Made by a program: the position numbers and the translations under genes. Below, one piece after another: positions 1-57,347 of a stretch of 57,347 bases of DNA (position 1 is the first letter of the stretch; each line of letters starts with the position of its first letter). The stretch covers positions 1-57,347 of the forward strand of contig JAKACB010000002.1 in assembly GCA_021796445.1 (NCBI GenBank). The letters run 5' to 3'. Source of the DNA: Nanobdellota archaeon (GTDB lineage: Archaea; Nanoarchaeota; Nanoarchaeia; Parvarchaeales; Parvarchaeaceae). Below the pieces are notes generated by a model. It was given only the letters and a program-made list of their open reading frames with translations, was not told the origin of the DNA and did not search any database.

Positions 1-1
1 A

Positions 2-3000
2 GACACTACTATAAAGGATGTAGCTATGCTGTTTGTGAATAATGACACTAATTTATTTAACACTAATACCACTGGCGAGGCTCCTCAGCTTTCTCCAACT
101 TATGCGGAGTATGATGATGGTGCAAATGTGTTTAATTATTATGAGAACTTCGCAGGTTCAGGATTGCCAGCGGGCTGGCAGGAGCTTACCTCCTCTGGAG
201 ATACATACACTTGGGACAATGGAATCACTTTTACAAATAATGGCCATAGTGATTATGTTTCGATAGGAACAACGTCTGCTGTCGCTTCTGCAGGTATTTT
301 AGAATTAGGGGTGGCAAGTGGCTCCAATGCTAGGCCGACAATAGAATTAGCAACTACAGATATCCAAATAGAGGGTGGTCAACCAATATATGAATACAAA
401 GAGGGTTATGGTCAATCCTATGGTATGTATTCAGGCGATATGCAACTAGAAACATTGACTACTTCATCTACGTCTACAGACAATGCTAAGACAGCTTATA
501 ATGCTCCACTAATTGAAGGAATTAGCTGGACAACAACAGGTTCAGAACTCCTGGAGATAATACCAAACTATGTTTATAATGACGCGGAGATAGCATCCGA
601 AGCAAGTACTTCTGTGTCATTGTCCACCCCTTTATATGTTATGTTGGGCCAAGCTGCGTCTGGTTCTAGTTCAGATACTGGGGGCTTCACAGCAAATTGG
701 CTTCGCGTTCGTGCCTATCCTCCAAACGGAGTAATGCCAACCGTAAAAATAAATAAGTCAACAGTAACTGACTTGAATTTTAATTTTCTAACCTCCCCAG
801 GAAGCTTTACAGCGAATGCCAATACTTCTTTAGATTGCAGACCAGAAGAGGATACAGTAAAAGCAGGGACGACTTACTTCTTTTCAAATTGGAATTGTAC
901 TACTACATTTAATGAAAGCGCATTGCCAAAAGGTAATACTTGGTGGGTTGATTACGATGGAGTAAACGATAGTAATAAAACTGGAAATGTTATAAGAGTA
1001 AACTTTAACTCTTCCAATTTTGGAATTTATACTTATTCCGTAGGTTCAAATATAAGTTGTTATTCTAAAGGCGTTGGAGATTTAGGGACATATAATAATA
1101 TCTCAAATTGGTTATGTAATAAGCGATTTACAGAGGAAGGGCTTCCAAGTGGAACTAACTGGAGTGTTGACTATGATAATAAGTTAAGCTATTCGACTTC
1201 CGGTGTAATATCTTTTTCCAATAATTTTGGAAATTACAGTTATAACATAAGCAATTTAACTTTATCTAATGGAATTTATGTGCCAAATTCCTCTTCAGGG
1301 CATACAATCTCATTTGGTAACTTAATTATAAATTTCTCAAAACACGGCCTAGTTACTCCTCAAAGTATTTACAAATACGCAGTGTTGAATATCACCAACT
1401 CTCAAACTTCTGCTACTAAGCAGCCATTCCAACAGATGATTAATTTAACGATAAACTCATTAAACAGCAAATACATAAACCAGACTGGCAAATATTCCTT
1501 CCAAAACGTTGAGTTCTTTAACACTACAACTGGCAAGGTAATAGATTCATGGCTTGAGAACTACACTTCAAAGTACGCCATATTCTGGATCAAATTACCA
1601 AACGGCATACCTGCAAATACCACTATACAAGACGTGGCAATAGGCTTTGCATCAAATGATACAAATCTGTTCAATATCAATAGTACTGGCGAAGCACCTC
1701 AGCTATCCGATACTTATGCAGAATACGATGATGGTGTTAATATATTTAATTTTTACGATAATTTTGCGGGAACTAGTTTAAATACTACAAAGTGGAGTAG
1801 CTTTGGTAGTTCAGGAACAAGTGGTTCTACCTCAGACATTATAGTGAGTAATAAATTAACTTTAACAGGCGGCGGAACAGGGGGGCTTTCTCATCAAACT
1901 TGGATTAAAACCTCTTTAAGTTCTGGAAGTTTTGATGGGTCTGTAGTTGCAGATGTTTATGAAAATAGCCCCTCAACTGATACAACGTTTAGATGGGGAT
2001 TTACAAATTCAAATCCAACTTACTTTGGAGGTTCATCTACACAATCTTTTGGCGAACAGATATATGATAATGGAAATTGGTATGCAAATACAGATGCTGG
2101 CTCATCAGGAACGCAAAATGAAATAGGTTCTTGGAGTTCTTTAGCAAACACTTCCGTTATATGGAGTATAGCTGCTACGGACACGCAAATTTTATTTTAT
2201 AATCCAAATACCTATTCAACATTAGGAAGTTCAGGACAAACCATAACAACTACTATTCCAGCATATTCCTCATCAATTGGTTTATCTTTAACTAATGAGT
2301 ATACTAATCCCGTATATGTTTATTGGGTTAATGTTCGTGCATATCCACCAAACGGAGTTATGCCTTCTGTTAAATTAAATACAATAGTTACGAAACCAAT
2401 AACTCTGTTTATAAACGGTATTTCAAACAATAATATTACAATGATTTATGGTAAATATAGTAATTTTACAGTTGAGTCTGATAACCACTATGTTAAACTT
2501 TGGAGGGAGATTAATAATTCAGTAGTATCATTAACCAATTTATCCGGCAATATTTCAACATACTATAATCGTTTTGCTGCAGGGAAAATAAAAGTAATCG
2601 GAGGCTCTAATTCTACAGGGATAAAGAATGTTTCTTATTATAACATAATAAACAAAGCAGCTCCGATACTTAATTTAGTGTCAAATCCTAACAAAAACTA
2701 TTCATATAATGGAACTAGCCTTATAGTAAATGCATCAATATCTACTATTGAGAACCAATTAAATGCAAAACTGTATATAAATGGGATTTTTAATCAGACC
2801 ATAAATAAAAGTACAGTGTTAAATTTAAGTAGTTATGAAGGTAATTACACAATAGTTCTAAATACTAGTGGAAATCAGAATTACACTGCAGATTCTATTA
2901 CAATAACAAGAGACATTTATCTGCATTCGCCTTCTTCTCTAAGTGATTACCTGCCGATAAATATAACTAATACTCAGTCTGTTGCTACCCCGGCGCCATT

Positions 3001-3883
3001 CCAGCAGATGGTAAACTTTTCGTATTCAGGCTACAAGCAGTACATAAATCTAAGCAGCGGTCACCAGTTCCAGAACGTAGAGTTTTTCAATACAACAAAT
3101 GGAGCATTGATAGACAGTTGGCTTGAAAGCTACACTTCCAGCTATGCCATCTTCTGGATTAAATTGCCAAATGGAATACCTGCTTCTGCAACATTGACTG
3201 ACATTGCATTAGGTTTCGCTTCAAATGACACCAATTTATTAAATAATGACACAACGGGGGAGGCTCCACAGCTTTCTCCAACGTACGGTAAATACGATAA
3301 TGGAGCCAATGTATTCAATTTCTATGATAACTTTAAAGGAACTAGTTTGAATATGACTAAATGGGCTATAACTAGTGGCTCTCCCTCAAATTTAGTTGTT
3401 AATAACGGACTTGAAATGATAAATGGCTCACAAATCCAAAGCAAATTTTTAGTTGCTCCTGGAATACTTGAAGCAAACAATACTTATGTGAGCTCTAATG
3501 AAGGTGGTGATGGTTTAGAGTATAACGTGACAGCGGTTAGTGATTCAAGTATACAAGAAAATAATCAGCCTTATTGGGGTCACGGAAATGTTTATGGAGT
3601 ATATCAAGGGACGGAAGAGGACTTAAATTCCAATTTAGCAGATTATACCAGCGGTATATTTGGTTTATGGTGGCTTTCAAACGGCTCTGCGTATGGATAT
3701 CATAACAATGTAGAAATGGGTTCGACTACAATTACAAATATACCATACTCTAACTCATATGTGGTATTGTATGCAGGCCCTCATAGCGGAACTGGGTATT
3801 CCGATTACACATGGGTTTTATCTAGAGCTTATCCTCCAAGAGGGATAATGCCTTCCATTAGCTTTGGCAGAATACTACCGTAA
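2..3883 (+). CDS. Giant modular surface protein with DUF2341 repeats, 5' partial
   Basis: The first ATG is at 26, but the reading frame is open back to base 2. The residues encoded at 2-60 match the internal repeats at about 1613-1672 (TTIQDVAIGF, then NDTNLFN), so the gene starts before the window. Three similar blocks are visible: the tail of one at 2-750, one at about 1370-2390 and one at about 2945-3883. The two complete blocks have a DUF2341 module (PFQQM...FQNVEFFNTT...WLE.YTS.YAIFWIKLPNGIPA) followed by a lectin-like beta domain opening with GEAPQLS.TY and closing with RAYPP.G.MP; the first keeps only the end of the DUF2341 module. Two F-x-E-x-LP-x-G-x-x-W modules lie at about 905-1340, and a probable Ig-like stretch at 2390-2930. 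Asn-Ser/Thr sites are abundant. It ends without a C-terminal membrane anchor, so attachment is N-terminal, through partners, or it is released. Role as adhesin or S-layer-associated protein is inferred. Confidence 0.85.
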   Translation, partial: DTTIKDVAMLFVNNDTNLFNTNTTGEAPQLSPTYAEYDDGANVFNYYENFAGSGLPAGWQELTSSGDTYTWDNGITFTNNGHSDYVSIGTTSAVASAGILELGVASGSNARPTIELATTDIQIEGGQPIYEYKEGYGQSYGMYSGDMQLETLTTSSTSTDNAKTAYNAPLIEGISWTTTGSELLEIIPNYVYNDAEIASEASTSVSLSTPLYVMLGQAASGSSSDTGGFTANWLRVRAYPPNGVMPTVKINKSTVTDLNFNFLTSPGSFTANANTSLDCRPEEDTVKAGTTYFFSNWNCTTTFNESALPKGNTWWVDYDGVNDSNKTGNVIRVNFNSSNFGIYTYSVGSNISCYSKGVGDLGTYNNISNWLCNKRFTEEGLPSGTNWSVDYDNKLSYSTSGVISFSNNFGNYSYNISNLTLSNGIYVPNSSSGHTISFGNLIINFSKHGLVTPQSIYKYAVLNITNSQTSATKQPFQQMINLTINSLNSKYINQTGKYSFQNVEFFNTTTGKVIDSWLENYTSKYAIFWIKLPNGIPANTTIQDVAIGFASNDTNLFNINSTGEAPQLSDTYAEYDDGVNIFNFYDNFAGTSLNTTKWSSFGSSGTSGSTSDIIVSNKLTLTGGGTGGLSHQTWIKTSLSSGSFDGSVVADVYENSPSTDTTFRWGFTNSNPTYFGGSSTQSFGEQIYDNGNWYANTDAGSSGTQNEIGSWSSLANTSVIWSIAATDTQILFYNPNTYSTLGSSGQTITTTIPAYSSSIGLSLTNEYTNPVYVYWVNVRAYPPNGVMPSVKLNTIVTKPITLFINGISNNNITMIYGKYSNFTVESDNHYVKLWREINNSVVSLTNLSGNISTYYNRFAAGKIKVIGGSNSTGIKNVSYYNIINKAAPILNLVSNPNKNYSYNGTSLIVNASISTIENQLNAKLYINGIFNQTINKSTVLNLSSYEGNYTIVLNTSGNQNYTADSITITRDIYLHSPSSLSDYLPINITNTQSVATPAPFQQMVNFSYSGYKQYINLSSGHQFQNVEFFNTTNGALIDSWLESYTSSYAIFWIKLPNGIPASATLTDIALGFASNDTNLLNNDTTGEAPQLSPTYGKYDNGANVFNFYDNFKGTSLNMTKWAITSGSPSNLVVNNGLEMINGSQIQSKFLVAPGILEANNTYVSSNEGGDGLEYNVTAVSDSSIQENNQPYWGHGNVYGVYQGTEEDLNSNLADYTSGIFGLWWLSNGSAYGYHNNVEMGSTTITNIPYSNSYVVLYAGPHSGTGYSDYTWVLSRAYPPRGIMPSISFGRILP

Positions 3884-3931
3884 AGCCCTTAAAAATAAAT
3901 GTTTTTAATAAATGGAAGCATTCAATTAATT

Positions 3932-4450
3932 ATGGCCGTATTATCACATGATGAAATAATAAAGCTTCTAGATTCCAAGGAATTGAAGATAACTCCTTTG
4001 GACAGGAAACAGGTAGGCCCCGGTTCAGTTGATCTTAGACTAGGTTATGTTTTTCGGGTTTTCAAAAAGATAAATAAGATGGTTGTAGTAGATGATTCAA
4101 CAGACTACAAGGAATTGACAGAGGAAATAAAGATAAAAAAAGGCGAAAGTTTTCTTATTCAGCCTGGAGAACTTGTTCATGCCATAACAATAGAAAAGGT
4201 ATCACTTCCGCAGAACATTTCCGCTAGAATCGACGGAAGGTCAAGATTTGCAAGACTAGGCTTATTAACACACATAAGCAGCGGTTTCATGCAGCCAGGC
4301 ACTTCTGGAAAAATAGTATTGGAAATGGCCAATTTATCGCCAATAGCACTGGCTATAAAGCCTTACACTAAAATCTGTCAGATTGTATTTGAAGAGTTAA
4401 AAGGAAAGGCAAAATACGCCGGAAAATTTACAAATCAAAGCAGACCTTAA
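3932..4450 (+). CDS. dcd: dCTP deaminase
   Basis: Deaminates dCTP to dUTP in the pathway to dTTP; some archaeal members are bifunctional and also hydrolyse dUTP. Numbering from the ATG at 3932, Ser104, Arg108 and Glu131 sit in DGRSRFARLG and KIVLEM. Their spacing equals that of the E. coli Dcd active-site residues Ser111, Arg115 and Glu138. The 172-residue length fits the family. An upstream ATG at 3899 is in frame but lies at the TATA-like stretch (tttttaataa, 3902-3911), which sits about 25 bases before 3932; the downstream start gives a leaderless transcript and the usual family N-terminus. The gene follows the surface protein gene with its own promoter. Whether it is monofunctional or also a dUTPase cannot be told from sequence alone. 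Confidence 0.93.
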   Translation: MAVLSHDEIIKLLDSKELKITPLDRKQVGPGSVDLRLGYVFRVFKKINKMVVVDDSTDYKELTEEIKIKKGESFLIQPGELVHAITIEKVSLPQNISARIDGRSRFARLGLLTHISSGFMQPGTSGKIVLEMANLSPIALAIKPYTKICQIVFEELKGKAKYAGKFTNQSRP

Positions 4451-4490
4451 TAAATTCAAATAAATGATACTCAGCCAGTTTTTCGAATTC

Positions 4491-4586
4491 TCAAACCTTT
4501 GAGGCAAGGGAATTGTTTCTAAGTATTATGGCTATAAGTATCAATAAGTACAAAACCGCTGCACCTACCAAAACTATGCTTGACAT
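4491..4586 (-). CDS. 31-residue single-pass membrane micropeptide
   Basis: A short minus-strand ORF of 31 codons starts at 4586 and stops at 4491. It is preceded by a purine-rich Shine-Dalgarno-like gagggg about 8 bases before the ATG, and by a TATA-like tatttatg further upstream. The peptide has a short N-terminus, a hydrophobic run from about residue 4 to 22 rich in Leu, Ile, Val and Ala with one Tyr, then Arg-Asn-Asn and a basic end, giving one transmembrane helix. By the positive-inside rule the C-terminus is probably cytoplasmic. It lies between dcd and nth on nth's strand, after the nth stop. No family is recognised; small accessory subunits of membrane complexes look like this. The overlapping 65-codon plus-strand ORF (4513-4710) has no comparable start signal. 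Confidence 0.5.
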   Translation of the reverse strand: MSSIVLVGAAVLYLLILIAIILRNNSLASKV

Positions 4587-4716
4587 ATTTTCATCCCCTC
4601 ACTCTATAATAGAAGACAACTTACATAAATACTTTTTGCTTTTTTTCTCTCTTTTGCATGATGAAATTATATATTTTGGATTATTCACTGTATTATTAAG
4701 TGAAAAATGATTAGTA

Positions 4717-5364
4717 CTACACTCCGTTTTTAGGGCACAGATCTTTTATAGGGCATATCTCGCATTTCGGCTTTGTAGATTGGCAGATCCGATGGCCATG
4801 TTCCTTTAGTACATAAGCAAAGTTCTTCCAGTATTTTTTGTTAACAATGCCTTTAAGGTCATTTTCTATTTCATCCGGCTTATTGCTTTTGCTTAATCCT
4901 ATCCTATAAGAAAGCTTTATTACCCAAGTGTCTACAGGAATGCCTTCCACTATGTTGAATGCATTTATCAAAATAGTATTTGCCGTTTTTCTGCCTACTC
5001 CTGGTAATGAAAGCAGCTCATCCATTTTATTTGGTATTTTTCCACCGTACTTTTCACTTATTATCTTACAGCAGCTTATTATGTGCTTTACTTTGTTTTC
5101 TGCAAAGCTAACTCTCTTTACATAACTTAACAGTTTCTGAGGATCCGCTTCTGAAAAATCCTTTACTGTTCTATATTTTTTGAAAAGTTCAGGAGTTAAT
5201 TCATTCACAACCGTATCCTTCGTCTGTGCAGATAGTATTGCAGCAACTAAAAGCTGTAACGGCCCGTTGAAATTAAGGTAGTATTTTACGTTTCTGTAAC
5301 TGCTTTCAAGTATTTCTATTGCTTTTTCCGCCTTTTGTTTATCAAGTAAAATGAATTCCGTCAT
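4717..5364 (-). CDS. nth: Endonuclease III (DNA glycosylase/AP lyase)
   Basis: Base-excision repair enzyme that removes oxidised pyrimidines and nicks abasic sites. The helix-hairpin-helix LPGVGRKTA holds the catalytic Lys126, and VDTWV holds the catalytic Asp145. The iron-sulfur cluster loop is complete with C194-x6-C201-x2-C204-x5-C210. The family's usual VDTHV has Trp instead of His here, a mild oddity. The 215-residue length is standard. It is transcribed away from the bcp peroxiredoxin gene with only 29 bases between the start codons, so repair and peroxide detoxification genes share one compact divergent promoter. Confidence 0.95.
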   Translation of the reverse strand: MTEFILLDKQKAEKAIEILESSYRNVKYYLNFNGPLQLLVAAILSAQTKDTVVNELTPELFKKYRTVKDFSEADPQKLLSYVKRVSFAENKVKHIISCCKIISEKYGGKIPNKMDELLSLPGVGRKTANTILINAFNIVEGIPVDTWVIKLSYRIGLSKSNKPDEIENDLKGIVNKKYWKNFAYVLKEHGHRICQSTKPKCEICPIKDLCPKNGV

Positions 5365-5393
5365 ATAATCCTTATATACTCGTTTTTCTTTAT
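5365..5393. promoter_or_regulatory. Divergent nth/bcp promoter
   Basis: The 29 bases between the nth and bcp start codons, with a few bases of each gene, hold two TATA-like stretches on opposite strands: cttatatact about 25 bases before the bcp start, and a minus-strand catataaag about 25-30 bases before the nth start. Each TATA lies close to or inside the other gene's start region, so both transcripts are probably leaderless and the two initiation complexes would compete. Confidence 0.55.
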
Positions 5394-5843
5394 ATGTATA
5401 TGGAAGTCAAAGAAGGAGAGATGTTTCCTGATTTTAGGCTTAAAGCAGACGATGGAAAAGAAGTTTCTTTGTCTGATTTAAAGGGCAAAAAGAGTGTTGT
5501 GTATTTCTACCCCAAGGACGATACTCCTGGATGTACAAAAGAGGCATGCAGTTTTAGGGACAATATCAATTCCTTTAAATCTTTGGGAATTCCAGTGTTT
5601 GGAATAAGCGTTGACAGCATCGAATCACATAAAAAATTCAAAGGTAAATATTCTATTCCATTTATATTATTAAGCGATTCTGATAAAAAAATCGTCACAA
5701 AGCTTGGTATAAAATCTCTGACAGGAACCGCTTCAAGGGTTACATTTATCTTAGATGAAGACGGCAAAATCCTGAAGGTATACCTGAAGGTTTCCCCAGA
5801 TAAGCACGCAGAAGAGATTTTGGCGTTTCTTAAAAAGGAATAA
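5394..5843 (+). CDS. bcp: Bcp/PrxQ-type thiol peroxidase
   Basis: Reduces hydrogen peroxide and organic hydroperoxides in the cytosol, using a thioredoxin-like partner for recycling. The motif DDTPGCTKEAC gives the peroxidatic Cys47 and the resolving Cys52, with the C-x4-C spacing of two-cysteine atypical Bcp proteins. The thioredoxin fold runs the whole 149 residues, starting with the family opening G-x-x-x-PDF. The start may instead be the second Met at 5400; both are compatible with the leaderless TATA at about 5371. The gene is divergent from nth. The two small membrane genes that follow are 43 bases downstream and may be cotranscribed. Confidence 0.95.
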   Translation: MYMEVKEGEMFPDFRLKADDGKEVSLSDLKGKKSVVYFYPKDDTPGCTKEACSFRDNINSFKSLGIPVFGISVDSIESHKKFKGKYSIPFILLSDSDKKIVTKLGIKSLTGTASRVTFILDEDGKILKVYLKVSPDKHAEEILAFLKKE

Positions 5844-5886
5844 ACACCAAGTAAAACTATAAATAAACTCAATTAATAAAGATATT

Positions 5887-6252
5887 ATGCTAAACATAGC
5901 TTACACAGTGATATTCGCTGTGCTTTTTGTAGGCGGAATAGTCAGTTCAGTTTTTTCAGGCATAACTTTCTTCGCCATTTTCAAGCACAGAAAAGACAAG
6001 GCACCATTGACTTCTTTCTTTCTAAATAAAGATTCAGCTACAAAGGAGTTAAACATGTTTATTTATCCTGCATCGATGCTTTTTTTAACAGGGTTATTCA
6101 CATTTATCCAAAAGCTACTTAACAATTATCCTTCTTTGTACACCATTGATCAAGTTTTCTTCTATCTTGCTTATCTTTTTGGGATAGCTGCGTTGTTTGT
6201 TGTTGTATACATATCATTTCGCTGGTTCAAGCTTTTTAGGAGGTTTGTATGA
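5887..6252 (+). CDS. Membrane cassette copy 1, protein A (KHRKDKAPL family)
   Basis: Unknown function. The 121 residues form about three transmembrane helices (roughly residues 5-32, 55-75 and 88-112). A cytoplasmic-looking loop after the first helix carries KHRKDKAPL, and the C-terminus is FRWFKLFRRFV. The same loop (KHRQDKTPL, KHKKDRAPL) and the same C-terminal W-x3-F-x2-[FY]-[VLI] end recur in the proteins at 7109 and 16671, so the three are paralogues. Its stop codon overlaps the start of the next gene in an ATGA arrangement, implying translational coupling and a two-subunit membrane complex. No catalytic residues are evident. Confidence 0.8.
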   Translation: MLNIAYTVIFAVLFVGGIVSSVFSGITFFAIFKHRKDKAPLTSFFLNKDSATKELNMFIYPASMLFLTGLFTFIQKLLNNYPSLYTIDQVFFYLAYLFGIAALFVVVYISFRWFKLFRRFV

Positions 6253-6554
6253 ATATTGACTTTATATACGGAATTATTTCATTGATTTTAGGAGCATTGA
6301 TGCTGTTGTTTATAATAATGTTAAGAAAGAAGCTGCATAAAAATCCAACCTTGTTTTTATCTTCATTTTACATTAAAAAGTACAAGCAATTTGCATTCGT
6401 GTTCTTCTTCTTGACTACTGTTGTTTTAGCGATAAATTATGGGGTAACTACATTTGTTTCATTAAGTAATCCCACAACTTTAATATGGGAATACGGTAAC
6501 ATCGTATTGTTTACTGCTCTTACTTTGTTTTTCCTCTTTATGTCTTTATCTTAA
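6249..6554 (+). CDS. Membrane cassette copy 1, protein B
   Basis: A 101-residue membrane protein translated from an ATG that overlaps the preceding stop by four bases. About three helices can be seen (residues 5-25, 45-66 and 80-100). After the first helix there is a basic stretch (MLRKKLHKNP) and then KKYKQF before the second helix. The B partners of the other two cassettes share the layout: helix, basic loop with an Asn-Pro, helix, helix. Sequence identity among B proteins is low, so the relationship rests mainly on position and topology. The gene ends four bases into the convergent speD gene. Function unknown. Confidence 0.75.
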   Translation: MNIDFIYGIISLILGALMLLFIIMLRKKLHKNPTLFLSSFYIKKYKQFAFVFFFLTTVVLAINYGVTTFVSLSNPTTLIWEYGNIVLFTALTLFFLFMSLS

Positions 6555-6997
6555 AAGTCATTAAATACTTTAGCTTCATTTTCGCTTGAAGGGTTGCTTC
6601 TGTCTGCGCTGAAAACTTTGTAGCTTTTAGGCTTCATCATTGAAACAATGTAGTCGAATGCAAGTGCGGGGTTGCTTTCGTTTCCGCAGGAATATATGTC
6701 AACGGTAGCATACCTGCTTTCCGGCCACGTATGCAATGATATGTGACTTTCAACTATTAACGCTATTATTGATACTCCTCCAATATCCGGAGAATTTATT
6801 GTATTAAATTGTCTTTCCATTATGTCGATTATATGGAGGTTACCCGCGTTTGCTGCAGCTATTACCGATTCTTTAAGATATTCAAGGTTTTTCAGAATAG
6901 AATCATCTACATCGTATAGATTACCAAAAACATGCTTCCCTATTACTGGAACCAAATTGCTTTCGAACAAACCCACTTTTTTGCTGCTTTTTCTCAT
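6551..6997 (-). CDS. speD: S-adenosylmethionine decarboxylase proenzyme (pyruvoyl type)
   Basis: Makes decarboxylated AdoMet, the aminopropyl donor for spermidine. The proenzyme cleaves itself between Glu83 and Ser84 in VESHISLHTWPE, and Ser84 becomes the pyruvoyl group. His89 and Cys104 lie at +5 and +20 from that serine, the same spacing as the Ser63, His68 and Cys83 set of the Thermotoga enzyme. Length 148 fits the small prokaryotic class. Some archaea use this fold as arginine decarboxylase, so the substrate is likely but not certain. No spermidine synthase gene lies in the window. It converges with the preceding membrane gene, overlapping it by four bases. Confidence 0.93.
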   Translation of the reverse strand: MRKSSKKVGLFESNLVPVIGKHVFGNLYDVDDSILKNLEYLKESVIAAANAGNLHIIDIMERQFNTINSPDIGGVSIIALIVESHISLHTWPESRYATVDIYSCGNESNPALAFDYIVSMMKPKSYKVFSADRSNPSSENEAKVFNDF

Positions 6998-7108
6998 TGA
7001 TTATTATTGAACAATTCTATTTAAATAATTATCTATTTAGAGTAGCTAAATTTTATTGAAAATAAACAAAACAAAAATACTTTTATATTCATGTTAGATT
7101 TATAGATT

Positions 7109-7456
7109 ATGGTATTATACGAAGATTTTCATTTTTACTGGGTAGTATTCGAAGTAGTGAACGGTTTAATCATCTCAATTCTAAGTGCAATAAATATTTA
7201 TGTGCTTTACAAACACCGGCAAGATAAAACTCCTCTGGTCAGATGGGCATTAAATGAGAAGGATTCAAAGAATAACTTCTCGGTTCTTTTATCTGCTTCT
7301 ATTTTATTTATTATTGTTTTTGTGGTCTATTCTTTTGGTTCAGTTACTAACAGCGAATCCATCAAAATGGCTGCAGAACTTTTAGGAACTTTTACATACC
7401 TGTTGGTCAGCTACGTTATAATTGGCTGGTCTAAGGTTTTTGTGGGGTATCTATGA
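7109..7456 (+). CDS. Membrane cassette copy 2, protein A (KHRQDKTPL family)
   Basis: 115-residue paralogue of the protein at 5887. The N-terminal helix (about 12-33) is followed by the YKHRQDKTPL loop, then two more helices (about 55-72 and 85-105) and the C-terminal end GWSKVFVGYL. A TATA-like ttttatattc about 28 bases before the ATG suggests a leaderless transcript divergent from speD. The stop overlaps the next start (ATGA). Function unknown; paralogy is judged from the loop motif, topology and C-terminal pattern, as overall identity is low. Confidence 0.75.
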   Translation: MVLYEDFHFYWVVFEVVNGLIISILSAINIYVLYKHRQDKTPLVRWALNEKDSKNNFSVLLSASILFIIVFVVYSFGSVTNSESIKMAAELLGTFTYLLVSYVIIGWSKVFVGYL

Positions 7457-7773
7457 TGAACAGCGGGTTTTATGAAGCAATTGCTATTGCATTTATAGGT
7501 GTACTGATAGCTTTGTCTGTGATAAGATTTACGGCGGCATTTTATAAAAATCCTTTGAAAGCAGTTCAACTAATAAGGCTTGACAAAAATTCCATTACAG
7601 TCTTCATAATATTCCTCGCAATGAATTTTATCTTTTTGGCAGGTTATCTGTTGCAGTTATTTAATTCTTTAAATAATTCCGATTTATTGGGCATATTAGT
7701 TTATGCTTTAGGTACTTCATTTTTCTTTTTTGCTCTTACGAGTATCATATCAAAAAAATACGAACTAGATTAA
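7453..7773 (+). CDS. Membrane cassette copy 2, protein B
   Basis: 106-residue membrane protein overlapping the preceding gene by four bases; a second ATG three bases on is an equally good start. Three helices are visible (about 6-28, 48-68 and 78-98), with FYKNPLKAVQLIRLDKN between the first two, recalling HKNP in copy 1 and NNPKR in copy 3. The C-terminus is short and charged (SKKYELD). Its 3' end lies eight bases from the end of the IS605-family element, so the insertion stopped just short of breaking it. Function unknown. Confidence 0.7.
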   Translation: MMNSGFYEAIAIAFIGVLIALSVIRFTAAFYKNPLKAVQLIRLDKNSITVFIIFLAMNFIFLAGYLLQLFNSLNNSDLLGILVYALGTSFFFFALTSIISKKYELD

Positions 7774-7780
7774 TTTTGGT

Positions 7781-7950
7781 GTGAACTACTCCAAGCTTAC
7801 GCATGGAGCTTCTCGCTTCAACGAACTGACTTGCTTCAGTTTATGAAGTAGAGGTCTATTCTCCACTAGCATACTGGCAGGTTCCCTACCAAATAACGCT
7901 TTTATGATTATATTTCTTGCTGCGTTTATATCTCTGTCTATTTCTATTTT
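7781..7950 (-). ncRNA. Predicted omega RNA scaffold at the tnpB 3' end
   Basis: In IS605-family elements the guide RNA covers the last part of tnpB and the right end, and its guide is the flanking DNA. Here the scaffold would end at the minus-strand ttcac at 7785-7781, and the guide would be the bases at 7780-7761, which belong to the 3' end of the neighbouring membrane gene. The terminal hairpin at 7789-7808 is visible; the 5' boundary is a guess. Confidence 0.35.
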
Positions 7951-8991
7951 ACAATATGGACATTTGAATATCTTTACCGATAAATCCAAATGCTCTATGT
8001 TTTTCTCCTCGCAGACACTACAAGTTTGTGTAGTGTCTTTTGGATTTACTTTTACTAAAATCCTGCCAGCACTTTCAGCCTTGTAGGATAAATATGAAAT
8101 AAACAAGCTCCAGGCAGCATCATATATACTTTTAGATAGATGGTGATTTCTGGCCATACCTTGGATATTTAGGTTTTCAACTGCGATAAAACCATAGTTT
8201 TTCACGTATTCTGTGGATAATTTGTGTGCAAAATCCTTCCTTTGGTTCTGTAGGTGCTCATAAGCTTTGTTTAGTCTTAGCTTTATTTTGTTCCTTCTGT
8301 TGGATCCTTTCTTTTTCCTTGCCAATTGCCTTTGAATCAAAGCTATCTTATCTGCCGTCTTCTGCAGAAATCTAGGATTTTCCACAAACCTGTAATTGCT
8401 GTCAGCAAGGAAATGCGTTACTCCCACGTCTATACCAACTGCTTTTTCAGAGGTATTTGGCTTAACTTTTATCTGATTCTTTTCTTGATGCGGATTTTCA
8501 ACTTGGATGCAGGCATACCACTTGCCTGCCCTCTTGCTTATTATTATTCCCTTGACATTGCCTTTTATTTCCCTGTGAAACTCCGCTTCTACTTTTCCTA
8601 CTTTTGAAAGGATTATTTTCTTGTTTCCTATGATAAAACCGCTTTGATTGTAGAATATTGATTTGAAATGGTCATAACTTTTGAACCTTAGCTTTCCTAT
8701 TTTGTAGCCTTTCCTCTTTCTTCCTGCTAATGTATGGATGTTGTTCCATAATTGCTGATTTACCATCTGCAATGTCTTTGAGTAGACGTTTTTCAATTCA
8801 GGCTTGTCTTCTTTCAGCTTTACTAAAAGCTTTTGGGTGTCATATCTCTTTAGCTTTTTCCCTTCGTCTTTTGCCTTGTTCAGTTCCTCTAATAATTTGT
8901 TGTAAGTCCATTGGCATAATTCCAATTGTATATTCAGTTCCGTTTCTACGACTTTGCTTGGATACAACCTAAATTTTTTATAACTCCTCAT
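7786..8991 (-). CDS. tnpB: TnpB, RNA-guided nuclease of IS605-family element
   Basis: TnpB proteins cut DNA under the guidance of an omega RNA made from the element's 3' end, and help keep the element in place. All RuvC parts are here: GIDVGVTHF (first Asp), VENLNI (Glu) and DRDINAARN (last Asp), with a zinc ribbon CSVC...CPYC between the last two. The 401-residue length is full-size and the frame is intact, so the protein looks active. A minus-strand TATA-like aagtataaaac lies about 25 bases before the start. The C-terminal codons overlap the right-end hairpin, as usual when the omega RNA overlaps the gene. Confidence 0.93.
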   Translation of the reverse strand: MRSYKKFRLYPSKVVETELNIQLELCQWTYNKLLEELNKAKDEGKKLKRYDTQKLLVKLKEDKPELKNVYSKTLQMVNQQLWNNIHTLAGRKRKGYKIGKLRFKSYDHFKSIFYNQSGFIIGNKKIILSKVGKVEAEFHREIKGNVKGIIISKRAGKWYACIQVENPHQEKNQIKVKPNTSEKAVGIDVGVTHFLADSNYRFVENPRFLQKTADKIALIQRQLARKKKGSNRRNKIKLRLNKAYEHLQNQRKDFAHKLSTEYVKNYGFIAVENLNIQGMARNHHLSKSIYDAAWSLFISYLSYKAESAGRILVKVNPKDTTQTCSVCEEKNIEHLDLSVKIFKCPYCKIEIDRDINAARNIIIKALFGREPASMLVENRPLLHKLKQVSSLKREAPCVSLE

Positions 8992-9119
8992 ATTTTATCT
9001 ACTCTTTTTATGTTTTATACTTTTACCGTCTTTCATCCCCTATCTCACAAAAGGGGAATTCTCGGCGGACTTGTTAAAAAAAGAAATGCTTTTATAAGAT
9101 TAGTCTTCTTTTAAAGAGC

Positions 9120-9638
9120 ATGTTTAGGAAAAATACAAATAACGTGTTTAAAGGGCTTGATAAAGTAAGAAAGAATCTGGATTTAATTTTAGATAATTTG
9201 AAAAATGAAGATCCAGAAAATATTTTGAAATTTCCATATAATGATCTATCGGATTACTTCAAGAATATAAAAATTGATCTTGTGAGAAAAAGAAAGGAAA
9301 GTTCAATGTTTCCAGGGAAATCAGGCGATTATATAATAAAGAGTGGAAGCACTTATGACTATGACAGCAGTTTTATGAATGACAGCATTCCTTTGTTTTA
9401 TATGTCAGGGATATACAGAACAAGAAGTAATGAAAATGAAGAAAGAGAGTACTTCGGCATAAAATTGAATGGAAAGATTGTGCCTACTGCGTATATAAAA
9501 CATTTGTATTCAGGTAATTACAAAGTATACTTGAATTATGACATTATTAAGGATCTAGATAACGAATCATTTAAAAAAATTATAGCAGCGACTAGCATTA
9601 GGTTATCTGATTACAGAAGTGTTTCTCATTTCAGTTAA
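9120..9638 (+). CDS. Hypothetical protein, 172 residues
   Basis: Not recognised. It is soluble-looking and rich in Lys, Asn, Asp and Tyr, with an N-terminal helical part (residues 1-60), a glycine/serine-rich turn region (70-90) and a probable beta-rich core (about 95-150, with YFGIKLNGKIVPTAYIKHLY). No cysteine or metal motif stands out. It starts at an ATG right beside the IS605-family element, after a TATA-like cttttataag about 25 bases upstream, so it is probably leaderless. It heads a run of five orphan genes on one strand. Confidence 0.65.
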   Translation: MFRKNTNNVFKGLDKVRKNLDLILDNLKNEDPENILKFPYNDLSDYFKNIKIDLVRKRKESSMFPGKSGDYIIKSGSTYDYDSSFMNDSIPLFYMSGIYRTRSNENEEREYFGIKLNGKIVPTAYIKHLYSGNYKVYLNYDIIKDLDNESFKKIIAATSIRLSDYRSVSHFS

Positions 9639-9712
9639 ATGTTAATGACAGTTAATTATTTATAATATAACTTGTATATAGTTTACAATTAAAAAGTGAT
9701 TAAAATAACCAT

Positions 9713-10621
9713 ATGACTAAGAAATACTCAGATATTGAAAAATTACTGAAATCATTGCCGTATAAAAACGATGCAGACGGCAACCCTACTTTAAAAAAGG
9801 AATTTGTAAGGAACTCAAATTACTTCAGTGATTTTGGCTTAGTAGTGAATGAAAGATACATAGCAGATACCTTTCCAAACGTAAAAAGCAGAGAATACCT
9901 GCAGTTTAATAATCTATATAACACTGGCTTTTTTGACGATTATTTTGCAAGACAGTACAAATTGTTAAATGACCTTTATGCAGCAAAACCAGAAAACTTT
10001 TCAAAACCAGTTGCATTGATTGTAGATGATTCAGCCAAAAGAGTAGGTTACATAACTATGCCTTTTGAGGGTAATGAAAAAAGAAACTACATACCAAAGG
10101 CGGTTTCTTTGCAAGACTATCTAAGCAATTACGGAAGCTGGGATGAAAAATTGATAGCTGAGAAAATAAGTAGAGTAACTTCTCTTCAGGATCTGATCCC
10201 AAGGGATGAACTTAATAATTTTATACTTAAGAAGGGTATTAAACGGCTTTCATATGGTGAAAGGTACCTTAAGGAATACGCTGCAAGAATAGACGTTTAC
10301 AAGGATAGAATGGAAGAACTTAAGGAAATAAAGAAGCAGATAAATGATACTGTAAAATACATAAATCAGAATGGCTTATCACACAATAATCTCTACCTTG
10401 AAAATATAATCATTTACTGGGATGAGGATAAGAAAGCAAAGGTGGGGTTTTTAAATCCAATCAATAAACAGGACGTTAAATCACATTTCTTTGCATCCGA
10501 TGAGCACAGGGTCAAATCGATAAATCGTAGCATAAAATGGGCAGAATTTAAACAGAACATACTAATTAACAAGTATACTGAAAAATACAAATCGCTTTAT
10601 CCCGGATTCAGGATAAGATAA
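9713..10621 (+). CDS. Probable protein pseudokinase
   Basis: 302 residues. The stretch QNGLSHNNLYLENIII (about 219-234) lines up with a kinase catalytic loop of the form H-G-D-L-x-x-x-N, keeping His224, Leu227 and Asn231 but with Asn226 where the catalytic Asp should be. Further on, VGFLNPIN replaces the Asp of the metal-binding DFG-type motif with Asn248. A hinge-like GYITMPFEG lies at 112-120. Both catalytic acids are therefore lost, which suggests a nucleotide-sensing or scaffold role; no clear P-loop Lys is assigned. The next gene starts seven bases downstream, so the pair is probably one operon. The kinase relationship is inferred from motifs and needs a fold comparison. Confidence 0.55.
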   Translation: MTKKYSDIEKLLKSLPYKNDADGNPTLKKEFVRNSNYFSDFGLVVNERYIADTFPNVKSREYLQFNNLYNTGFFDDYFARQYKLLNDLYAAKPENFSKPVALIVDDSAKRVGYITMPFEGNEKRNYIPKAVSLQDYLSNYGSWDEKLIAEKISRVTSLQDLIPRDELNNFILKKGIKRLSYGERYLKEYAARIDVYKDRMEELKEIKKQINDTVKYINQNGLSHNNLYLENIIIYWDEDKKAKVGFLNPINKQDVKSHFFASDEHRVKSINRSIKWAEFKQNILINKYTEKYKSLYPGFRIR

Positions 10622-10627
10622 CCATAT

Positions 10628-11353
10628 ATGAAGGTTTTATTCCCTAAAAGAGAACCCAAGTGTATTGAAACCTATGAAGGTATAAATGAAGGTTCTAATC
10701 TGTATAAATTGCTGCTTGATACAGGACCAATAATAACAGAAGCATTACTCAACTTTTATGCAAAAAGAGGAGATAAAAGCTTATACAAAAATGTAATAAA
10801 CAAGAAAAATCTCCCCTATTTTTCCAGCTATGTAAACCATTTCAATTCTCTTGAAAAGAAATTGATCGTTACTGTAAGCGACAGCTATAGAGAACTTCAG
10901 GAAATGAAGGGCTATGAGCTGGAAGCAGTATACAGTGTATTGGATTCCAGTAATGATATCTGCGCAAGCAATGTGTGGGGAGAAAAGTATGCTAGTATCA
11001 TAAAAACAAGGAACAAAATATTGAAAGATGAAGTAGATCTTTCAAGCAGATTGCCAAAGCTTGATTACACTCATTCTGTAAATATAAATTATGCGCATCT
11101 TTTTTCGTATGATTTCAAAAAGGACATGGATCCCAGGAAGGCAAAGGCCTTGCTTTACAAGAAGACTTTAAAAATTGGACAGGACCCAAAGGTGTACACT
11201 GATTTTAATCTTTTCTCTTTAAAGGACAAAGCAAGCATTGCAATAGCATTTTACGGCAGGGCCATAGAGTTTACTGACTTCATGGATATGTTCAATTCGA
11301 TTAATTATTCCGTTAATAAAGGAGAGGGCAGTAACGTAAAACCTATATTATAA
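10628..11353 (+). CDS. Hypothetical protein, 241 residues, partner of pseudokinase-like gene
   Basis: Not recognised. It is largely alpha-helical and charged, with no signal peptide or membrane segment. Cysteines are few (Cys13 and one near residue 115). It starts seven bases after the pseudokinase-like gene with no room for a separate promoter, so the two are probably co-transcribed and may interact. The sequence ends in a hydrophilic tail after an aromatic-rich segment (FYGRAIEFTDFMDMF). Confidence 0.65.
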   Translation: MKVLFPKREPKCIETYEGINEGSNLYKLLLDTGPIITEALLNFYAKRGDKSLYKNVINKKNLPYFSSYVNHFNSLEKKLIVTVSDSYRELQEMKGYELEAVYSVLDSSNDICASNVWGEKYASIIKTRNKILKDEVDLSSRLPKLDYTHSVNINYAHLFSYDFKKDMDPRKAKALLYKKTLKIGQDPKVYTDFNLFSLKDKASIAIAFYGRAIEFTDFMDMFNSINYSVNKGEGSNVKPIL

Positions 11354-11402
11354 AGAAAATAAAGAAAAAGTATTAATAACATTGTTTATCTAATAGAACG
11401 CT

Positions 11403-11798
11403 ATGCAAAACAAAAAGACAGATATAGAGCAGGGAATTAACAGCAAATATAGGCATGCTTTAGAGGAGCTTTGTAATATTTCTACTGAGGAAATATCAAA
11501 GAAGGTATTCGGCATACAATATTCTAAGATTTTAGATGAGCTTTCGTATATTATTGAAAACGGTTATAAAAGCGTATTGGATTATTCTTATATTTTAAAC
11601 ACTGAAGAAATGAAGGACGTTACCAAAGATTATATGCGCTCTATTTTCGAAAAAGGCCTTAAAAAAGTCGAATACAGCAATTTTAATATAGATTTCAACG
11701 ATAAAAGACAAGTTAAAACCGGAATATACGGTTATACCGTAGCTCATGTGTACAAAATTCTTTTTAAGCAGAACAATGGTAAAAAATCAAGAGAATGA
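11403..11798 (+). CDS. Hypothetical protein, 131 residues
   Basis: Not recognised. A small, helical, charged protein with no motif, signal or membrane segment seen. It has its own AT-rich upstream region with a TATA-like tattaataac about 30 bases before the ATG. Its last 23 bases overlap the next gene in another frame, so the two are likely co-translated. It belongs to the orphan run at 9.1-12.1 kb. Confidence 0.6.
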   Translation: MQNKKTDIEQGINSKYRHALEELCNISTEEISKKVFGIQYSKILDELSYIIENGYKSVLDYSYILNTEEMKDVTKDYMRSIFEKGLKKVEYSNFNIDFNDKRQVKTGIYGYTVAHVYKILFKQNNGKKSRE

Positions 11799-12072
11799 AC
11801 GATTGGAAGAGCTGCTCTTTGATTGCAGTTTAACGTTGTTTGGAAAGCCGAATTTGGATGTTTTTTCAAGGGCTAACGATCTCAAAAGTCATTTAGAGAC
11901 AGATTCATTGGTTTACTCTTCAAGCTATGAGGTTTTTAATCCAGAAACTGTTGCGATTGACCTTCATTTTTACACCATATCAAACAAATACGAATTAAAA
12001 AACAAGCTTATCAACCTTTCAAATCAGTATTCTTTTGGCTTATCTTATAAGATACACGAACTTAAGCAGTAA
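11776..12072 (+). CDS. Hypothetical protein, 98 residues
   Basis: Not recognised. The frame is open from 11746, but the ATG at 11776 gives a more natural hydrophilic N-terminus (MVKNQENERLEELLFD) and a shorter overlap with the previous gene. It looks like a small alpha/beta protein: a helix, then an alternating strand segment (VYSSSYEVFNPETVAIDLHFY), then another helix. It converges with the superoxide dismutase gene, 12 bases away. Confidence 0.55.
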   Translation: MVKNQENERLEELLFDCSLTLFGKPNLDVFSRANDLKSHLETDSLVYSSSYEVFNPETVAIDLHFYTISNKYELKNKLINLSNQYSFGLSYKIHELKQ

Positions 12073-12084
12073 AACACAAAGAGA

Positions 12085-12705
12085 TTACTGCTTTTTGTAA
12101 ACATCCTGGAATTTTACAAATCTTTCATTCAGTTTTTTCCAGTCCAAATTATTGAAGAATGGCTCTAGGTATTTTGCTTTGTCTGGCCCATAATCAACAT
12201 AAAATGCGTGTTCATAAACATCTAAAGCTATTATGGGTATTGAACCCCACACTGCTCCGTCGTTATGTACGTCTGCTAAAAATGTTCTAAGTTTATTGTC
12301 AGTAGGGTCTATTGCAAGTATAGCCCACCCTCTGGCTGCCTTCGCAGTCGCCATCATATCGAGCTTAAAATTTTCAAAGCTTCCGAAGTCCTCATTTATC
12401 TTTTTTATAAGTGGCATATCCTCCGAATACTTGCCGTCTCCTCCGAACATTTCGAAATAAAGTTCATGAAGCAGCTGTCCGCTTGCATTGAATGTTTCTT
12501 CTTTCTTTAACGATCTAAACTCGCTGTAATTTGCATTTGCGGCGGCTTTATCAACTGTTTTAAGCTTGTTGTGTACTTCATTTCTTTTCTTTACATAGCC
12601 TGCGTAGTGCACATCATGGTGGAAACTTATTTGTTTCTCAGAAAACCCTTCTAAAGATTTATAATTTAGTTTTTGTACTTCATACTGATCATCGTAGTTT
12701 GCCAT
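12085..12705 (-). CDS. sod: Superoxide dismutase, Fe/Mn type
   Basis: Converts superoxide to oxygen and hydrogen peroxide in the cytosol. Metal-binding regions are present: FHHDVHYAGYV near residue 29, the His in GQLLHELYF (His80), and the pair of ligands in ALDVYEHAFYVDYG (D-x3-H). The C-terminal hallmark VWGSIPIIALDVYEHAF is intact. At 206 residues it is full length. Iron or manganese use cannot be decided here. Upstream on the minus strand there is ttttatatact and then cggtga a few bases before the ATG. It is divergent from the padR operon. Confidence 0.95.
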   Translation of the reverse strand: MANYDDQYEVQKLNYKSLEGFSEKQISFHHDVHYAGYVKKRNEVHNKLKTVDKAAANANYSEFRSLKKEETFNASGQLLHELYFEMFGGDGKYSEDMPLIKKINEDFGSFENFKLDMMATAKAARGWAILAIDPTDNKLRTFLADVHNDGAVWGSIPIIALDVYEHAFYVDYGPDKAKYLEPFFNNLDWKKLNERFVKFQDVYKKQ

Positions 12706-12766
12706 AAAATCACCGATAATTATAACACAGTTATAGTATATAAAATTTTTTATGTTGTAATAGAAA

Positions 12767-12829
12767 AGTATTTAAATATAAAATCTATCTTTAATAGATA
12801 TCGCAAAACGATATTAAGAGGTGAAAAAT
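12767..12829 (+). promoter_or_regulatory. padR-operon promoter with two operator-like inverted repeats
   Basis: A TATA-like tttaaatataaa lies at about 12771-12782. Just downstream are two perfect inverted repeats side by side: ATCTAT-N5-ATAGAT at 12783-12799 and ATATCG-N5-CGATAT at 12798-12814. A Shine-Dalgarno gaggtg follows at 12818-12823. Repeats between the TATA box and the start codon suit repression, probably by the PadR protein encoded next. A very similar CGATAT repeat occurs at 44898-44917. Confidence 0.6.
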
Positions 12830-13348
12830 ATGAAAAATAAAGAAGATGACTTTAATGAAATAAACTTCGGATTCAATATAGACCCGAATATGGTACATAA
12901 ACTTGCACACTCAATGCATGGGATAACTCGTGGATTTGGAATAAAGTACTGGATACTTATGTTAGTCTCAAAGGAAAAAATGACTGGTGCACAGATGATA
13001 GACAAGATATACGAAATGAGCTTCGGTTTCTGGAGGCCTTCTCCGGGAAGTATATACTCTATATTAAAATATCTGTCAGAAAGCGGTTTTGTGAAAGTAG
13101 AACAGAATGACAACAAAAAATACTACTCGATTACTGATAAAGGGAAGGAGTATCTAGACAGTTCCTGGTTCCCATGGAGATCTGCTTCTTCATTTATGAA
13201 CAAGGACGAGGGAACGAGCATAGATGAGACCATAGAGACTTTAGATAATCTATCTGAGTTTATATCAGAAAAGGAAAAGCTTCTCAGCAAGGAAAACAAG
13301 AAAACATTAAAAAAGATAGATGATAGGCTGCATAGTTTGCTGAAGTAA
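12830..13348 (+). CDS. PadR-family transcriptional regulator
   Basis: Winged-helix repressor that likely controls the ABC exporter following it. The PadR signature is at FWRPSPGSIYSILKYLSESGFVKV, with the wing YYSITDKGKEYL after it and a long charged helix at the C-terminus for dimerisation. The GTG at 12821 is part of the Shine-Dalgarno gaggtg, so the ATG at 12830 is the start. The ABC ATPase gene starts seven bases after the stop, and two palindromes sit in the promoter, which points to autoregulation of a padR-ABC operon. PadR regulators often respond to small toxic compounds exported by the pump they control. Confidence 0.88.
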   Translation: MKNKEDDFNEINFGFNIDPNMVHKLAHSMHGITRGFGIKYWILMLVSKEKMTGAQMIDKIYEMSFGFWRPSPGSIYSILKYLSESGFVKVEQNDNKKYYSITDKGKEYLDSSWFPWRSASSFMNKDEGTSIDETIETLDNLSEFISEKEKLLSKENKKTLKKIDDRLHSLLK

Positions 13349-13354
13349 ACTAAA

Positions 13355-14134
13355 ATGGAATACTCCATAGTTGCGGATAAATTGACAAAGAAATTCGGGG
13401 ATTTTACCGCAGATAATGCAATAAGCTTGAAGGTAAAAGATGGTGAAATATTCGGTATTTTAGGCCCAAATGGAGCAGGAAAAACCACTTTGATAAGCAT
13501 GCTTACCACTTTGATAAAGCCGACAAGCGGACATGCATATGTACTTGGACATGACGTAATGAAAGACGCATTGGAAGTTAGGAAGTCTATAGGAGTCATA
13601 ACAGAAAAAGTAACTATGTATCCGCCGCTTACTGCAGAGGAGAACTTAATGTTTTTTGGAAGATTATACGGAATAAACAAGAAGGATCTTGAACAGAGGA
13701 TAAACAAGGGTTTAGAAGAGTTCCAGCTGTCTAAATTCAGAAAAAGACCCGTAGGCACCTTTTCTTTGGGTATGAAAAGGAGATTGGATTTAGTTAGAGT
13801 GCTGTTAAATGAACCCAAGGTATTCTTTTTGGATGAACCTACGGTTGGTTTAGATCCAATAACAGTTTCGTTCATAAAGAAAAAAATAAGGGACATAAAC
13901 AAGAAAGGAAGCACAATAATACTTACAACACATATAATGCAGGATGCTGACGAGCTTTCCGACAGGGTTGCATTGATAGATCACGGAAATTTAATGGTCT
14001 GTGATACTCCTAGAAATTTAAAGAAAAAATTGGGCAAAAATGCAACCTTAGAGAATGTTTTCATACACTACGCAGGTGCTGAATTGAGAGATGAGACTGA
14101 AAAGATGAGCCTAGCTCCAAGGAGAGGCATGTGA
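13355..14134 (+). CDS. ABC transporter ATP-binding protein, drug-export type (DrrA-like)
   Basis: Drives export by the adjacent ABC-2 permease. Walker A is GPNGAGKTT (37-45). The signature loop reads FSLGMKRR (137-143) where LSGGQ is usual, as commonly seen in the DrrA/CcmA class. Walker B is VFFLDEP (156-162), followed by the D-loop GLDP and an H-loop in TTHIMQDADELSDR. The 259 residues include only a short tail after the nucleotide-binding domain. The stop codon overlaps the permease start (TGATG), so expression is coupled. Confidence 0.93.
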   Translation: MEYSIVADKLTKKFGDFTADNAISLKVKDGEIFGILGPNGAGKTTLISMLTTLIKPTSGHAYVLGHDVMKDALEVRKSIGVITEKVTMYPPLTAEENLMFFGRLYGINKKDLEQRINKGLEEFQLSKFRKRPVGTFSLGMKRRLDLVRVLLNEPKVFFLDEPTVGLDPITVSFIKKKIRDINKKGSTIILTTHIMQDADELSDRVALIDHGNLMVCDTPRNLKKKLGKNATLENVFIHYAGAELRDETEKMSLAPRRGM

Positions 14135-15333
14135 TGGTATTCAAAGCCTTAAATGATGCATTTATTGTAGCTAAAAGAGATCTGATAGAGCTTTACAGGA
14201 CACCTTTTAGACTTATAATGATGTTTGTCTTTCCAGTACTTATAATAATGTTGTTTGGTTTTATGTTTCCTTCGACATCTAGCTTTAATGGCGTTCACAT
14301 AGGCATAGTAAACAACGACAGCGGGTTTACTTTGAATGGACAGACAATTTACTTAAGTAATTCCTTCATATCCCTTGTAAAATACAATTCCAGCATTACC
14401 TTTAGCAATTATTCTTCGTTGGCTTCTGCAGAATCCGCTTTAAGGGCCGGAACTATTGATTCAATATTGTACTTCCCAAAGAATTTCACAAGCGTAAGTC
14501 TCTCTGATCAGCCTACTCAATTAAAGCTGGTAACAAACCCAACTTCTCCTACGCTAGAGGAATACATAAATGCTAAGGTATCAGTAGCGTCAACCGTTCT
14601 TTCTGCAGAAATCATCAATGGTACAGTTTCTAAATTGAATTCAGAGCTTGTTGCTCTACCAAAGATAAACCCACAGTTTGTAATTTCCCCAGTAGTTGTA
14701 AGCTCTGTTCCAATACTTTCCGGGAATTACTTTGATTTTATCGGCCCTGGCTTAATAATGCTGCTAAGCATGATGGCAGGTTTAACTGCTTTAGGTTCAG
14801 CATTAAGCAGGGAAAAGGAAGATGGAACTATAACGGCTGTAATGCTTTCTCCGATAAGAACCGGTTCCTTCCTTACTGGAAAGATGCTTTCACAGTTGGT
14901 AAGAAGCCTAATACAGTCTGCTGTGGTTGTTATTCTTGTAATTCTTCTTTTCCATATGAGTTTTAATGGTAATATCCTACTTACTGCAGCCATATTGATT
15001 CTAGGGATATTCGGTTTTCTAGGTTTAGGGCTTTTAGTAACCGCATTGACAAAAGACCAGGAAACCTCTCAGCTTTTGCTAAATCTAGTTTTCTTTCCAA
15101 TGCTGTTTTTGAGCGGAGTTCTTTATCCACTGCAGGAATTACCAGCAGTTGTAGCAGACATAGCGAGGTTCCTGCCGTTGACTTATGGAGTTCAGGCTTT
15201 CAGGCAGGTAGTTGTCTTCAATGCTTCGATTGGTTCAGTTTGGTCATCAATGCTTATACTGTTTTTATTTGGCGCGGTCTCACTTGCAATTGCGGTTCCA
15301 GTCTTTCTTATAAAGAAGAGCAGTGGTAATTAG
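14134..15333 (+). CDS. ABC-2 type permease
   Basis: Membrane partner of the preceding ATPase. One helix near residues 28-48 is followed by an external domain of about 150 residues with several Asn-Ser/Thr sites, then five helices in the last half, the classic ABC-2 layout (FIGPGLIMLLSMMAGLTALGS and LFFPMLFLSGVLYPLQ belong to the conserved core). The start is taken as the ATG at 14134, with ggag about nine bases before it; a GTG three bases earlier is possible. Substrate is unknown; PadR control suggests a drug or membrane-active compound. Confidence 0.9.
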   Translation: MVFKALNDAFIVAKRDLIELYRTPFRLIMMFVFPVLIIMLFGFMFPSTSSFNGVHIGIVNNDSGFTLNGQTIYLSNSFISLVKYNSSITFSNYSSLASAESALRAGTIDSILYFPKNFTSVSLSDQPTQLKLVTNPTSPTLEEYINAKVSVASTVLSAEIINGTVSKLNSELVALPKINPQFVISPVVVSSVPILSGNYFDFIGPGLIMLLSMMAGLTALGSALSREKEDGTITAVMLSPIRTGSFLTGKMLSQLVRSLIQSAVVVILVILLFHMSFNGNILLTAAILILGIFGFLGLGLLVTALTKDQETSQLLLNLVFFPMLFLSGVLYPLQELPAVVADIARFLPLTYGVQAFRQVVVFNASIGSVWSSMLILFLFGAVSLAIAVPVFLIKKSSGN

Positions 15334-15370
15334 GATAATTATAAAAGTATGGGTTGAGGTATTAAAATAG

Positions 15371-16171
15371 ATGGACAATGACTTAAAGGAGCTTATAAAA
15401 AGCAAGGAGCTTTTCCTTTTGGACGGAGACGGAACCTTATACCTTTGGGATAAACCATTTTTATCTTCTTCTGCTTTTTTGAGAAAGTTAATTCAGCTTA
15501 AAAAGAAATTCATAATTCTAAGCAACAATGATTCAGAGAGCAAGAAGAAAAGGTTAATGTTTCTGGATAAGATGTTCAAAATCAAACTAAAGGAGGAGCA
15601 GCTTCTCCTTCCAAACGATTTAGTAGAAGATTTTTTAATTAAAAAGAATATCAAAAGGTTTGATGGCGTAATCTCAAATGATTTCTTAAGGGAACTTGTG
15701 TCAAAGGGATTTGTATTTGATAAAGAAAAACCCGAAATAGTAATAGTTGGATTTGATGTAAATTTAAACTATGAAAAATTGATGAGGAATATAGATCACA
15801 TAAATAAGGGAGTCAAGTTTCTACTTACGCATAATGACCCTTTGTGTCCTTACAAGGGAGGAAAGGAGATACCCGACGCTGGCTTGATAATAAACCTTAT
15901 AACACGGGCCGTGAAAAGGGAACCAGATTACATGTTTGGGAAGCCATTTAAGTCTACCGTAGATTACATTACCCAAAAATATAAAATTAAAAGAGATAAA
16001 ATGCTGATAGTGGGAGATAGAATAAATACAGACATAAAAATGGCCAATGAAAGTGGGATAGACTCCATTTGGATAATTAATGATCAGGCTGCAAAAAAAG
16101 AAGGGCAGTACAGACCAAATGAAAAAGTGCATTCAATTGATGCTCTTTACAATCAAATAAAGAATCTGTGA
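15371..16171 (+). CDS. HAD-superfamily phosphatase, class IIA (NagD/phosphoglycolate-type)
   Basis: Hydrolyses a small phosphate ester. Motif I is LLDGDGTL (nucleophile Asp18, acid Asp20), motif II is ILSNND, and the Mg-binding motif IV is VGDRINTDIKMA, with a C2-type cap between. At 266 residues it fits NagD-like enzymes. The usual DxDGT motif has Gly in the middle, which is uncommon. Substrates in this class include phosphoglycolate, glycerol phosphate and nucleotides. The glycerol genes 1.3 kb downstream make a glycerol-phosphate substrate worth considering, but that is only context. Confidence 0.85.
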   Translation: MDNDLKELIKSKELFLLDGDGTLYLWDKPFLSSSAFLRKLIQLKKKFIILSNNDSESKKKRLMFLDKMFKIKLKEEQLLLPNDLVEDFLIKKNIKRFDGVISNDFLRELVSKGFVFDKEKPEIVIVGFDVNLNYEKLMRNIDHINKGVKFLLTHNDPLCPYKGGKEIPDAGLIINLITRAVKREPDYMFGKPFKSTVDYITQKYKIKRDKMLIVGDRINTDIKMANESGIDSIWIINDQAAKKEGQYRPNEKVHSIDALYNQIKNL

Positions 16172-16205
16172 ATTTTTTATTTCTTTTTATTTAAATTGTT
16201 TCTTT
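16172..16205 (+). terminator. T-rich terminator after the HAD gene
   Basis: Runs of T (attttttatttctttttattt, then gtttct) follow the stop directly, with no strong stem, as in archaeal termination on oligo-T tracts. Confidence 0.5.
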
Positions 16206-16269
16206 GCTAGGCACCATTCTTATTTATGCACATAATGCAGTTTATTAATCTCCAAACCCTGTTATTACT

Positions 16270-16671
16270 ATGATAAACGCTGAAATAAAAGAATATTCTC
16301 CAGGAAAGTGCAATATAGGGCCCAAGGAAATCCGGAAAAGGTACCTGGCAGGGTTTTTAGGATTCATTGTTGCTGCAATACTTTTTGTCTTTCTTTCATT
16401 TTTTAGGGTAGGTTACTTACTCTTTATAATATTGATATTCCCCCTGTTTTTGGGGTTTATAGGTTTTTATCAGGGATACAAAAAGTTTTGTGTTGCAAAT
16501 GCCATCGCAGGCATTTATGTATTTTCTGATACTAAAAAAGGCTCAATAAAGGACAAGAAATCACACAGAATTGACTTAAAGAAAGCGCTCACCTTAATAA
16601 CATACTCATTTATATCTGCCGCAATGCTTACAATGGTTATAACCTTAATTGTGTATTACCTGGTGATTTGA
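16270..16671 (+). CDS. Small membrane protein with CNIG motif, upstream of cassette copy 3
   Basis: 133 residues. A hydrophilic N-terminus carries GKCNIGPKEIRKRY, then there are two close helices (about 28-72), a cytoplasmic loop rich in Lys and Asp (SDTKKGSIKDKKSHRIDLKKA), and a last helix (about 108-132). The Cys-Asn-Ile-Gly-Pro segment looks like a functional site, but I cannot name the family. Its stop overlaps the next start (TGATG), so it is coupled to the third copy of the two-gene membrane cassette and may be an extra subunit. Confidence 0.7.
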   Translation: MINAEIKEYSPGKCNIGPKEIRKRYLAGFLGFIVAAILFVFLSFFRVGYLLFIILIFPLFLGFIGFYQGYKKFCVANAIAGIYVFSDTKKGSIKDKKSHRIDLKKALTLITYSFISAAMLTMVITLIVYYLVI

Positions 16672-17036
16672 TGTTATATATTAAAACAACGGAAGAAATA
16701 ATTTTTGGGTTACTTAGCATACTTGGGGTTTTTGCAGTTTACTACAGTCTAATAATATCGAGAGCGTTGATAAAACATAAAAAAGACAGAGCACCTCTGC
16801 TAAGCTATCTTCTAAACCCGGAGAGGATAAGAACTCCCTATTTTGTATTTGCTGGTTTATTTGCATTCCTTACTGGTTTAATGGCTTTTTTGGACTTCAT
16901 TGATGGCGGGTTTAATCCAACAACAGCTTTGCAGTATTCTACATTCTTTTTTGGGTTTATTTTTGCAATAGTTACTGCGGTATTTATTATACTGGACATG
17001 CATTTTTGGTACACGAGGTTTAAAAGATTCATATGA
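16671..17036 (+). CDS. Membrane cassette copy 3, protein A (KHKKDRAPL family)
   Basis: 121 residues from the ATG at 16671; a TTG at 16668 is not needed. The topology matches the copies at 5887 and 7109: a first helix (about 10-32), the loop KHKKDRAPLLSYLLNP, two more helices (about 55-75 and 85-108), and the end FWYTRFKRFI. The stop codon overlaps the next gene by four bases (ATGA). This is the third occurrence of the A-B pair within 12 kb. Function unknown. Confidence 0.8.
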   Translation: MLYIKTTEEIIFGLLSILGVFAVYYSLIISRALIKHKKDRAPLLSYLLNPERIRTPYFVFAGLFAFLTGLMAFLDFIDGGFNPTTALQYSTFFFGFIFAIVTAVFIILDMHFWYTRFKRFI

Positions 17037-17428
17037 TAGAGAATGGAATTCTTGGCATAGTCGGAATTTTAACTGGTACAGTGATACTGATATCAACTTT
17101 AGGTTTTATTTATTTTATGCGTTCTGCATATAGGTATGGTTCCAGAGATGAAGCGAACAAATTTTTTGGTAGTTATATGTTCAATAACCCCAAAAGATAC
17201 ATAATAGCATTTTTGTTTTTAGTGTTAGCGGGCATGTCCTTGTCAATAGGGTTCATATTTGCATTTATAGCTAGCTTTTTTATGAGTCCATTGGTCATAT
17301 GGGAACTTCTTAGCTCCGTTTCCCTTATTGCGCTTGCGGGTTTTTTCGTAACATTTACAAGCATAGATCATCCAAAATCTTTTCTAAACTATATAGCATT
17401 TCTAAAGGCAAAAAATAAAAAGAAGTAG
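17033..17428 (+). CDS. Membrane cassette copy 3, protein B
   Basis: 131 residues, starting inside the stop of the preceding gene. Three helices are seen (about 6-28, 55-82 and 86-108). The loop between the first two (YRYGSRDEANKFFGSYMFNNPKRY) is longer than in copies 1 and 2 but keeps the Asn-Pro and basic character, and there is a lysine-rich tail (KAKNKKK). The gene is followed by a T tract. Function unknown. Confidence 0.75.
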   Translation: MIENGILGIVGILTGTVILISTLGFIYFMRSAYRYGSRDEANKFFGSYMFNNPKRYIIAFLFLVLAGMSLSIGFIFAFIASFFMSPLVIWELLSSVSLIALAGFFVTFTSIDHPKSFLNYIAFLKAKNKKK

Positions 17429-17450
17429 TTTTTTGTTTTTAATTACAGTT
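17429..17450 (+). terminator. T-rich terminator after cassette copy 3
   Basis: The sequence ttttttgtttttaatt directly follows the stop at 17428, a likely oligo-T terminator before the glycerol operon. Confidence 0.4.
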
Positions 17451-17486
17451 AGATAGCGTTAAATTCTTTAAAGTAGTAGAATTTAA

Positions 17487-18218
17487 ATGGAACTGCCATT
17501 AGTTTATGGACACAGGGGAGCAGCAATAGAAGCTCCTGAGAATACATTGCCTTCGTTTAAAATTGCTAAAAAACTGGGAGTTTACGGTGTAGAGATGGAT
17601 CTGCACACAAGCAAAGACGGAGAATTAATCGTAATGCATGACGAAACTTTAGATAGAACAACCAATGGTAAAGGCTTGATTCATTCGCACACTCTTGAAG
17701 AGATTAAAAAGCTTGATGCAGGCTTCAAGTTCGGTAAGAAATGGAAAGGAACAAGAGTTTCTACATTAAGGGAAGTTTTTGAAGGATTGGGAAGAATAAA
17801 CTATTATCTGGAAATAAAACAAAGTTCAAAGGTTTATCCGGGGATAGAAGAAAAGATGTTGGATTTAATAGACGAGTTTAATCTGAAGAAAAACGTTCAA
17901 ATAATATCGTTTGACTTCGATTCTTTGGAAATCGTAAGAAAATTGGACAAAACAATTAGAACCGGTTTACTTTACACAGGTAAATCCTCTTGGTTTATAG
18001 ATATAGCTAAAAATCTTAAAATAAATTTTTTGCAGCCGGCATTTAACTTAATTTATCAAGATGACATAGAAATTGCAAGGAAAAATGGCTTTGAAGTTGC
18101 TGCTTGGACAGTAGATACCGTTGAGGACATAAAAAGGGCAATAGATTTAAAAGTAGACAGCATAACTTCAAACGATCCAAGACTTGTACTGCGTACACTT
18201 AAAAAGTATGCAAAATGA
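17487..18218 (+). CDS. ugpQ: Glycerophosphodiester phosphodiesterase
   Basis: Splits glycerophosphodiesters (deacylated phospholipid headgroups) into glycerol-3-phosphate and an alcohol. The active site is complete: YGHRGAAIEAPENT (His9, Arg10, Glu18), GVEMDLHTSKDG (Glu36, Asp38) and VMHDETLDRTT (His51), with a later EIKQ. The 243 residues form a lone TIM barrel and no signal peptide is seen, so it acts in the cytosol. It opens an operon with glycerol kinase, whose start overlaps its stop by 11 bases, and an MFS transporter. The substrate is probably imported lipid debris. Confidence 0.93.
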   Translation: MELPLVYGHRGAAIEAPENTLPSFKIAKKLGVYGVEMDLHTSKDGELIVMHDETLDRTTNGKGLIHSHTLEEIKKLDAGFKFGKKWKGTRVSTLREVFEGLGRINYYLEIKQSSKVYPGIEEKMLDLIDEFNLKKNVQIISFDFDSLEIVRKLDKTIRTGLLYTGKSSWFIDIAKNLKINFLQPAFNLIYQDDIEIARKNGFEVAAWTVDTVEDIKRAIDLKVDSITSNDPRLVLRTLKKYAK

Positions 18219-19707
18219 TAAATATGTCGCAGCAGTAGATCAAGGAACGACTGGCACGAAATGTTTAATATTTGACATAAACGGAAAGGTTATCAGCAAA
18301 GCATATAAAAGACACAGGCAAATCCTGCCAAAGGAAGGCTGGGTAGAGCATGATCCTTTGGAAATACTAAGCAATGTCAAATTTGTTTTAAGCTCTGCCA
18401 TTAATTCAGCAAAGCTAGAAGCTAAAGATATCACTGCAGTAGGAATAAGCAATCAAAGGGAAACTACAGTACTGTGGGATAAGAAAACTGGAATGCCGTT
18501 AAGCAATGCAATAGTGTGGCAGGATTTGCGTACTCAAGACATAATAAAAAAGATTAAGGATAATCGCAATGAAAAAGAAATAGAGCAAAAAACTGGTCTA
18601 AAAATGAGCGCTTATTTCTCTGCTTCCAAGATAAAGTGGTTAATTGATAACTCTGATAAAATAAAGAGACTATTAGCAGAAAAGCGCGTATTAGCAGGCA
18701 ATATCGACAGCTGGCTTATATGGAAATTAACTAGTGAAAAAAGGCATTTAACAGACTATACAAATGCATCAAGAACGTTGTTGATGAATTTAAGAACAAA
18801 GGAATGGGATTCGGATATGCTGGAAATTTTCAGGATACCTGAAGACATACTGCCAGAAATAAAACCTTCCATAAATAACGAAGGATTTGGAACCATTAAT
18901 TATAGTAATTTTAAGGGCGTTAGAATAACAGGGGTGCTAGGAGACCAGCAGGCAGCTCTGCTTGGGGAAAGAGCGATTTCCGATTCTGATATAAAGGTTA
19001 CGTATGGAACAGGCAGCTTCATACTTCAAAACACTGGCAGAAAAATAAAGAGGCAAAAAGGACTTTTGACAACCTGCGCTTACGGTGCCAGCAAAAATGA
19101 CTGCAATTACGCATTGGAAGGCTCAGTACCAATATCAGGAGAAATATTTGATTGGCTGGAAGAATTAGGTGTAATGAAATCCTTCTCAGAGATTAAAGAT
19201 GCAATAGCTTCTGGTCTGGATATAAATCTTTTCTTAGTGCCTGCATTCAGCGGGTTGTTCTCCCCGTACTGGGATGAATCTGCAAGAGGCATAATCATAG
19301 GGCTGACAAGGAAATCCAACAGGCTTGATTTCATAAAAGCCGCAGCATACTCAATATGCCTGCAGGTTGTTGATATAATAAAAAGAATGGAAAACTTAAA
19401 TGATAAAATAAATGTCGATGGCGGGGTTGCAAGCAATGATTACATAATGCAGTTGCAGGCGAATCTGCTTGAAAAACGGATATATAGGTCGGATTTAGTG
19501 GAAGAAAGCGCATTTGGCGCAGCGCTATCGGCAGGAATATCCTCTGGCATATGGAACTTCAACAGCATAAAAAATTTAAATAGGTCTGGCAGGTATTTTT
19601 ATCCAAAAGTGGACAGTAAAATCTATAATTTGATATATAGTAAATGGGTTGATGCAGTGAAAAGATCAAGGAATTGGAACAAAAGCTTTAAATATAACAA
19701 AAATTAG
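18208..19707 (+). CDS. glpK: Glycerol kinase
   Basis: Phosphorylates glycerol to sn-glycerol-3-phosphate with ATP. The FGGY-kinase signatures are AVDQGTTGTKCLIFD at the N-terminus, GISNQRETTVLWD, IVWQDLRT, GVLGDQQAALLGE, and a nucleotide site VTYGTGSF...DGGVASNDY. Starting from the ATG at 18208 gives 499 residues, the normal length; the frame extends to a TTG at 18184, which would add eight unusual residues. The start overlaps the phosphodiesterase stop by 11 bases, and the transporter follows by eight bases. Confidence 0.94.
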   Translation: MQNDKYVAAVDQGTTGTKCLIFDINGKVISKAYKRHRQILPKEGWVEHDPLEILSNVKFVLSSAINSAKLEAKDITAVGISNQRETTVLWDKKTGMPLSNAIVWQDLRTQDIIKKIKDNRNEKEIEQKTGLKMSAYFSASKIKWLIDNSDKIKRLLAEKRVLAGNIDSWLIWKLTSEKRHLTDYTNASRTLLMNLRTKEWDSDMLEIFRIPEDILPEIKPSINNEGFGTINYSNFKGVRITGVLGDQQAALLGERAISDSDIKVTYGTGSFILQNTGRKIKRQKGLLTTCAYGASKNDCNYALEGSVPISGEIFDWLEELGVMKSFSEIKDAIASGLDINLFLVPAFSGLFSPYWDESARGIIIGLTRKSNRLDFIKAAAYSICLQVVDIIKRMENLNDKINVDGGVASNDYIMQLQANLLEKRIYRSDLVEESAFGAALSAGISSGIWNFNSIKNLNRSGRYFYPKVDSKIYNLIYSKWVDAVKRSRNWNKSFKYNKN

Positions 19708-19715
19708 ATTTTAAT

Positions 19716-21137
19716 ATGCAAAGTAACGCTGAAAACGTTCATGTACCGAGACGTTCTGTAATAACTACTCTTTCAGCGATGGGTTATTTTCTTGACGGTT
19801 ATGATCTTAGCGTAATATCAGTTTTCACATTGGTCTTAGTAACCTATAAAATCTTTCAGTATTCTGCACTTACAGAGTCACTAGTTTCAGGCGCAGCTTT
19901 GCTTGGAGCGTTTGTAGGGGCAGTTCTCTTTGGTCATTACGCAGATAGAATCGGTAGGAGATATCTTTATATTTTAGACCTTATCTTCTTTGCGGTTTTT
20001 GCAATATTATCAGCATTATCAACAAATATAACAGAAATGATAATCTTCAGGTTTTTCGTTGGCTGGGGAGTAGGAGCAGACTATGCATTAAGCCCAGTTT
20101 ACACTACAGAGATGTACCCTAACAAGAAAAGAGGAGCAGGTTACGGTTGGGTATGGACATTCTGGAGCATAGGAGCAGCCGTTTCATTCATTTTAGGCTA
20201 CGTATTCTTCTTACATGATCCATTAACAAGCTGGAGATGGGTTTTAGGTTTAGGTTCAATACCTGCTATCATAACTGTAATACTTAGGACAAGAATGCCT
20301 GAATCAGCAAGATGGAAGTTAATAGATGAAGGAAAGGCAAATGATAAGAACGTAAAGACTGTAGCTCAAAAGATTGGAATGACACCGCAGGATATTAAAG
20401 CCATACTGTCTGAAAGACAGAAAGAAGCAAACATTGCGGCAGGTTCATTTGCAGCACTATTCAAAGGGGAATACGGTAAAAGAACTGCAGTTGTCTGGAC
20501 TCAGTGGATAATATACGATTTAGCTGGCTATGGGATAGGTTTGTATTCACCATTAATACTGAAAGGGCTGGGGGTAGCCGGTTCAACATCTCTTTTGTAT
20601 TCATTTATATTTTACATGCCGATAGGCTTCTTGGGAGCGTTCGGTGCAGTGATGCTTAATGACAAGATCGGAAGAAGGCCATTGCAGGCATTGGGCTTTG
20701 CAGGAATGGCCGTAGCCATGCTTTTATTCTTCATAGCTGCGACAGCAGCGGCTTCAATTGCCATAACTATAGGTATAATAGCATTCATATTCGATTACGG
20801 ACTTGGTAATTTAGGACCAGGAAATACAATGGGTTTGTATGCAATAGAGCTTTTGCCTACAAAATTAAGGTCTTCATCAATGGGTAGCGCTACCGGAATA
20901 ACTAGAATTGCATCATTCGCATCGGCTTTTCTGTTTCCTTACTTGACGCTTACAATAGGTAAATCAGGGTTCTTCTTTATACTACTAGCATTGATGTTAT
21001 TTGTATTCTTCTTCACAGTATTCTTCACACCAGAGACAAAGGGCTTGACATTGGAAGAGATAGCAATAGCCTCCTACAAGCACGTGCATGGGGTTCCAAA
21101 ATTAGTTATGCCTAACAAGGGCAAGTCTAAAAAGTGA
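19716..21137 (+). CDS. MFS transporter, PHS/sugar-porter type
   Basis: 473-residue, 12-helix major facilitator. The loop after helix 2 carries GHYADRIGRR (the MFS D-x-x-G-R-R motif), and the second half repeats it as NDKIGRRP. The N-terminal pattern GYFLDGYDLSVISV and the C-terminal PETKGLTLEEI are those of phosphate:H+ symporter and sugar-porter relatives. Its place behind the phosphodiesterase and glycerol kinase genes suggests it imports glycerol, a glycerophosphodiester or phosphate; which of these is open. It is the last gene of the operon. Confidence 0.88.
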   Translation: MQSNAENVHVPRRSVITTLSAMGYFLDGYDLSVISVFTLVLVTYKIFQYSALTESLVSGAALLGAFVGAVLFGHYADRIGRRYLYILDLIFFAVFAILSALSTNITEMIIFRFFVGWGVGADYALSPVYTTEMYPNKKRGAGYGWVWTFWSIGAAVSFILGYVFFLHDPLTSWRWVLGLGSIPAIITVILRTRMPESARWKLIDEGKANDKNVKTVAQKIGMTPQDIKAILSERQKEANIAAGSFAALFKGEYGKRTAVVWTQWIIYDLAGYGIGLYSPLILKGLGVAGSTSLLYSFIFYMPIGFLGAFGAVMLNDKIGRRPLQALGFAGMAVAMLLFFIAATAAASIAITIGIIAFIFDYGLGNLGPGNTMGLYAIELLPTKLRSSSMGSATGITRIASFASAFLFPYLTLTIGKSGFFFILLALMLFVFFFTVFFTPETKGLTLEEIAIASYKHVHGVPKLVMPNKGKSKK

Positions 21138-21165
21138 TTTTTTATTTGATTTTAAAATTGAAAAG
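21138..21165 (+). terminator. T-rich terminator of the glycerol operon
   Basis: The tract ttttttatttgatttt follows the stop of the transporter gene, without a notable stem. Confidence 0.4.
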
Positions 21166-21199
21166 GCAGTGTTTTAATTTTTAAAGCTTAATGACTCCT

Positions 21200-21808
21200 T
21201 TATATTATTAGATTTAGCCTTATCCATTCAAGTATTTTTTTCTTGTAAATTTTTTCTCTTTCCTTGTCTACTTCATTAGCTATTTTCTTTTCTGCTCCTT
21301 TTGTAAGATTTACCAGTTTTTCGTTACTGGAGCTTTTGTTCATTACTTCTATTATCGCACCGGCTATGTCCGTATACTCATCCATCTTATCTTTCCAATA
21401 ATCCGGTAATTTATACGTAAGAATGGAATGCAGCATGTAAGAAAGCGTGGGTATGTGCATTTTGCCTACCTCTACGGATTTTTTCCATTTTGTGAATATT
21501 GAGTTAGGGGGAGGGAGGAGAAGCAGAAATTCAAAGTAACTTTGCAATGTATCAACCATCTTGCTGTCAAGCACCTCATACTGAAATCCATTATTTGTCA
21601 TTATAAGCATCCTTGGCTTCCTTTCCTCTAAATCTTTTATGTTTTTGGTTATATGTGTAAATGTGTCCTTTAACTTGTCATAATGATTATTTTCAGGATA
21701 AAAAAGCCGCTTTCTGTCTAGATAAAGAATCTTTATTCCCTGTGCGATATTTGCTCTTAAAAGAATGTCATCATCCACTTTTGGTTTTTCTTTTCTTTTA
21801 AATATCAT
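21200..21808 (-). CDS. Hypothetical protein, 202 residues
   Basis: Not recognised. The frame opens at 21850, but a TATA-like attaataaa sits about 28 bases before the ATG at 21808, so a leaderless start there is preferred; it also gives a charged N-terminus (MIFKRKEKPKVDDD). The protein is mostly helical, with many Lys, Asp and Leu, a proline run (LLLLPPPNSIF) near the middle, and a lysine-rich helix at the end. No membrane span or catalytic motif is seen. It is downstream of the DEAD-box gene on the same strand, 79 bases away. Confidence 0.6.
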   Translation of the reverse strand: MIFKRKEKPKVDDDILLRANIAQGIKILYLDRKRLFYPENNHYDKLKDTFTHITKNIKDLEERKPRMLIMTNNGFQYEVLDSKMVDTLQSYFEFLLLLPPPNSIFTKWKKSVEVGKMHIPTLSYMLHSILTYKLPDYWKDKMDEYTDIAGAIIEVMNKSSSNEKLVNLTKGAEKKIANEVDKEREKIYKKKILEWIRLNLII

Positions 21809-21887
21809 TATTATAATACAAAAAGCGGATTTATTAATCCTTCTGTTCAAACATTACTTGTTAGTCTACTGTTAGAATATAAAATGC

Positions 21888-23192
21888 TTAATCTTCCTTA
21901 AAATAATTGCGTTTGAATCTATTTTTTTTGAATCCAGAATAATGCCTATCATTATTAGTTCTGAATTCCTTCCTATATGGTTTGTTTCTGCTGAAATCTC
22001 TATTTGGGTTAAAATTACTTCTTCGTAATGCGCTTTCAACCTCGTGCCTAGAATCTCCTTTGTAAAGTTCATTTATCTTTTCTCTATAGGTAGAAAGATT
22101 AAATTCTATGTAAGAAAGTTTTATCTTAGCGTAGTTTTCTATCTCATAAACTAAGTATTTTTCTGAAGGAGTGAATATTGTAAATGCCCTTCCACTTTTT
22201 CCCATCCTTGCGCTTCTACCTACTCTGTGAACATATGCTTTTGGATCGGTCTCGGCGTCAAAATTTATTATGTCGGAAACATTATCTATGTCTAGCCCTC
22301 TTGCAGCCACATTTGTCGCTATTAGCATGTTTGTATTCTCTTTAAACATATTCAGAGAATGTTCCCTTCTGTTTTGGCTTAAACCCCCATGCATCAAAAC
22401 CGCCTTTATGTCCATGCTCTGCATCATAGAATGGATCCTTTCCGCATTTCGCTGAGTCTTACAGAATATTATCGCTTTTTCCGGTTTTTTCTCATCTAGA
22501 TATGCAAGCAATGTTGCAAATTTGTCGCTGCCATTTGCAATGGAATAGAAATGCTGTATTGTGCTTACTGTTACTTCTCCCGCGTCTATATTGACATTTA
22601 TTGGATTGTTAGTGTAGTTTAGGGTTATGTGTTTTATCTCCTCGGGGATAGTGGCAGAAAAGAACATGGTCTGTCTTTTCTTGGGTAATTTTGATAGTAT
22701 GTATTTAATGTCGTCTATGAATCCCATATCAAGCATGATGTCTACCTCATCCAAAACAAGGAATCTTATTGAGTTGGTAATCAGCTCGCCCCTTTTCATT
22801 AGGTCTATTATTCTACCAGGAGTTCCTATTATTATGTTTGCTCCGTTTCTTATCTCCCTTATCTGGTAATTTATCGAAGCCCCGCCATAAATTGTAACTG
22901 CCTTTAGCTGAAGGTGCTTTCCAATATCCCTTACAACATCTGTTACTTGAAGTGCAAGCTCTCTAGTGGGCGTTATTATCATCGCAGCCTCTTTTTCGCT
23001 CTTTTCAAGGCTATTTAATATGGGTATAACAAAAGCAGCGGTTTTTCCACTCCCAGTTTTGGATTTTACAACTACATCTTTGCCTTCCAGTTCCAGAGGA
23101 ATGGCCTGTTTTTGCACTTCAGTGGGTTCTTCAAACTTCATTTCATGCAATGCAGTTAATATCTCTTTTTTTAAATTCATCGAATCAAACAT
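21888..23192 (-). CDS. DEAD-box RNA helicase
   Basis: ATP-dependent RNA remodelling enzyme. The motifs occur in order: SKTGSGKT (Walker A, 44-51), PTRELA, GTPGR, VLDEVD (motif II, 148-151), FFSAT (motif III), and HRVGRSARMG (motif VI). Motif II reads DEVD instead of DEAD, a small but unusual change. After the two RecA domains comes a tail of about 45 residues rich in Arg, Asn, Lys and Phe, likely to bind RNA. The minus-strand TATA-like aatataaaac about 23 bases before the ATG suggests a leaderless start. It is divergent from a methyltransferase gene. Confidence 0.94.
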   Translation of the reverse strand: MFDSMNLKKEILTALHEMKFEEPTEVQKQAIPLELEGKDVVVKSKTGSGKTAAFVIPILNSLEKSEKEAAMIITPTRELALQVTDVVRDIGKHLQLKAVTIYGGASINYQIREIRNGANIIIGTPGRIIDLMKRGELITNSIRFLVLDEVDIMLDMGFIDDIKYILSKLPKKRQTMFFSATIPEEIKHITLNYTNNPINVNIDAGEVTVSTIQHFYSIANGSDKFATLLAYLDEKKPEKAIIFCKTQRNAERIHSMMQSMDIKAVLMHGGLSQNRREHSLNMFKENTNMLIATNVAARGLDIDNVSDIINFDAETDPKAYVHRVGRSARMGKSGRAFTIFTPSEKYLVYEIENYAKIKLSYIEFNLSTYREKINELYKGDSRHEVESALRRSNFNPNRDFSRNKPYRKEFRTNNDRHYSGFKKNRFKRNYFKED

Positions 23193-23235
23193 ATCTATTT
23201 ACAGTTTTATATTGATCTTTTGGTATAAATACACT

Positions 23236-23991
23236 ATGTATAGGAAAAATAGCGAAGAAATTATAAAAGAATGGTGGGATTCTGCTTCTGAGTATTACCA
23301 AAAAGAAATTTCCGCAGATAAGATGACAACTGTTCAATACGGCCCTTTTGGTTCCAGTGAAGAAAAATTAAAGTTAATTGGAAAGATAAGGGGCAAACAT
23401 GTTCTAGAGCTTGGGTGCGGCGGCGGGCAGGTATCAATAGCTCTGGCAAAGAAAGGGGCGGTATGCACAGGGATAGACATATCAAATAAACAGCTAGGAT
23501 TTGCAAGAGAGAACGCAAAAAAAGAGGGGGTAAAAGTTGAATTTCTCGAGCTTCCTTTTTCTCGCATAAATGAGTTAAAACCCAGGAAATTTGATGTTGT
23601 AATATCTGCAATGGCTTTGCAGTACTGTAAAGATCTTGGTTATCTGCTGAAAAGCGTTAGAGATTTACTGGCAAAGGATGGCATTTTCGTTTTTAGTATA
23701 GAGCATCCGTTTTATTTGCTTATTGATCCAAAAGATATGAAAATAAAGGAAAGCTACTTTGATTCCGGTCTGAAAATTAAAAAGGAGATATGGCCGGATA
23801 AGAGCATTCATTACTTTGCCCATTACGACAGAAAAGTGAGTGATATTGTGAATCTTATACTAGACTCTGGTTTAAAGCTTGAAAGAGTAATTGAGCCTTT
23901 TGACAAAGGAGATAAAATATGGGGCGTGGGTTACAGAAGGGCATTAGTAAATAAGATTGCACCTACCCTAATATTCAAATGCAGTAAATGA
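23236..23991 (+). CDS. Class I SAM-dependent methyltransferase
   Basis: Small-molecule or lipid-type methyltransferase. SAM-binding motif I is VLELGCGGGQVSIAL, then TGIDIS (acidic end of strand 2) and FDVVISAMALQYC (motif at strand 4). The frame is open back to 22966, but that stretch is antisense to the helicase gene; the ATG at 23236, about 28 bases after tttatattg, gives 251 residues and a normal start. The N-terminus IIKEWWDSASEYYQ resembles UbiE/Coq5-like enzymes that begin with a W-[DN]-x-x-A-x-x-[YW] segment. The substrate is unknown. Confidence 0.88.
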   Translation: MYRKNSEEIIKEWWDSASEYYQKEISADKMTTVQYGPFGSSEEKLKLIGKIRGKHVLELGCGGGQVSIALAKKGAVCTGIDISNKQLGFARENAKKEGVKVEFLELPFSRINELKPRKFDVVISAMALQYCKDLGYLLKSVRDLLAKDGIFVFSIEHPFYLLIDPKDMKIKESYFDSGLKIKKEIWPDKSIHYFAHYDRKVSDIVNLILDSGLKLERVIEPFDKGDKIWGVGYRRALVNKIAPTLIFKCSK

Positions 23992-24033
23992 GCCAGCAAT
24001 TAAAATTAAATACTGTAATTATCTATAAAAAGG

Positions 24034-26670
24034 ATGATAAAAATACTTAGCAAGCAATACTCTGATGAGAAGAGCCTTGCTGCCTTGAATCCGATCGTGA
24101 GAAAATGGTTTATCTCCAAGTTTAAAGAGTTGACCCCGCCGCAGAAGTTTTCTTTTAAGGTAATAAGCGATAGAAAAAATGTGCTTATAACTGCGCCTAC
24201 CGGAAGTGGCAAAACACTATCTGCGTTTATACCAATAATAAACAACTTGGTAAATCTTTCATTTGATAATAAGCTAAATGATGAAATAAAGTGCCTTTAC
24301 ATTTCCCCTTTAAGGGCATTGAACAACGACATATACAAAAACATTATTCTACCGATCGAAGACCTATACAAAAGTTCGGAATTAATTGATAAAAGAAATA
24401 TAACAATAGGCGTTAGGACAGGGGATACACCTCAAAATGAACGCAGGAAGCAGTTTGTCCATCCTCCAAACATATTCGTTACCACTCCAGAATCTCTTGC
24501 AATAATGTTGAATTCACCGAAATTCATCCAGAAATTTGTAAATTTGGAGTATGTGATAGTAGATGAACTGCATGAACTTGCAAACAGTAAGAGGGGTTCT
24601 CATCTTTCAATTTCATTGGAAAGGCTGGCAGATTCAATAAAGCATGATTTTGTACGAATAGGGTTAAGTGCGACAATATACCCATTGGACAGGGCGGCAA
24701 GCTTTCTTGTAGGCGCAAAAAGAAGCTGCGTTGTAGTTGATGCATCCTGGAGCAAGAAGATAAACGCCAAAGTAATCTCTCCAGTTAAAGATCTTATATA
24801 TTCAAACGAATCCGAAATAGATGAATCGATGTACGAGATAATCAACAATATAATAAAAAAGAATAGGACTACGCTCATATTCACAAACACAAGAAGCGGT
24901 ACGGAAAGGCTGGTTTTTAATCTTAAGAGAAGATTTGGATATACCGATGAGGAAGTATCAGCACACCATGGCTCCCTTTCCAGAGATGAAAGGTTCTCTG
25001 TTGAAGAGAAGTTAAAGAATGGAAAGCTAAAATGCGTGGTCTCCTCCACAAGTTTGGAGCTTGGTATTGACATAGGCAGCATAGACAACGTTATACAGAT
25101 AAACTCCCCAAAAAGCATAACAAGAGCACTGCAAAGAATTGGAAGGAGCGGACATGGTTTCAAGGATACTGCAAACGGTGATTTGATAATAAACAATAGG
25201 GATGACTTAGTGGAATGCACAGTTATGCTTTACGATGGTTTAAGGAGAAAATTGGATTCATTCACAATGCCTGAAAATCCCTTGGATGTATTGGCACAGC
25301 ACATAGTCGGCATGGCTTTGAACAGAATATGGGGTATTGATGAAGCATATTCACTTATAAAGCGGTCGTATCCTTTCAGAAATCTAGATAAAAGGGATTT
25401 TCTGGGTCTTATAAAATACCTTGCAGGTGAATATGTTCCACTGCGTGAAAGGTCAGTTTATGGAAAAATCTGGTTTGACAGCAGCTCAAACAAATTCGGA
25501 AAAAGAGGGAGGCTTACAAGACTCATATATTATACAAACATTGGTACCATACCGGATGAAGTTGCAATAAATGTTTATATCTGGGGTACAAAGAGAAAAA
25601 TAGGGAACATAGAAGAGGAGTTCCTTGAAAAACTGAAAAAAGGGGATGTTTTTGTATTGGGCGGGAAGGTCTACAAATTCCAAAGGTCCAGTGCTGCAGA
25701 TTGTTTTGTTTTGCCGGCAGCGGGGGAAAAACCAAACATACCCCCATGGTTTTCCGAGCAGCTTCCATTGAGCTACGAATTAGCGTTAGATATAGGTAAA
25801 TTCCGGAGAGAGTTCTCATCAATTGTAAGCAGGCTTCCAAGAGAGAAGTTCGTTTATAAGAATCAGAAAAAACTACCGGAAAAAGCAAGTAAGTACCTTG
25901 CTTCTATGCCAGCAGACAAAAATTCAATAGCTTCAATATATGAATACATAAAAGAGCAGGTATACTTCACAGGAAAAGTGCCCTCTGATAAGCTTATCCT
26001 AATAGAAAGAACAAGATACAATGAAAAAGAGTACACAATATTCCATTCTCTGTTTGGCAGGAGGGTAAACGATGCATTGTCTAGAGTCTTTGCGTTCATT
26101 CTAAGCGACAGACTGGGAGAGGAAGTTGCTTTGGTAATAAACGACAATGGGTTTGCATTGATTTCCAATGAAAAAATGAATGATTCTATCATTAAAAGCG
26201 TCATAGAATCTGCCACTAAAGCGGATATACAGAATATAATCGCGGAGAACATAAAAAGAACCGAAATACTGAGAAGAAGATTTAGACATGCAGCCGCTAG
26301 AGGATTGATGATACTTAGGAATTACAGGGGGCACAGGATAAGGGTGGAAAGGCAGCAGATAAATGCACAGGCTCTTCTAAGGATAATAAGCGAGATGGAC
26401 GAGAACTTTCCAATATTGAAGGAGGCTTACAGGGAGATAGAAGAGGATGTGATGGACATGAGCAATGCTTCTAGGATATTGAAAGAAATAAAAACAAAAA
26501 GCATAAAGTACTCAATAATAGATACCCCAGTGCCGTCTCCATTTTCACACAGTCTTATAACAATGGGGGAAAGTGATGTGGTCTCAATAAAAAACAAGAA
26601 GGAATACGTTAGAAGGCTACATAAACTGGTATTGGAAAAAATAAGGGAGAATCAAAATGCAAATAAATGA
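24034..26670 (+). CDS. lhr: Large ATP-dependent helicase Lhr
   Basis: Superfamily 2 DNA helicase linked to recombination and repair in archaea. Motifs: APTGSGKTLSAF (Walker A), ISPLRALNND, TTPESLA, VDELHEL (motif II), IGLSAT (motif III), SSTSLELGIDIGSID and RIGRSGH (motif VI). The 878-residue length covers the RecA pair, the winged helix and the Lhr-specific C-terminal domain (Lhr-core), without the bacterial extension. A phosphoesterase gene overlaps its 3' end by 14 bases. A TATA-like aattaaatact lies about 28 bases before the ATG. Confidence 0.95.
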   Translation: MIKILSKQYSDEKSLAALNPIVRKWFISKFKELTPPQKFSFKVISDRKNVLITAPTGSGKTLSAFIPIINNLVNLSFDNKLNDEIKCLYISPLRALNNDIYKNIILPIEDLYKSSELIDKRNITIGVRTGDTPQNERRKQFVHPPNIFVTTPESLAIMLNSPKFIQKFVNLEYVIVDELHELANSKRGSHLSISLERLADSIKHDFVRIGLSATIYPLDRAASFLVGAKRSCVVVDASWSKKINAKVISPVKDLIYSNESEIDESMYEIINNIIKKNRTTLIFTNTRSGTERLVFNLKRRFGYTDEEVSAHHGSLSRDERFSVEEKLKNGKLKCVVSSTSLELGIDIGSIDNVIQINSPKSITRALQRIGRSGHGFKDTANGDLIINNRDDLVECTVMLYDGLRRKLDSFTMPENPLDVLAQHIVGMALNRIWGIDEAYSLIKRSYPFRNLDKRDFLGLIKYLAGEYVPLRERSVYGKIWFDSSSNKFGKRGRLTRLIYYTNIGTIPDEVAINVYIWGTKRKIGNIEEEFLEKLKKGDVFVLGGKVYKFQRSSAADCFVLPAAGEKPNIPPWFSEQLPLSYELALDIGKFRREFSSIVSRLPREKFVYKNQKKLPEKASKYLASMPADKNSIASIYEYIKEQVYFTGKVPSDKLILIERTRYNEKEYTIFHSLFGRRVNDALSRVFAFILSDRLGEEVALVINDNGFALISNEKMNDSIIKSVIESATKADIQNIIAENIKRTEILRRRFRHAAARGLMILRNYRGHRIRVERQQINAQALLRIISEMDENFPILKEAYREIEEDVMDMSNASRILKEIKTKSIKYSIIDTPVPSPFSHSLITMGESDVVSIKNKKEYVRRLHKLVLEKIRENQNANK

Positions 26671-27400
26671 ATCGATAGAACTTCTGGAAGGCATGCCAAT
26701 AGCTTACATAAAACCGCTTGATTCACTTATCATATCAGATACCCACCTTGGGTATGAAGGACAGATGTCTGCAGTCGGTACTTTGATACCAAGCAGAAAC
26801 CTGCAGTTCATAGAAAACATAATACGAAATGCTGCAATGTCTACAGGCGCAGATCGGGTTATAGTAACTGGTGATCTAAAGAACGACTTTTCAGACTTAA
26901 AGTATTATGAAAGAAAAGAGATAGGGGAACTTATAGAATTCTGCAAAAGTATCTCCATAAAACTGCTTCTGATAAAGGGAAATCATGACAATTACCTTGA
27001 TAGGATAAAAAACAGCTATGACGTGGAGATAATAAAGGATTACTTGCTTGAAAAAGGGTTTTACATTGCGCATGGAGACGAGCTGCCGAAATGTGAGGCT
27101 GACACTTATATCATAGGCCATGAACATCCAAGCATAATAATCTACAGGTTTACAGGATCGGGGGAGAAAATGAAGGCCTTTCTTTATGGTGATACAAACA
27201 ATGGGAAAAAGTTGCTGGTTTTACCGGCTTGCAGCATATTTGCACCCGGTAGCAATATAAACGAAGAGAAAAAAGAAGAACTGCTCTCTCCATTTCTAAA
27301 GGAAATGTGTGATGTAAATGAGTTAAATGCAATCTGCATATCGGAAGGAGAAAATCTCAATTTTGGAAAGATAAAGGACTTAAGGGATATAATAGTCTAA
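26657..27400 (+). CDS. Lhr-associated metallophosphoesterase
   Basis: Calcineurin-like phosphoesterase, probably a nuclease. The five metal-binding blocks are present: IISDTHLG (Asp28, His30), VTGDLKND, IKGNHDN, IAHGDE and GHEHP. The gene begins inside lhr (14-base overlap, with gggaga just upstream of its ATG). Pairing of Lhr with a phosphoesterase of this type is known in bacteria and archaea and suggests a joint role in DNA repair. Its 3' end overlaps the convergent hydrolase gene by four bases. The C-terminal part after GHEHP is about 80 residues. Confidence 0.9.
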   Translation: MQINESIELLEGMPIAYIKPLDSLIISDTHLGYEGQMSAVGTLIPSRNLQFIENIIRNAAMSTGADRVIVTGDLKNDFSDLKYYERKEIGELIEFCKSISIKLLLIKGNHDNYLDRIKNSYDVEIIKDYLLEKGFYIAHGDELPKCEADTYIIGHEHPSIIIYRFTGSGEKMKAFLYGDTNNGKKLLVLPACSIFAPGSNINEEKKEELLSPFLKEMCDVNELNAICISEGENLNFGKIKDLRDIIV

Positions 27401-28194
27401 TCATCAATAATTAACTGGTATATATTTAGGTTTTGGTGCCTAGAATGTGGTTTAATGAATTCAAATGGAATGTCTTTGTCGTACCCTCCTTTTTCCGAGT
27501 AATCTATTTCCCTCTTTTTAAATAAATCCTTAAAGTCCACAAGGTCTACATTTGAACTTGGGTCATAATTTTCATTTGTTTTTATAACGTAGGTTTTCTT
27601 TCCTTTTGGTGTGCCGTCAGAGCATATTAAGTATCCGCCTTTTTTTACAGCCAGGTTCGTTATCCTAATCCCGCTGGAAACTAGTATCTGCAGGTCAAGA
27701 TTTCTTTTTCCTTGCCGGTATAAACTACCCGAATCTGCGCATATCTCTACGCCTATCCTAAGGTTTTTCCATTCAAAGTCGTTGGTCATTGAGTAATCCC
27801 TTCCGATGAGCTCATAATTCCCATTGTTAAAGAAGGAAGTTCCACCATCAGTTGTCTTTATCGTTGAAAATATGACATTTCCGTCATAAATTACAGGCAG
27901 AAAATTGTACATTTTTCGGTTTTTTGTGTATATAACCGCAGTGCCTACTACAGCAAGTTCCTCCGTTTTATTTGTTGCGTTTTTCAGTCTGCCAAATAGT
28001 TTTTTCAGTTCCTCATGGGAATAAGGAATCTCATTGCTAAACCTGTTATCCATAAGACTCCATTCAGGCCCGACTATTATGTCTAAATCGAATTTTCTTG
28101 CCTTCTCAAGCACATCTAGTGTTTTTTCCAGGCTGGAATACTTTGGCTTGTTTGTGTTTATGTCTATTACACCTACTTTTAACGATTTTGACAT
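27397..28194 (-). CDS. Nitrilase-superfamily (CN hydrolase) protein, copy 1
   Basis: The Glu-Lys-Cys triad of carbon-nitrogen hydrolases can be placed: VGPEWSL (Glu44), FSTIKT (Lys113) and GVEICADSG (Cys152). The nucleophile region departs from the usual x-x-ICYD-x-x-FPE form. A second gene at 41115 encodes a protein with the same three blocks (IGPEWSL, YNVMPVIRNGEVI, VEICADAG), so the two are paralogues of a divergent branch. At 265 residues it is full length. It probably cleaves an amide or nitrile, but the substrate is unknown. It is cytosolic and monocistronic, overlapping the phosphoesterase 3' end by four bases. Confidence 0.8.
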   Translation of the reverse strand: MSKSLKVGVIDINTNKPKYSSLEKTLDVLEKARKFDLDIIVGPEWSLMDNRFSNEIPYSHEELKKLFGRLKNATNKTEELAVVGTAVIYTKNRKMYNFLPVIYDGNVIFSTIKTTDGGTSFFNNGNYELIGRDYSMTNDFEWKNLRIGVEICADSGSLYRQGKRNLDLQILVSSGIRITNLAVKKGGYLICSDGTPKGKKTYVIKTNENYDPSSNVDLVDFKDLFKKREIDYSEKGGYDKDIPFEFIKPHSRHQNLNIYQLIIDD

Positions 28195-28281
28195 ATTTAA
28201 TCTAGAATTTAGCAGCTATTAATACGTTTGGTATTACTTCAGGTTCTTTGAGTAAATGCTTATTCGAGCTAATCCTGTTTT

Positions 28282-28296
28282 AATCATTAAATGATT
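28282..28296. repeat. Perfect palindrome AATCATT-A-AATGATT
   Basis: A 7-1-7 palindrome in the 203-base gap between two divergent genes, about 100 bases upstream of alaX. It could be a regulator site. The rest of the gap shows only AT-rich sequence and a TATA-like attatttatag near 28364. Confidence 0.3.
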
Positions 28297-28397
28297 TCTT
28301 TTTTAATCTTAAGCATTTTTGATAAGCACAAGCTGTAAATCTATAGAAAATATACCTGTTCTTAATTATTTATAGAATTAAATCTTATTCTGATGCT

Positions 28398-29114
28398 ATG
28401 ACAGAAAAACTATATCTTAAGGATTCTTATCTAAGGGAAACGAATGCAAAGATAACAAACATAAACGGCAGTGAAATTACAGTAGATACTGACCTTTTTT
28501 ACCCAAGTGGCGGGGGCCAACCTGCAGACAGTGGAAAGGTATTGCATAAGGAAAACGAATATGCTGTAAATGAAATTAAAAAAGACGGGGAAAACATAGT
28601 TTTGGTGTTAGATAAAGCAATAGATGCAAAGGAAGGGGATGAAATCAAGGAAATAATTGACTGGGACAAAAGGTATGCGCACATGAAATTGCATACTGCT
28701 ATCCATATAATAGATGGTGTGCTAGAGCGGGACTATAATTCAAGCCTTATAACTGGCAACCAGATATACGATGACAGAGCAAGGATTGACATAAGTATGG
28801 ATGGCCTGACAAAGGAACTGGCATCTGGAATCATAGAGAAGGCGAATTCTGTTATATCTGAAGGACATGAAGTAAACGTAAAGTTTTTAACGAAGGAGGG
28901 GGCGGCAAATAAGAACCTTGTAAGAACGCAGCCGGGAAGGGAATTGATGAGCAAACTGGATATCATACGGGTAATAGAAATAGCTGGGCTAGATGAGCAG
29001 ATGGATGGAGGAACGCATGTTAAAAACACGAGGGAAGTCGGACACATCACCTTGGAAAGCTTTGAAAACAAGGGGAAACGGAATAAACGCCTTTACATTA
29101 ATTTAAATGACTAA
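28398..29114 (+). CDS. alaX: AlaX-type alanyl-tRNA editing protein
   Basis: Free-standing editing domain that removes Ser or Gly mischarged onto tRNA-Ala. The N-terminal glycine-rich part FYPSGGGQPADSG belongs to the medium AlaX form. The zinc site is HTAIH (His99, His103) plus DGGTH (Asp203, His207). Asp203 takes the place of the Cys of the commonest CGGTH form, a substitution I believe occurs in archaeal AlaX. The 238-residue length fits AlaX-M. A TATA-like stretch lies about 28 bases upstream. No alaS is in the window. Confidence 0.92.
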   Translation: MTEKLYLKDSYLRETNAKITNINGSEITVDTDLFYPSGGGQPADSGKVLHKENEYAVNEIKKDGENIVLVLDKAIDAKEGDEIKEIIDWDKRYAHMKLHTAIHIIDGVLERDYNSSLITGNQIYDDRARIDISMDGLTKELASGIIEKANSVISEGHEVNVKFLTKEGAANKNLVRTQPGRELMSKLDIIRVIEIAGLDEQMDGGTHVKNTREVGHITLESFENKGKRNKRLYINLND

Positions 29115-29205
29115 AAATGTTTTGCATATAATCTTTCACTAAATAATAATCTACCATTTCTAAATATGATTCAAATATTTAAGCTACTGTTGTTTATCAA
29201 TTGTT

Positions 29206-30510
29206 ATGGCAAATAAAGTAATAGTAATAGGTGCCGGCGCAACTGGTTCTTTCATCACACACGATCTAGCCAGCAGAGGATTCGACGTTACGGTTATAGA
29301 AAAAGGAAATATCATTGGAGGGACAAGCGGAAAGTTCCATGGAATGCTTCACAGCGGCGCAAGATACGCAATGAATGATGTCAAGGCAGCGCAGGAAAGC
29401 ATAGCGGACAATAAAGTTATCTCTGAGATAGCACCGTTCTGCATAGAAAACACGGGGGGTTTATTCGTAGCTTTGAATGAAGAAGACCTCTCTTTCCAAA
29501 GCAAATTCGAAGAAGGGTGCAAGCAATCCAATATACCTATAGAAAATTTAAGCATAGAATCTGCCCTAAAAGAAGAGCCTTTTCTCAATAATTCAGTAAA
29601 AGCAGTATATAGAGTACCTGACAAGGTAATAAACTCATTTAGATTTATAACAAGTTTGCTCCTTACTGCAAAAAGAGAATCTGCAAAGGTTTTGCTGAAT
29701 ACAGAGGTATTGGAATTTATAAAAGAAGGAAATGATGTAAAGGGTGTTAAAATAAAAAACAACAATACTGGACAGGTAAGCGAATTGAAGGCAGACTTGG
29801 TTGTAAATGCAAGTGGAGCATGGGCATCAAAGCTTATAGACGAAAAATTGGGAATAAAAAGCATAGAAATGATACTTTCAGCAGGTACGATGGCAGTCAT
29901 AAATAGAAGGTTCACAAAGCACATAATAAATAGGTTAAGGGAACCTTCTGACGGCGATATAGTCGTGCCTTTCTTCAATGATTCAATTATAGGAACTACC
30001 GCATTTATCGTTGATGATCCAGAGAAATTTGACGTTGACAAAGAGGACATAAGCTTTCTGCAGAAAGCCGGCAGTGAAATGTTGCCGATTCTTGCAAATT
30101 ACCCGGTTTACAGATACTACGCCGGAGTAAGGCCGTTGATAGCCGCAGGAGAAAACGATGACAGCAGGAAGGCCAGCAGGGATTTCAAAATATTCGATCA
30201 TTCTGCTACAGACAATGTAAACGGAATAATAAGCATCGTCGGCGGTAAATTAAGTACTTCAAGGATAATGGCAAAGGAAATCGGAGATTTTATCGGAAAT
30301 AAGATGGGTAACAAAACCGAATCAAAGACTGATAAGATAAAGCTTTACTGGCCGCAGGTTAACAGTGAAAACATTGCTGAGATGGCAAAGTCTCTGTCAT
30401 TAAACAGGGATTTTCTTTCTGAAATGGTAAATGAATCGGCGGGTAAAACCTATTCTGATATGTATTCCAATGCAATGGATTTGCTGTATTCGAGGGAGTT
30501 GTTTAATTGA
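29206..30510 (+). CDS. glpA: FAD-dependent glycerol-3-phosphate dehydrogenase (GlpA-like)
   Basis: Oxidises sn-glycerol-3-phosphate to dihydroxyacetone phosphate and passes electrons onward. The N-terminal Rossmann FAD site is VIGAGATGSFITHDLASRG, followed by GGTSGKFHGMLHSGARYA, which matches the GlpA/GlpD flavin-binding signature, and IVGGKLSTSR near the C-terminus closes the FAD domain. At 434 residues it is shorter than E. coli GlpA, lacking the C-terminal bfd-like domain, and no GlpB or GlpC is nearby, so its electron acceptor is unclear. A CoxG-like gene starts one base after its stop. Together with glpK it completes entry of glycerol into central metabolism. Confidence 0.88.
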   Translation: MANKVIVIGAGATGSFITHDLASRGFDVTVIEKGNIIGGTSGKFHGMLHSGARYAMNDVKAAQESIADNKVISEIAPFCIENTGGLFVALNEEDLSFQSKFEEGCKQSNIPIENLSIESALKEEPFLNNSVKAVYRVPDKVINSFRFITSLLLTAKRESAKVLLNTEVLEFIKEGNDVKGVKIKNNNTGQVSELKADLVVNASGAWASKLIDEKLGIKSIEMILSAGTMAVINRRFTKHIINRLREPSDGDIVVPFFNDSIIGTTAFIVDDPEKFDVDKEDISFLQKAGSEMLPILANYPVYRYYAGVRPLIAAGENDDSRKASRDFKIFDHSATDNVNGIISIVGGKLSTSRIMAKEIGDFIGNKMGNKTESKTDKIKLYWPQVNSENIAEMAKSLSLNRDFLSEMVNESAGKTYSDMYSNAMDLLYSRELFN

Positions 30511-30511
30511 T

Positions 30512-30976
30512 ATGGAAATGAAGGGAAGTTTTACAGTAGACTACAAAGTTGAAAAAGTTTGGGACATAGTATCGGATGCAAACAAGTTTGCAAAATGCCT
30601 GCCTAATGTGGTTTCTACAGAAGTAAACGGCGATAACTTTCAGTTGTCATTCAAGGCAGACGCAAAAAAATACACATCGAAGTTCCTTGGTGCCAGCTAT
30701 CTTTCTAACCTTAACATCAAATTTTCTGCGCAATTGAAGGAAAAGCAGGAAAATAAGCATATGTTGATACAGGGAGATGGCTCCACAATCGGTTTGAAGT
30801 TTTCCCTTGCTCTTTACATTGATTTAAGCGCACAGGATTCTTCTACTAAAATAGACTGGAAGGCCGATATAGAGCTTGGCAGGATGGCAAAGCTTTTCGG
30901 TGAAGATGTAGTAAACCAGGCGGTAACCGACGTAGTAAACCAGACAATAGATAACTTGAAAGCTATACTTAAATAA
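30512..30976 (+). CDS. CoxG-like SRPBCC-fold protein
   Basis: 154 residues; the start is the ATG at 30512, one base after the glpA stop. The frame extends upstream to 30431 only by overlapping glpA. The N-terminus MKGSFTVDYKVEKVWDIVSDANKFAKCLPNV and the C-terminal long helix are the pattern of carbon-monoxide-dehydrogenase subunit G and related START-like lipid or cofactor-binding proteins. CoxG helps recruit CO dehydrogenase to the membrane. Tight linkage with the flavoenzyme suggests an analogous membrane or quinone-handling role here; this is inference. Confidence 0.8.
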   Translation: MEMKGSFTVDYKVEKVWDIVSDANKFAKCLPNVVSTEVNGDNFQLSFKADAKKYTSKFLGASYLSNLNIKFSAQLKEKQENKHMLIQGDGSTIGLKFSLALYIDLSAQDSSTKIDWKADIELGRMAKLFGEDVVNQAVTDVVNQTIDNLKAILK

Positions 30977-31034
30977 ATTTAAAGTTAAAATAGAACAGCT
31001 TATATATTCAGGACTTTTGAAAATATTATAAATC

Positions 31035-32504
31035 ATGAAAAGCACTGGAACTACCAAAGACGTAGACATAAATGGCAGCTTTAAGAATGAAAATTTAATA
31101 CTTTCAGTTCTTGTAATAAGCGTATTGATGGCTTCAATAGACTCTACTATAGTCCTACTTGCCTTTCCGGCAATAACACAGGCACTGCATTCTAACCTAT
31201 CAACCATAATCTGGGTTATCCTGATATACCTTCTTGTCACGGCAGTTGCTGCTACTCAGCTTGGCAGAATAGGAGACATTTTTGGTAGGTCAAGGGTTTT
31301 TAATTCAGGCATAGCAATATTCACTATCTTTTCCTTTATGTGCGGTATTGCTCCGACAGATATTACATTAATTATATTCAGAGGTTTCCAAGCCGTAGGC
31401 GGTGCAATGATGACCGCAAACAGCGGAGCAATAATAGCCGATACTTTTAGAAGGGAAAGGCTTGGCAAAGCATACGGCTTTACAGGCATGGGCTGGAATG
31501 TCGGCGCAATGCTTGGAATAGTCCTTGGGGGGATAATAACCACTTTCATTGGCTACAGGTATATCTTTTTCATCAATGTTCCAATAGGCATAGTTCTTTT
31601 AGCTCTTGCTCTCAAATACATAAAGGACAATAAAAGAGAGCATGAAAAGCTTGATATCGCAGGGATGAGCCTTTTGGGTATAACGCTTTCCATGATATTG
31701 TACGCAGGAGTAAGGATAGCATCAGTTGGATTGAATTACACAAACGTTTCCATACTTGTAGCAGGTTTCATATTGTTAATTCCATTCTATTTCAGGGAAA
31801 AGGTCTTTGTGAATCCAGTAATAAAGTTTTCAATGTTCAAGAACAAGGTGTTCAAGAATTCTGTTTTAGCGTCGATGTTCCAGGGCCTTGGTTTTATGGG
31901 AGTAGCCTTTATGCTTATAATGTATCTACAGGGCGTTCGAGGTTTAACGCCGTTTTATGCTTCCCTGCTTCTTCTTCCAGGTTACATACTAAGCGGCATA
32001 CTCTCTCCATTTATGGGAAGGTATTCTGATAAATATGGCGCAAGGCTCCTTGCGACTCTTGGCTTATTAGTAATGATAGCAGGAATAACTGTCTATTTTG
32101 CATTGACTGCAACCTCTAGTGTATACATAGTCCTTATAGACTCAGCAATAACTGGTTTTGGAGGCTCGATGTTCTGGCCTGCTAACAACAGTGCAGTAAT
32201 GAAAAGCAGCGAAGCTGGCAGGTTTGGAACGGCTTCCGGTGTTTTAAGGCTGTTTGGAAGCATGGGCATAATGGGGAGTTTTATAATAGTTATAGTCACA
32301 GCAACTTTAGCAATTCCGAGGTATCTAGCATTTGAGATATTTGTAGGGACTTCTAAATTGATAGGAGGAATAACAAAGGGATTCATAACCGGTATGCATT
32401 TTTCTTTTGTTTTTCTCATAATAATGCTTGCGATTGCTGCTTTGCTTTCTCTTACACGGGGAAATGAAAATATGGCAGAAAAAGTTAAAAATAATCACTT
32501 ATAA
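31035..32504 (+). CDS. MFS drug efflux transporter, 14-helix DHA2 (EmrB/QacA) type
   Basis: 489 residues with about 14 hydrophobic segments. Early helix 1 carries VLMASIDSTIVLLAFPAI (D-x-T-I-V signature of DHA2), the loop carries GRIGDIFGRSRV, and FRGFQAVGGAMMTANSGAIIADTF is motif B to C. Likely exports drugs or lipophilic compounds using the proton gradient. The N-terminus is preceded by about 25 hydrophilic residues. It is transcribed alone, 58 bases after the CoxG-like gene. Confidence 0.9.
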   Translation: MKSTGTTKDVDINGSFKNENLILSVLVISVLMASIDSTIVLLAFPAITQALHSNLSTIIWVILIYLLVTAVAATQLGRIGDIFGRSRVFNSGIAIFTIFSFMCGIAPTDITLIIFRGFQAVGGAMMTANSGAIIADTFRRERLGKAYGFTGMGWNVGAMLGIVLGGIITTFIGYRYIFFINVPIGIVLLALALKYIKDNKREHEKLDIAGMSLLGITLSMILYAGVRIASVGLNYTNVSILVAGFILLIPFYFREKVFVNPVIKFSMFKNKVFKNSVLASMFQGLGFMGVAFMLIMYLQGVRGLTPFYASLLLLPGYILSGILSPFMGRYSDKYGARLLATLGLLVMIAGITVYFALTATSSVYIVLIDSAITGFGGSMFWPANNSAVMKSSEAGRFGTASGVLRLFGSMGIMGSFIIVIVTATLAIPRYLAFEIFVGTSKLIGGITKGFITGMHFSFVFLIIMLAIAALLSLTRGNENMAEKVKNNHL

Positions 32505-32558
32505 GTAATACAAAGCTTTAAATACTAGTTGTCATCTAAATAAAGAAAGGTGAAAAAT

Positions 32559-33038
32559 ATGAAACTAAATGACATTTTAAAAAATGAAAAAGGACCAAAA
32601 AGCATTGGAAACAGCGGTTATTACGGATTGTATAACACATTTGAAAAACTGAAAAACAGCGGAATAAAGGAAAACCAGCTGGAAAAATACGCTAGTTACA
32701 TGGTCAAACACATAGAAGGCTACACTCCAAGAGAGTTGATTTACTTTGTTGGCACTAAAATAGAAGAAGTAACTTCAGACGAAGAAAAGAAGCTTTTAAG
32801 CATATATAACAAGGCGGCATGGAACAACATTGCAAAAAAATACCGGATGGAAAAATTCTTTGAATCCGGAAAAGAAGGCTATCTCTCAAAGGTAAAGGAT
32901 TACTTGCTTGATAAATACGATAAACTGTCAAATGGTTTATATACAGCTATAGACAAATACGCATCTAAACTAAAAGGAAATGATGACTACAGTGAAAGAA
33001 ACAATGGATTAAAAATGACATACAGTGAAAAGAATTAA
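32559..33038 (+). CDS. Hypothetical protein, 159 residues
   Basis: Not recognised. The GTG at 32550 belongs to the Shine-Dalgarno aaaggtg, so the ATG at 32559 is the start. The protein is soluble, basic and mostly helical, with many Lys, Tyr, Asn and Glu; the segment HIEGYTPRELIYFVGTKIEEVTSDEEKKLL suggests a small helical bundle. Its last four bases overlap the convergent membrane gene. An upstream TATA-like tttaaatac lies about 40 bases before the start, so it has a true leader with a ribosome-binding site. Confidence 0.65.
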   Translation: MKLNDILKNEKGPKSIGNSGYYGLYNTFEKLKNSGIKENQLEKYASYMVKHIEGYTPRELIYFVGTKIEEVTSDEEKKLLSIYNKAAWNNIAKKYRMEKFFESGKEGYLSKVKDYLLDKYDKLSNGLYTAIDKYASKLKGNDDYSERNNGLKMTYSEKN

Positions 33039-33229
33039 CTGTGCCTGCGCATTGCAAAAAAGAAGGAAAAGAATACAACTACCTCTATTACTATTATAAA
33101 AGACATAGAAAGCAACGATGGGTTGTTTTGGAACCTATTAGGGGCAAGAAGGAAGATTATTATGAATGCTGTTACAAGTGAAGCAATTCCTGCAAAGAAA
33201 GCATAAAATATATCCTCCCTCCCTATCAT
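33035..33229 (-). CDS. Small membrane protein, two helices, coupled to helicase-nuclease gene
   Basis: 64 residues with two transmembrane helices (about 8-28 and 40-58) and a short basic end (AMRRHS). Its ATG overlaps the stop of the helicase-nuclease gene by four bases, so the two are co-translated. Not recognised; its link to the helicase may be only positional. Confidence 0.6.
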   Translation of the reverse strand: MIGREDIFYAFFAGIASLVTAFIIIFLLAPNRFQNNPSLLSMSFIIVIEVVVFFSFFFAMRRHS

Positions 33230-35946
33230 ACTGCTTTAGAACGTTCGTATTCTTCCTTTAACTTCTTGAAAATCTCATCGTTAAGGCTGTCAGAATAATA
33301 GTACTTTTCAGTTGCCTTTTCAATCAATTTCTCGGGATTTTCCTTGTATTCCAATAGTTGAAGAATGTGCTTCTTGACAGTATCTATCTGCATGTCCTTT
33401 ACTTTCTGCGTGTCCAATTCATATTCAAACTTCCCCGTGTTTATCTTTCCAGTTAAGTTTATGTATGCTATTGCAGTGTCTATATCTTTTTCATTGATTT
33501 TCTTCTCTATCGCAAAAAGCCTACGGTAAAGGGCAAGCTGCCTTCTATGCTTTGATCCTTGTTCTTCTGATTTGTCCGTTTTGAAGTCTATTATCAGGAA
33601 CCTATTCTTTACCTTGTTGAGGAACACGGCATCAAGCTTTGCAGATACCTTTAAATCGATTTTTATGTCCGGAAAAACTACTTCAAGTGGCATTTCAATC
33701 GTTTTTTCGGCGTCTATTTCTTCTGCATTGTATTTCCTTTTTATCTCTTCTGTAATACTTATTATGTTCTGAAGGATTTTTTTCTGAGTTTCGTCCAATT
33801 CCTCTTCTTTTAACGTGTGTTTGAAGTAATCCTCGGCTATTTTATGTGCCTTTAACCCGAATTTTGTGCTTTCTGTTACTTCACTTATTCCCAACACCTT
33901 TGTTTTTATGAAGTTCAATGGGTCTGACATCGCATCCAGTAATGAAAAAGATATGCCTTTAAGCTGACTGAAATAACTGTTTATCCTCTTTACAAGCCAT
34001 TTATCACTCTCTTCAAGCAAGGCCTTTGCTGCATCATATTCCTTGTTGACAAAAAGAGAATATGCTTCGGCGTATTTTTTCTTGAAAGGGGCTGGCTCGT
34101 CTTCCATTTCTGCAATGCTTTTTTCAATAAAGCCCTCAATGTAGTAATCCTCAGCAAGTGCCGGAGGGGTTACAACAAAAAGGTTTTCCTTTGCCCTTGT
34201 AAAGGCAACAAAATCTACCCTTATGCTTTCCTCTGCCAACTCTTCCTTAACATCTATTTCCTTTGTCTGCTTGATTATGGAATTAGTTACTAGATCAATG
34301 AAGCTTGTTTTGTTGCTCTGTTTCTTAGGGACGTAGATAACATTGTCGAATTCCAAGCCCTTTGCCTTGTGAACTGTTGTAAGCACCAGGTTTTCCTGCT
34401 TGTCATTTGATTCATAACTGTCTTCTGCAGTGTAAAGGTACACCAACATATCTGAAAGATTTGGTAGCTCATTGCTGTCCATGTACTGATTTATGTTTTC
34501 AAGCGTTGCCGCTGCGCTTATGTAATAGTCATTGTCCAAGGCTACCGATATTGGCAGTATGGTTTCATTGAAAAGCTTGTTTATGTTGAATATGTTAAGT
34601 TCTGCAGCGGCTTTTCTATCAAAAAAAGGCTTTGCAAGCCTCTTTACTTCATTCATGCCTATCTCTTTTTTCCTATATTTCTCTTCGATTTCAAACGCAG
34701 TCTTTAGAGAAACGCCTGAAAATGGGGTGAACAAAGCCTTTAAGATATCCTTTTCATCAGCATTGAATATGCCTTTCAAATAATCAACTATGGAATTCTT
34801 TGCTCTTGTTGAGACAGAAGCGCTTGCAGTCGTTGCATATTTTACGTTCTTAGCGTCCAAAATACGGGAAATGCTTATTATTTGGTCATTAGTCCTCGTT
34901 ATTATTGCTGCGTTCTTACCCTGAGAGACAAGGTCCATGGCAAGCTTTACGGCTATTTCGTCCGTGCTGTTTCCTATCAGCTGTTTTACGCTGCCGCCCT
35001 GTCCTTTATTGCTTTTAAAGTTTGACAATTCATCTTCATAGCTTTTGTCCTTCGTTTTATTGAGAAAATACTGCTTTGAATACTCAAGAATTTCACTGTA
35101 ACTTCTGTAGTTAAGGCCCTTTGTCAGCTGCTCCAAATTGCTTAGTTTCTGGAATTCAATGAAGTTTTTCAGGCTGCCTCCTTGAAAACCGAAGATGGAC
35201 TGCTTTCTGTCCCCGACAAGAAACAGGTAATCTCCTAAAAGTCTGGCTATCTCTGCTTCTACATCGTTTAGATCCTGTAATTCGTCAACAAGGACATACT
35301 TGTAATGCTTTTTCAATGGATCATACTCTAGTAAAAACCTCTTCAAAAGATCATTGTAATCAATGTTTGTTTCTCCTTTCTCTCTTTCATAATCCTTGAA
35401 AGCAGTTACGAAATAATCAAGAAAAGCTAGGATTTCCTCTACAGTTACGCTGTTCATGTTTTCTAAAAATGACTTGTTTATCAGCTCTTCCTTTGTAATT
35501 TTTACGTTTATTTCATTGGGTGTTATCCCAAAGCTTTTTATGTACCTTATTGCGTTCTCTACCTTTGGAACCAATTCCTGTATTACGTAATCCCTGTCAT
35601 AATTGAAAGCATTGTTGTTTTCAAAGCTCTTGAATATTGAAAACCTTATGAAGTTATTGCTAACAAGCTCGTATTCCTTTCCCTGCTCTGAAAAATATGA
35701 ATTGCAGAAACTGTGGAAGGTAGATATTGTTATGCCGTTTATCCTTGAAACCTCTAAATTGTTTTCCTTTAGTTTTTGGCTGATTTTTTCAAACATCTCA
35801 TCTACTGCCTTGTTAGTAAAAGTCAAGCAAAGTATCTCTTTTTCGCTTACTCCATTTTTTATAAGCTCTATTACCCTGTCGGCTAATGAGGTTGTTTTAC
35901 CAGTGCCAGGATTGGCTTTTATCAGTATGTTTTTACTTAAGTCCAT
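33226..35946 (-). CDS. UvrD-family helicase fused to RecB-type nuclease (AddA-like)
   Basis: 906 residues. Superfamily 1 helicase motifs: IKANPGTGKTTSLADR (Walker A), VLVDELQDLND (motif II), VGDRKQSIFGF, TTVHKAKGLEFDNVIY and VAFTRAKENLFVV. The C-terminal 200 residues hold a PD-(D/E)xK nuclease of RecB type: KAHKIAEDYF (His), LDAVF (Asp), LIIDFKTDK (Asp and Lys) and QLALYRRLF (Gln/Tyr). The protein therefore has the helicase-nuclease layout of AddA, expected to process DNA double-strand ends. No AddB-like partner gene lies nearby. Archaeal DPANN genomes sometimes carry stand-alone versions. Confidence 0.9.
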   Translation of the reverse strand: MDLSKNILIKANPGTGKTTSLADRVIELIKNGVSEKEILCLTFTNKAVDEMFEKISQKLKENNLEVSRINGITISTFHSFCNSYFSEQGKEYELVSNNFIRFSIFKSFENNNAFNYDRDYVIQELVPKVENAIRYIKSFGITPNEINVKITKEELINKSFLENMNSVTVEEILAFLDYFVTAFKDYEREKGETNIDYNDLLKRFLLEYDPLKKHYKYVLVDELQDLNDVEAEIARLLGDYLFLVGDRKQSIFGFQGGSLKNFIEFQKLSNLEQLTKGLNYRSYSEILEYSKQYFLNKTKDKSYEDELSNFKSNKGQGGSVKQLIGNSTDEIAVKLAMDLVSQGKNAAIITRTNDQIISISRILDAKNVKYATTASASVSTRAKNSIVDYLKGIFNADEKDILKALFTPFSGVSLKTAFEIEEKYRKKEIGMNEVKRLAKPFFDRKAAAELNIFNINKLFNETILPISVALDNDYYISAAATLENINQYMDSNELPNLSDMLVYLYTAEDSYESNDKQENLVLTTVHKAKGLEFDNVIYVPKKQSNKTSFIDLVTNSIIKQTKEIDVKEELAEESIRVDFVAFTRAKENLFVVTPPALAEDYYIEGFIEKSIAEMEDEPAPFKKKYAEAYSLFVNKEYDAAKALLEESDKWLVKRINSYFSQLKGISFSLLDAMSDPLNFIKTKVLGISEVTESTKFGLKAHKIAEDYFKHTLKEEELDETQKKILQNIISITEEIKRKYNAEEIDAEKTIEMPLEVVFPDIKIDLKVSAKLDAVFLNKVKNRFLIIDFKTDKSEEQGSKHRRQLALYRRLFAIEKKINEKDIDTAIAYINLTGKINTGKFEYELDTQKVKDMQIDTVKKHILQLLEYKENPEKLIEKATEKYYYSDSLNDEIFKKLKEEYERSKAV

Positions 35947-36004
35947 TCTAATAATTGTACACCTTATTATAAAAATTTTTAAAATAGTCGGATTCTTTTT
36001 ACAG

Positions 36005-36195
36005 AAAAATTTATAAATTAGTTAGTACATAATAATTATTGTAGTCTATAAAATCTAAGGAGGTGGTTTGTATGGCTTCCGTAAAAGATTTTATAACGAG
36101 AATTTCAGTTTCCTTTAAGAATTTTAACACGTAGCATATTGGCCGGTTACGGCCGCCTTAAATTTTTAATTAAATAAGACAGGGAGGTGGTGCAT
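36005..36195 (+). promoter_or_regulatory. hsp20 leader with upstream ORF and GC hairpin
   Basis: A TATA-like atttataaatta lies at 36009-36020. After it comes a strong Shine-Dalgarno (aaggaggtgg), a 20-codon ORF at 36072-36134, then a stem GGCCG/CGGCC with a 4-base loop at 36141-36154 followed by an AT-rich tract (36160-36177), and then the hsp20 ribosome site gggaggtgg. A GC-rich stem in such AT-rich DNA between a leader ORF and a heat-shock gene suggests attenuation or temperature sensing. Confidence 0.5.
36072..36134 (+). CDS. 20-residue leader peptide upstream of hsp20
   Basis: A short ORF starting 6 bases after a near-consensus Shine-Dalgarno aaggaggtgg, stronger than most in the window. 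The peptide (MASVKDFITRISVSFKNFNT) can form an amphipathic basic helix. It ends seven bases before the GC hairpin at 36141. It could be a regulatory leader read before hsp20 or a real membrane-binding peptide; I cannot tell which. Confidence 0.45.
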   Translation: MASVKDFITRISVSFKNFNT

Positions 36196-36609
36196 ATGAG
36201 AATAAAAGACTTGCAACCTATAGAACCAATTGACTTAAACCCTTTCCAGCAGCTTGACAGGTTCATTTCAGGCTTTGGGTTTAACTTCAATTACCCGAGG
36301 GTCGACATATTAGATGAAAACAACAGGGTTAAAGTAATTGCAGACCTGCCAGGTGTGGGCAAAGAAGACATAAAGCTGAAGATAGAAGAGGACAGGCTCA
36401 TAATAAGGGCAAATACGCAAAAAGAGGTAGAAGAAAAGAAGGATAACTATTACAGAGTGGAAAGAAACTCCGCAGGTTATTACAGAGAGATTGCTTTGCC
36501 TGCGCCTGTGCAAAAGGAAGGAAGTAAGGCAAGCTTCAAGAACGGGGTATTAACTGTGGAGCTGCTGAAGAAGAAAGGGGCAGAAGACAATGACATAGAT
36601 ATAGAGTGA
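36196..36609 (+). CDS. hsp20: Small heat-shock protein, Hsp20/alpha-crystallin family
   Basis: Holdase chaperone that keeps unfolded proteins from aggregating. The alpha-crystallin domain spans residues 35-125, with VKVIADLPGVGKEDIKLKIE, LIIRA and the closing signature FKNGVLTVELLKK. The start is the ATG at 36196; two GTG codons just upstream are within the ribosome-binding site. The N-terminal arm is short (about 35 residues), and the C-terminal IxI-like end is IDIE. It sits behind the leader ORF and hairpin and ends before a T-rich terminator. Confidence 0.94.
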   Translation: MRIKDLQPIEPIDLNPFQQLDRFISGFGFNFNYPRVDILDENNRVKVIADLPGVGKEDIKLKIEEDRLIIRANTQKEVEEKKDNYYRVERNSAGYYREIALPAPVQKEGSKASFKNGVLTVELLKKKGAEDNDIDIE

Positions 36610-36642
36610 TTTTTGTTTTAATTTTTCTTTTCTTTTTTTGGA
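36610..36642 (+). terminator. T-rich terminator after hsp20
   Basis: The tract has repeated T runs (gttttaatttttcttttctttttttgg) directly after the stop, the strongest oligo-T stretch in this part of the window. Confidence 0.6.
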
Positions 36643-36678
36643 TAAAAGTTTATAATTAAAAAAATGCTATCCTTAAAG

Positions 36679-37263
36679 ATGGAAAGGAAAGTTTATACTG
36701 AAATCAAGGAAATAGTAAATCCAGAACATACTGCACTTATAGTGTGGGATGTACAGAAAATGCTGGTGAACAACATATACAACAAGGAAGAATTTCTTAA
36801 AAACATTAATGAACTGATAGAAAGCGCAAGAACTAAAGGGATGCCAATATTCTTTACAAGGATTACGCCATTGCCGAAGGAATTTGAATCTCCTGCTAGA
36901 AAGTACTCTTCAAGCAAAATGAAGTTCAACCTTTCGCAACTACCTAAAGAAATGTTTGACTTAGCTATTGAACCTAAAAGCAATGAAATAGTCATAAACA
37001 AAAACACTGCAAGCATATTCATAGGCACAAATTTCGAGCTTATGTGTAGAAATGCAGGTATTGAAACATTGATAATCGCAGGAATAGCAACTGAAATAGG
37101 GGTTGAATCTACGGCAAGAGATGCAGCAAACCGAGGCTTTTATGTAGTTGTAGATTCAAATGCCTCTTCTTCAAGTGACAAAGAAGCTCATGAAAGATCC
37201 CTTGAGAACATGAAAAAGCTTTTTGATGTTCTATCTACTGAGGATATAATAAAGGCGCTTTGA
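36679..37263 (+). CDS. Isochorismatase-fold hydrolase lacking the usual cysteine
   Basis: The fold signatures are ALIVWDVQKMLV (Asp24) and IIAGIATEIGVESTARDAANRG near residue 140. In cysteine hydrolases such as nicotinamidase the nucleophilic Cys lies in this second block; here Gly-Val-Glu-Ser takes its place, as in isochorismatase-type members without a cysteine nucleophile. The start could be the ATG at 36664; the second ATG at 36679 lies about 26 bases after the TATA-like gtttataatt and is preferred. The gene is coupled to a YrhK-like gene by a TGATG overlap. The substrate is unknown. Confidence 0.82.
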   Translation: MERKVYTEIKEIVNPEHTALIVWDVQKMLVNNIYNKEEFLKNINELIESARTKGMPIFFTRITPLPKEFESPARKYSSSKMKFNLSQLPKEMFDLAIEPKSNEIVINKNTASIFIGTNFELMCRNAGIETLIIAGIATEIGVESTARDAANRGFYVVVDSNASSSSDKEAHERSLENMKKLFDVLSTEDIIKAL

Positions 37264-37511
37264 TGGCTTTAAAAAAAGACAGAGATAGGATAAGAAAAAA
37301 GATAGAGAGAAATTACAAGGTTTTAGGTTGGATAAACGATTTTATGATAGGGTTGGAGTTCTTAATAGGCAGCATAGAATTCCTACCGGGGCACTTGAAC
37401 ACAATAGGAGTTTATCTCTTCATCTTGGGCAGCTTCCAGATATTATTAGTCCCAACGATAAGGATATCAAGGGACATACACTTGAAACTTAGACTAAAAA
37501 ACCATAAATAG
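37263..37511 (+). CDS. YrhK-like small membrane protein
   Basis: 82 residues with a basic N-terminus and two helices (about 22-40 and 46-64). The pattern WINDFMIGLEFLIGSIEFLP followed by GVYLFILGSFQILLVPTIRI matches the YrhK domain of bacteria and archaea, whose function is not established. The ATG overlaps the isochorismatase-fold stop by one base, so the proteins are made together. Confidence 0.7.
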   Translation: MALKKDRDRIRKKIERNYKVLGWINDFMIGLEFLIGSIEFLPGHLNTIGVYLFILGSFQILLVPTIRISRDIHLKLRLKNHK

Positions 37512-37531
37512 AATCAACAACTTAAACAAAT

Positions 37532-38425
37532 ATGGAAACAAAGGAATTCAATAAGACAAAAAGCAAACTTTCTATTATCGGAGTTGGCACTTGGCAGCTT
37601 AGCAGCAACAGAGAAGAGAACGTGAAAGCAATAAAATATGCAATAGACAACGGAGTAAACTTCATAGATACCGCAGAGATGTATAATACCGAGGACATTG
37701 TCGGAGAGGCAATTAAAGGCTATGAAAGAGATAAGCTCTTCATCGCAAGCAAGGTGTGGCCCACGCATTTTAAATATGAAGATGTAATAAAGGCATGCGA
37801 AGCCAGCCTAAAGAAGATAGGAACAGATTATTTAGACTTATACCAATTGCATTGGCCTAACAAATCGGTTCCAATAAAAGAGACAATGCAAGCGATGGAA
37901 AAGCTAGTAGATGAAGGAAAGATAAAGAACATAGGAATAAGCAACTTTTCGCTTGATGAGATGAAGGAAGCACAGGCCGTTATGTCAAAGCATGAGATAG
38001 CATCTAATCAAGTAGAATACAGCATAGTTACAAGAGACATAGAAAAAACGGGAGTGTTCGATTACTGCAAAGAAAATCACATTGCGGTAATAGCTTATAG
38101 TCCATTATCTCACGGAAAGATCTTTGATAACAAAGAACTGCTTGCCGATATTAGTAAGATATCAAGTAAATACGGAAAGACTCCTGCGCAGGTGGCATTA
38201 AGCTGGCTAGTTCACAGAGACAATACATTCCCGATACCAAAAGCAAGTAATCCAGCTCACATGAAAGAAGACCTTGAAGCGGCTAAAATAAAGCTTAATA
38301 AAGAAGACCTAGATTTTCTTTCAAGTTTGGAAGGAAAATACTACACTGAGCCGATAGCAAAACAGCATAAAAAGAATGAAGACAAGATAAACAGCTATAA
38401 TTTCAAGGAAGAGAAGATAAACTAA
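37532..38425 (+). CDS. Aldo/keto reductase
   Basis: NADPH-dependent reduction of aldehydes and ketones. The catalytic tetrad is complete: Asp46 and Tyr51 in FIDTAEMYN, Lys74 in IASKVWP and His107 in YQLHWPN. The cofactor-end motif FPIPKASNPAHMKED is also present. At 297 residues it is normal. An HxlR-type regulator gene follows 32 bases downstream on the same strand, suggesting an aldehyde or electrophile response pair. Confidence 0.93.
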   Translation: METKEFNKTKSKLSIIGVGTWQLSSNREENVKAIKYAIDNGVNFIDTAEMYNTEDIVGEAIKGYERDKLFIASKVWPTHFKYEDVIKACEASLKKIGTDYLDLYQLHWPNKSVPIKETMQAMEKLVDEGKIKNIGISNFSLDEMKEAQAVMSKHEIASNQVEYSIVTRDIEKTGVFDYCKENHIAVIAYSPLSHGKIFDNKELLADISKISSKYGKTPAQVALSWLVHRDNTFPIPKASNPAHMKEDLEAAKIKLNKEDLDFLSSLEGKYYTEPIAKQHKKNEDKINSYNFKEEKIN

Positions 38426-38457
38426 ATGCATTAAAGCAGAGAAAATCAATAATTTAT

Positions 38458-38835
38458 ATGGCATGCAATACTTTAGACCTTTTGAATGTGCTTGGAAAGA
38501 AGTGGGACGCAACAGTATTAGAGGAAATAACCAAAAATGATGGCATAAACTTCGACAAGCTGCTTTCATTGAATCCTAAGATATACCCTAAAACGCTTAA
38601 TAAAGCGTTAAATGATTTAGTGAAAAGAGGGCTCATAACCAAGAAGGTATCATATAACAATAACATGAAAAGGAGTGAATACAGCATGACTGAAACTGGC
38701 AAATCACTAGTTTCTGCATTTGAAACATTTAAAAAAGTCAATTGCAATGGTTCAGAAAGCGTTAAGAACTGCGGAGAATGCCAAAATGGACCAAACGGTA
38801 ATAACCAAGAAGTTAGCAATCCTATAAAAATATAA
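38458..38835 (+). CDS. HxlR-family winged-helix regulator with C-terminal cysteine cluster
   Basis: 125 residues. The HxlR signature is at the start, CNTLDLLNVLGKKWDATVLEEI, with Cys3 in the usual sensing position; the recognition region is YPKTLNKALNDLVKRGLITKK and the wing EYSMTETGKSL. The C-terminal tail adds Cys96, Cys105 and Cys108 (NCGECQNG), which HxlR proteins do not normally have. Thiol-based sensing of reactive compounds is likely, given the aldo/keto reductase gene in front. A short hairpin with a T loop lies just downstream (38864-38879). Confidence 0.85.
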   Translation: MACNTLDLLNVLGKKWDATVLEEITKNDGINFDKLLSLNPKIYPKTLNKALNDLVKRGLITKKVSYNNNMKRSEYSMTETGKSLVSAFETFKKVNCNGSESVKNCGECQNGPNGNNQEVSNPIKI

Positions 38836-38863
38836 AATACCTTTTTAAAATAAGGCAGTAAAG

Positions 38864-38879
38864 CTGCATTTTTTTGCAG
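38864..38879 (+). terminator. Hairpin CTGCA-T6-TGCAG
   Basis: A perfect 5-bp stem with a loop of six T between the HxlR gene and the cytochrome b gene; a weak terminator or a pause site. A TATA-like ctatttatag follows at 38884-38893, about 30 bases before the cytochrome b start. Confidence 0.35.
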
Positions 38880-38918
38880 TTGAACTATTTATAGGGATAA
38901 TTAGTTATTTGATAAGGT

Positions 38919-40352
38919 ATGGACAAGGATAAAAAAGGCAATAGCTCATTTTTTAGCCCTTTGATCGATTTAATGCATGATCAGTACATAAAATATGTGC
39001 CATCTTATGGCAACAGCTTCTTTTTCACGATAGGAATATACCTTTTAGAATTATTCGTAATATTGGCAATAAGCGGCATGATAATGCTAATTTTTGGCCC
39101 TTACTGGTGGGATACTACTGCAATCGGTACCTTCTTCCGAAGCTTACATTTATGGGCAGCAGAAGCCTTTGTGACATTGATGTTTATCCATCTTTTCGTT
39201 AATTTTTCAACGTCTGCATTCAGAAAGAAAAAGCTTGTTTGGATGATTGGCAGTGTGCTTCTTCTTTTGGTTTTACTAGAATTTGCATTTGGTATAGGAG
39301 TTCAAGGGGGGCTGCTTTCACAGTGGAACGACAAGGCAGGTGCGGACCTATGGAATGGCATGGGCTTAGGCTTTTGGGTAAATCCATTGAATCAAGGGGC
39401 CGTTTTAGGCTGGCATGTAGCCATAATCCCTATTCTTTTGATTCTGCTTATGTTTATGCATTATTCATTGGTAAAAAAAGACGGATTAAGCACTCCTTAT
39501 AGAAAAGACATACCTTATAAGATGGTAAAGGCAGACCATAAAAAGATGTACAGAAGAATGATTTATATTTTCATAATAGTATTGGTGTTTGCATTTGTAT
39601 TCAGCTCACCGTATATAGCACCTTTGACAATTAGTCAGGCAGCAAATTCTAATCCTTCTGGAGTTGCAACTACTTTGCTGCAGGAATTCAACTTTTCATC
39701 GGGGACTGCTACTTACCTTGACAGTATAGATCCGTATACTTTTAGTACTAGGGCAGTTTACTTCACAGTTCCATATTACACTTATGTAAACCTTGAAAAT
39801 AAAACAAATGAACTTTCAATATTTTTTAATGAAAGCCCTTCGCAACAAAAAGCGCAGTTTATGCAAGCGTATAATTACTTTAGCAACAATGGCTCAATTT
39901 CAAGTGCAATGAATTCTCAAAACCCATTAATAATTGCGACTGCCAGTTTGACTAAAATGGCGGAATCGGGAGAATATCAATTAGTGGTACAAAATGAAAG
40001 CTCCAGCGGATTGGATGAAACCTATGTGTTAAGGTTTTTGTATGACACAGGTGCGTTGACGACTGCTGCAACGCATTATGGCTTAAGGACTGCACAGTGG
40101 GGAATGCTAAAGGTAGGCGCACCCCCCTGGTCTATAGAATATTGGCTTATACCATACGATGCCCTTGAGATAGCAACATCAAATATTTCATGGTGGAATG
40201 ACCTTGAGAATGGATTGGTAGCAATAAGCATCTTTTTCATATTGATGCTGTTTCCATTTATTCCATATTTGAATAAATTGCCTGATAAACTGAAGATGTA
40301 CAAGCTGTTTTGGAACAAGTACACAAATCCTGAAATGCGGAAGAAAAAGTAA
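38919..40352 (+). CDS. Cytochrome b (b6-type) respiratory membrane subunit
   Basis: Quinol-oxidising di-haem membrane protein. The four haem ligands are His77 and His91, then His166 and His181. The gaps (13 and 14 residues between) equal those of cytochrome b6 rather than mitochondrial cytochrome b. The haem-helix context is LHLWAAEAFVTLMFIHL and GWHVAIIPILLILLMFMHYS. The C-terminal half has one helix, a large external domain of about 160 residues, a PPWSIEYWLIPYDAL segment that resembles the PEWY quinone-site region, and a last helix. At 477 residues it is longer than b6 and may represent a fusion with a subunit IV-like part. No Rieske protein is in the window. Confidence 0.9.
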   Translation: MDKDKKGNSSFFSPLIDLMHDQYIKYVPSYGNSFFFTIGIYLLELFVILAISGMIMLIFGPYWWDTTAIGTFFRSLHLWAAEAFVTLMFIHLFVNFSTSAFRKKKLVWMIGSVLLLLVLLEFAFGIGVQGGLLSQWNDKAGADLWNGMGLGFWVNPLNQGAVLGWHVAIIPILLILLMFMHYSLVKKDGLSTPYRKDIPYKMVKADHKKMYRRMIYIFIIVLVFAFVFSSPYIAPLTISQAANSNPSGVATTLLQEFNFSSGTATYLDSIDPYTFSTRAVYFTVPYYTYVNLENKTNELSIFFNESPSQQKAQFMQAYNYFSNNGSISSAMNSQNPLIIATASLTKMAESGEYQLVVQNESSSGLDETYVLRFLYDTGALTTAATHYGLRTAQWGMLKVGAPPWSIEYWLIPYDALEIATSNISWWNDLENGLVAISIFFILMLFPFIPYLNKLPDKLKMYKLFWNKYTNPEMRKKK

Positions 40353-40407
40353 AGCCGTAACCAAATGGATAATAAAGGTTTATAAACAATAAAATATTAC
40401 ATTAATT

Positions 40408-41049
40408 ATGGGATTCGTAGATGAATTGGCATTGGAATTGTTCTTCGTTGCATTTATCGGATTTCTTATGGATTATACTGTGATTGCTATTTATAGGGAT
40501 TACAAAGCAAGATATGTAACTAAATCAAATTCAAAATTGAGCATAGAATCACACTTACAGGGCTCTATATACATGTTTGCGGCTATAGCAGTATTCATTC
40601 TTGTAATGGGCTTTTATGGAGAAATGACCTGGAATTTACCCGGTGCATATAATTTACTATTCTATGATCCGTTCATAATGTTGGGAATAGTAACCCTTGG
40701 ATTCGTATTATCAGTTAAATATAATCAGAAATTGCAGTACGTTGGACTTATTGCATTATTCATGGGCTTAGTCCTAATAGAATATGGTATTTCCGGTTAT
40801 AATCTAGGGTATACTAAATCTCCAATAGCACTTCTTGGTTTGTATACAGCTTTTGGCATTGCAGGAATATTCGCTTATCCAACCACATTGGTAATGGACA
40901 AATATAGAGAGAATGGCAGCAATAAACCATTAAATAAAAGTTGGATCATTTACATAGTAATATTCTTAGTCTTCTTAACATTGGGCTCACTGCTTGCAGC
41001 CTATACCGGCGGAGCCGCGATTCCTGCCCACCTCGCAGCTCCTCCTTAA
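40408..41049 (+). CDS. Membrane partner of cytochrome b (DUF981-like)
   Basis: 213 residues with about six helices and almost no soluble domain. It starts 55 bases after the cytochrome b gene, has a TATA-like tttataaaca nearby, and ends with TGGAAIPAHLAAPP outside the last helix. It resembles DUF981-type membrane proteins that accompany cytochrome complexes in acidophilic archaea; this resemblance is from memory of the family and not tested. It probably forms a subunit of the same complex. No haem-binding His pair or cysteine motif is seen. Confidence 0.65.
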   Translation: MGFVDELALELFFVAFIGFLMDYTVIAIYRDYKARYVTKSNSKLSIESHLQGSIYMFAAIAVFILVMGFYGEMTWNLPGAYNLLFYDPFIMLGIVTLGFVLSVKYNQKLQYVGLIALFMGLVLIEYGISGYNLGYTKSPIALLGLYTAFGIAGIFAYPTTLVMDKYRENGSNKPLNKSWIIYIVIFLVFLTLGSLLAAYTGGAAIPAHLAAPP

Positions 41050-41114
41050 TTGGTTAACTTTTAGTTTCTAAGGAAGCAAAAACTATTAATATTATTTACT
41101 TTCTGATAGAGAAA

Positions 41115-41990
41115 ATGAAAATAGAAATGATCCTTGGGGCAATGAGCAATATTGAAACCACCCATAATGGAAACCCTTACGAAGTAATAGCGAATATTTA
41201 CCGTGCTAAAGACAGAGAAATAGATATACTGATAGGGCCGGAATGGAGCCTTACATCCGCTTCAGGAGTATATGTTCAGAAATTTATCAGAAACAACAAG
41301 GCAAAGGATGCAATTAATATGCTGTTCAATGCTCCGGATTACTGCGAATATGCACCTAGGGATGCAAAGAAAATACTTGAAGAAAAAATAAATGATGAAT
41401 CACTGTTTAAAGAGGTTCCGAGAATACCTTACTCGAAAAGAGAATACGAAAAGCTGTTAAAAGGTCTTAAGATGGCAAGCAGGGGTTCAGATATGCTTAT
41501 TTTTCCAGGAACTGCCATGTTTTATGATGAAAATAAGGCGCTGTATAACGTAATGCCAGTGATTAGAAACGGCGAAGTGATAAAAAGCGTTTACAAGTTC
41601 AATGATGGCCTCGGTTCAAAATTCAATTTAGAAGGAGCATTAAAGTTATATCCCTCTGAAACAAACAATGATGAATATTGCGAAGGGAAATACTCATTAT
41701 CTTATGGGGAAGACCCAATAGTAAACTTTGAAGGCATAAACACTTCGGTTGAGATATGTGCCGATGCGGGGATACTAAAAAAATATGGCATAGATAATTT
41801 AGATCTGCAGGTGCTTTCTTCATGTGGTAATTCATCTACGGATAGCGTTATAAACAATAGTGGATACATTGCGGCCGTGGATGGATTTAAAGGTGTAGAA
41901 ATAAATGTGTCCGGTAAATATGCACCGAAGTTAAGACCTATCGAAAAATCAAATGATCTACACTTATTTAATTTGCAGTTCGATCTCTAA
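41115..41990 (+). CDS. Nitrilase-superfamily (CN hydrolase) protein, copy 2
   Basis: Paralogue of the product at 27397. The triad is IGPEWSL (Glu43), SVYKFNDG (Lys161) and SVEICADAGI (Cys215); the block YNVMPVIRNGEVIKSVYK is shared with YNFLPVIYDGNVIFSTIK in copy 1. It has about 50 extra residues between the first and second blocks and a second insertion before the Cys. The C-terminus LHLFNLQFDL also matches LNIYQLIIDD of copy 1. The pair forms a divergent branch with unknown substrate. The gene overlaps its convergent neighbour by four bases. Confidence 0.8.
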   Translation: MKIEMILGAMSNIETTHNGNPYEVIANIYRAKDREIDILIGPEWSLTSASGVYVQKFIRNNKAKDAINMLFNAPDYCEYAPRDAKKILEEKINDESLFKEVPRIPYSKREYEKLLKGLKMASRGSDMLIFPGTAMFYDENKALYNVMPVIRNGEVIKSVYKFNDGLGSKFNLEGALKLYPSETNNDEYCEGKYSLSYGEDPIVNFEGINTSVEICADAGILKKYGIDNLDLQVLSSCGNSSTDSVINNSGYIAAVDGFKGVEINVSGKYAPKLRPIEKSNDLHLFNLQFDL

Positions 41991-42547
41991 ACATTTGTTT
42001 TGGCGTCTTTCTTTCTATGCAAGTATTCTCTGCCCCAATAATATAAAAATGGGGATACACAGATTATTGTAAGCGGTATAAAAGACTGGGCATAGCTCAT
42101 ATTTGCTATTATGTTGTTATAGTTGTTCATTGAAAGATAATTATGTAGTGAAACTAGGGATTCGGATCCGCCCATACCAAGATATATACTTCCAAGCATT
42201 TGCTTGTCTTTCAAGCCAACTTTTTTATGTATCTTGGAAGAGAAGATATACATAGAAACGTTCGCTATTATATAGGAACTTATAGCAGAGGGAATTATTC
42301 CTATGTAGTTGAACAGCTTTGCCATTATAGGATTCGCTTCCTGGCCCCCTTGGTATTCCAAGCCAAAATAAGTAAGTATTCTGTCGGAAAACATCGCTGC
42401 GCTTTCATAAAGAAACTTAAATTTAACTGCCAGGTTATCCTTATAGAATTTTTTCAAACCGGAAAAGGCCTTACTAAGGTAATATTTGAGGTTTTTATTC
42501 GCATAAACCTCTTTGTTTTCATCGTCGATTATGGAATCTAAGCCCAT
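41987..42547 (-). CDS. Membrane protein with EANPIMA motif (DUF5658-like)
   Basis: 186 residues. The first 45 are hydrophilic, then about four helices follow. The segment LEYQGGQEANPIMAKLFN recalls the E-x-NP-x-M-A motif of DUF5658 proteins; the match is tentative. The C-terminus is basic (GREYLHRKKDAK). It lies 15 bases from the MFS gene (which ends at 43771) on the same strand and is probably co-transcribed with it. Function unknown. Confidence 0.6.
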   Translation of the reverse strand: MGLDSIIDDENKEVYANKNLKYYLSKAFSGLKKFYKDNLAVKFKFLYESAAMFSDRILTYFGLEYQGGQEANPIMAKLFNYIGIIPSAISSYIIANVSMYIFSSKIHKKVGLKDKQMLGSIYLGMGGSESLVSLHNYLSMNNYNNIIANMSYAQSFIPLTIICVSPFLYYWGREYLHRKKDAKTNV

Positions 42548-42562
42548 TATACCTTTAAAAAA

Positions 42563-43771
42563 TCATCGCTTATAAACCCTTTTTTTATTTTGAGATAATA
42601 CTTTAAAGTAGATAAATCCGCCAACTGTTTGGAGAACTCCCCCAAAAAGAACTGGAAATGGCAGTGAAACATCCATCAAGTAACCGGATAAACCTGAACT
42701 TGTCTGTGCCAACCTGTTTGCTAGACCCATCACGCTTGATGCCGTCCCATAATCCTGAGAATCCACGCCGCTCATGTTTACTGCACTTCTTGATGGGGAG
42801 CCGAAACCCGCTATAAATGAACGGATAGTAAAGAAAAGAGATGAAAGAATAAACAACGGAGAAAATGCTATTATTATTAGCATCACTCCCTGCAATGCCC
42901 TTGTATAAGAGGCAGTAAAAAGCGTGGAAAACCTTGGAGAATATGCTTTTCTTGAGGCTGCAAATGCGGCAAGCGCAGTAGCTGCATATGAAATAGTATA
43001 TATTATACCGATAAGGCTACTGTTTACACCGAAACGCAGTTCAAACCATAGGGGGAGAAGAGGAACTGCCATACCCAATCCCAAACCGTTGAAGGAATTA
43101 GCGATGATAACCTTAATAGAGTAGTGTATGCTTTGCCGCTTCATTACTCTGGTCGTTTTTTTCGGTCTCTTTACCTCTGCGACAAACAATAGTGCGAATA
43201 GTGAGATAAAAATCATGAAAGCTGAGAGCCCAAACAATATTCTGAAACTGTCTATTATACCCACTGAATTAACAAAAAAAGCCTTGAAATAAAGCATGAG
43301 GCTGCCGAATATTGCAAATGCAGAACCAACATACGTAGTATCCGCTAGTTTCTTTACTCTCTCTTTGCTATCCTTCCAGTTGCTCACTATCAATGCCGTA
43401 GACCCTGGTGAAAAAGTCCCTCTCATTCCTCCCGCAGCACCTGCTATTCCTCCAATTATTGCCGCTATGACTATTGCAAAAAAATTCACTGAGAGAGTAA
43501 GCAATATCAAGGCCGCGAGTGGAAAAACTTCTCCTATTATAAGTGATTTCTTATACCCTATTCTGTCGCCTAAAGCACCAAGAAGTAATGACAGGCCGGC
43601 ATTGAATGCCATTATGACAAAATATATTATTCCTATTGAGATTATGTTATAATGTAGTGCAAAAAGGTAAAGGGGCAAGGACAATGTGACAAATATGAGA
43701 GCTACGCTTCTAGATGCCCTAGAAACCAGAAAGAACTTGAATGTCTTTTCTTCCTTGCTTACTCTATTCAT
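42563..43771 (-). CDS. MFS transporter, 12 helices
   Basis: 402 residues of major facilitator type. The loop after helix 2 is GALGDRIGYKKSL, a good motif A. The glycine-rich helix GGIAGAAGGMRGTFSPGSTALIVSN and the C-terminal FGSPSRSAVNMSGVDSQDYGTASSVMGLANRLAQ resemble drug or sugar efflux MFS. The substrate cannot be named. The minus-strand TATA-like gaatatatacg lies about 25 bases before the ATG and is shared, in the other direction, with the Nudix-fusion gene. Confidence 0.85.
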   Translation of the reverse strand: MNRVSKEEKTFKFFLVSRASRSVALIFVTLSLPLYLFALHYNIISIGIIYFVIMAFNAGLSLLLGALGDRIGYKKSLIIGEVFPLAALILLTLSVNFFAIVIAAIIGGIAGAAGGMRGTFSPGSTALIVSNWKDSKERVKKLADTTYVGSAFAIFGSLMLYFKAFFVNSVGIIDSFRILFGLSAFMIFISLFALLFVAEVKRPKKTTRVMKRQSIHYSIKVIIANSFNGLGLGMAVPLLPLWFELRFGVNSSLIGIIYTISYAATALAAFAASRKAYSPRFSTLFTASYTRALQGVMLIIIAFSPLFILSSLFFTIRSFIAGFGSPSRSAVNMSGVDSQDYGTASSVMGLANRLAQTSSGLSGYLMDVSLPFPVLFGGVLQTVGGFIYFKVLSQNKKRVYKR

Positions 43772-43787
43772 TCATTTATTATCACAG

Positions 43788-43808
43788 CATACCGTATATA
43801 TTCTTTTA
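43788..43808. promoter_or_regulatory. Shared divergent TATA box
   Basis: The near-palindromic ccgtatatattc (43792-43803) lies about 25 bases from the MFS start on the minus strand and about 30 bases from the Nudix-fusion start on the plus strand, so one TATA region may serve both genes. Confidence 0.4.
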
Positions 43809-43831
43809 CCAGTAAAACATATTAGTTTTGT

Positions 43832-44899
43832 ATGCTCTATTATTATATGGAAAGGCTGGAAGGGCAGGGAGCAATAAGCATAGTAAAAAAAGGAAACTAT
43901 ATACTTCTTGATTTGAGAAAAGCAAAACATGGCCACATTTGGGAGGTTCCTGGTGGTGGAATAAAAGAAGGAGAAACGCCTGAAGAAGCTGTTAGAAGAG
44001 AAACAAAGGAGGAAGTAAACATAGACCTAAAGAATCCAATATGGTTAGGCGCAAAAAACCAGGGGATACACTGGATAAATACGGAAATAGACCATTTTTT
44101 CTTGTCAAATTCATTTGCAGGAGAGCCAAAGGCAGTTGATCTGGAAGACAAGGAAACCCTTGAAGTAAAATGGGCAAGGATAAGCGATATAAAAGCAATG
44201 CTAAATATAAGTTGGAGAGTAGTAGATGCCATGTACTTCCTTTCGCTTCGTTTTCCGGGCTTAAAAACGGAATACTACAAAATAAGAAACGCATTTGATA
44301 ACCGTGCAGTGTATTCATTTGAGCAGCTTTCTTATTGGTCTGGAAAACTATCCTCTTTTTTCAGGTATAAAAACTATCTGGATAGAAGACTTGCGGACAA
44401 AATTGAAGATATTTTGGATAAACTCAGGCCACCCGTGCTCCAGATAAATCCTGGCTTCGGGGAAATAACGAAAAAATTGATAGAAAAATTCGGCAATGTT
44501 GACATTGTTGAACTTTCTCCCGAAGCAAGGTACCATCTAATTAAAAATTTCGGTAATAAACTGCATTTTATAAAAGGAATAGCTGAGAGTTTTCATTCAA
44601 ACAAAAAATATAATAGCATAGTAGCATTGAACTCTTTTATATACCAGCCTTCTTACATCTTATTTGCGCAAAGCATTCTTTCTTCAATTAATCCAAATGG
44701 AAAACTAGTATTTTCACCGCTTAGTATAAAACGCCACATCTTGCCTTCATCGTATGTAGCTTACCGCCATTCCATAAAAGCTTTGGATTCTTACAAGCAG
44801 TTTTTTGCAGATTTTGGCCTCGAATTTGATGAATTATACAGCTTTCCTCTAGACAGACTTAATAACATAAAAACAGATGTTCTTTCATTTATCAAGTAA
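43832..44899 (+). CDS. Nudix hydrolase fused to a methyltransferase-like domain
   Basis: 355 residues. An N-terminal Nudix domain (1-130) has a full Nudix box, GGGIKEGETPEEAVRRETKE followed by EV (41-62). From about residue 150 a second domain begins: a helical linker, then RPPVLQINPGFGEITKKLI and VDIVELSPEARYHL, which look like the first two strands of a Rossmann methyltransferase, and a later VALNSFIYQPS. Glycine-rich motif I is weakened (INPGFGE), so SAM binding may be lost. The natural combination of the two domains is unusual. The start may be the ATG at 43847. The substrate is unknown. Confidence 0.75.
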   Translation: MLYYYMERLEGQGAISIVKKGNYILLDLRKAKHGHIWEVPGGGIKEGETPEEAVRRETKEEVNIDLKNPIWLGAKNQGIHWINTEIDHFFLSNSFAGEPKAVDLEDKETLEVKWARISDIKAMLNISWRVVDAMYFLSLRFPGLKTEYYKIRNAFDNRAVYSFEQLSYWSGKLSSFFRYKNYLDRRLADKIEDILDKLRPPVLQINPGFGEITKKLIEKFGNVDIVELSPEARYHLIKNFGNKLHFIKGIAESFHSNKKYNSIVALNSFIYQPSYILFAQSILSSINPNGKLVFSPLSIKRHILPSSYVAYRHSIKALDSYKQFFADFGLEFDELYSFPLDRLNNIKTDVLSFIK

Positions 44900-44946
44900 T
44901 ATCGCTCTTACGATATTAGCGAAAGATTTATATGCATTTAGTGCAT
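44898..44946 (+). promoter_or_regulatory. FMN reductase promoter with two inverted repeats
   Basis: A perfect repeat AATATCG-N6-CGATATT (44898-44917) overlaps the stop of the preceding gene. It is followed by a TATA-like gatttatatgc (44925-44935) and a second repeat ATGCA-N5-TGCAT (44932-44946) just before the start codon. The first repeat shares the ATATCG/CGATAT arms with the padR promoter. Confidence 0.5.
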
Positions 44947-44955
44947 GATTAAAAA

Positions 44956-45510
44956 ATGGAAAAAATAACAATAGCAGCAATCGCAGGAAGCCTTAGAAAG
45001 GACTCGTTCAACAAGGCAATAATAAATACTGCTAAAAAATATGCGCCTGAAAACATAGAAATAGAGATACTTGACTTGAAAGATATACCTTTGTTCAATC
45101 AAGATGAAGAAAAGGAAATGCCTGAAAGTGTAAAGATATTCAAGGATAAGATAAAGAAAGCAGACGCTGTACTAATAGCCACACCAGAATATGACAGGTC
45201 CATACCAGGGGTTCTAAAAAATGCAATAGACTGGGCTTCTAGGCCTTACGGCGACAATTCATTTGACGACAAAGCCGTTGCAACTATAGGAGCAAGCGGC
45301 GGTGCTATAATAGGAACAGCGGTAGCACAGTACCATTTAAGGCAAATATTTTCATTTCTCAACGCGCATCCTTTAGAAAGGCCTCAGATTTTTATAGGGG
45401 GAGCAGGCGATAAAATTGAAAACGGCCTGTTTGTAGATGAAGATACAGTAACATTGATAAAAGATCTTGTGCAAAAGCTTGCAGAATGGGCCATAAGGCT
45501 GAGAAAATAG
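44956..45510 (+). CDS. NAD(P)H-dependent FMN reductase
   Basis: Flavodoxin-like reductase. The family signatures AGSLRKDSFNKAI (phosphate-binding loop), IATPEYDRSIPGVLKNAIDW and GGAIIGTAVAQYHLRQIF are intact. At 184 residues it is typical of the ArsH/chromate-reductase type. Such enzymes reduce quinones, chromate or flavins during oxidative stress. It is preceded by palindromic operator-like sites and followed 29 bases later by a radical SAM gene, which may be in the same operon. Confidence 0.9.
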   Translation: MEKITIAAIAGSLRKDSFNKAIINTAKKYAPENIEIEILDLKDIPLFNQDEEKEMPESVKIFKDKIKKADAVLIATPEYDRSIPGVLKNAIDWASRPYGDNSFDDKAVATIGASGGAIIGTAVAQYHLRQIFSFLNAHPLERPQIFIGGAGDKIENGLFVDEDTVTLIKDLVQKLAEWAIRLRK

Positions 45511-45539
45511 TATTTATTCACAGAACTTAAATTTATTTA

Positions 45540-46739
45540 ATGTCACATGTAGGCAGTAGTTCTGCAATTATAACAGAAAAGACATCAGAAAAAAAGAACA
45601 GTAGCTACACAGCCAGTGAAGAAGCAAAGAAATCAAACACACATTCATTCGCGCAAAAGCCAATACTTGTATTTTGGGAGACTACAAAAGCATGTATGCT
45701 TGCTTGCAGGCATTGCAGGGCATCGGCGATACATTCTGCTCTTCCTGGAGAACTGACAACAGAAGAAGGGCTAGCCTTAATTGATAAAATCACAGAATTC
45801 GGAATTCCTTACCCCGTTATAGTATTCACCGGCGGGGACCCACTTATGCGAAAGGATATATTTGAACTTATGAAGCATGCAAAAGAACTTGGCGTAAAAT
45901 TTGCTTTATCACCTGCTGTAACAAACCTGCTAACATACAATGCAATGGTAAAAATACGGGAGTTGGGCGCAACTTCAATATCAATTAGTCTGGACGGCGC
46001 AGTGAAGGAGACACATGATGACATAAGATCAATTGATGGAACATTCGATGCAACTATAAAATCGATAAAAAATGCCATAGATGCTGGATTGAACATACAG
46101 GTAAATACTACAGTTATGAAAAGCAATGTAAATGAACTTCCCCGAATATTCAACCTTATAAAAAGCTTGGGAGTAAAGGTATGGGAGGTTTTTTTCCTAA
46201 TAAAAATTGGCCGTGGAGCAGGGCTTCAGGAGATAAGTCCCTCTGAATACGAAAGTGTATGTAACTTCCTTTACGATGCATCTAAATATGGGGTGGTAAT
46301 AAGAACAGTAGAAGCGCCATTTGAAAGGAGAGTCGTTAGCATGCGGATAAAGAAGGGTAGTTATTGGAGAGATCCTTTCTATGATCATTTGCATTCAGAG
46401 CTTATGAATTTGGAGGGAGAACCAAAGTATAATTCGACCATCTCTCCAGTCGGAACATTGGATGGTGATGGCATAATCTTTGTAGGAAATGACGGTACTA
46501 TCTTTCCAGGAGGTTTTCTGCCAGTAAAACTTGGTAATGTAAGAAAGGATAACATTGTAGAGATCTACAGAAACAACAGCATCATGAGAAGCATACGTGC
46601 AAGAGATTTCTCTGGTTATTGTGGAAAATGCGAATTCAAATGGCAGTGCGGGGGAAGCAGGGCTAGAACATACTATTCCGAACACGACATTCTTGCATCG
46701 GATCCCGCATGTTTTTATTCTAGGATAGCAAATAGGTAA
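45540..46739 (+). CDS. Radical SAM/SPASM protein (TIGR04053-like)
   Basis: 399 residues. The radical SAM cluster motif is ACMLACRHCRA (Cys52, Cys56, Cys59), followed by TGGDPLMRKDIFELM and the SPASM domain at the C-terminus, YCGKCEFKWQCGGSRARTYYSE...PAC. The blocks FWETTKACMLACRHCRA, PGELTTEEGLALID, ISLDGA and KVWEVFFLIKIGRGAGL follow the TIGR04053 pattern, related to haem-modifying AhbD-like and peptide-modifying enzymes. With a cytochrome b gene 5 kb away a haem-related role is plausible but unproven. The first 40 residues are a flexible Ser/Lys-rich extension. Confidence 0.87.
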   Translation: MSHVGSSSAIITEKTSEKKNSSYTASEEAKKSNTHSFAQKPILVFWETTKACMLACRHCRASAIHSALPGELTTEEGLALIDKITEFGIPYPVIVFTGGDPLMRKDIFELMKHAKELGVKFALSPAVTNLLTYNAMVKIRELGATSISISLDGAVKETHDDIRSIDGTFDATIKSIKNAIDAGLNIQVNTTVMKSNVNELPRIFNLIKSLGVKVWEVFFLIKIGRGAGLQEISPSEYESVCNFLYDASKYGVVIRTVEAPFERRVVSMRIKKGSYWRDPFYDHLHSELMNLEGEPKYNSTISPVGTLDGDGIIFVGNDGTIFPGGFLPVKLGNVRKDNIVEIYRNNSIMRSIRARDFSGYCGKCEFKWQCGGSRARTYYSEHDILASDPACFYSRIANR

Positions 46740-46820
46740 TAGGTACATAGCTAATAAATTTATATGCCAAATAGCTTCAGCTGAAATTTTTAAGGCGAAA
46801 AAATTATAATGACTATTGCA

Positions 46821-47447
46821 TTAGCGTAGGGCATTTTTTAGGCTGTTAATATGCTGTATGGGCATCAGTAGAAACAGCATGGAATACAAGCCCTTTATTG
46901 CTCTTTTTTGATAATCATTCCAGTATATATATTCCTTAGAAAAGCCATCTAGAAACTGCTTAAAACCTGTTTTATTTGAATAGTTATAGTATGCAGCTGA
47001 TAGTATTAGCAGAGACACATCCCAATACCTGTACCTTTCTTTCTGAGTTTTTATTGCCTGTTCTGAATCTATTATATATGCTCCTTCGGAATTACATATG
47101 AAGTTATCAAGCTTTGAATCCCCTAAAGAATACCCCTCCCGGTGTATCTCTGAAAACAATTTTCCCAATTTTGACCCTTCGCAGTAATCTACTTTTCCAT
47201 CAACGTATTCTCTGTTTAGCTCTTTATTATTAAGATCAAAGGAGTAGATCTTTGGCTTTTTTATGTCGTTGTTGGAATTAAGGAACTCCAACTCTCTCTC
47301 AAGTCTACTTTTTGATAACGCTGCAAATGGATAAAATAGCTGTAATAAAGGGGAAAAAAGCCACTTGTAAGAATTAAAGCTGTTATACTTCTTCTTGATT
47401 ATCTTGCGGTCTTTCTCTTCCTGTATCAGTACTTGACTTAAGACCAT
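46821..47447 (-). CDS. Small kinase-fold protein (RIO/Bud32-like)
   Basis: 208 residues. The catalytic loop is SEIHREGYSLGDSKLDNFIC, with Asp110 and Asn115, and the metal-binding motif is YIIDSEQA (Asp127, in place of DFG). These are the features of small atypical kinases such as RIO, Bud32 and lipopolysaccharide kinase relatives. No P-loop Lys is clear in the short N-lobe, but KPKIYSFD may be the strand after it. The C-terminal part is helical, with aromatic residues. It is followed at 39 bases by no co-directional promoter of its own, being downstream of nothing obvious. The substrate is unknown. Confidence 0.7.
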   Translation of the reverse strand: MVLSQVLIQEEKDRKIIKKKYNSFNSYKWLFSPLLQLFYPFAALSKSRLERELEFLNSNNDIKKPKIYSFDLNNKELNREYVDGKVDYCEGSKLGKLFSEIHREGYSLGDSKLDNFICNSEGAYIIDSEQAIKTQKERYRYWDVSLLILSAAYYNYSNKTGFKQFLDGFSKEYIYWNDYQKRAIKGLYSMLFLLMPIQHINSLKNALR

Positions 47448-47486
47448 TAAATTTAAAGATTATAAAGGGTATTTATAACTTTAATT

Positions 47487-47993
47487 CTAGCTTTCCCGTT
47501 CAAAAAGCAGAAGGTAATGGAATTTTAATTCCTTCTCTTTTACTAGTTTGAAGCCTATGCTTTTCATATCGTTTATGACTTTATCCTTGCTTAGTCTTAT
47601 GCTTACTGGGGGGCCGAACATAGTATCTTCAGGCTTAAAATCAAGTATGGCTATGTATCTCTTTGCTATTTTATTTATGTTTTTCAGTGCTTTATCCCGG
47701 CATTCCTGCACAAGGTCATGATAAACATTTGACATAAAAACCAGATCAAAAGAACCTGAGGAATAGTCACAAATGTCTGCCTTTACGGTTTTTATCCCCG
47801 CTTGTTTAAGCTCATCAAAATAGATATCATTTAAATCCAAAACGGTAACATTTTCGCTTTTCTCAAGCATTTTCTTGCTGAAGAAGCCGTCTCTTCCTCC
47901 TATATCAATTATACTATAACCTTTTTTAATGTCAAGGAAATCTATTATACTTTTATCAGTTAACCCACTCATTTCTCTGATTTTATCCATCAT
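47487..47993 (-). CDS. Class I SAM-dependent methyltransferase, small
   Basis: 168 residues. SAM-binding motif I is SIIDIGGRDGFFSKKM, followed by VTVLDLN (strand 2) and FDLVFMSNVYHDL (strand 4). The N-terminus is short (about 20 residues). The substrate is unknown; a stand-alone domain of this size often acts on a small molecule or a peptide. It is upstream of the kinase-fold gene, 39 bases away on the same strand, so the two are probably cotranscribed. The second Met is also a possible start. Confidence 0.85.
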   Translation of the reverse strand: MMDKIREMSGLTDKSIIDFLDIKKGYSIIDIGGRDGFFSKKMLEKSENVTVLDLNDIYFDELKQAGIKTVKADICDYSSGSFDLVFMSNVYHDLVQECRDKALKNINKIAKRYIAILDFKPEDTMFGPPVSIRLSKDKVINDMKSIGFKLVKEKELKFHYLLLFERES

Positions 47994-48097
47994 AAGATAT
48001 TTTTTAAGTAATTGGGATATTTAAATCGTTTGGTACTAAAAAGATGAAATGCTACGCTGTAAATAATGTTTAAATACACACAAAATTTTGATATAAA

Positions 48098-48406
48098 ATG
48101 GAGGGAACACTTAACAAACCAGAAAGTGAAAGCATAACAGAAGATAACAATAATAAAAGTGCTTCAGTAAATGGTAATCAAAATAAACCAGAAGTGAACG
48201 ATTCAAAAAGCGGCATGCTTCCTTCAGATGACAGGATACCCAATACTCCCGGAAATGAAATTAAGATAAACAAATACCTGATAATTGCAGTAGTTGTTAT
48301 AATAATACTTCTTGTAATTGCGTATTTTCTTTACCATTATAACATCCTTGGAGTAAGGATACTTGTAAGGCATACGCTTGGTTTAAGCACACCAGGCTCT
48401 GCTTAA
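48098..48406 (+). CDS. Single-pass membrane protein with disordered N-terminus
   Basis: 102 residues. The first 55 are low-complexity and rich in Asn, Ser, Glu, Lys and Pro; then one transmembrane helix (about 60-82, IIAVVVIIILLVIAYFLYHY) and a short outer tail with Arg and His. Not recognised. A leaderless start is likely. It is followed by another anchored protein gene 44 bases downstream. Confidence 0.65.
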   Translation: MEGTLNKPESESITEDNNNKSASVNGNQNKPEVNDSKSGMLPSDDRIPNTPGNEIKINKYLIIAVVVIIILLVIAYFLYHYNILGVRILVRHTLGLSTPGSA

Positions 48407-48450
48407 TAAACAAAGAATAGGCTTTTATATTCGTTTCTTATCATAATTAA

Positions 48451-50046
48451 ATGGATAATCCAAAAAATATACAAATAAGTTCAGAACCGAATAAAGGTCA
48501 AATAGGACATAAAACTGCTGGTATAATAGTAATTATAGTATTATTAGCTGTTTTGGTATTCGTCTTCGCATCATATGAAGGGTATATCCCTTTCCTCAAG
48601 CTTTCAACTTCTGTTAATCCGTATTACAGTATTGCTAATGTGCAGCAATTAAGTTCGACTATTTCAAAGCTGCAGAATTCCAGCGGCCCATTCAATCTTT
48701 CATATAGTTTGCTTCTAAGCCTAAGCGCCACTTCTGGAACTTCAGTTTTCTCCTTTAATCTGCCAATTAACGGTTATATCGCCCATTATAAGCCGTATAT
48801 AAGACAAACGGCCGATATTAACTTAGGTGCGCTTGTAAAAGATATAGACAGCTTAAGTAAAAGTATAAACCTGTCTTCATTTCCAAAGTTCCTTGATACA
48901 GTGAACCTTACTTTATTATCAAATATCTCTTACGGTACATTGTGCATTCCTTTCTCAATGCTGGCTTCCGCGGAAAATACCAGCTTATCTATCGTAGGGT
49001 ATGCAATGAATGACTCCAAGATAGGCAATAATTCACTGCTTTGTGTCTCATTAAAAACAAATAATCTGGCAAATTCAAGCGCTCTTTCAAGCATTTTAAG
49101 CACATCAATGGCGTCAGCAAACATATCAAACATAAGTCAATTCAACGATTATGTACGGGTCAAATACATGAAAAGCGAGAGTTATAACGGAAATTCTTGC
49201 TCTTTGCTGGGCATAAACACTACGCCTGCATTTGAAAGCAAATATAACTCTTCAATGCACTTCAATTTCTGCTTTTCAAATACCTATGGCATACCTTTGA
49301 ATGGCAGTTTTGTGCTTAACCTGACAAGAGATTCATCAGCAATAACAAGTCTCTTTAATTCATATGGAAACGCGGGTTCAATGCCAAACTTCTCCGATAT
49401 AGTGCTATCTGCTTCCTTTAAATCGGCATTTAATCCTGCTCCGTCATCAGTCTCAATTCTGTCTTCTCTTCCATCCGGCTCTTATACTTTGAACGAAAGC
49501 AGTTTATTACAAACTATTGGAGAGCTAAATATTATGCCGGCAGCTCCTACAAATAGCACTAAAGCCCTTGCTGCAAACGCTGATTTGACTGCCTTGGTTT
49601 CAGACAGCTTTCCAGGACTGAATCAAATATATCTGTCTCCCACTGCAGCTGCTGATGAGGGAATTAATCCAGGGGTATTTGAAAATTACTATCTTTTTGG
49701 GGCAGGAAATGCCGTATTAGCAATGGAAAATGGCTCTTCAACTAATGGAATAAATGGCACAACCATATTGCTGGGAGTGTCGAACACCACTAAAAATCTT
49801 AGTTACTACTACCATACCTTTTTAGGCATACCTAGCATCTCCATATCCAACATAACCTTAGACGCCATACCTGCGATAAAAGTAGTAGCAAATCTGTCAT
49901 CCTATGATGTAATAACTGTTTTAGGAGTAACAAATTCAAGTCTTTATGAAATTTCAGCAGTTTCTACTGGCAAAGTCTACATAAATGAAGTTAATTCTGG
50001 AATGGCTAATTTCATCAAAAATTTTAAACTGGACTATTTAAATTAG
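48451..50046 (+). CDS. Anchored surface protein with large external domain
   Basis: 531 residues. A cytoplasmic tail of about 22 residues is followed by an N-terminal anchor helix (about 23-42, AGIIVIIVLLAVLVFVFASY), and then about 490 external residues rich in Ser, Asn, Leu and Tyr with many Asn-Ser/Thr sites and only three cysteines in the middle. Not recognised. Type II topology and composition suggest an S-layer-associated or substrate-binding protein. A segment FPGLNQIYLSP is distantly like FPELSQFYFI in the protein at 51492. The preceding small protein gene has a similar anchor. Confidence 0.7.
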   Translation: MDNPKNIQISSEPNKGQIGHKTAGIIVIIVLLAVLVFVFASYEGYIPFLKLSTSVNPYYSIANVQQLSSTISKLQNSSGPFNLSYSLLLSLSATSGTSVFSFNLPINGYIAHYKPYIRQTADINLGALVKDIDSLSKSINLSSFPKFLDTVNLTLLSNISYGTLCIPFSMLASAENTSLSIVGYAMNDSKIGNNSLLCVSLKTNNLANSSALSSILSTSMASANISNISQFNDYVRVKYMKSESYNGNSCSLLGINTTPAFESKYNSSMHFNFCFSNTYGIPLNGSFVLNLTRDSSAITSLFNSYGNAGSMPNFSDIVLSASFKSAFNPAPSSVSILSSLPSGSYTLNESSLLQTIGELNIMPAAPTNSTKALAANADLTALVSDSFPGLNQIYLSPTAAADEGINPGVFENYYLFGAGNAVLAMENGSSTNGINGTTILLGVSNTTKNLSYYYHTFLGIPSISISNITLDAIPAIKVVANLSSYDVITVLGVTNSSLYEISAVSTGKVYINEVNSGMANFIKNFKLDYLN

Positions 50047-50050
50047 AAGA

Positions 50051-50560
50051 TTAAAAGCTATCTGTTTCCTTTATTTCCATTTCCGCTATGCTGTTATCAT
50101 CATTAAACAAAAAATATGCGGTTATCTTTTTTCCCAAAAGAATATCGGGCAGCCAATATTTATCGTCAGACCACATTTTTTCAAGCGGTAATCCCTTAAT
50201 ATCCATCCATTGCGGAGCCATCTCCTCGCTTTCAACCGGTTCTCCTTCCCACTTATAAGCAATAAATACGTGTGCTCTCTGGTTAAAATCCTTATCTGAT
50301 GGATTATTCTTAAAATAAAAATTTATCACTGCAACTTTTTCAAACTCCTTAAGATTTACATTGATTTCTTCCTTTGTTTCCCTAAGAAGTGCATCGGTTA
50401 TGCTTTCTCCTTTTTCAACTTTACCGCCTACACCGTTAAGCTTTCCGGCACCGAATCCCCTTTTTTTCATTGCTATGAGTATTTTATTTGTATTTTTATC
50501 AAAAAGATAGCATAAGGTTACATCCCTTAAGTTTCTGTAATTTTCAATGTAGTACTTCAA
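50051..50560 (-). CDS. Nudix hydrolase, MutT/MTH1-like
   Basis: 169 residues. The Nudix box is GKVEKGESITDALLRETKEE (positions about 46-65), preceded by GFGAGKLNGVG, which matches the MTH1 pattern GKWNGFGGK. Enzymes of this kind hydrolyse 8-oxo-dGTP and related damaged nucleotides, preventing mutations. The C-terminal half contains YKWEGEPVESEEMAPQWMDI, typical of MTH1. It is convergent with the anchored protein gene, four bases apart, and is downstream of the SDR gene on the same strand. Confidence 0.88.
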   Translation of the reverse strand: MKYYIENYRNLRDVTLCYLFDKNTNKILIAMKKRGFGAGKLNGVGGKVEKGESITDALLRETKEEINVNLKEFEKVAVINFYFKNNPSDKDFNQRAHVFIAYKWEGEPVESEEMAPQWMDIKGLPLEKMWSDDKYWLPDILLGKKITAYFLFNDDNSIAEMEIKETDSF

Positions 50561-50590
50561 ATTTTTATCATTTGATTCTACCGTATAGGG

Positions 50591-51379
50591 TCAGACTGCA
50601 CTCCATCCTCCGTCAACTGCAAGAATGTGTCCTGTAATATAAGAAGAAGCATTGGAAGCAAGAAATACTGCTGCACCCTTAAGTTCATTAGGATTCCCTA
50701 CTCTTTCCATTGGAGTCCTCTGTGTAATATGATCAAGTATAGCTTTGTCTTTTAATAGATCATTTGTCATTTCGCTTGGGAAAAATCCGGGGGCAATTGC
50801 ATTTATCCTTATATTCTGGCCAGCAAATTCAACCGCCATTGCCCTCGTAAGATTTACCACCGCACCTTTGCTGGCATAATAGGGTGCAGCAGGTATTATA
50901 TCTCCGAATAACCCATAAATTGATGCTATGTTTATTATGCTCCCCTTTAAGTTGTGAGCAATCATGCTTGCTATTACCTTCTGTGAAAAGACAAATACCG
51001 CAGAGATATCAACGTCAAGAACTTTCTGCCAATCTTCCTTTTTTAAGTTTAAAGAGGGCCCCGCTACGGCAGAGCCGGCATTATTTATTAGTATGTCTAT
51101 TTTCTGAAGTTTTTCCTCTGCAACCTTAACAACATTAATTATATCCTCTTCTTTTGTCAGATCTGCCTTTACGGGTATTATCTTTCTATTTGTGTACTTG
51201 CTTATTCTGTTTGCATTTTCTATCAATTTTTCGTCCCTTCTAGCACATATTACAACATCAGCGCCGGCTTCTGCCAAAGCTTCCGTGAAACTTATACCCA
51301 AACCGCTTGAAGCGCCGGTTACTATAGCTGACTTTCCAGTTAAATCAAACATTTTAATTAATTCCGATTTTTCATCCAT
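50591..51379 (-). CDS. Short-chain dehydrogenase/reductase
   Basis: 262 residues. The cofactor motif is TGASSGLG, followed by the structural NNAG, a catalytic Ser in INIASIYG and Tyr/Lys in YYASKGA. The closing PMERVGNPNELKGAAVFLASNASSYITG segment is classic for gluconate/3-ketoacyl-type SDRs. Likely NAD(P)-dependent oxidation of a sugar acid or alcohol. The minus-strand TATA-like aatataaaac about 22 bases before the ATG at 51379 supports this start over the Met ten codons later. Confidence 0.92.
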   Translation of the reverse strand: MDEKSELIKMFDLTGKSAIVTGASSGLGISFTEALAEAGADVVICARRDEKLIENANRISKYTNRKIIPVKADLTKEEDIINVVKVAEEKLQKIDILINNAGSAVAGPSLNLKKEDWQKVLDVDISAVFVFSQKVIASMIAHNLKGSIINIASIYGLFGDIIPAAPYYASKGAVVNLTRAMAVEFAGQNIRINAIAPGFFPSEMTNDLLKDKAILDHITQRTPMERVGNPNELKGAAVFLASNASSYITGHILAVDGGWSAV

Positions 51380-51491
51380 TTTATTGATATGCAGTTTTAT
51401 ATTAAATAGTTAATTATTAAAAACCAATATCAATAACCTATTACTACTCTGGCAGTTAGATATTTTTATATAAAGAACTTTATTAATTTGT

Positions 51492-52841
51492 ATGAAAGGA
51501 AATACCGCCGGCGCCGCACGTATCCTTCTATCAATAATAGGATTTATCTCACTAATAATTGGATTGGCGTTTCTATTCACTGGGCTGCTTATTTTTTTGG
51601 GTGTAAACGTATTAAGTACATTCCTACCTAAGTCAGTAATCTCCGTATTCTTGCCTTCAGATATAGGATTTATATCAGGAGTGGGGATAGTATTGGGCAT
51701 TTCAATTATCATACTAAGCAGGCTTTTCCATACCAGCAGTAAATGGCTAAAGGAAAGGAGAGTAAAAGGAGGGATACTTGCAATCCTTTTGTCTGTTTCT
51801 TCATTGATAGGAATAACTATAGCGGGAATTTCGTTTAACCTTACCTTATCAGGGTATATTTTTTATATACTGATATTAGTTTATGCTGCAATAATAATAT
51901 CAATTCTAACCAGCTGGAAAGATATGAATGGTGGGCTTGAAGATGTTCTCCCGGGAGTGGGCTTCTTTTTTGCAGCCGCTTTTCTTATATTTGTGTTTTT
52001 TGCAGTATTGTATGCTTTTTTCCCGCTCCAATCTAGCTCATTATCAAACCTTGGCAGCCAGTCACTGTTTTCTATCTTTACAGGCTCCTTAGGAAGGAGC
52101 ACTTTTCATTCCACAGCTATAAATTACAGTTATCCAAACTCCCTTGTAAATATAAACTTGAATGGCATTTTTGCATCTGCAGGCCCATTGCTTTCATTAA
52201 GCAACTCCTCAAACGCAAGCACTAATAACCTTACAAGAATACTCAAAAATACCAGTATAAACGTTTTATTGCCCACTTCATTTATAGTTTCTGCCATCGG
52301 CAACTCTCCCGAATTTGCGTCTAATCTGAAGGCATTAAACATAACCCAATACACCAAACAAAACAACTCCAAAAACGCCAGAGCTTACTTAGATGGATAT
52401 TTCCCGGAGTTAAGCCAGTTTTACTTCATAATAACCGGTAAGCAAAAAATAAACTCTTCGGATAACATAAGCATACTGAGTCTTTCCCCCTCTAAATTCG
52501 AATCTTACCTTAAAAGACTCAACATAACTTTAGTAAATTCCAGCTTTCCGATAAATGCTACAAAATATCTATACTCTAGTGAAAGTGGCAAAAACCTAGG
52601 AAAGTACCTGCCTTCACAGATGTTCTTTGTGAATATGTCAAATAATGTAGGAATACAATTAATATACGGAAGCAGCAAGATATTCAATATTACAAGAGTA
52701 CCCTTTTATTCGGCAGCTATTGAATTGTATGTTAAGAACTCAACTATCTGTTTTGAATTCGGCGCAGATTTTTCATCTAGCAATGAAAAAATATTTGATT
52801 CTTCCTATTCTTTGATAGGAAATACTTTGAAATGCAGTTGA
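51492..52841 (+). CDS. Polytopic membrane protein with external C-terminal domain
   Basis: 449 residues. Five or six helices occupy the first 185 residues, then about 260 external residues rich in Ser and Asn with many Asn-Ser/Thr sites and a single Cys pair at the far end. Not recognised. The outer domain has the same composition as the anchored protein at 48451 and shares a short F-P-x-L-x-Q pattern with it; whether they are homologous is uncertain. A TATA-like tttatataaag lies about 25 bases before the start, indicating a leaderless transcript, divergent from the SDR gene. Confidence 0.7.
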   Translation: MKGNTAGAARILLSIIGFISLIIGLAFLFTGLLIFLGVNVLSTFLPKSVISVFLPSDIGFISGVGIVLGISIIILSRLFHTSSKWLKERRVKGGILAILLSVSSLIGITIAGISFNLTLSGYIFYILILVYAAIIISILTSWKDMNGGLEDVLPGVGFFFAAAFLIFVFFAVLYAFFPLQSSSLSNLGSQSLFSIFTGSLGRSTFHSTAINYSYPNSLVNINLNGIFASAGPLLSLSNSSNASTNNLTRILKNTSINVLLPTSFIVSAIGNSPEFASNLKALNITQYTKQNNSKNARAYLDGYFPELSQFYFIITGKQKINSSDNISILSLSPSKFESYLKRLNITLVNSSFPINATKYLYSSESGKNLGKYLPSQMFFVNMSNNVGIQLIYGSSKIFNITRVPFYSAAIELYVKNSTICFEFGADFSSSNEKIFDSSYSLIGNTLKCS

Positions 52842-52887
52842 TTTTAGTTAAACAATAATTAATATATCCAGCAAGGCATAATAATAA

Positions 52888-53529
52888 ATGGCAGGGATAT
52901 CCTTTCCAGCGGTTCCAAACCTTGTGACAGTTGATAATTACAGCAACAGGCTTAACATGCTGATACAAACTAGGGTTGTTTATCCCCATAATTTTTCAAA
53001 CACAAAAAACGAGTTCAAGCTGCTTTACTCCGAAACAATACATTCATTTCTTTATGGGTGCCCAGATGCAGCATTATCCTTAGCCGTTAGGTGCTTAGAG
53101 CAGGGCCTCAAACACTACTTGAATGAAAACAACATCAAAGAAATACACTACAAAGACAAAAACAATAACAAAAGAATTATAAAATTAAGCTATGCAAGGC
53201 TGTTTGATTTAATCCAATGCGACGAAAACCCTGTAAAGGACAAGGAGATACTGCAGTACCTTAAATCACTTAGGAATTATACTCATGAAGACAAACTAGT
53301 TGAGGACTTCCATGCATTGGAAGCAATAAGGCATGTGACCGACGTTTTAAACGAGCTTTTTTCATTCAAAACTCTGACTATAACGGTAGAAACCTGCCGT
53401 TTATGTGGACAAAAGCACAGCATAGATATAGACTCAAAGGATTATTTCATAGGCAACAGGATAATGCTGAAATGTCCTAATAGTTCAGAATACTTCAACA
53501 ACATTGGTGAGTTTATTGTAGATATATAA
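52888..53529 (+). CDS. HEPN-like protein with C-terminal zinc-binding cysteines
   Basis: 213 residues. An all-helical domain (about 45-160) carries LAVRCLEQGLKHYL and SLRNYTHEDK; the R-N-x-x-H (Arg129, His133) arrangement resembles the R-x4-6-H motif of HEPN and DUF4145 domains, some of which are RNases. The C-terminus adds Cys170-x2-Cys173, His177 and Cys196, which could bind zinc. Function is not known; the assignment is motif-based. No nucleotidyltransferase partner gene (as in HEPN-MNT modules) is adjacent. Confidence 0.55.
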   Translation: MAGISFPAVPNLVTVDNYSNRLNMLIQTRVVYPHNFSNTKNEFKLLYSETIHSFLYGCPDAALSLAVRCLEQGLKHYLNENNIKEIHYKDKNNNKRIIKLSYARLFDLIQCDENPVKDKEILQYLKSLRNYTHEDKLVEDFHALEAIRHVTDVLNELFSFKTLTITVETCRLCGQKHSIDIDSKDYFIGNRIMLKCPNSSEYFNNIGEFIVDI

Positions 53530-53604
53530 TGAAAATAAAGCAGGGTTGAATTTCACAACCCTTAATAAATGAATGTTAATTCTTTGCAGAATCACCAAAA
53601 AAAA

Positions 53605-53907
53605 TTACTGCTGGTTACCCTGATCCTGCTGCGGTTCTTCTGAAGGAGCTTCAGGATTTGACTCTGCACTAGGGTTTGAATCCGCTGCAGTTTCCTGCTT
53701 TTCCTCTTCAGGTTTTTCCGAAACACTTGGTTGCACAGTCTCTTGTTGGCCCATCCCCTGTTGGGGTTCCATAGGCTGCTCAGCATTTTGCTGAGGTTCC
53801 TGCTGTTCAGGCTGCATGTGCACCTTCATATGTTCCTCGAGTTCTTCCTTGCTTTTGAACTCTTCTCCGCATGTTTCACACTTAAATTTTCTGTGGAATA
53901 ATTCCAT
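53605..53907 (-). CDS. Single C2H2 zinc-finger protein with Gln/Pro/Glu-rich tail
   Basis: 100 residues. Near the N-terminus is a classical C2H2 finger, FKCETCGEEFKSKEELEEHM followed by KVH, with Cys10-x2-Cys13-x12-His26-x3-His30. The remaining 68 residues are unstructured and rich in Gln, Glu, Pro, Asn and Ser. One C2H2 finger with a low-complexity acidic tail is a layout known from small archaeal zinc-finger proteins, and may bind nucleic acid or proteins. It lies between two plus-strand genes. Role unknown. Confidence 0.75.
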   Translation of the reverse strand: MELFHRKFKCETCGEEFKSKEELEEHMKVHMQPEQQEPQQNAEQPMEPQQGMGQQETVQPSVSEKPEEEKQETAADSNPSAESNPEAPSEEPQQDQGNQQ

Positions 53908-54034
53908 ATTAGTTTAAACAGTTAATCATATAAAAGTGTTTGCCAAATTTTAATCGAAAAACGGTAAATTCTCCAATGATTTCAATAAATCCAATATTTA
54001 AAAGAAATTTAAATCAGTAATGGTATAACAAAAA

Positions 54035-54820
54035 ATGGTATACTATTCGCAGGTCAATAAAAAGGAGATTTTAATTGAAGAGTTCGGCGTTGAAGAGCTG
54101 ACCAAAAGGGTCATAGTCTGCCCAATAGAATGGGACAGAGTATTCCCCAATGATTGGATTGACAGACTAAGAAAGGAATTCAAAGTTGAAATCTTAAAGA
54201 CTGGTGACAGGCATCTGAGCAAACTGGAGAACAATTATAGGATAAAAGACACCCTTTTCCTTTTCATAAACAGAGGCATAGCTGAAGCAACCGACAGATT
54301 TTATATATTGGCTAAAAATCCAAAGGTTAAAGAGATTATATTTTTAGGAACATCTGCATCATTAATTGATGATCTTGATACTGGGGATATAAATATACCT
54401 AAATTTGTACTTCCTTGGGAAGAATTAAGTTCAGAATATGTCAATGCCTTTGAATTTTTACCTGTTGGAAACAACGCCCTTGTTGACAAACTTACAAAAG
54501 AAACAAATAGATTTGCACAGAACTATAGTCTAAAGGTTAAAAACGACAACAATGCAACCGTGGAATTATTCTATGGAGAGACTACTGAGCTATTGGAATT
54601 TTTTAAGCAGATGAATATTTCTACGATAGACATGGAACTATCCGCTTTGTACCGTTTGTCTGCAGCTTTTGATAAGAAAGCAGCAGGTATACTAGAAGTT
54701 GGAGATAGGCCCCTGCACAAGGAAGAATTTTTCTCCCAAAAGCACAAAAACAAGAAAAACAAAAGAAACGAAAGTAGAGAGGTTATTTTTAGAGTTGTTA
54801 AGTCACTATTGCAAAATTAG
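54035..54820 (+). CDS. Nucleoside phosphorylase-superfamily protein
   Basis: 261 residues. The central strand IIFLGTSASLIDDLDTGDINIP matches the glycine-rich phosphate-site region of nucleoside phosphorylases, and STIDMELSALYRLSAAF with AAGILEVGDRPLHKE matches their ribose-binding Met-Glu and the Asp that contacts the base. A phosphorylase or nucleosidase acting on nucleosides or 5'-methylthioadenosine-like compounds is likely. Identity to named members is low, so substrate choice is open. The C-terminal end is lysine-rich (KHKNKKNKR). Confidence 0.75.
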   Translation: MVYYSQVNKKEILIEEFGVEELTKRVIVCPIEWDRVFPNDWIDRLRKEFKVEILKTGDRHLSKLENNYRIKDTLFLFINRGIAEATDRFYILAKNPKVKEIIFLGTSASLIDDLDTGDINIPKFVLPWEELSSEYVNAFEFLPVGNNALVDKLTKETNRFAQNYSLKVKNDNNATVELFYGETTELLEFFKQMNISTIDMELSALYRLSAAFDKKAAGILEVGDRPLHKEEFFSQKHKNKKNKRNESREVIFRVVKSLLQN

Positions 54821-54853
54821 AAAACTTAAATACTGAAAGATAAAAACAATATA

Positions 54854-55399
54854 ATGGACTTACAGAAAGGAACGTTTTATAAGGCCAAAGACGGCACTAT
54901 AATTTTATTGCGTTACCCTTCTAAAAATGATTCAATTCAATTGATGAACCTTATAAATGAATTAGTTGAAGAGCATGCCCCCATAGGCTCAAATGCAAAA
55001 GTGAATAGAAAGGAGGAGGAAGAACACGTTAAAAAGGCTATAAAAGAGATTAAGGAAAAAAATAGGATTCAATTTTTAGCCGAAGCCGACAACAACCTAA
55101 TAGGGAATATCCAAATAAAGAGATTACATGGAAAATCGATGCATGTTGGAGAGTTGGGCATATCCATAAAAAAAGAGTACAGAGACAGGGGAATAGGTAA
55201 ATTGATGATGAATCAAGCACTGAAATATGCACGTAAAGAAGGAATAAAAATCGTAACGCTTTCCGTTTTCGCAAACAATTATAGAGCAATACACTTATAT
55301 AAAAAATTAGGATTTAAGAAAGCGGGTTTACTGAAAGGTACTTTAAAAGATAAAGGCAGATATTTCGATGAAATTATAATGTTGAAGAACATAAGTTGA
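54854..55399 (+). CDS. GNAT acetyltransferase
   Basis: 181 residues. The acetyl-CoA loop is R-D-R-G-I-G-K within IKKEYRDRGIGKLMMNQALK, and the end of the fold is VTLSVFANNYRAIHLYKKLGFKKAGLLKG, which is the RimI/RimJ pattern. Acetylates a protein N-terminus, an amino acid or a small amine; the target is unknown. It follows the phosphorylase-like gene by 33 bases. Confidence 0.9.
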   Translation: MDLQKGTFYKAKDGTIILLRYPSKNDSIQLMNLINELVEEHAPIGSNAKVNRKEEEEHVKKAIKEIKEKNRIQFLAEADNNLIGNIQIKRLHGKSMHVGELGISIKKEYRDRGIGKLMMNQALKYARKEGIKIVTLSVFANNYRAIHLYKKLGFKKAGLLKGTLKDKGRYFDEIIMLKNIS

Positions 55400-55510
55400 A
55401 AGTAGAATACACGTTATTTATCAAGACGTTAATGCTTAAAAGTAAAAGGTCTAATTCATTAAATAAACTGCATAAAACTAATTTAAACTTAAATACCCGA
55501 ATTAAATAGA

Positions 55511-56209
55511 ATGATAATGACAGAGTATCCCAATATCAGCTTTGAGATATCTAAGGAAAAAGATGAAATAGTATGCATAGAACATCCTAATGGTATACCA
55601 TTAAAAATAAGTGGAAAGGCAAAAATCATAAAATACGTTGAAAGTGTTTACGAACTACGATTAAAGGATATACAAGCAAGCAGGCAGTTACTGCAAATCG
55701 AGTGGGGCAAAATACACTATAAAGTCATGAAAAGGCTACGGGAGATTATGGACATTGAATGGCCTGATAAAAATATAACAGGGTTTATGACTCTCAATGA
55801 AATATGCCCAAGAGATTTAGACACTTGGTCGTTTTTTGTTGAAGCATTTGCAAATGTTGAGGCACGAAAAGGGATATGTCTACATGAAATAACTCATTTT
55901 CTTTTCTTTGAGAAGTGGAAGCAGGTATTTAAGAATTTCAACGAAAAAGAGTTCAATAAGCCAGGGTTGGCATGGAACCTCAGTGAAATACTTGTTGAAC
56001 CGATAAATGAAGATCCTATCCTAAAGAGATTAGTACCTAGTACTGCAAAAGCCTACGAAAGATATTACAAAACGAAAATAAATGAAGAAAATGAAAGCAT
56101 AATGGAGCATTTTAGAAAAATGTATATAGATTACAATTCAGATTTTGCTGAACTCCTGAAAGTAAGTTATGACGAAATAAAGCACCTAAAGTCAATGAAT
56201 GTACTTTGA
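55511..56209 (+). CDS. Putative zinc metallopeptidase with HExxH motif
   Basis: 232 residues. GICLHEITHFLFFEKWK (121-137) gives H125-E126-x-x-H129, the metal-binding and catalytic motif of zincin peptidases. A later Glu in NLSEILVEP (Glu159 or Glu163) is well placed as third ligand. No signal peptide or membrane segment is seen, so it would be cytosolic. The N-terminal 90 residues are not recognised. Family unknown; the metallopeptidase call rests on the motif and its setting. Its stop codon overlaps the first of several inverted repeats that follow. Confidence 0.6.
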   Translation: MIMTEYPNISFEISKEKDEIVCIEHPNGIPLKISGKAKIIKYVESVYELRLKDIQASRQLLQIEWGKIHYKVMKRLREIMDIEWPDKNITGFMTLNEICPRDLDTWSFFVEAFANVEARKGICLHEITHFLFFEKWKQVFKNFNEKEFNKPGLAWNLSEILVEPINEDPILKRLVPSTAKAYERYYKTKINEENESIMEHFRKMYIDYNSDFAELLKVSYDEIKHLKSMNVL

Positions 56210-56246
56210 CTATAGACCTTTTTGATTAGACTTATCTATAGTCTAA
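56208..56246 (+). repeat. Two overlapping, mutually exclusive inverted repeats
   Basis: GACTATAG (56208-56215) pairs with CTATAGTC (56236-56243), while TTAGACT (56226-56232) pairs with AGTCTAA (56240-56246). The two stems share bases 56240-56243, so only one can form. The first overlaps the stop of the metallopeptidase-like gene. This may be a terminator or a switch at the start of the structured stretch. Confidence 0.5.
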
Positions 56247-56277
56247 ACGGATAAAAATGGTTAAAGAAAAAGAAAGC

Positions 56278-56498
56278 CTTAAATATATGCAGCATTCAAG
56301 TAATTAAATGAAATCACTTAAAAGTATAGAGGCATGCGGTCCGATGACAACCGCTTTGGTTCATAGGTAGAATCACATACACAGACATACTTGATTTTAT
56401 AGCGTTTTCTTTTCTTCTGGTATCTATAATGTATAGAAATACTGCTAATTCTCGTTTTCTTCGGGTTTTTGCCGAAATTAAAAAACAGGAGGTATAAA
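56278..56498 (+). promoter_or_regulatory. Structured non-coding leader before the zinc-GNAT gene
   Basis: A TATA-like cttaaatatatgc (56278-56290) would place a transcript start near 56308. Inverted repeats follow: GCGGT-N9-ACCGC (56336-56354), TCTATA-N3-TATAGA (56423-56437) and TTCGG-N7-CCGAA (56460-56476), with a pyrimidine-rich tract (cgttttcttttcttctgg) at 56403-56420, then a strong ribosome site aggaggt at 56488-56493. Together this looks like a leader RNA or a small ncRNA ending at the T tract. No known riboswitch class is recognised. Confidence 0.45.
56308..56370 (+). CDS. Leaderless 20-codon ORF (leader peptide or ncRNA start)
   Basis: The ATG lies 25 bases after the TATA-like stretch, so the transcript would begin at the start codon. 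The 20 residues (MKSLKSIEACGPMTTALVHR) show no hydrophobic segment. The GCGGT hairpin at 56336-56354 lies inside it, so translation would open the stem. It may be a regulatory leader or chance. Confidence 0.3.
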   Translation: MKSLKSIEACGPMTTALVHR

Positions 56499-56597
56499 AT
56501 GGAAAACAAAGGAAAGGAAAAGCAGAAATCGACAAAAATTGGCAGTTTGAATGACGTGCTGTCACAAAACAGTGATTTTGTTCATATCAGAAGCTAA
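56499..56597 (+). CDS. 32-codon ORF with strong ribosome site overlapping the zinc-GNAT start
   Basis: It starts 6 bases after a near-consensus aggaggt and encodes a basic, hydrophilic peptide (MENKGKEKQKSTKIGSLNDV...). It overlaps the first 47 bases of the frame of the GNAT gene and stops with TAA at 56595-56597, exactly where the GNAT fold begins in another frame. Skipping one base at the stop codon (agc-t-aaa) would fuse it to the GNAT domain. Either a coupled small ORF, a true N-terminus joined by frameshift, or an assembly error. Confidence 0.4.
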   Translation: MENKGKEKQKSTKIGSLNDVLSQNSDFVHIRS

Positions 56598-57285
56598 AAA
56601 TGGCTTTTGTATAAGAGATTACAGAGAAGATGACTTTGCTGGAATTTACAAAGTATATAAATCAGCATTCTCTGAGGAACCCTGGAATGAGTACAAAAAA
56701 TGCAGCTTATGCAAGGTTAATTATGGAATAAAAGAAAGTAATGATCCTGCAGAGAACTGCAAAAAATGTAGTAAGCCACTGAAATTAGAGGATTACTGGA
56801 CTGAAAAGGACGTAAGTGACGACATAAGCTACGCAAAATCCAAGGAATGGAATTCCGTACTTGTTGCGGATTCGGGTGGGGAAATACTTGGGTTTACTTG
56901 GGCTTATAACATCAGCATAGAAAAAGACATGAATTTTCTTAAAGGAGCACAGAATATGGACTGCTCAAAAAAGACAATTTATGTCGATGAAGTTGCTACT
57001 GCTGCTAACTCCCGCGGCAAAGGAGTAGCAACCGAACTGGAAAAGAAACTGTTTTCCAAGGCCGAAAACGCTGGCTTTGAATATGTAATTCTAAGAACTG
57101 ACGAAAGAAACATTGCTGCAATTAATCTCTACAGAAAGCTTGGCTTTGAAAGATTACTTTACGGCGTATCTGAAACCAACGAAAGCAAATACGCATATGA
57201 CCCCGAATTTAATTCTAGGGTTTATTTAGTAAAGAAGCTTCTGCCAGGTGAAAACATTGGAGGAAACAACGAATGCAAGTCGTAG
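56551..57285 (+). CDS. GNAT acetyltransferase with inserted zinc-binding cysteines
   Basis: 244 residues from the ATG at 56551. The GNAT domain begins at FCIRDYREDDF, carries VDEVATAANSRGKGVATELEKKL as its acetyl-CoA loop (R-G-K-G-V-A) and ends with RTDERNIAAINLYRKLGFERL. Between the first helix and the next strand there is an insert, CSLCKVNYGIKES...ENCKKC (Cys51, Cys54, Cys70, Cys73), a likely zinc ribbon, uncommon in this fold. The ATG at 56551 has no ribosome site of its own, and its first 15 residues look unlike a GNAT start, so the real start is uncertain (see the overlapping 32-codon ORF). The target is unknown. Confidence 0.8.
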   Translation: MTCCHKTVILFISEAKNGFCIRDYREDDFAGIYKVYKSAFSEEPWNEYKKCSLCKVNYGIKESNDPAENCKKCSKPLKLEDYWTEKDVSDDISYAKSKEWNSVLVADSGGEILGFTWAYNISIEKDMNFLKGAQNMDCSKKTIYVDEVATAANSRGKGVATELEKKLFSKAENAGFEYVILRTDERNIAAINLYRKLGFERLLYGVSETNESKYAYDPEFNSRVYLVKKLLPGENIGGNNECKS

Positions 57286-57347
57286 TGGATTCTGGGCCAC
57301 TTCCGCAAGTAGCAGGGGTGGCCAGGTCCTTTTTTTGATATGGAAGA
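57273..57347 (+). CDS. Start of a further gene, interrupted by a T7 run, 3' partial
   Basis: An ATG at 57273 lies nine bases after GGAGG (57259-57263), inside the end of the GNAT gene. It encodes MQVVVDSGPLPQVAGVARSF and meets TGA at 57336-57338 inside and just after a run of seven T (57330-57336). With one T fewer the frame would continue as FDME to the window edge. A sequencing or assembly error or ribosomal slippage is possible. The family is not recognised. The region is GC-richer than its surroundings. Confidence 0.35.

Follow-up and report, generated by a model that had tools for sequence, protein, structure and literature searches.

Complex II is anchored in the membrane by SdhC and SdhD, a pair of small three-helix proteins whose helices have conserved His ligands for the haem. 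Paired small multidrug resistance (SMR) proteins and SemiSWEETs are paired small membrane transporters, and SMR proteins have four helices and a conserved membrane Glu. The gene pair analyzed here, A-B, shares with SdhC/SdhD the two small three-helix subunits and some weak structural matches, but it lacks a conserved helix His and is not encoded with sdhAB. With paired SMR and SemiSWEET proteins it shares small subunits, two-gene units and, probably, the heteromer, whereas its listed family matches are at chance level and hardly any helix residue is conserved; unlike SMR proteins, A1 and B1 have three long helices. In gene arrangement A-B is like termination-reinitiation gene pairs, which have an ATGA overlap and an intragenic ribosome-binding site (available text of PMC6728339), although termination-reinitiation is a general mechanism and not a protein family, and the coupling in A-B is predicted from sequence. 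A rusticyanin gene cluster of Parvarchaeota has been published as one operon with hypothetical proteins (available text of PMC5864196); the assignment of two of them, most likely, to an A-B family with several copies per genome is made here for the first time. Among the listed results of literature searches on Parvarchaeota, membrane paralogs and gene overlaps, and in the available parts of PMC5864196 and PMC7779479, no description of the family was found.

Distribution and Relatedness of the A-B Pairs

The window (the whole stretch of 57,347 nucleotides that was analyzed) contains three A-B pairs (Table 1). All six ORFs proposed in an earlier note were found, and the ATGA overlap was read at 3/3 junctions, but its three copies are an undercount for the genome, that of a Parvarchaeum-type archaeon, which has six A-B pairs and one broken copy.

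Table 1. Coordinates of the A-B genes, adjoining genes and putative signals in the window.
Feature	Coordinates	Strand	Remarks
Peroxiredoxin, PrxQ-like	5394..5843	+	best NCBIfam match 134 bits, model cut-off 260
TATA-like box	5858..5865	+	TATAAA at -29 relative to A1
A1 membrane protein	5887..6252	+	121 aa, three helices
AGGAGG within A1 last codons	6238..6243	+	proposed ribosome-binding site of B1
B1 membrane protein	6249..6554	+	101 aa, ATGA overlap with A1
TATA-like box	7082..7087	+	27 bases 5' of A2
A2 membrane protein	7109..7456	+	115 aa
B2 membrane protein	7453..7773	+	106 aa, ATGA overlap with A2
C3, CNIG protein	16270..16671	+	133 aa, 5' of A3, optional partner
A3 membrane protein	16671..17036	+	121 aa; alternative TTG start at 16668
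B3 membrane protein	17033..17428	+	131 aa, ATGA overlap with A3

The window proteins were compared by global alignment against 300 shuffles. The A proteins resemble each other (A1/A2 z = 10.4, A1/A3 12.9, A2/A3 6.2; each beats every shuffle), and the B proteins have diverged further (B1/B2 z = 6.3, B1/B3 5.2, B2/B3 1.9, the last within the shuffle range). Because A-versus-B comparisons reach z = 4.8 (A2/B2) and 4.5 (B1/A3), the likeness of B1 and B3 is weak by itself; a single B profile picks up all three window B genes. One profile recovers every A protein, and both the ATGA overlaps and the loop motif recur in related genomes, the two outcomes on which the earlier note had staked its proposal. 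Profile comparison of A with B gave a probability of 55, and 29 in a second run (A vs. reversed B 4, B vs. reversed A 4), and the B profile weakly matches A2-type genes (E 1.7e-4 to 0.005). These scores are suggestive of a mutual homology of A and B, yet the self-versus-reversed controls are equally high (A 22, B 38).

The A and B profiles found the pair in 22/33 genomes of the archaeal family, and both genes are missing from an identical set of 11. Among 379 genomes of the class, matches outside the family were marginal and partial (two for A, three for B; the best, at E 4.7e-5, spans 68 positions of the model and lies in a 422-aa frame). With single proteins as queries, A2 had one such match, part of an 888-aa frame of genome G051 (E 2.8e-4), and A3 had none; we take the out-of-family matches as chance. 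In a thermosome tree (a single gene from 30 genomes, without G019, G022 and G032, and with weak support at several forks), presence of A/B changes three times, and the all-or-none pattern fits descent with a few wholesale losses. Those sister lineages that have no copy at all offer a clean comparison. Up to seven intact pairs occur per genome of less than 1 Mb, and for a streamlined DPANN genome it is unexpected to retain such a unit six or seven times. Both A and B are under purifying selection (14 NG86 dN/dS values of 0.03-0.20, several with dS > 1).

Conservation, Topology and Structure

The earlier note knew no named family for these proteins, and none was found by Pfam, NCBIfam, PADLOC, PHROGs or a PDB profile search. 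Pfam and NCBIfam were run on the six window proteins and C3, NCBIfam also on further copies, and Pfam on every member of the 42-row A and 42-row B alignments. Matches were mostly to generic membrane families, the commonest Pfam families matching 3/42 A members and the lowest Pfam E-values belonging to DUF973 (4.8e-4, 2/42) and Tetraspanin (5.2e-4, 1/42). The SemiSWEET/PQ-loop family was absent from the Pfam matches (E up to 1) of the six window proteins and from the best 25 of 37 and 25 of 29 families matched by the A and B alignments, respectively. PADLOC and PHROGs gave chance-level matches only, and the PDB profile search gave squid rhodopsin as best match of A (E 0.076) and none for B; we read all matches from these searches as chance.

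AlphaFold models of moderate quality (pLDDT about 77; mean 76.8 for A1 and 76.6 for B1) place helices at residues 2-37, 48-78 and 88-120 of A1 and long helices at 3-31, 46-73 and 79-100 of B1, with a short one at 33-42. With Foldseek, neither A nor B had a PDB match at E <= 0.001, and the VIA-align matches of both fell in the range which the tool notes term common arrangement. SdhC and SdhD were among the weak, non-significant structural matches; no SMR or Mrp chain was among the structural matches listed, which excludes nothing.

Conservation and charge were counted over the 78 A-B pairs or 35 non-redundant ones. The loop motif and the C-terminal motif that had been noticed in A are present in 3/3 window A proteins; the exact loop KH-x2-D-[KR]-[AT]-PL occurs in 30/78 A proteins and the wider form KH-x2-D-[KRN]-[AT]-P-[LIFMW] in 58/78. 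The basic loop with Asn-Pro ascribed to B holds in part: NP occurs in B1, B2 and B3 (and anywhere in the sequence in 51/78 B proteins), but not at one shared site, and the wording was loose because the KNP at the loop start of B1 and B2 does not align with the NNPKRY of B3. In A, 9/30 positions of loop 1 and the C-terminus are kept at >= 80%, versus 1/69 in the three helices, a Gly. Loop 1 is net positive in 33/35 A and 35/35 B and the outer loop in 3/35 A and 4/35 B, from which both proteins are predicted to be N-out/C-in, the A loop to be cytoplasmic, as the earlier note had suggested checking, and the conserved residues to be almost all cytoplasmic.

Our best reading, to which we give somewhat less than an even chance, is that A-B is an obligate heteromeric membrane complex, duplicated as a unit and specialized by copy, that serves as a platform or adaptor; the heteromer is probable and well supported, and the role is inferred from the placement of this conservation and from missing features. 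The conserved cytoplasmic face would consist of the A loop KHxxDxAPLxxxxLN and the basic loop of B and would dock or assemble the complex alike in all copies, with a partner that they may have in common; the neighbor genes vary from copy to copy and do not point to any such cytoplasmic partner. The variable helices and outer loop, together with the additional N-terminal helix and outer segment that some copies have, would suit the client of each copy, such as the rusticyanin cluster's extracytoplasmic cupredoxins, and A-B would be a membrane platform or adaptor rather than an enzyme. Hydrophobic channels likewise lack conserved polar residues, which counts against the platform reading. The fullest version of this reading, unlikely when taken as a whole, is an unnamed family of obligate A-B heteromers, confined to Parvarchaeum-type DPANN archaea, that acts as a general membrane platform: the docking face on the cytoplasmic side would be nearly invariant, the membrane and outer parts could be exchanged, one pair would be fitted to the cupredoxin (rusticyanin) cluster, and the conserved C-terminal motif would in part be an embedded ribosome-binding site for the partner.

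The likeliest rival, itself fairly unlikely, is that A and B join into a transporter or channel for a small solute or ion, with six helices per unit or a multiple of six; its substrate would differ by copy, and the conserved cytoplasmic loop would be a gate or serve assembly. The nearly unconserved helices and the structural comparisons above argue against it, and the transporter families among the matches listed are poor ones (MFS_1, E 0.016, 2/42 B; FLQE3 permease, E 0.016, one member). The Mrp antiporter subunits MnhC/F/G had no match among the window proteins, and a further copy, A5, matched the NCBIfam MnhC model at E 0.016 with 15.8 bits, far under the cut-off of 161.2. If A-B pairs are platforms or channels, they show what an ultrasmall archaeon builds into its membrane, and this would extend to the copper-protein cluster for which a part in iron oxidation has been proposed.

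The A-B Junction and Partner Fidelity

The distance matrices of A and B are strongly correlated over 78 pairs (r = 0.926; when partners were shuffled 2000 times within genomes, r never exceeded 0.244), as they are over the 35 non-redundant pairs (r = 0.83; 0/10000 permutations as high, maximum 0.28), and no partner swapping was found across the 78 pairs. A and B were duplicated as one unit, which bears out the duplicated and diversified cassette proposed earlier.

Four-base overlaps join 58/74 A-B neighbors, compared with 41/390 other same-strand neighbors within 100 bp, an approximately 7.5-fold higher rate (the Fisher p of 3e-32 exaggerates independence because the genomes are related). Among 80 A loci, 60 have ATGA, one GTGA and 18 another junction, and one is without a B call. 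At 27 non-redundant ATGA junctions the ribosome-binding site of B matches over a mean of 4.89 bases, whereas synonymous redrawing of the last codons of A gave a mean of 3.34 (sd 0.29, maximum of 500 redrawings 4.11); a 4-base match is seen at 85% of junctions versus 45% under redrawing. Arg codons in the A tail are AGG 33, AGA 11 and CGN 2, compared with AGG 28, AGA 32 and CGN 16 in the rest of the gene (p = 0.005 for AGG versus AGA). In the window the full AGGAGG precedes B1 only, and on inspection B2 and B3 have weaker sites. We propose that the ribosome-binding site of B is embedded in the last codons of A; because it overlies them, the C-terminal motif of A would be partly a DNA signal, and its conservation is therefore weaker as a protein signal. 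The junction is a compact case of a conserved protein tail doubling as a translation signal.

Upstream of A, ribosome-binding-site matches of >= 4 bases occur at only 4/35 loci, A1 having none, and a TATA-like box is found at 22/35 (8.7 in shuffles, maximum 17). A promoter with this box would give a transcript of both genes on which the start of A would be leaderless or nearly so; ribosomes finishing A would restart on B via the ATGA overlap, aided by the embedded site, and the restart would couple the production of A and B.

Both the overlap beyond local background and the co-evolution of fixed partners that mark coupled pairs were observed in A-B. Since the two genes are apparently wired for joint production, one mixed complex is suggested, and the heteromer suggested in the earlier note is probable from the overlap statistics and the intragenic ribosome-binding site: H. 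volcanii pairs at -8 to +10 nt are 8.1-fold enriched in heteromeric complexes (available text of PMC10666635). The same source classes 54.8% of such pairs as without a complex, which favors a third reading, that the overlap is ordinary compaction and that A and B act separately in one process, as do the overlaps of the other neighbors and an unbroken 140-aa ORF that persists behind the broken A on C11 and has 37% identity to B3 in the matched part. The partner correlation without swapping, the higher overlap rate and a ribosome-binding site maintained inside A make it improbable.

Gene Neighborhoods and Redox Genes

Several copies keep fixed addresses over many genomes. A PrxQ-like peroxiredoxin lies directly 5' of A1 in 12/12 A1-type loci examined. 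The CNIG protein attributed to the third copy does adjoin A3, sharing one base with it (TGATG), but it is not an integral part: among 11 genomes with a copy >= 56% identical to A3, it lies 5' of that copy in eight and was not found in three.

Redox or respiratory membrane subunits of the SdhC/SdhD type, which would hold soluble redox proteins or carry electrons or quinone, are quite improbable. No helix His is kept at 80% (the conserved A His, 28/35, sits in loop 1, and 44/78 B have no His), Cys is absent from 68/78 A and 66/78 B, and the sdhA-like and sdhB genes have a membrane ORF of their own behind them, of 240 aa, the other candidate for the SDH anchor. SdhB is present in 9/11 genomes without A/B and missing from 9/22 with it (many genomes are incomplete), cytochrome bd occurs in 13/22 with and 4/11 without, and a haem-copper oxidase in none of the 33. 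We rejected the identity of A-B as SDH anchor on the missing helix His, the gene context and the phylogenetic profile. A common need for cytochrome bd or rusticyanin was not supported as an explanation of the all-or-none pattern. A selfish or conflict module (membrane toxin-antitoxin, holin pair or viral gene), as the small, multi-copy, lineage-restricted and in some lineages wholly absent cassette might suggest, is very improbable given the fixed addresses, the purifying selection, the chance-level PADLOC and PHROGs matches and a single-protein scan of viral contigs, with a reach of close relatives, that retrieved no relative of A1, A2 or A3.

As to the platform reading and its copper-protein clients, one further pair lies in the order MscS, B5, A5, a DoxX protein, two rusticyanin-like proteins, two ORFs and a 596-aa ORF, which we read as PEP carboxykinase (locus L122). 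A5 and B5 are most likely two of the hypothetical proteins of the published rusticyanin cluster (PMC5864196, available text), and two unnamed genes of that cluster are probably given a family here. The protein called multicopper in the available text of PMC5864196 may be the DoxX-matching protein of this locus.

Copy number and distribution of the A-B family

A and B, two small membrane proteins encoded by adjacent genes, form a lineage-specific two-gene family that has co-duplicated, and every library searched left it without a name, as the earlier note had supposed. The named relatives of the source genome G000 (0.91 Mb assembly, 14 contigs) are filed in public databases as Candidatus Parvarchaeota / Parvarchaeum, and the six named relatives in our collection comprise four Parvarchaeota isolates FK_Sedi and two genomes filed as Nanoarchaeota (in an excerpt of PMC7779479 FK denotes a group of sediments from acid mine drainage, provided the code has the same meaning here). 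The three pairs described for the window were borne out in position and arrangement, but three is not the full count: with A and B profiles (each built from 42 proteins), G000 was found to hold six pairs and a broken A with internal stop codons. B6, the partner of A6, is a 109-aa ORF with an ATGA overlap that the B profile did not match in G000; in four further genomes its counterparts were matched weakly (E 0.003-0.007). The B profile did not match the ORF behind the broken A either (37% identity to B3, E 4e-14); it is a partner that has outlived its A, or one on its way to loss.

Features of the A-B loci and their surroundings (window unless a contig or stretch is named; L121 is a stretch of contig C11 of G000)
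Location	Strand	Feature
26-3883	+	1285-aa protein with DUF2341 repeats
5887-6252	+	A1
6249-6554	+	B1
7109-7456	+	A2
7453-7773	+	B2
7786-8991	-	TnpB-like ORF
9120-12072	+	five ORFs
9120-9638	+	ORF of these, scanned
9713-10621	+	ORF of these, scanned
16270-16671	+	C3, CNIG protein
16671-17036	+	A3
17033-17428	+	B3
G000 C2:65439		A6 pair
G000 C5:2265		A5 pair
G000 C11:31735		A4 pair
G000 C11:36748		broken A
L121:12749-13541		broken A, then intact B3-like 140-aa ORF
L121:25-1049		second related membrane-protein pair
G009 C46:6489-6602		A relic with stop codon

As anticipated, the A proteins retrieve each other: a single A profile found 92 places in 22 of the 33 family genomes (E <= 0.01), and the B profile matched the identical 22, the identical 11 being without both. 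G003 and G031 both have seven intact A genes, and a B follows each one. Outside the family, the 346 genomes of the class gave just two (A) and three (B) marginal partial profile matches. A single-gene tree (thermosome, 30 of the 33 genomes, some forks weak) needed three changes in the presence of A/B, which fits a family that was ancestral and then lost wholesale a few times. The A relic of G009 lies between a PrxQ-like gene and A2, which is the site of A1-B1 in other genomes. The frame of SdhB (a succinate dehydrogenase subunit) measures 256-270 aa in the 13 A/B genomes that have it; in the nine SdhB-bearing genomes without A/B it measures 358-368 aa in seven, 252 aa in G015 and 254 aa in G007.

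Inheritance of A and B as pairs

Neighbourhoods were inspected for 80 of the 92 A places (the 12 omitted were six copies from G001 and G026, four that are broken or relics, a contig-end fragment and a weak match within a long frame). The ATGA overlap recurs in related genomes, as the earlier note required, with 60 ATGA junctions, one GTGA and 18 others (A5-type loci mostly overlap by 8 bases, and a few junctions are gapped or overlap further); the one broken copy was without a B call, and G029 showed an A-A-B arrangement. Leaving aside the broken copy and, in G029, the first of the two A genes gave 78 pairs, whose A and B distance matrices were correlated with r = 0.926 (maximum of 0.244 in 2000 trials shuffling partners within genomes), and for the 35 pairs below 65% identity with r = 0.83, which none of 10000 permutations reached. 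A and B thus duplicate as a pair, without visible partner swapping. NG86 dN/dS of the window genes against their orthologues in G003, G019 and G014 was 0.03-0.20 in 14 A and B comparisons, several of them with dS > 1; in the other four dS was saturated.

Signals for expression

The 4-base overlap was found in 58 of 74 deduplicated A-B neighbours versus 41 of 390 other same-strand neighbours (at most 100 bp apart, same stretches). Upstream of A, where start codons were set by rule and a few may be wrong, just 4 of 35 genes had a ribosome-binding-site match of at least 4 bases, and 22 had a TATA-like box ~27 bases from the start (8.7 in shuffles, maximum 17), in line with archaeal transcripts that have a short leader or none. 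Upstream of B, in the last codons of A, a match of at least 4 bases occurred at 85% of 27 non-redundant ATGA junctions, versus 45% (maximum 67%) when the end of A was redrawn with synonymous codons, the mean match being 4.89 bases versus 3.34 (maximum of 500 redraws: 4.11). Both the gene overlap and a ribosome-binding-site sequence match are kept inside A. The putative B1 site in A1 is AGGAGG, five bases 5' of the B1 start; those of B2 and B3 are weaker. Arginine codons at the end of A favour AGG (33, versus 11 AGA). Part of what conserves the C-terminal [RK]RF of A hence lies in the DNA. The motif is probably more than a DNA signal, since the A5 type, despite its different junction, also has RF near its end, followed by four or five further residues.

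In H. volcanii, when intragenic sites of this kind were removed, reinitiation fell by ~20 to 80% in six pairs out of seven and rose in the remaining pair (PMC6728339); an excerpt of PMC10666635 gives 45.2% heteromeric subunits for pairs at -8 to +10 nt versus 5.6% for distant pairs. We infer, with good support, that A and B are translationally coupled and that they form an obligate heteromer; of the heteromeric membrane complex proposed earlier, duplicated and diversified, the co-duplication is shown.

Predicted membrane topology and possible role

The A1 model has three helices; that of B1 has a short helix besides three long ones (pLDDT about 77). A net positive charge is carried by loop 1 in 33 of 35 A and all 35 B proteins, by the tail in 34 and 28, by the outer loop in three and four and by the N-terminus in five and one, from which both proteins are predicted to be N-out/C-in. 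Positions kept in at least 80% of A proteins (A1 numbering) are K33, H34, D37, A39, P40 and L46 in loop 1, W113, R119 and F120 in the tail and, among the helices, only the glycine G99; the loop singled out earlier is accordingly conserved at K33, H34 and D37, and its charges predict a cytoplasmic position. The outer loop of A varies in length, and the longer N-termini of the A5 and A6 types and of the copy on contig C25 of G032 may, in our reading, form an extra helix and outer segment. A-B could serve as a membrane platform or adaptor whose cytoplasmic face is common to all copies. Conservation in A covers 9 of 30 loop 1 and tail positions versus 1 of 69 helix positions. Less probably, A-B may be a channel or transporter.

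Genomic locations of the copies

The addresses of the copies are stable across genomes. A1-B1 lies after a gene for a PrxQ-like peroxiredoxin (match below the model cut-off; same strand in 12 of 12 A1-type loci inspected) and before an S-adenosylmethionine decarboxylase gene on the opposite strand, which A2-B2 follows (upstream of A2 on the opposite strand in 9 loci). A4 stands head to head with an FKBP-type gene in 5 loci (domain checked on a related neighbour), A6 behind a tryptophanyl-tRNA-synthetase-like gene in 5 loci (identity from our ORF reading), and A5 behind a DoxX protein gene in 7 loci, genus g2 included.

The A5 cluster fits the Parvarchaeota rusticyanin cluster as presented in an excerpt of PMC5864196, and this address is a lead for the reading of A and B as redox subunits, which is otherwise weakened. 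Rusticyanin-like matches occur in 10 of the 33 genomes, namely the eight with the A5 type plus two, G021 and G016, with distant matches; G016 is without A/B. In G032 the rusticyanin query found no match; the protein two bases upstream of the C25 copy clusters with rusticyanin-like proteins and, by eye, has no Cys at the place of rusticyanin's copper-binding tail.

A3-B3 follows an HAD phosphatase and the CNIG protein C3, whose gene overlaps A3 as TGATG. A search with C3 gave 14 matches, the named ones all from Parvarchaeota, with C-N-I-G invariant among them. Similar CNIG proteins occur in bacteria. Eleven genomes have a copy whose identity to A3 is 56% or more; the CNIG protein lies upstream in eight of them (G000, G001, G002, G003, G008, G014, G019 and G026) and was not found upstream of the A3-type copy in G009, G010 and G021; the additional protein noticed at the third copy is thus an optional add-on to A3-B3.

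The TnpB-like ORF (IS200/IS605 type by our reading) separates B2 from the next conserved gene, and from the direct adjoining of these two in the relatives compared, it looks like a recent insertion. The second membrane-protein pair on C11 (159 and 182 aa, one cluster, 4-base overlap) had no Pfam match, and neither of the two ORFs scanned among the five in the window gave a significant one; G019 and G014 have the full set of five with its order unchanged, and other genomes have part of it.
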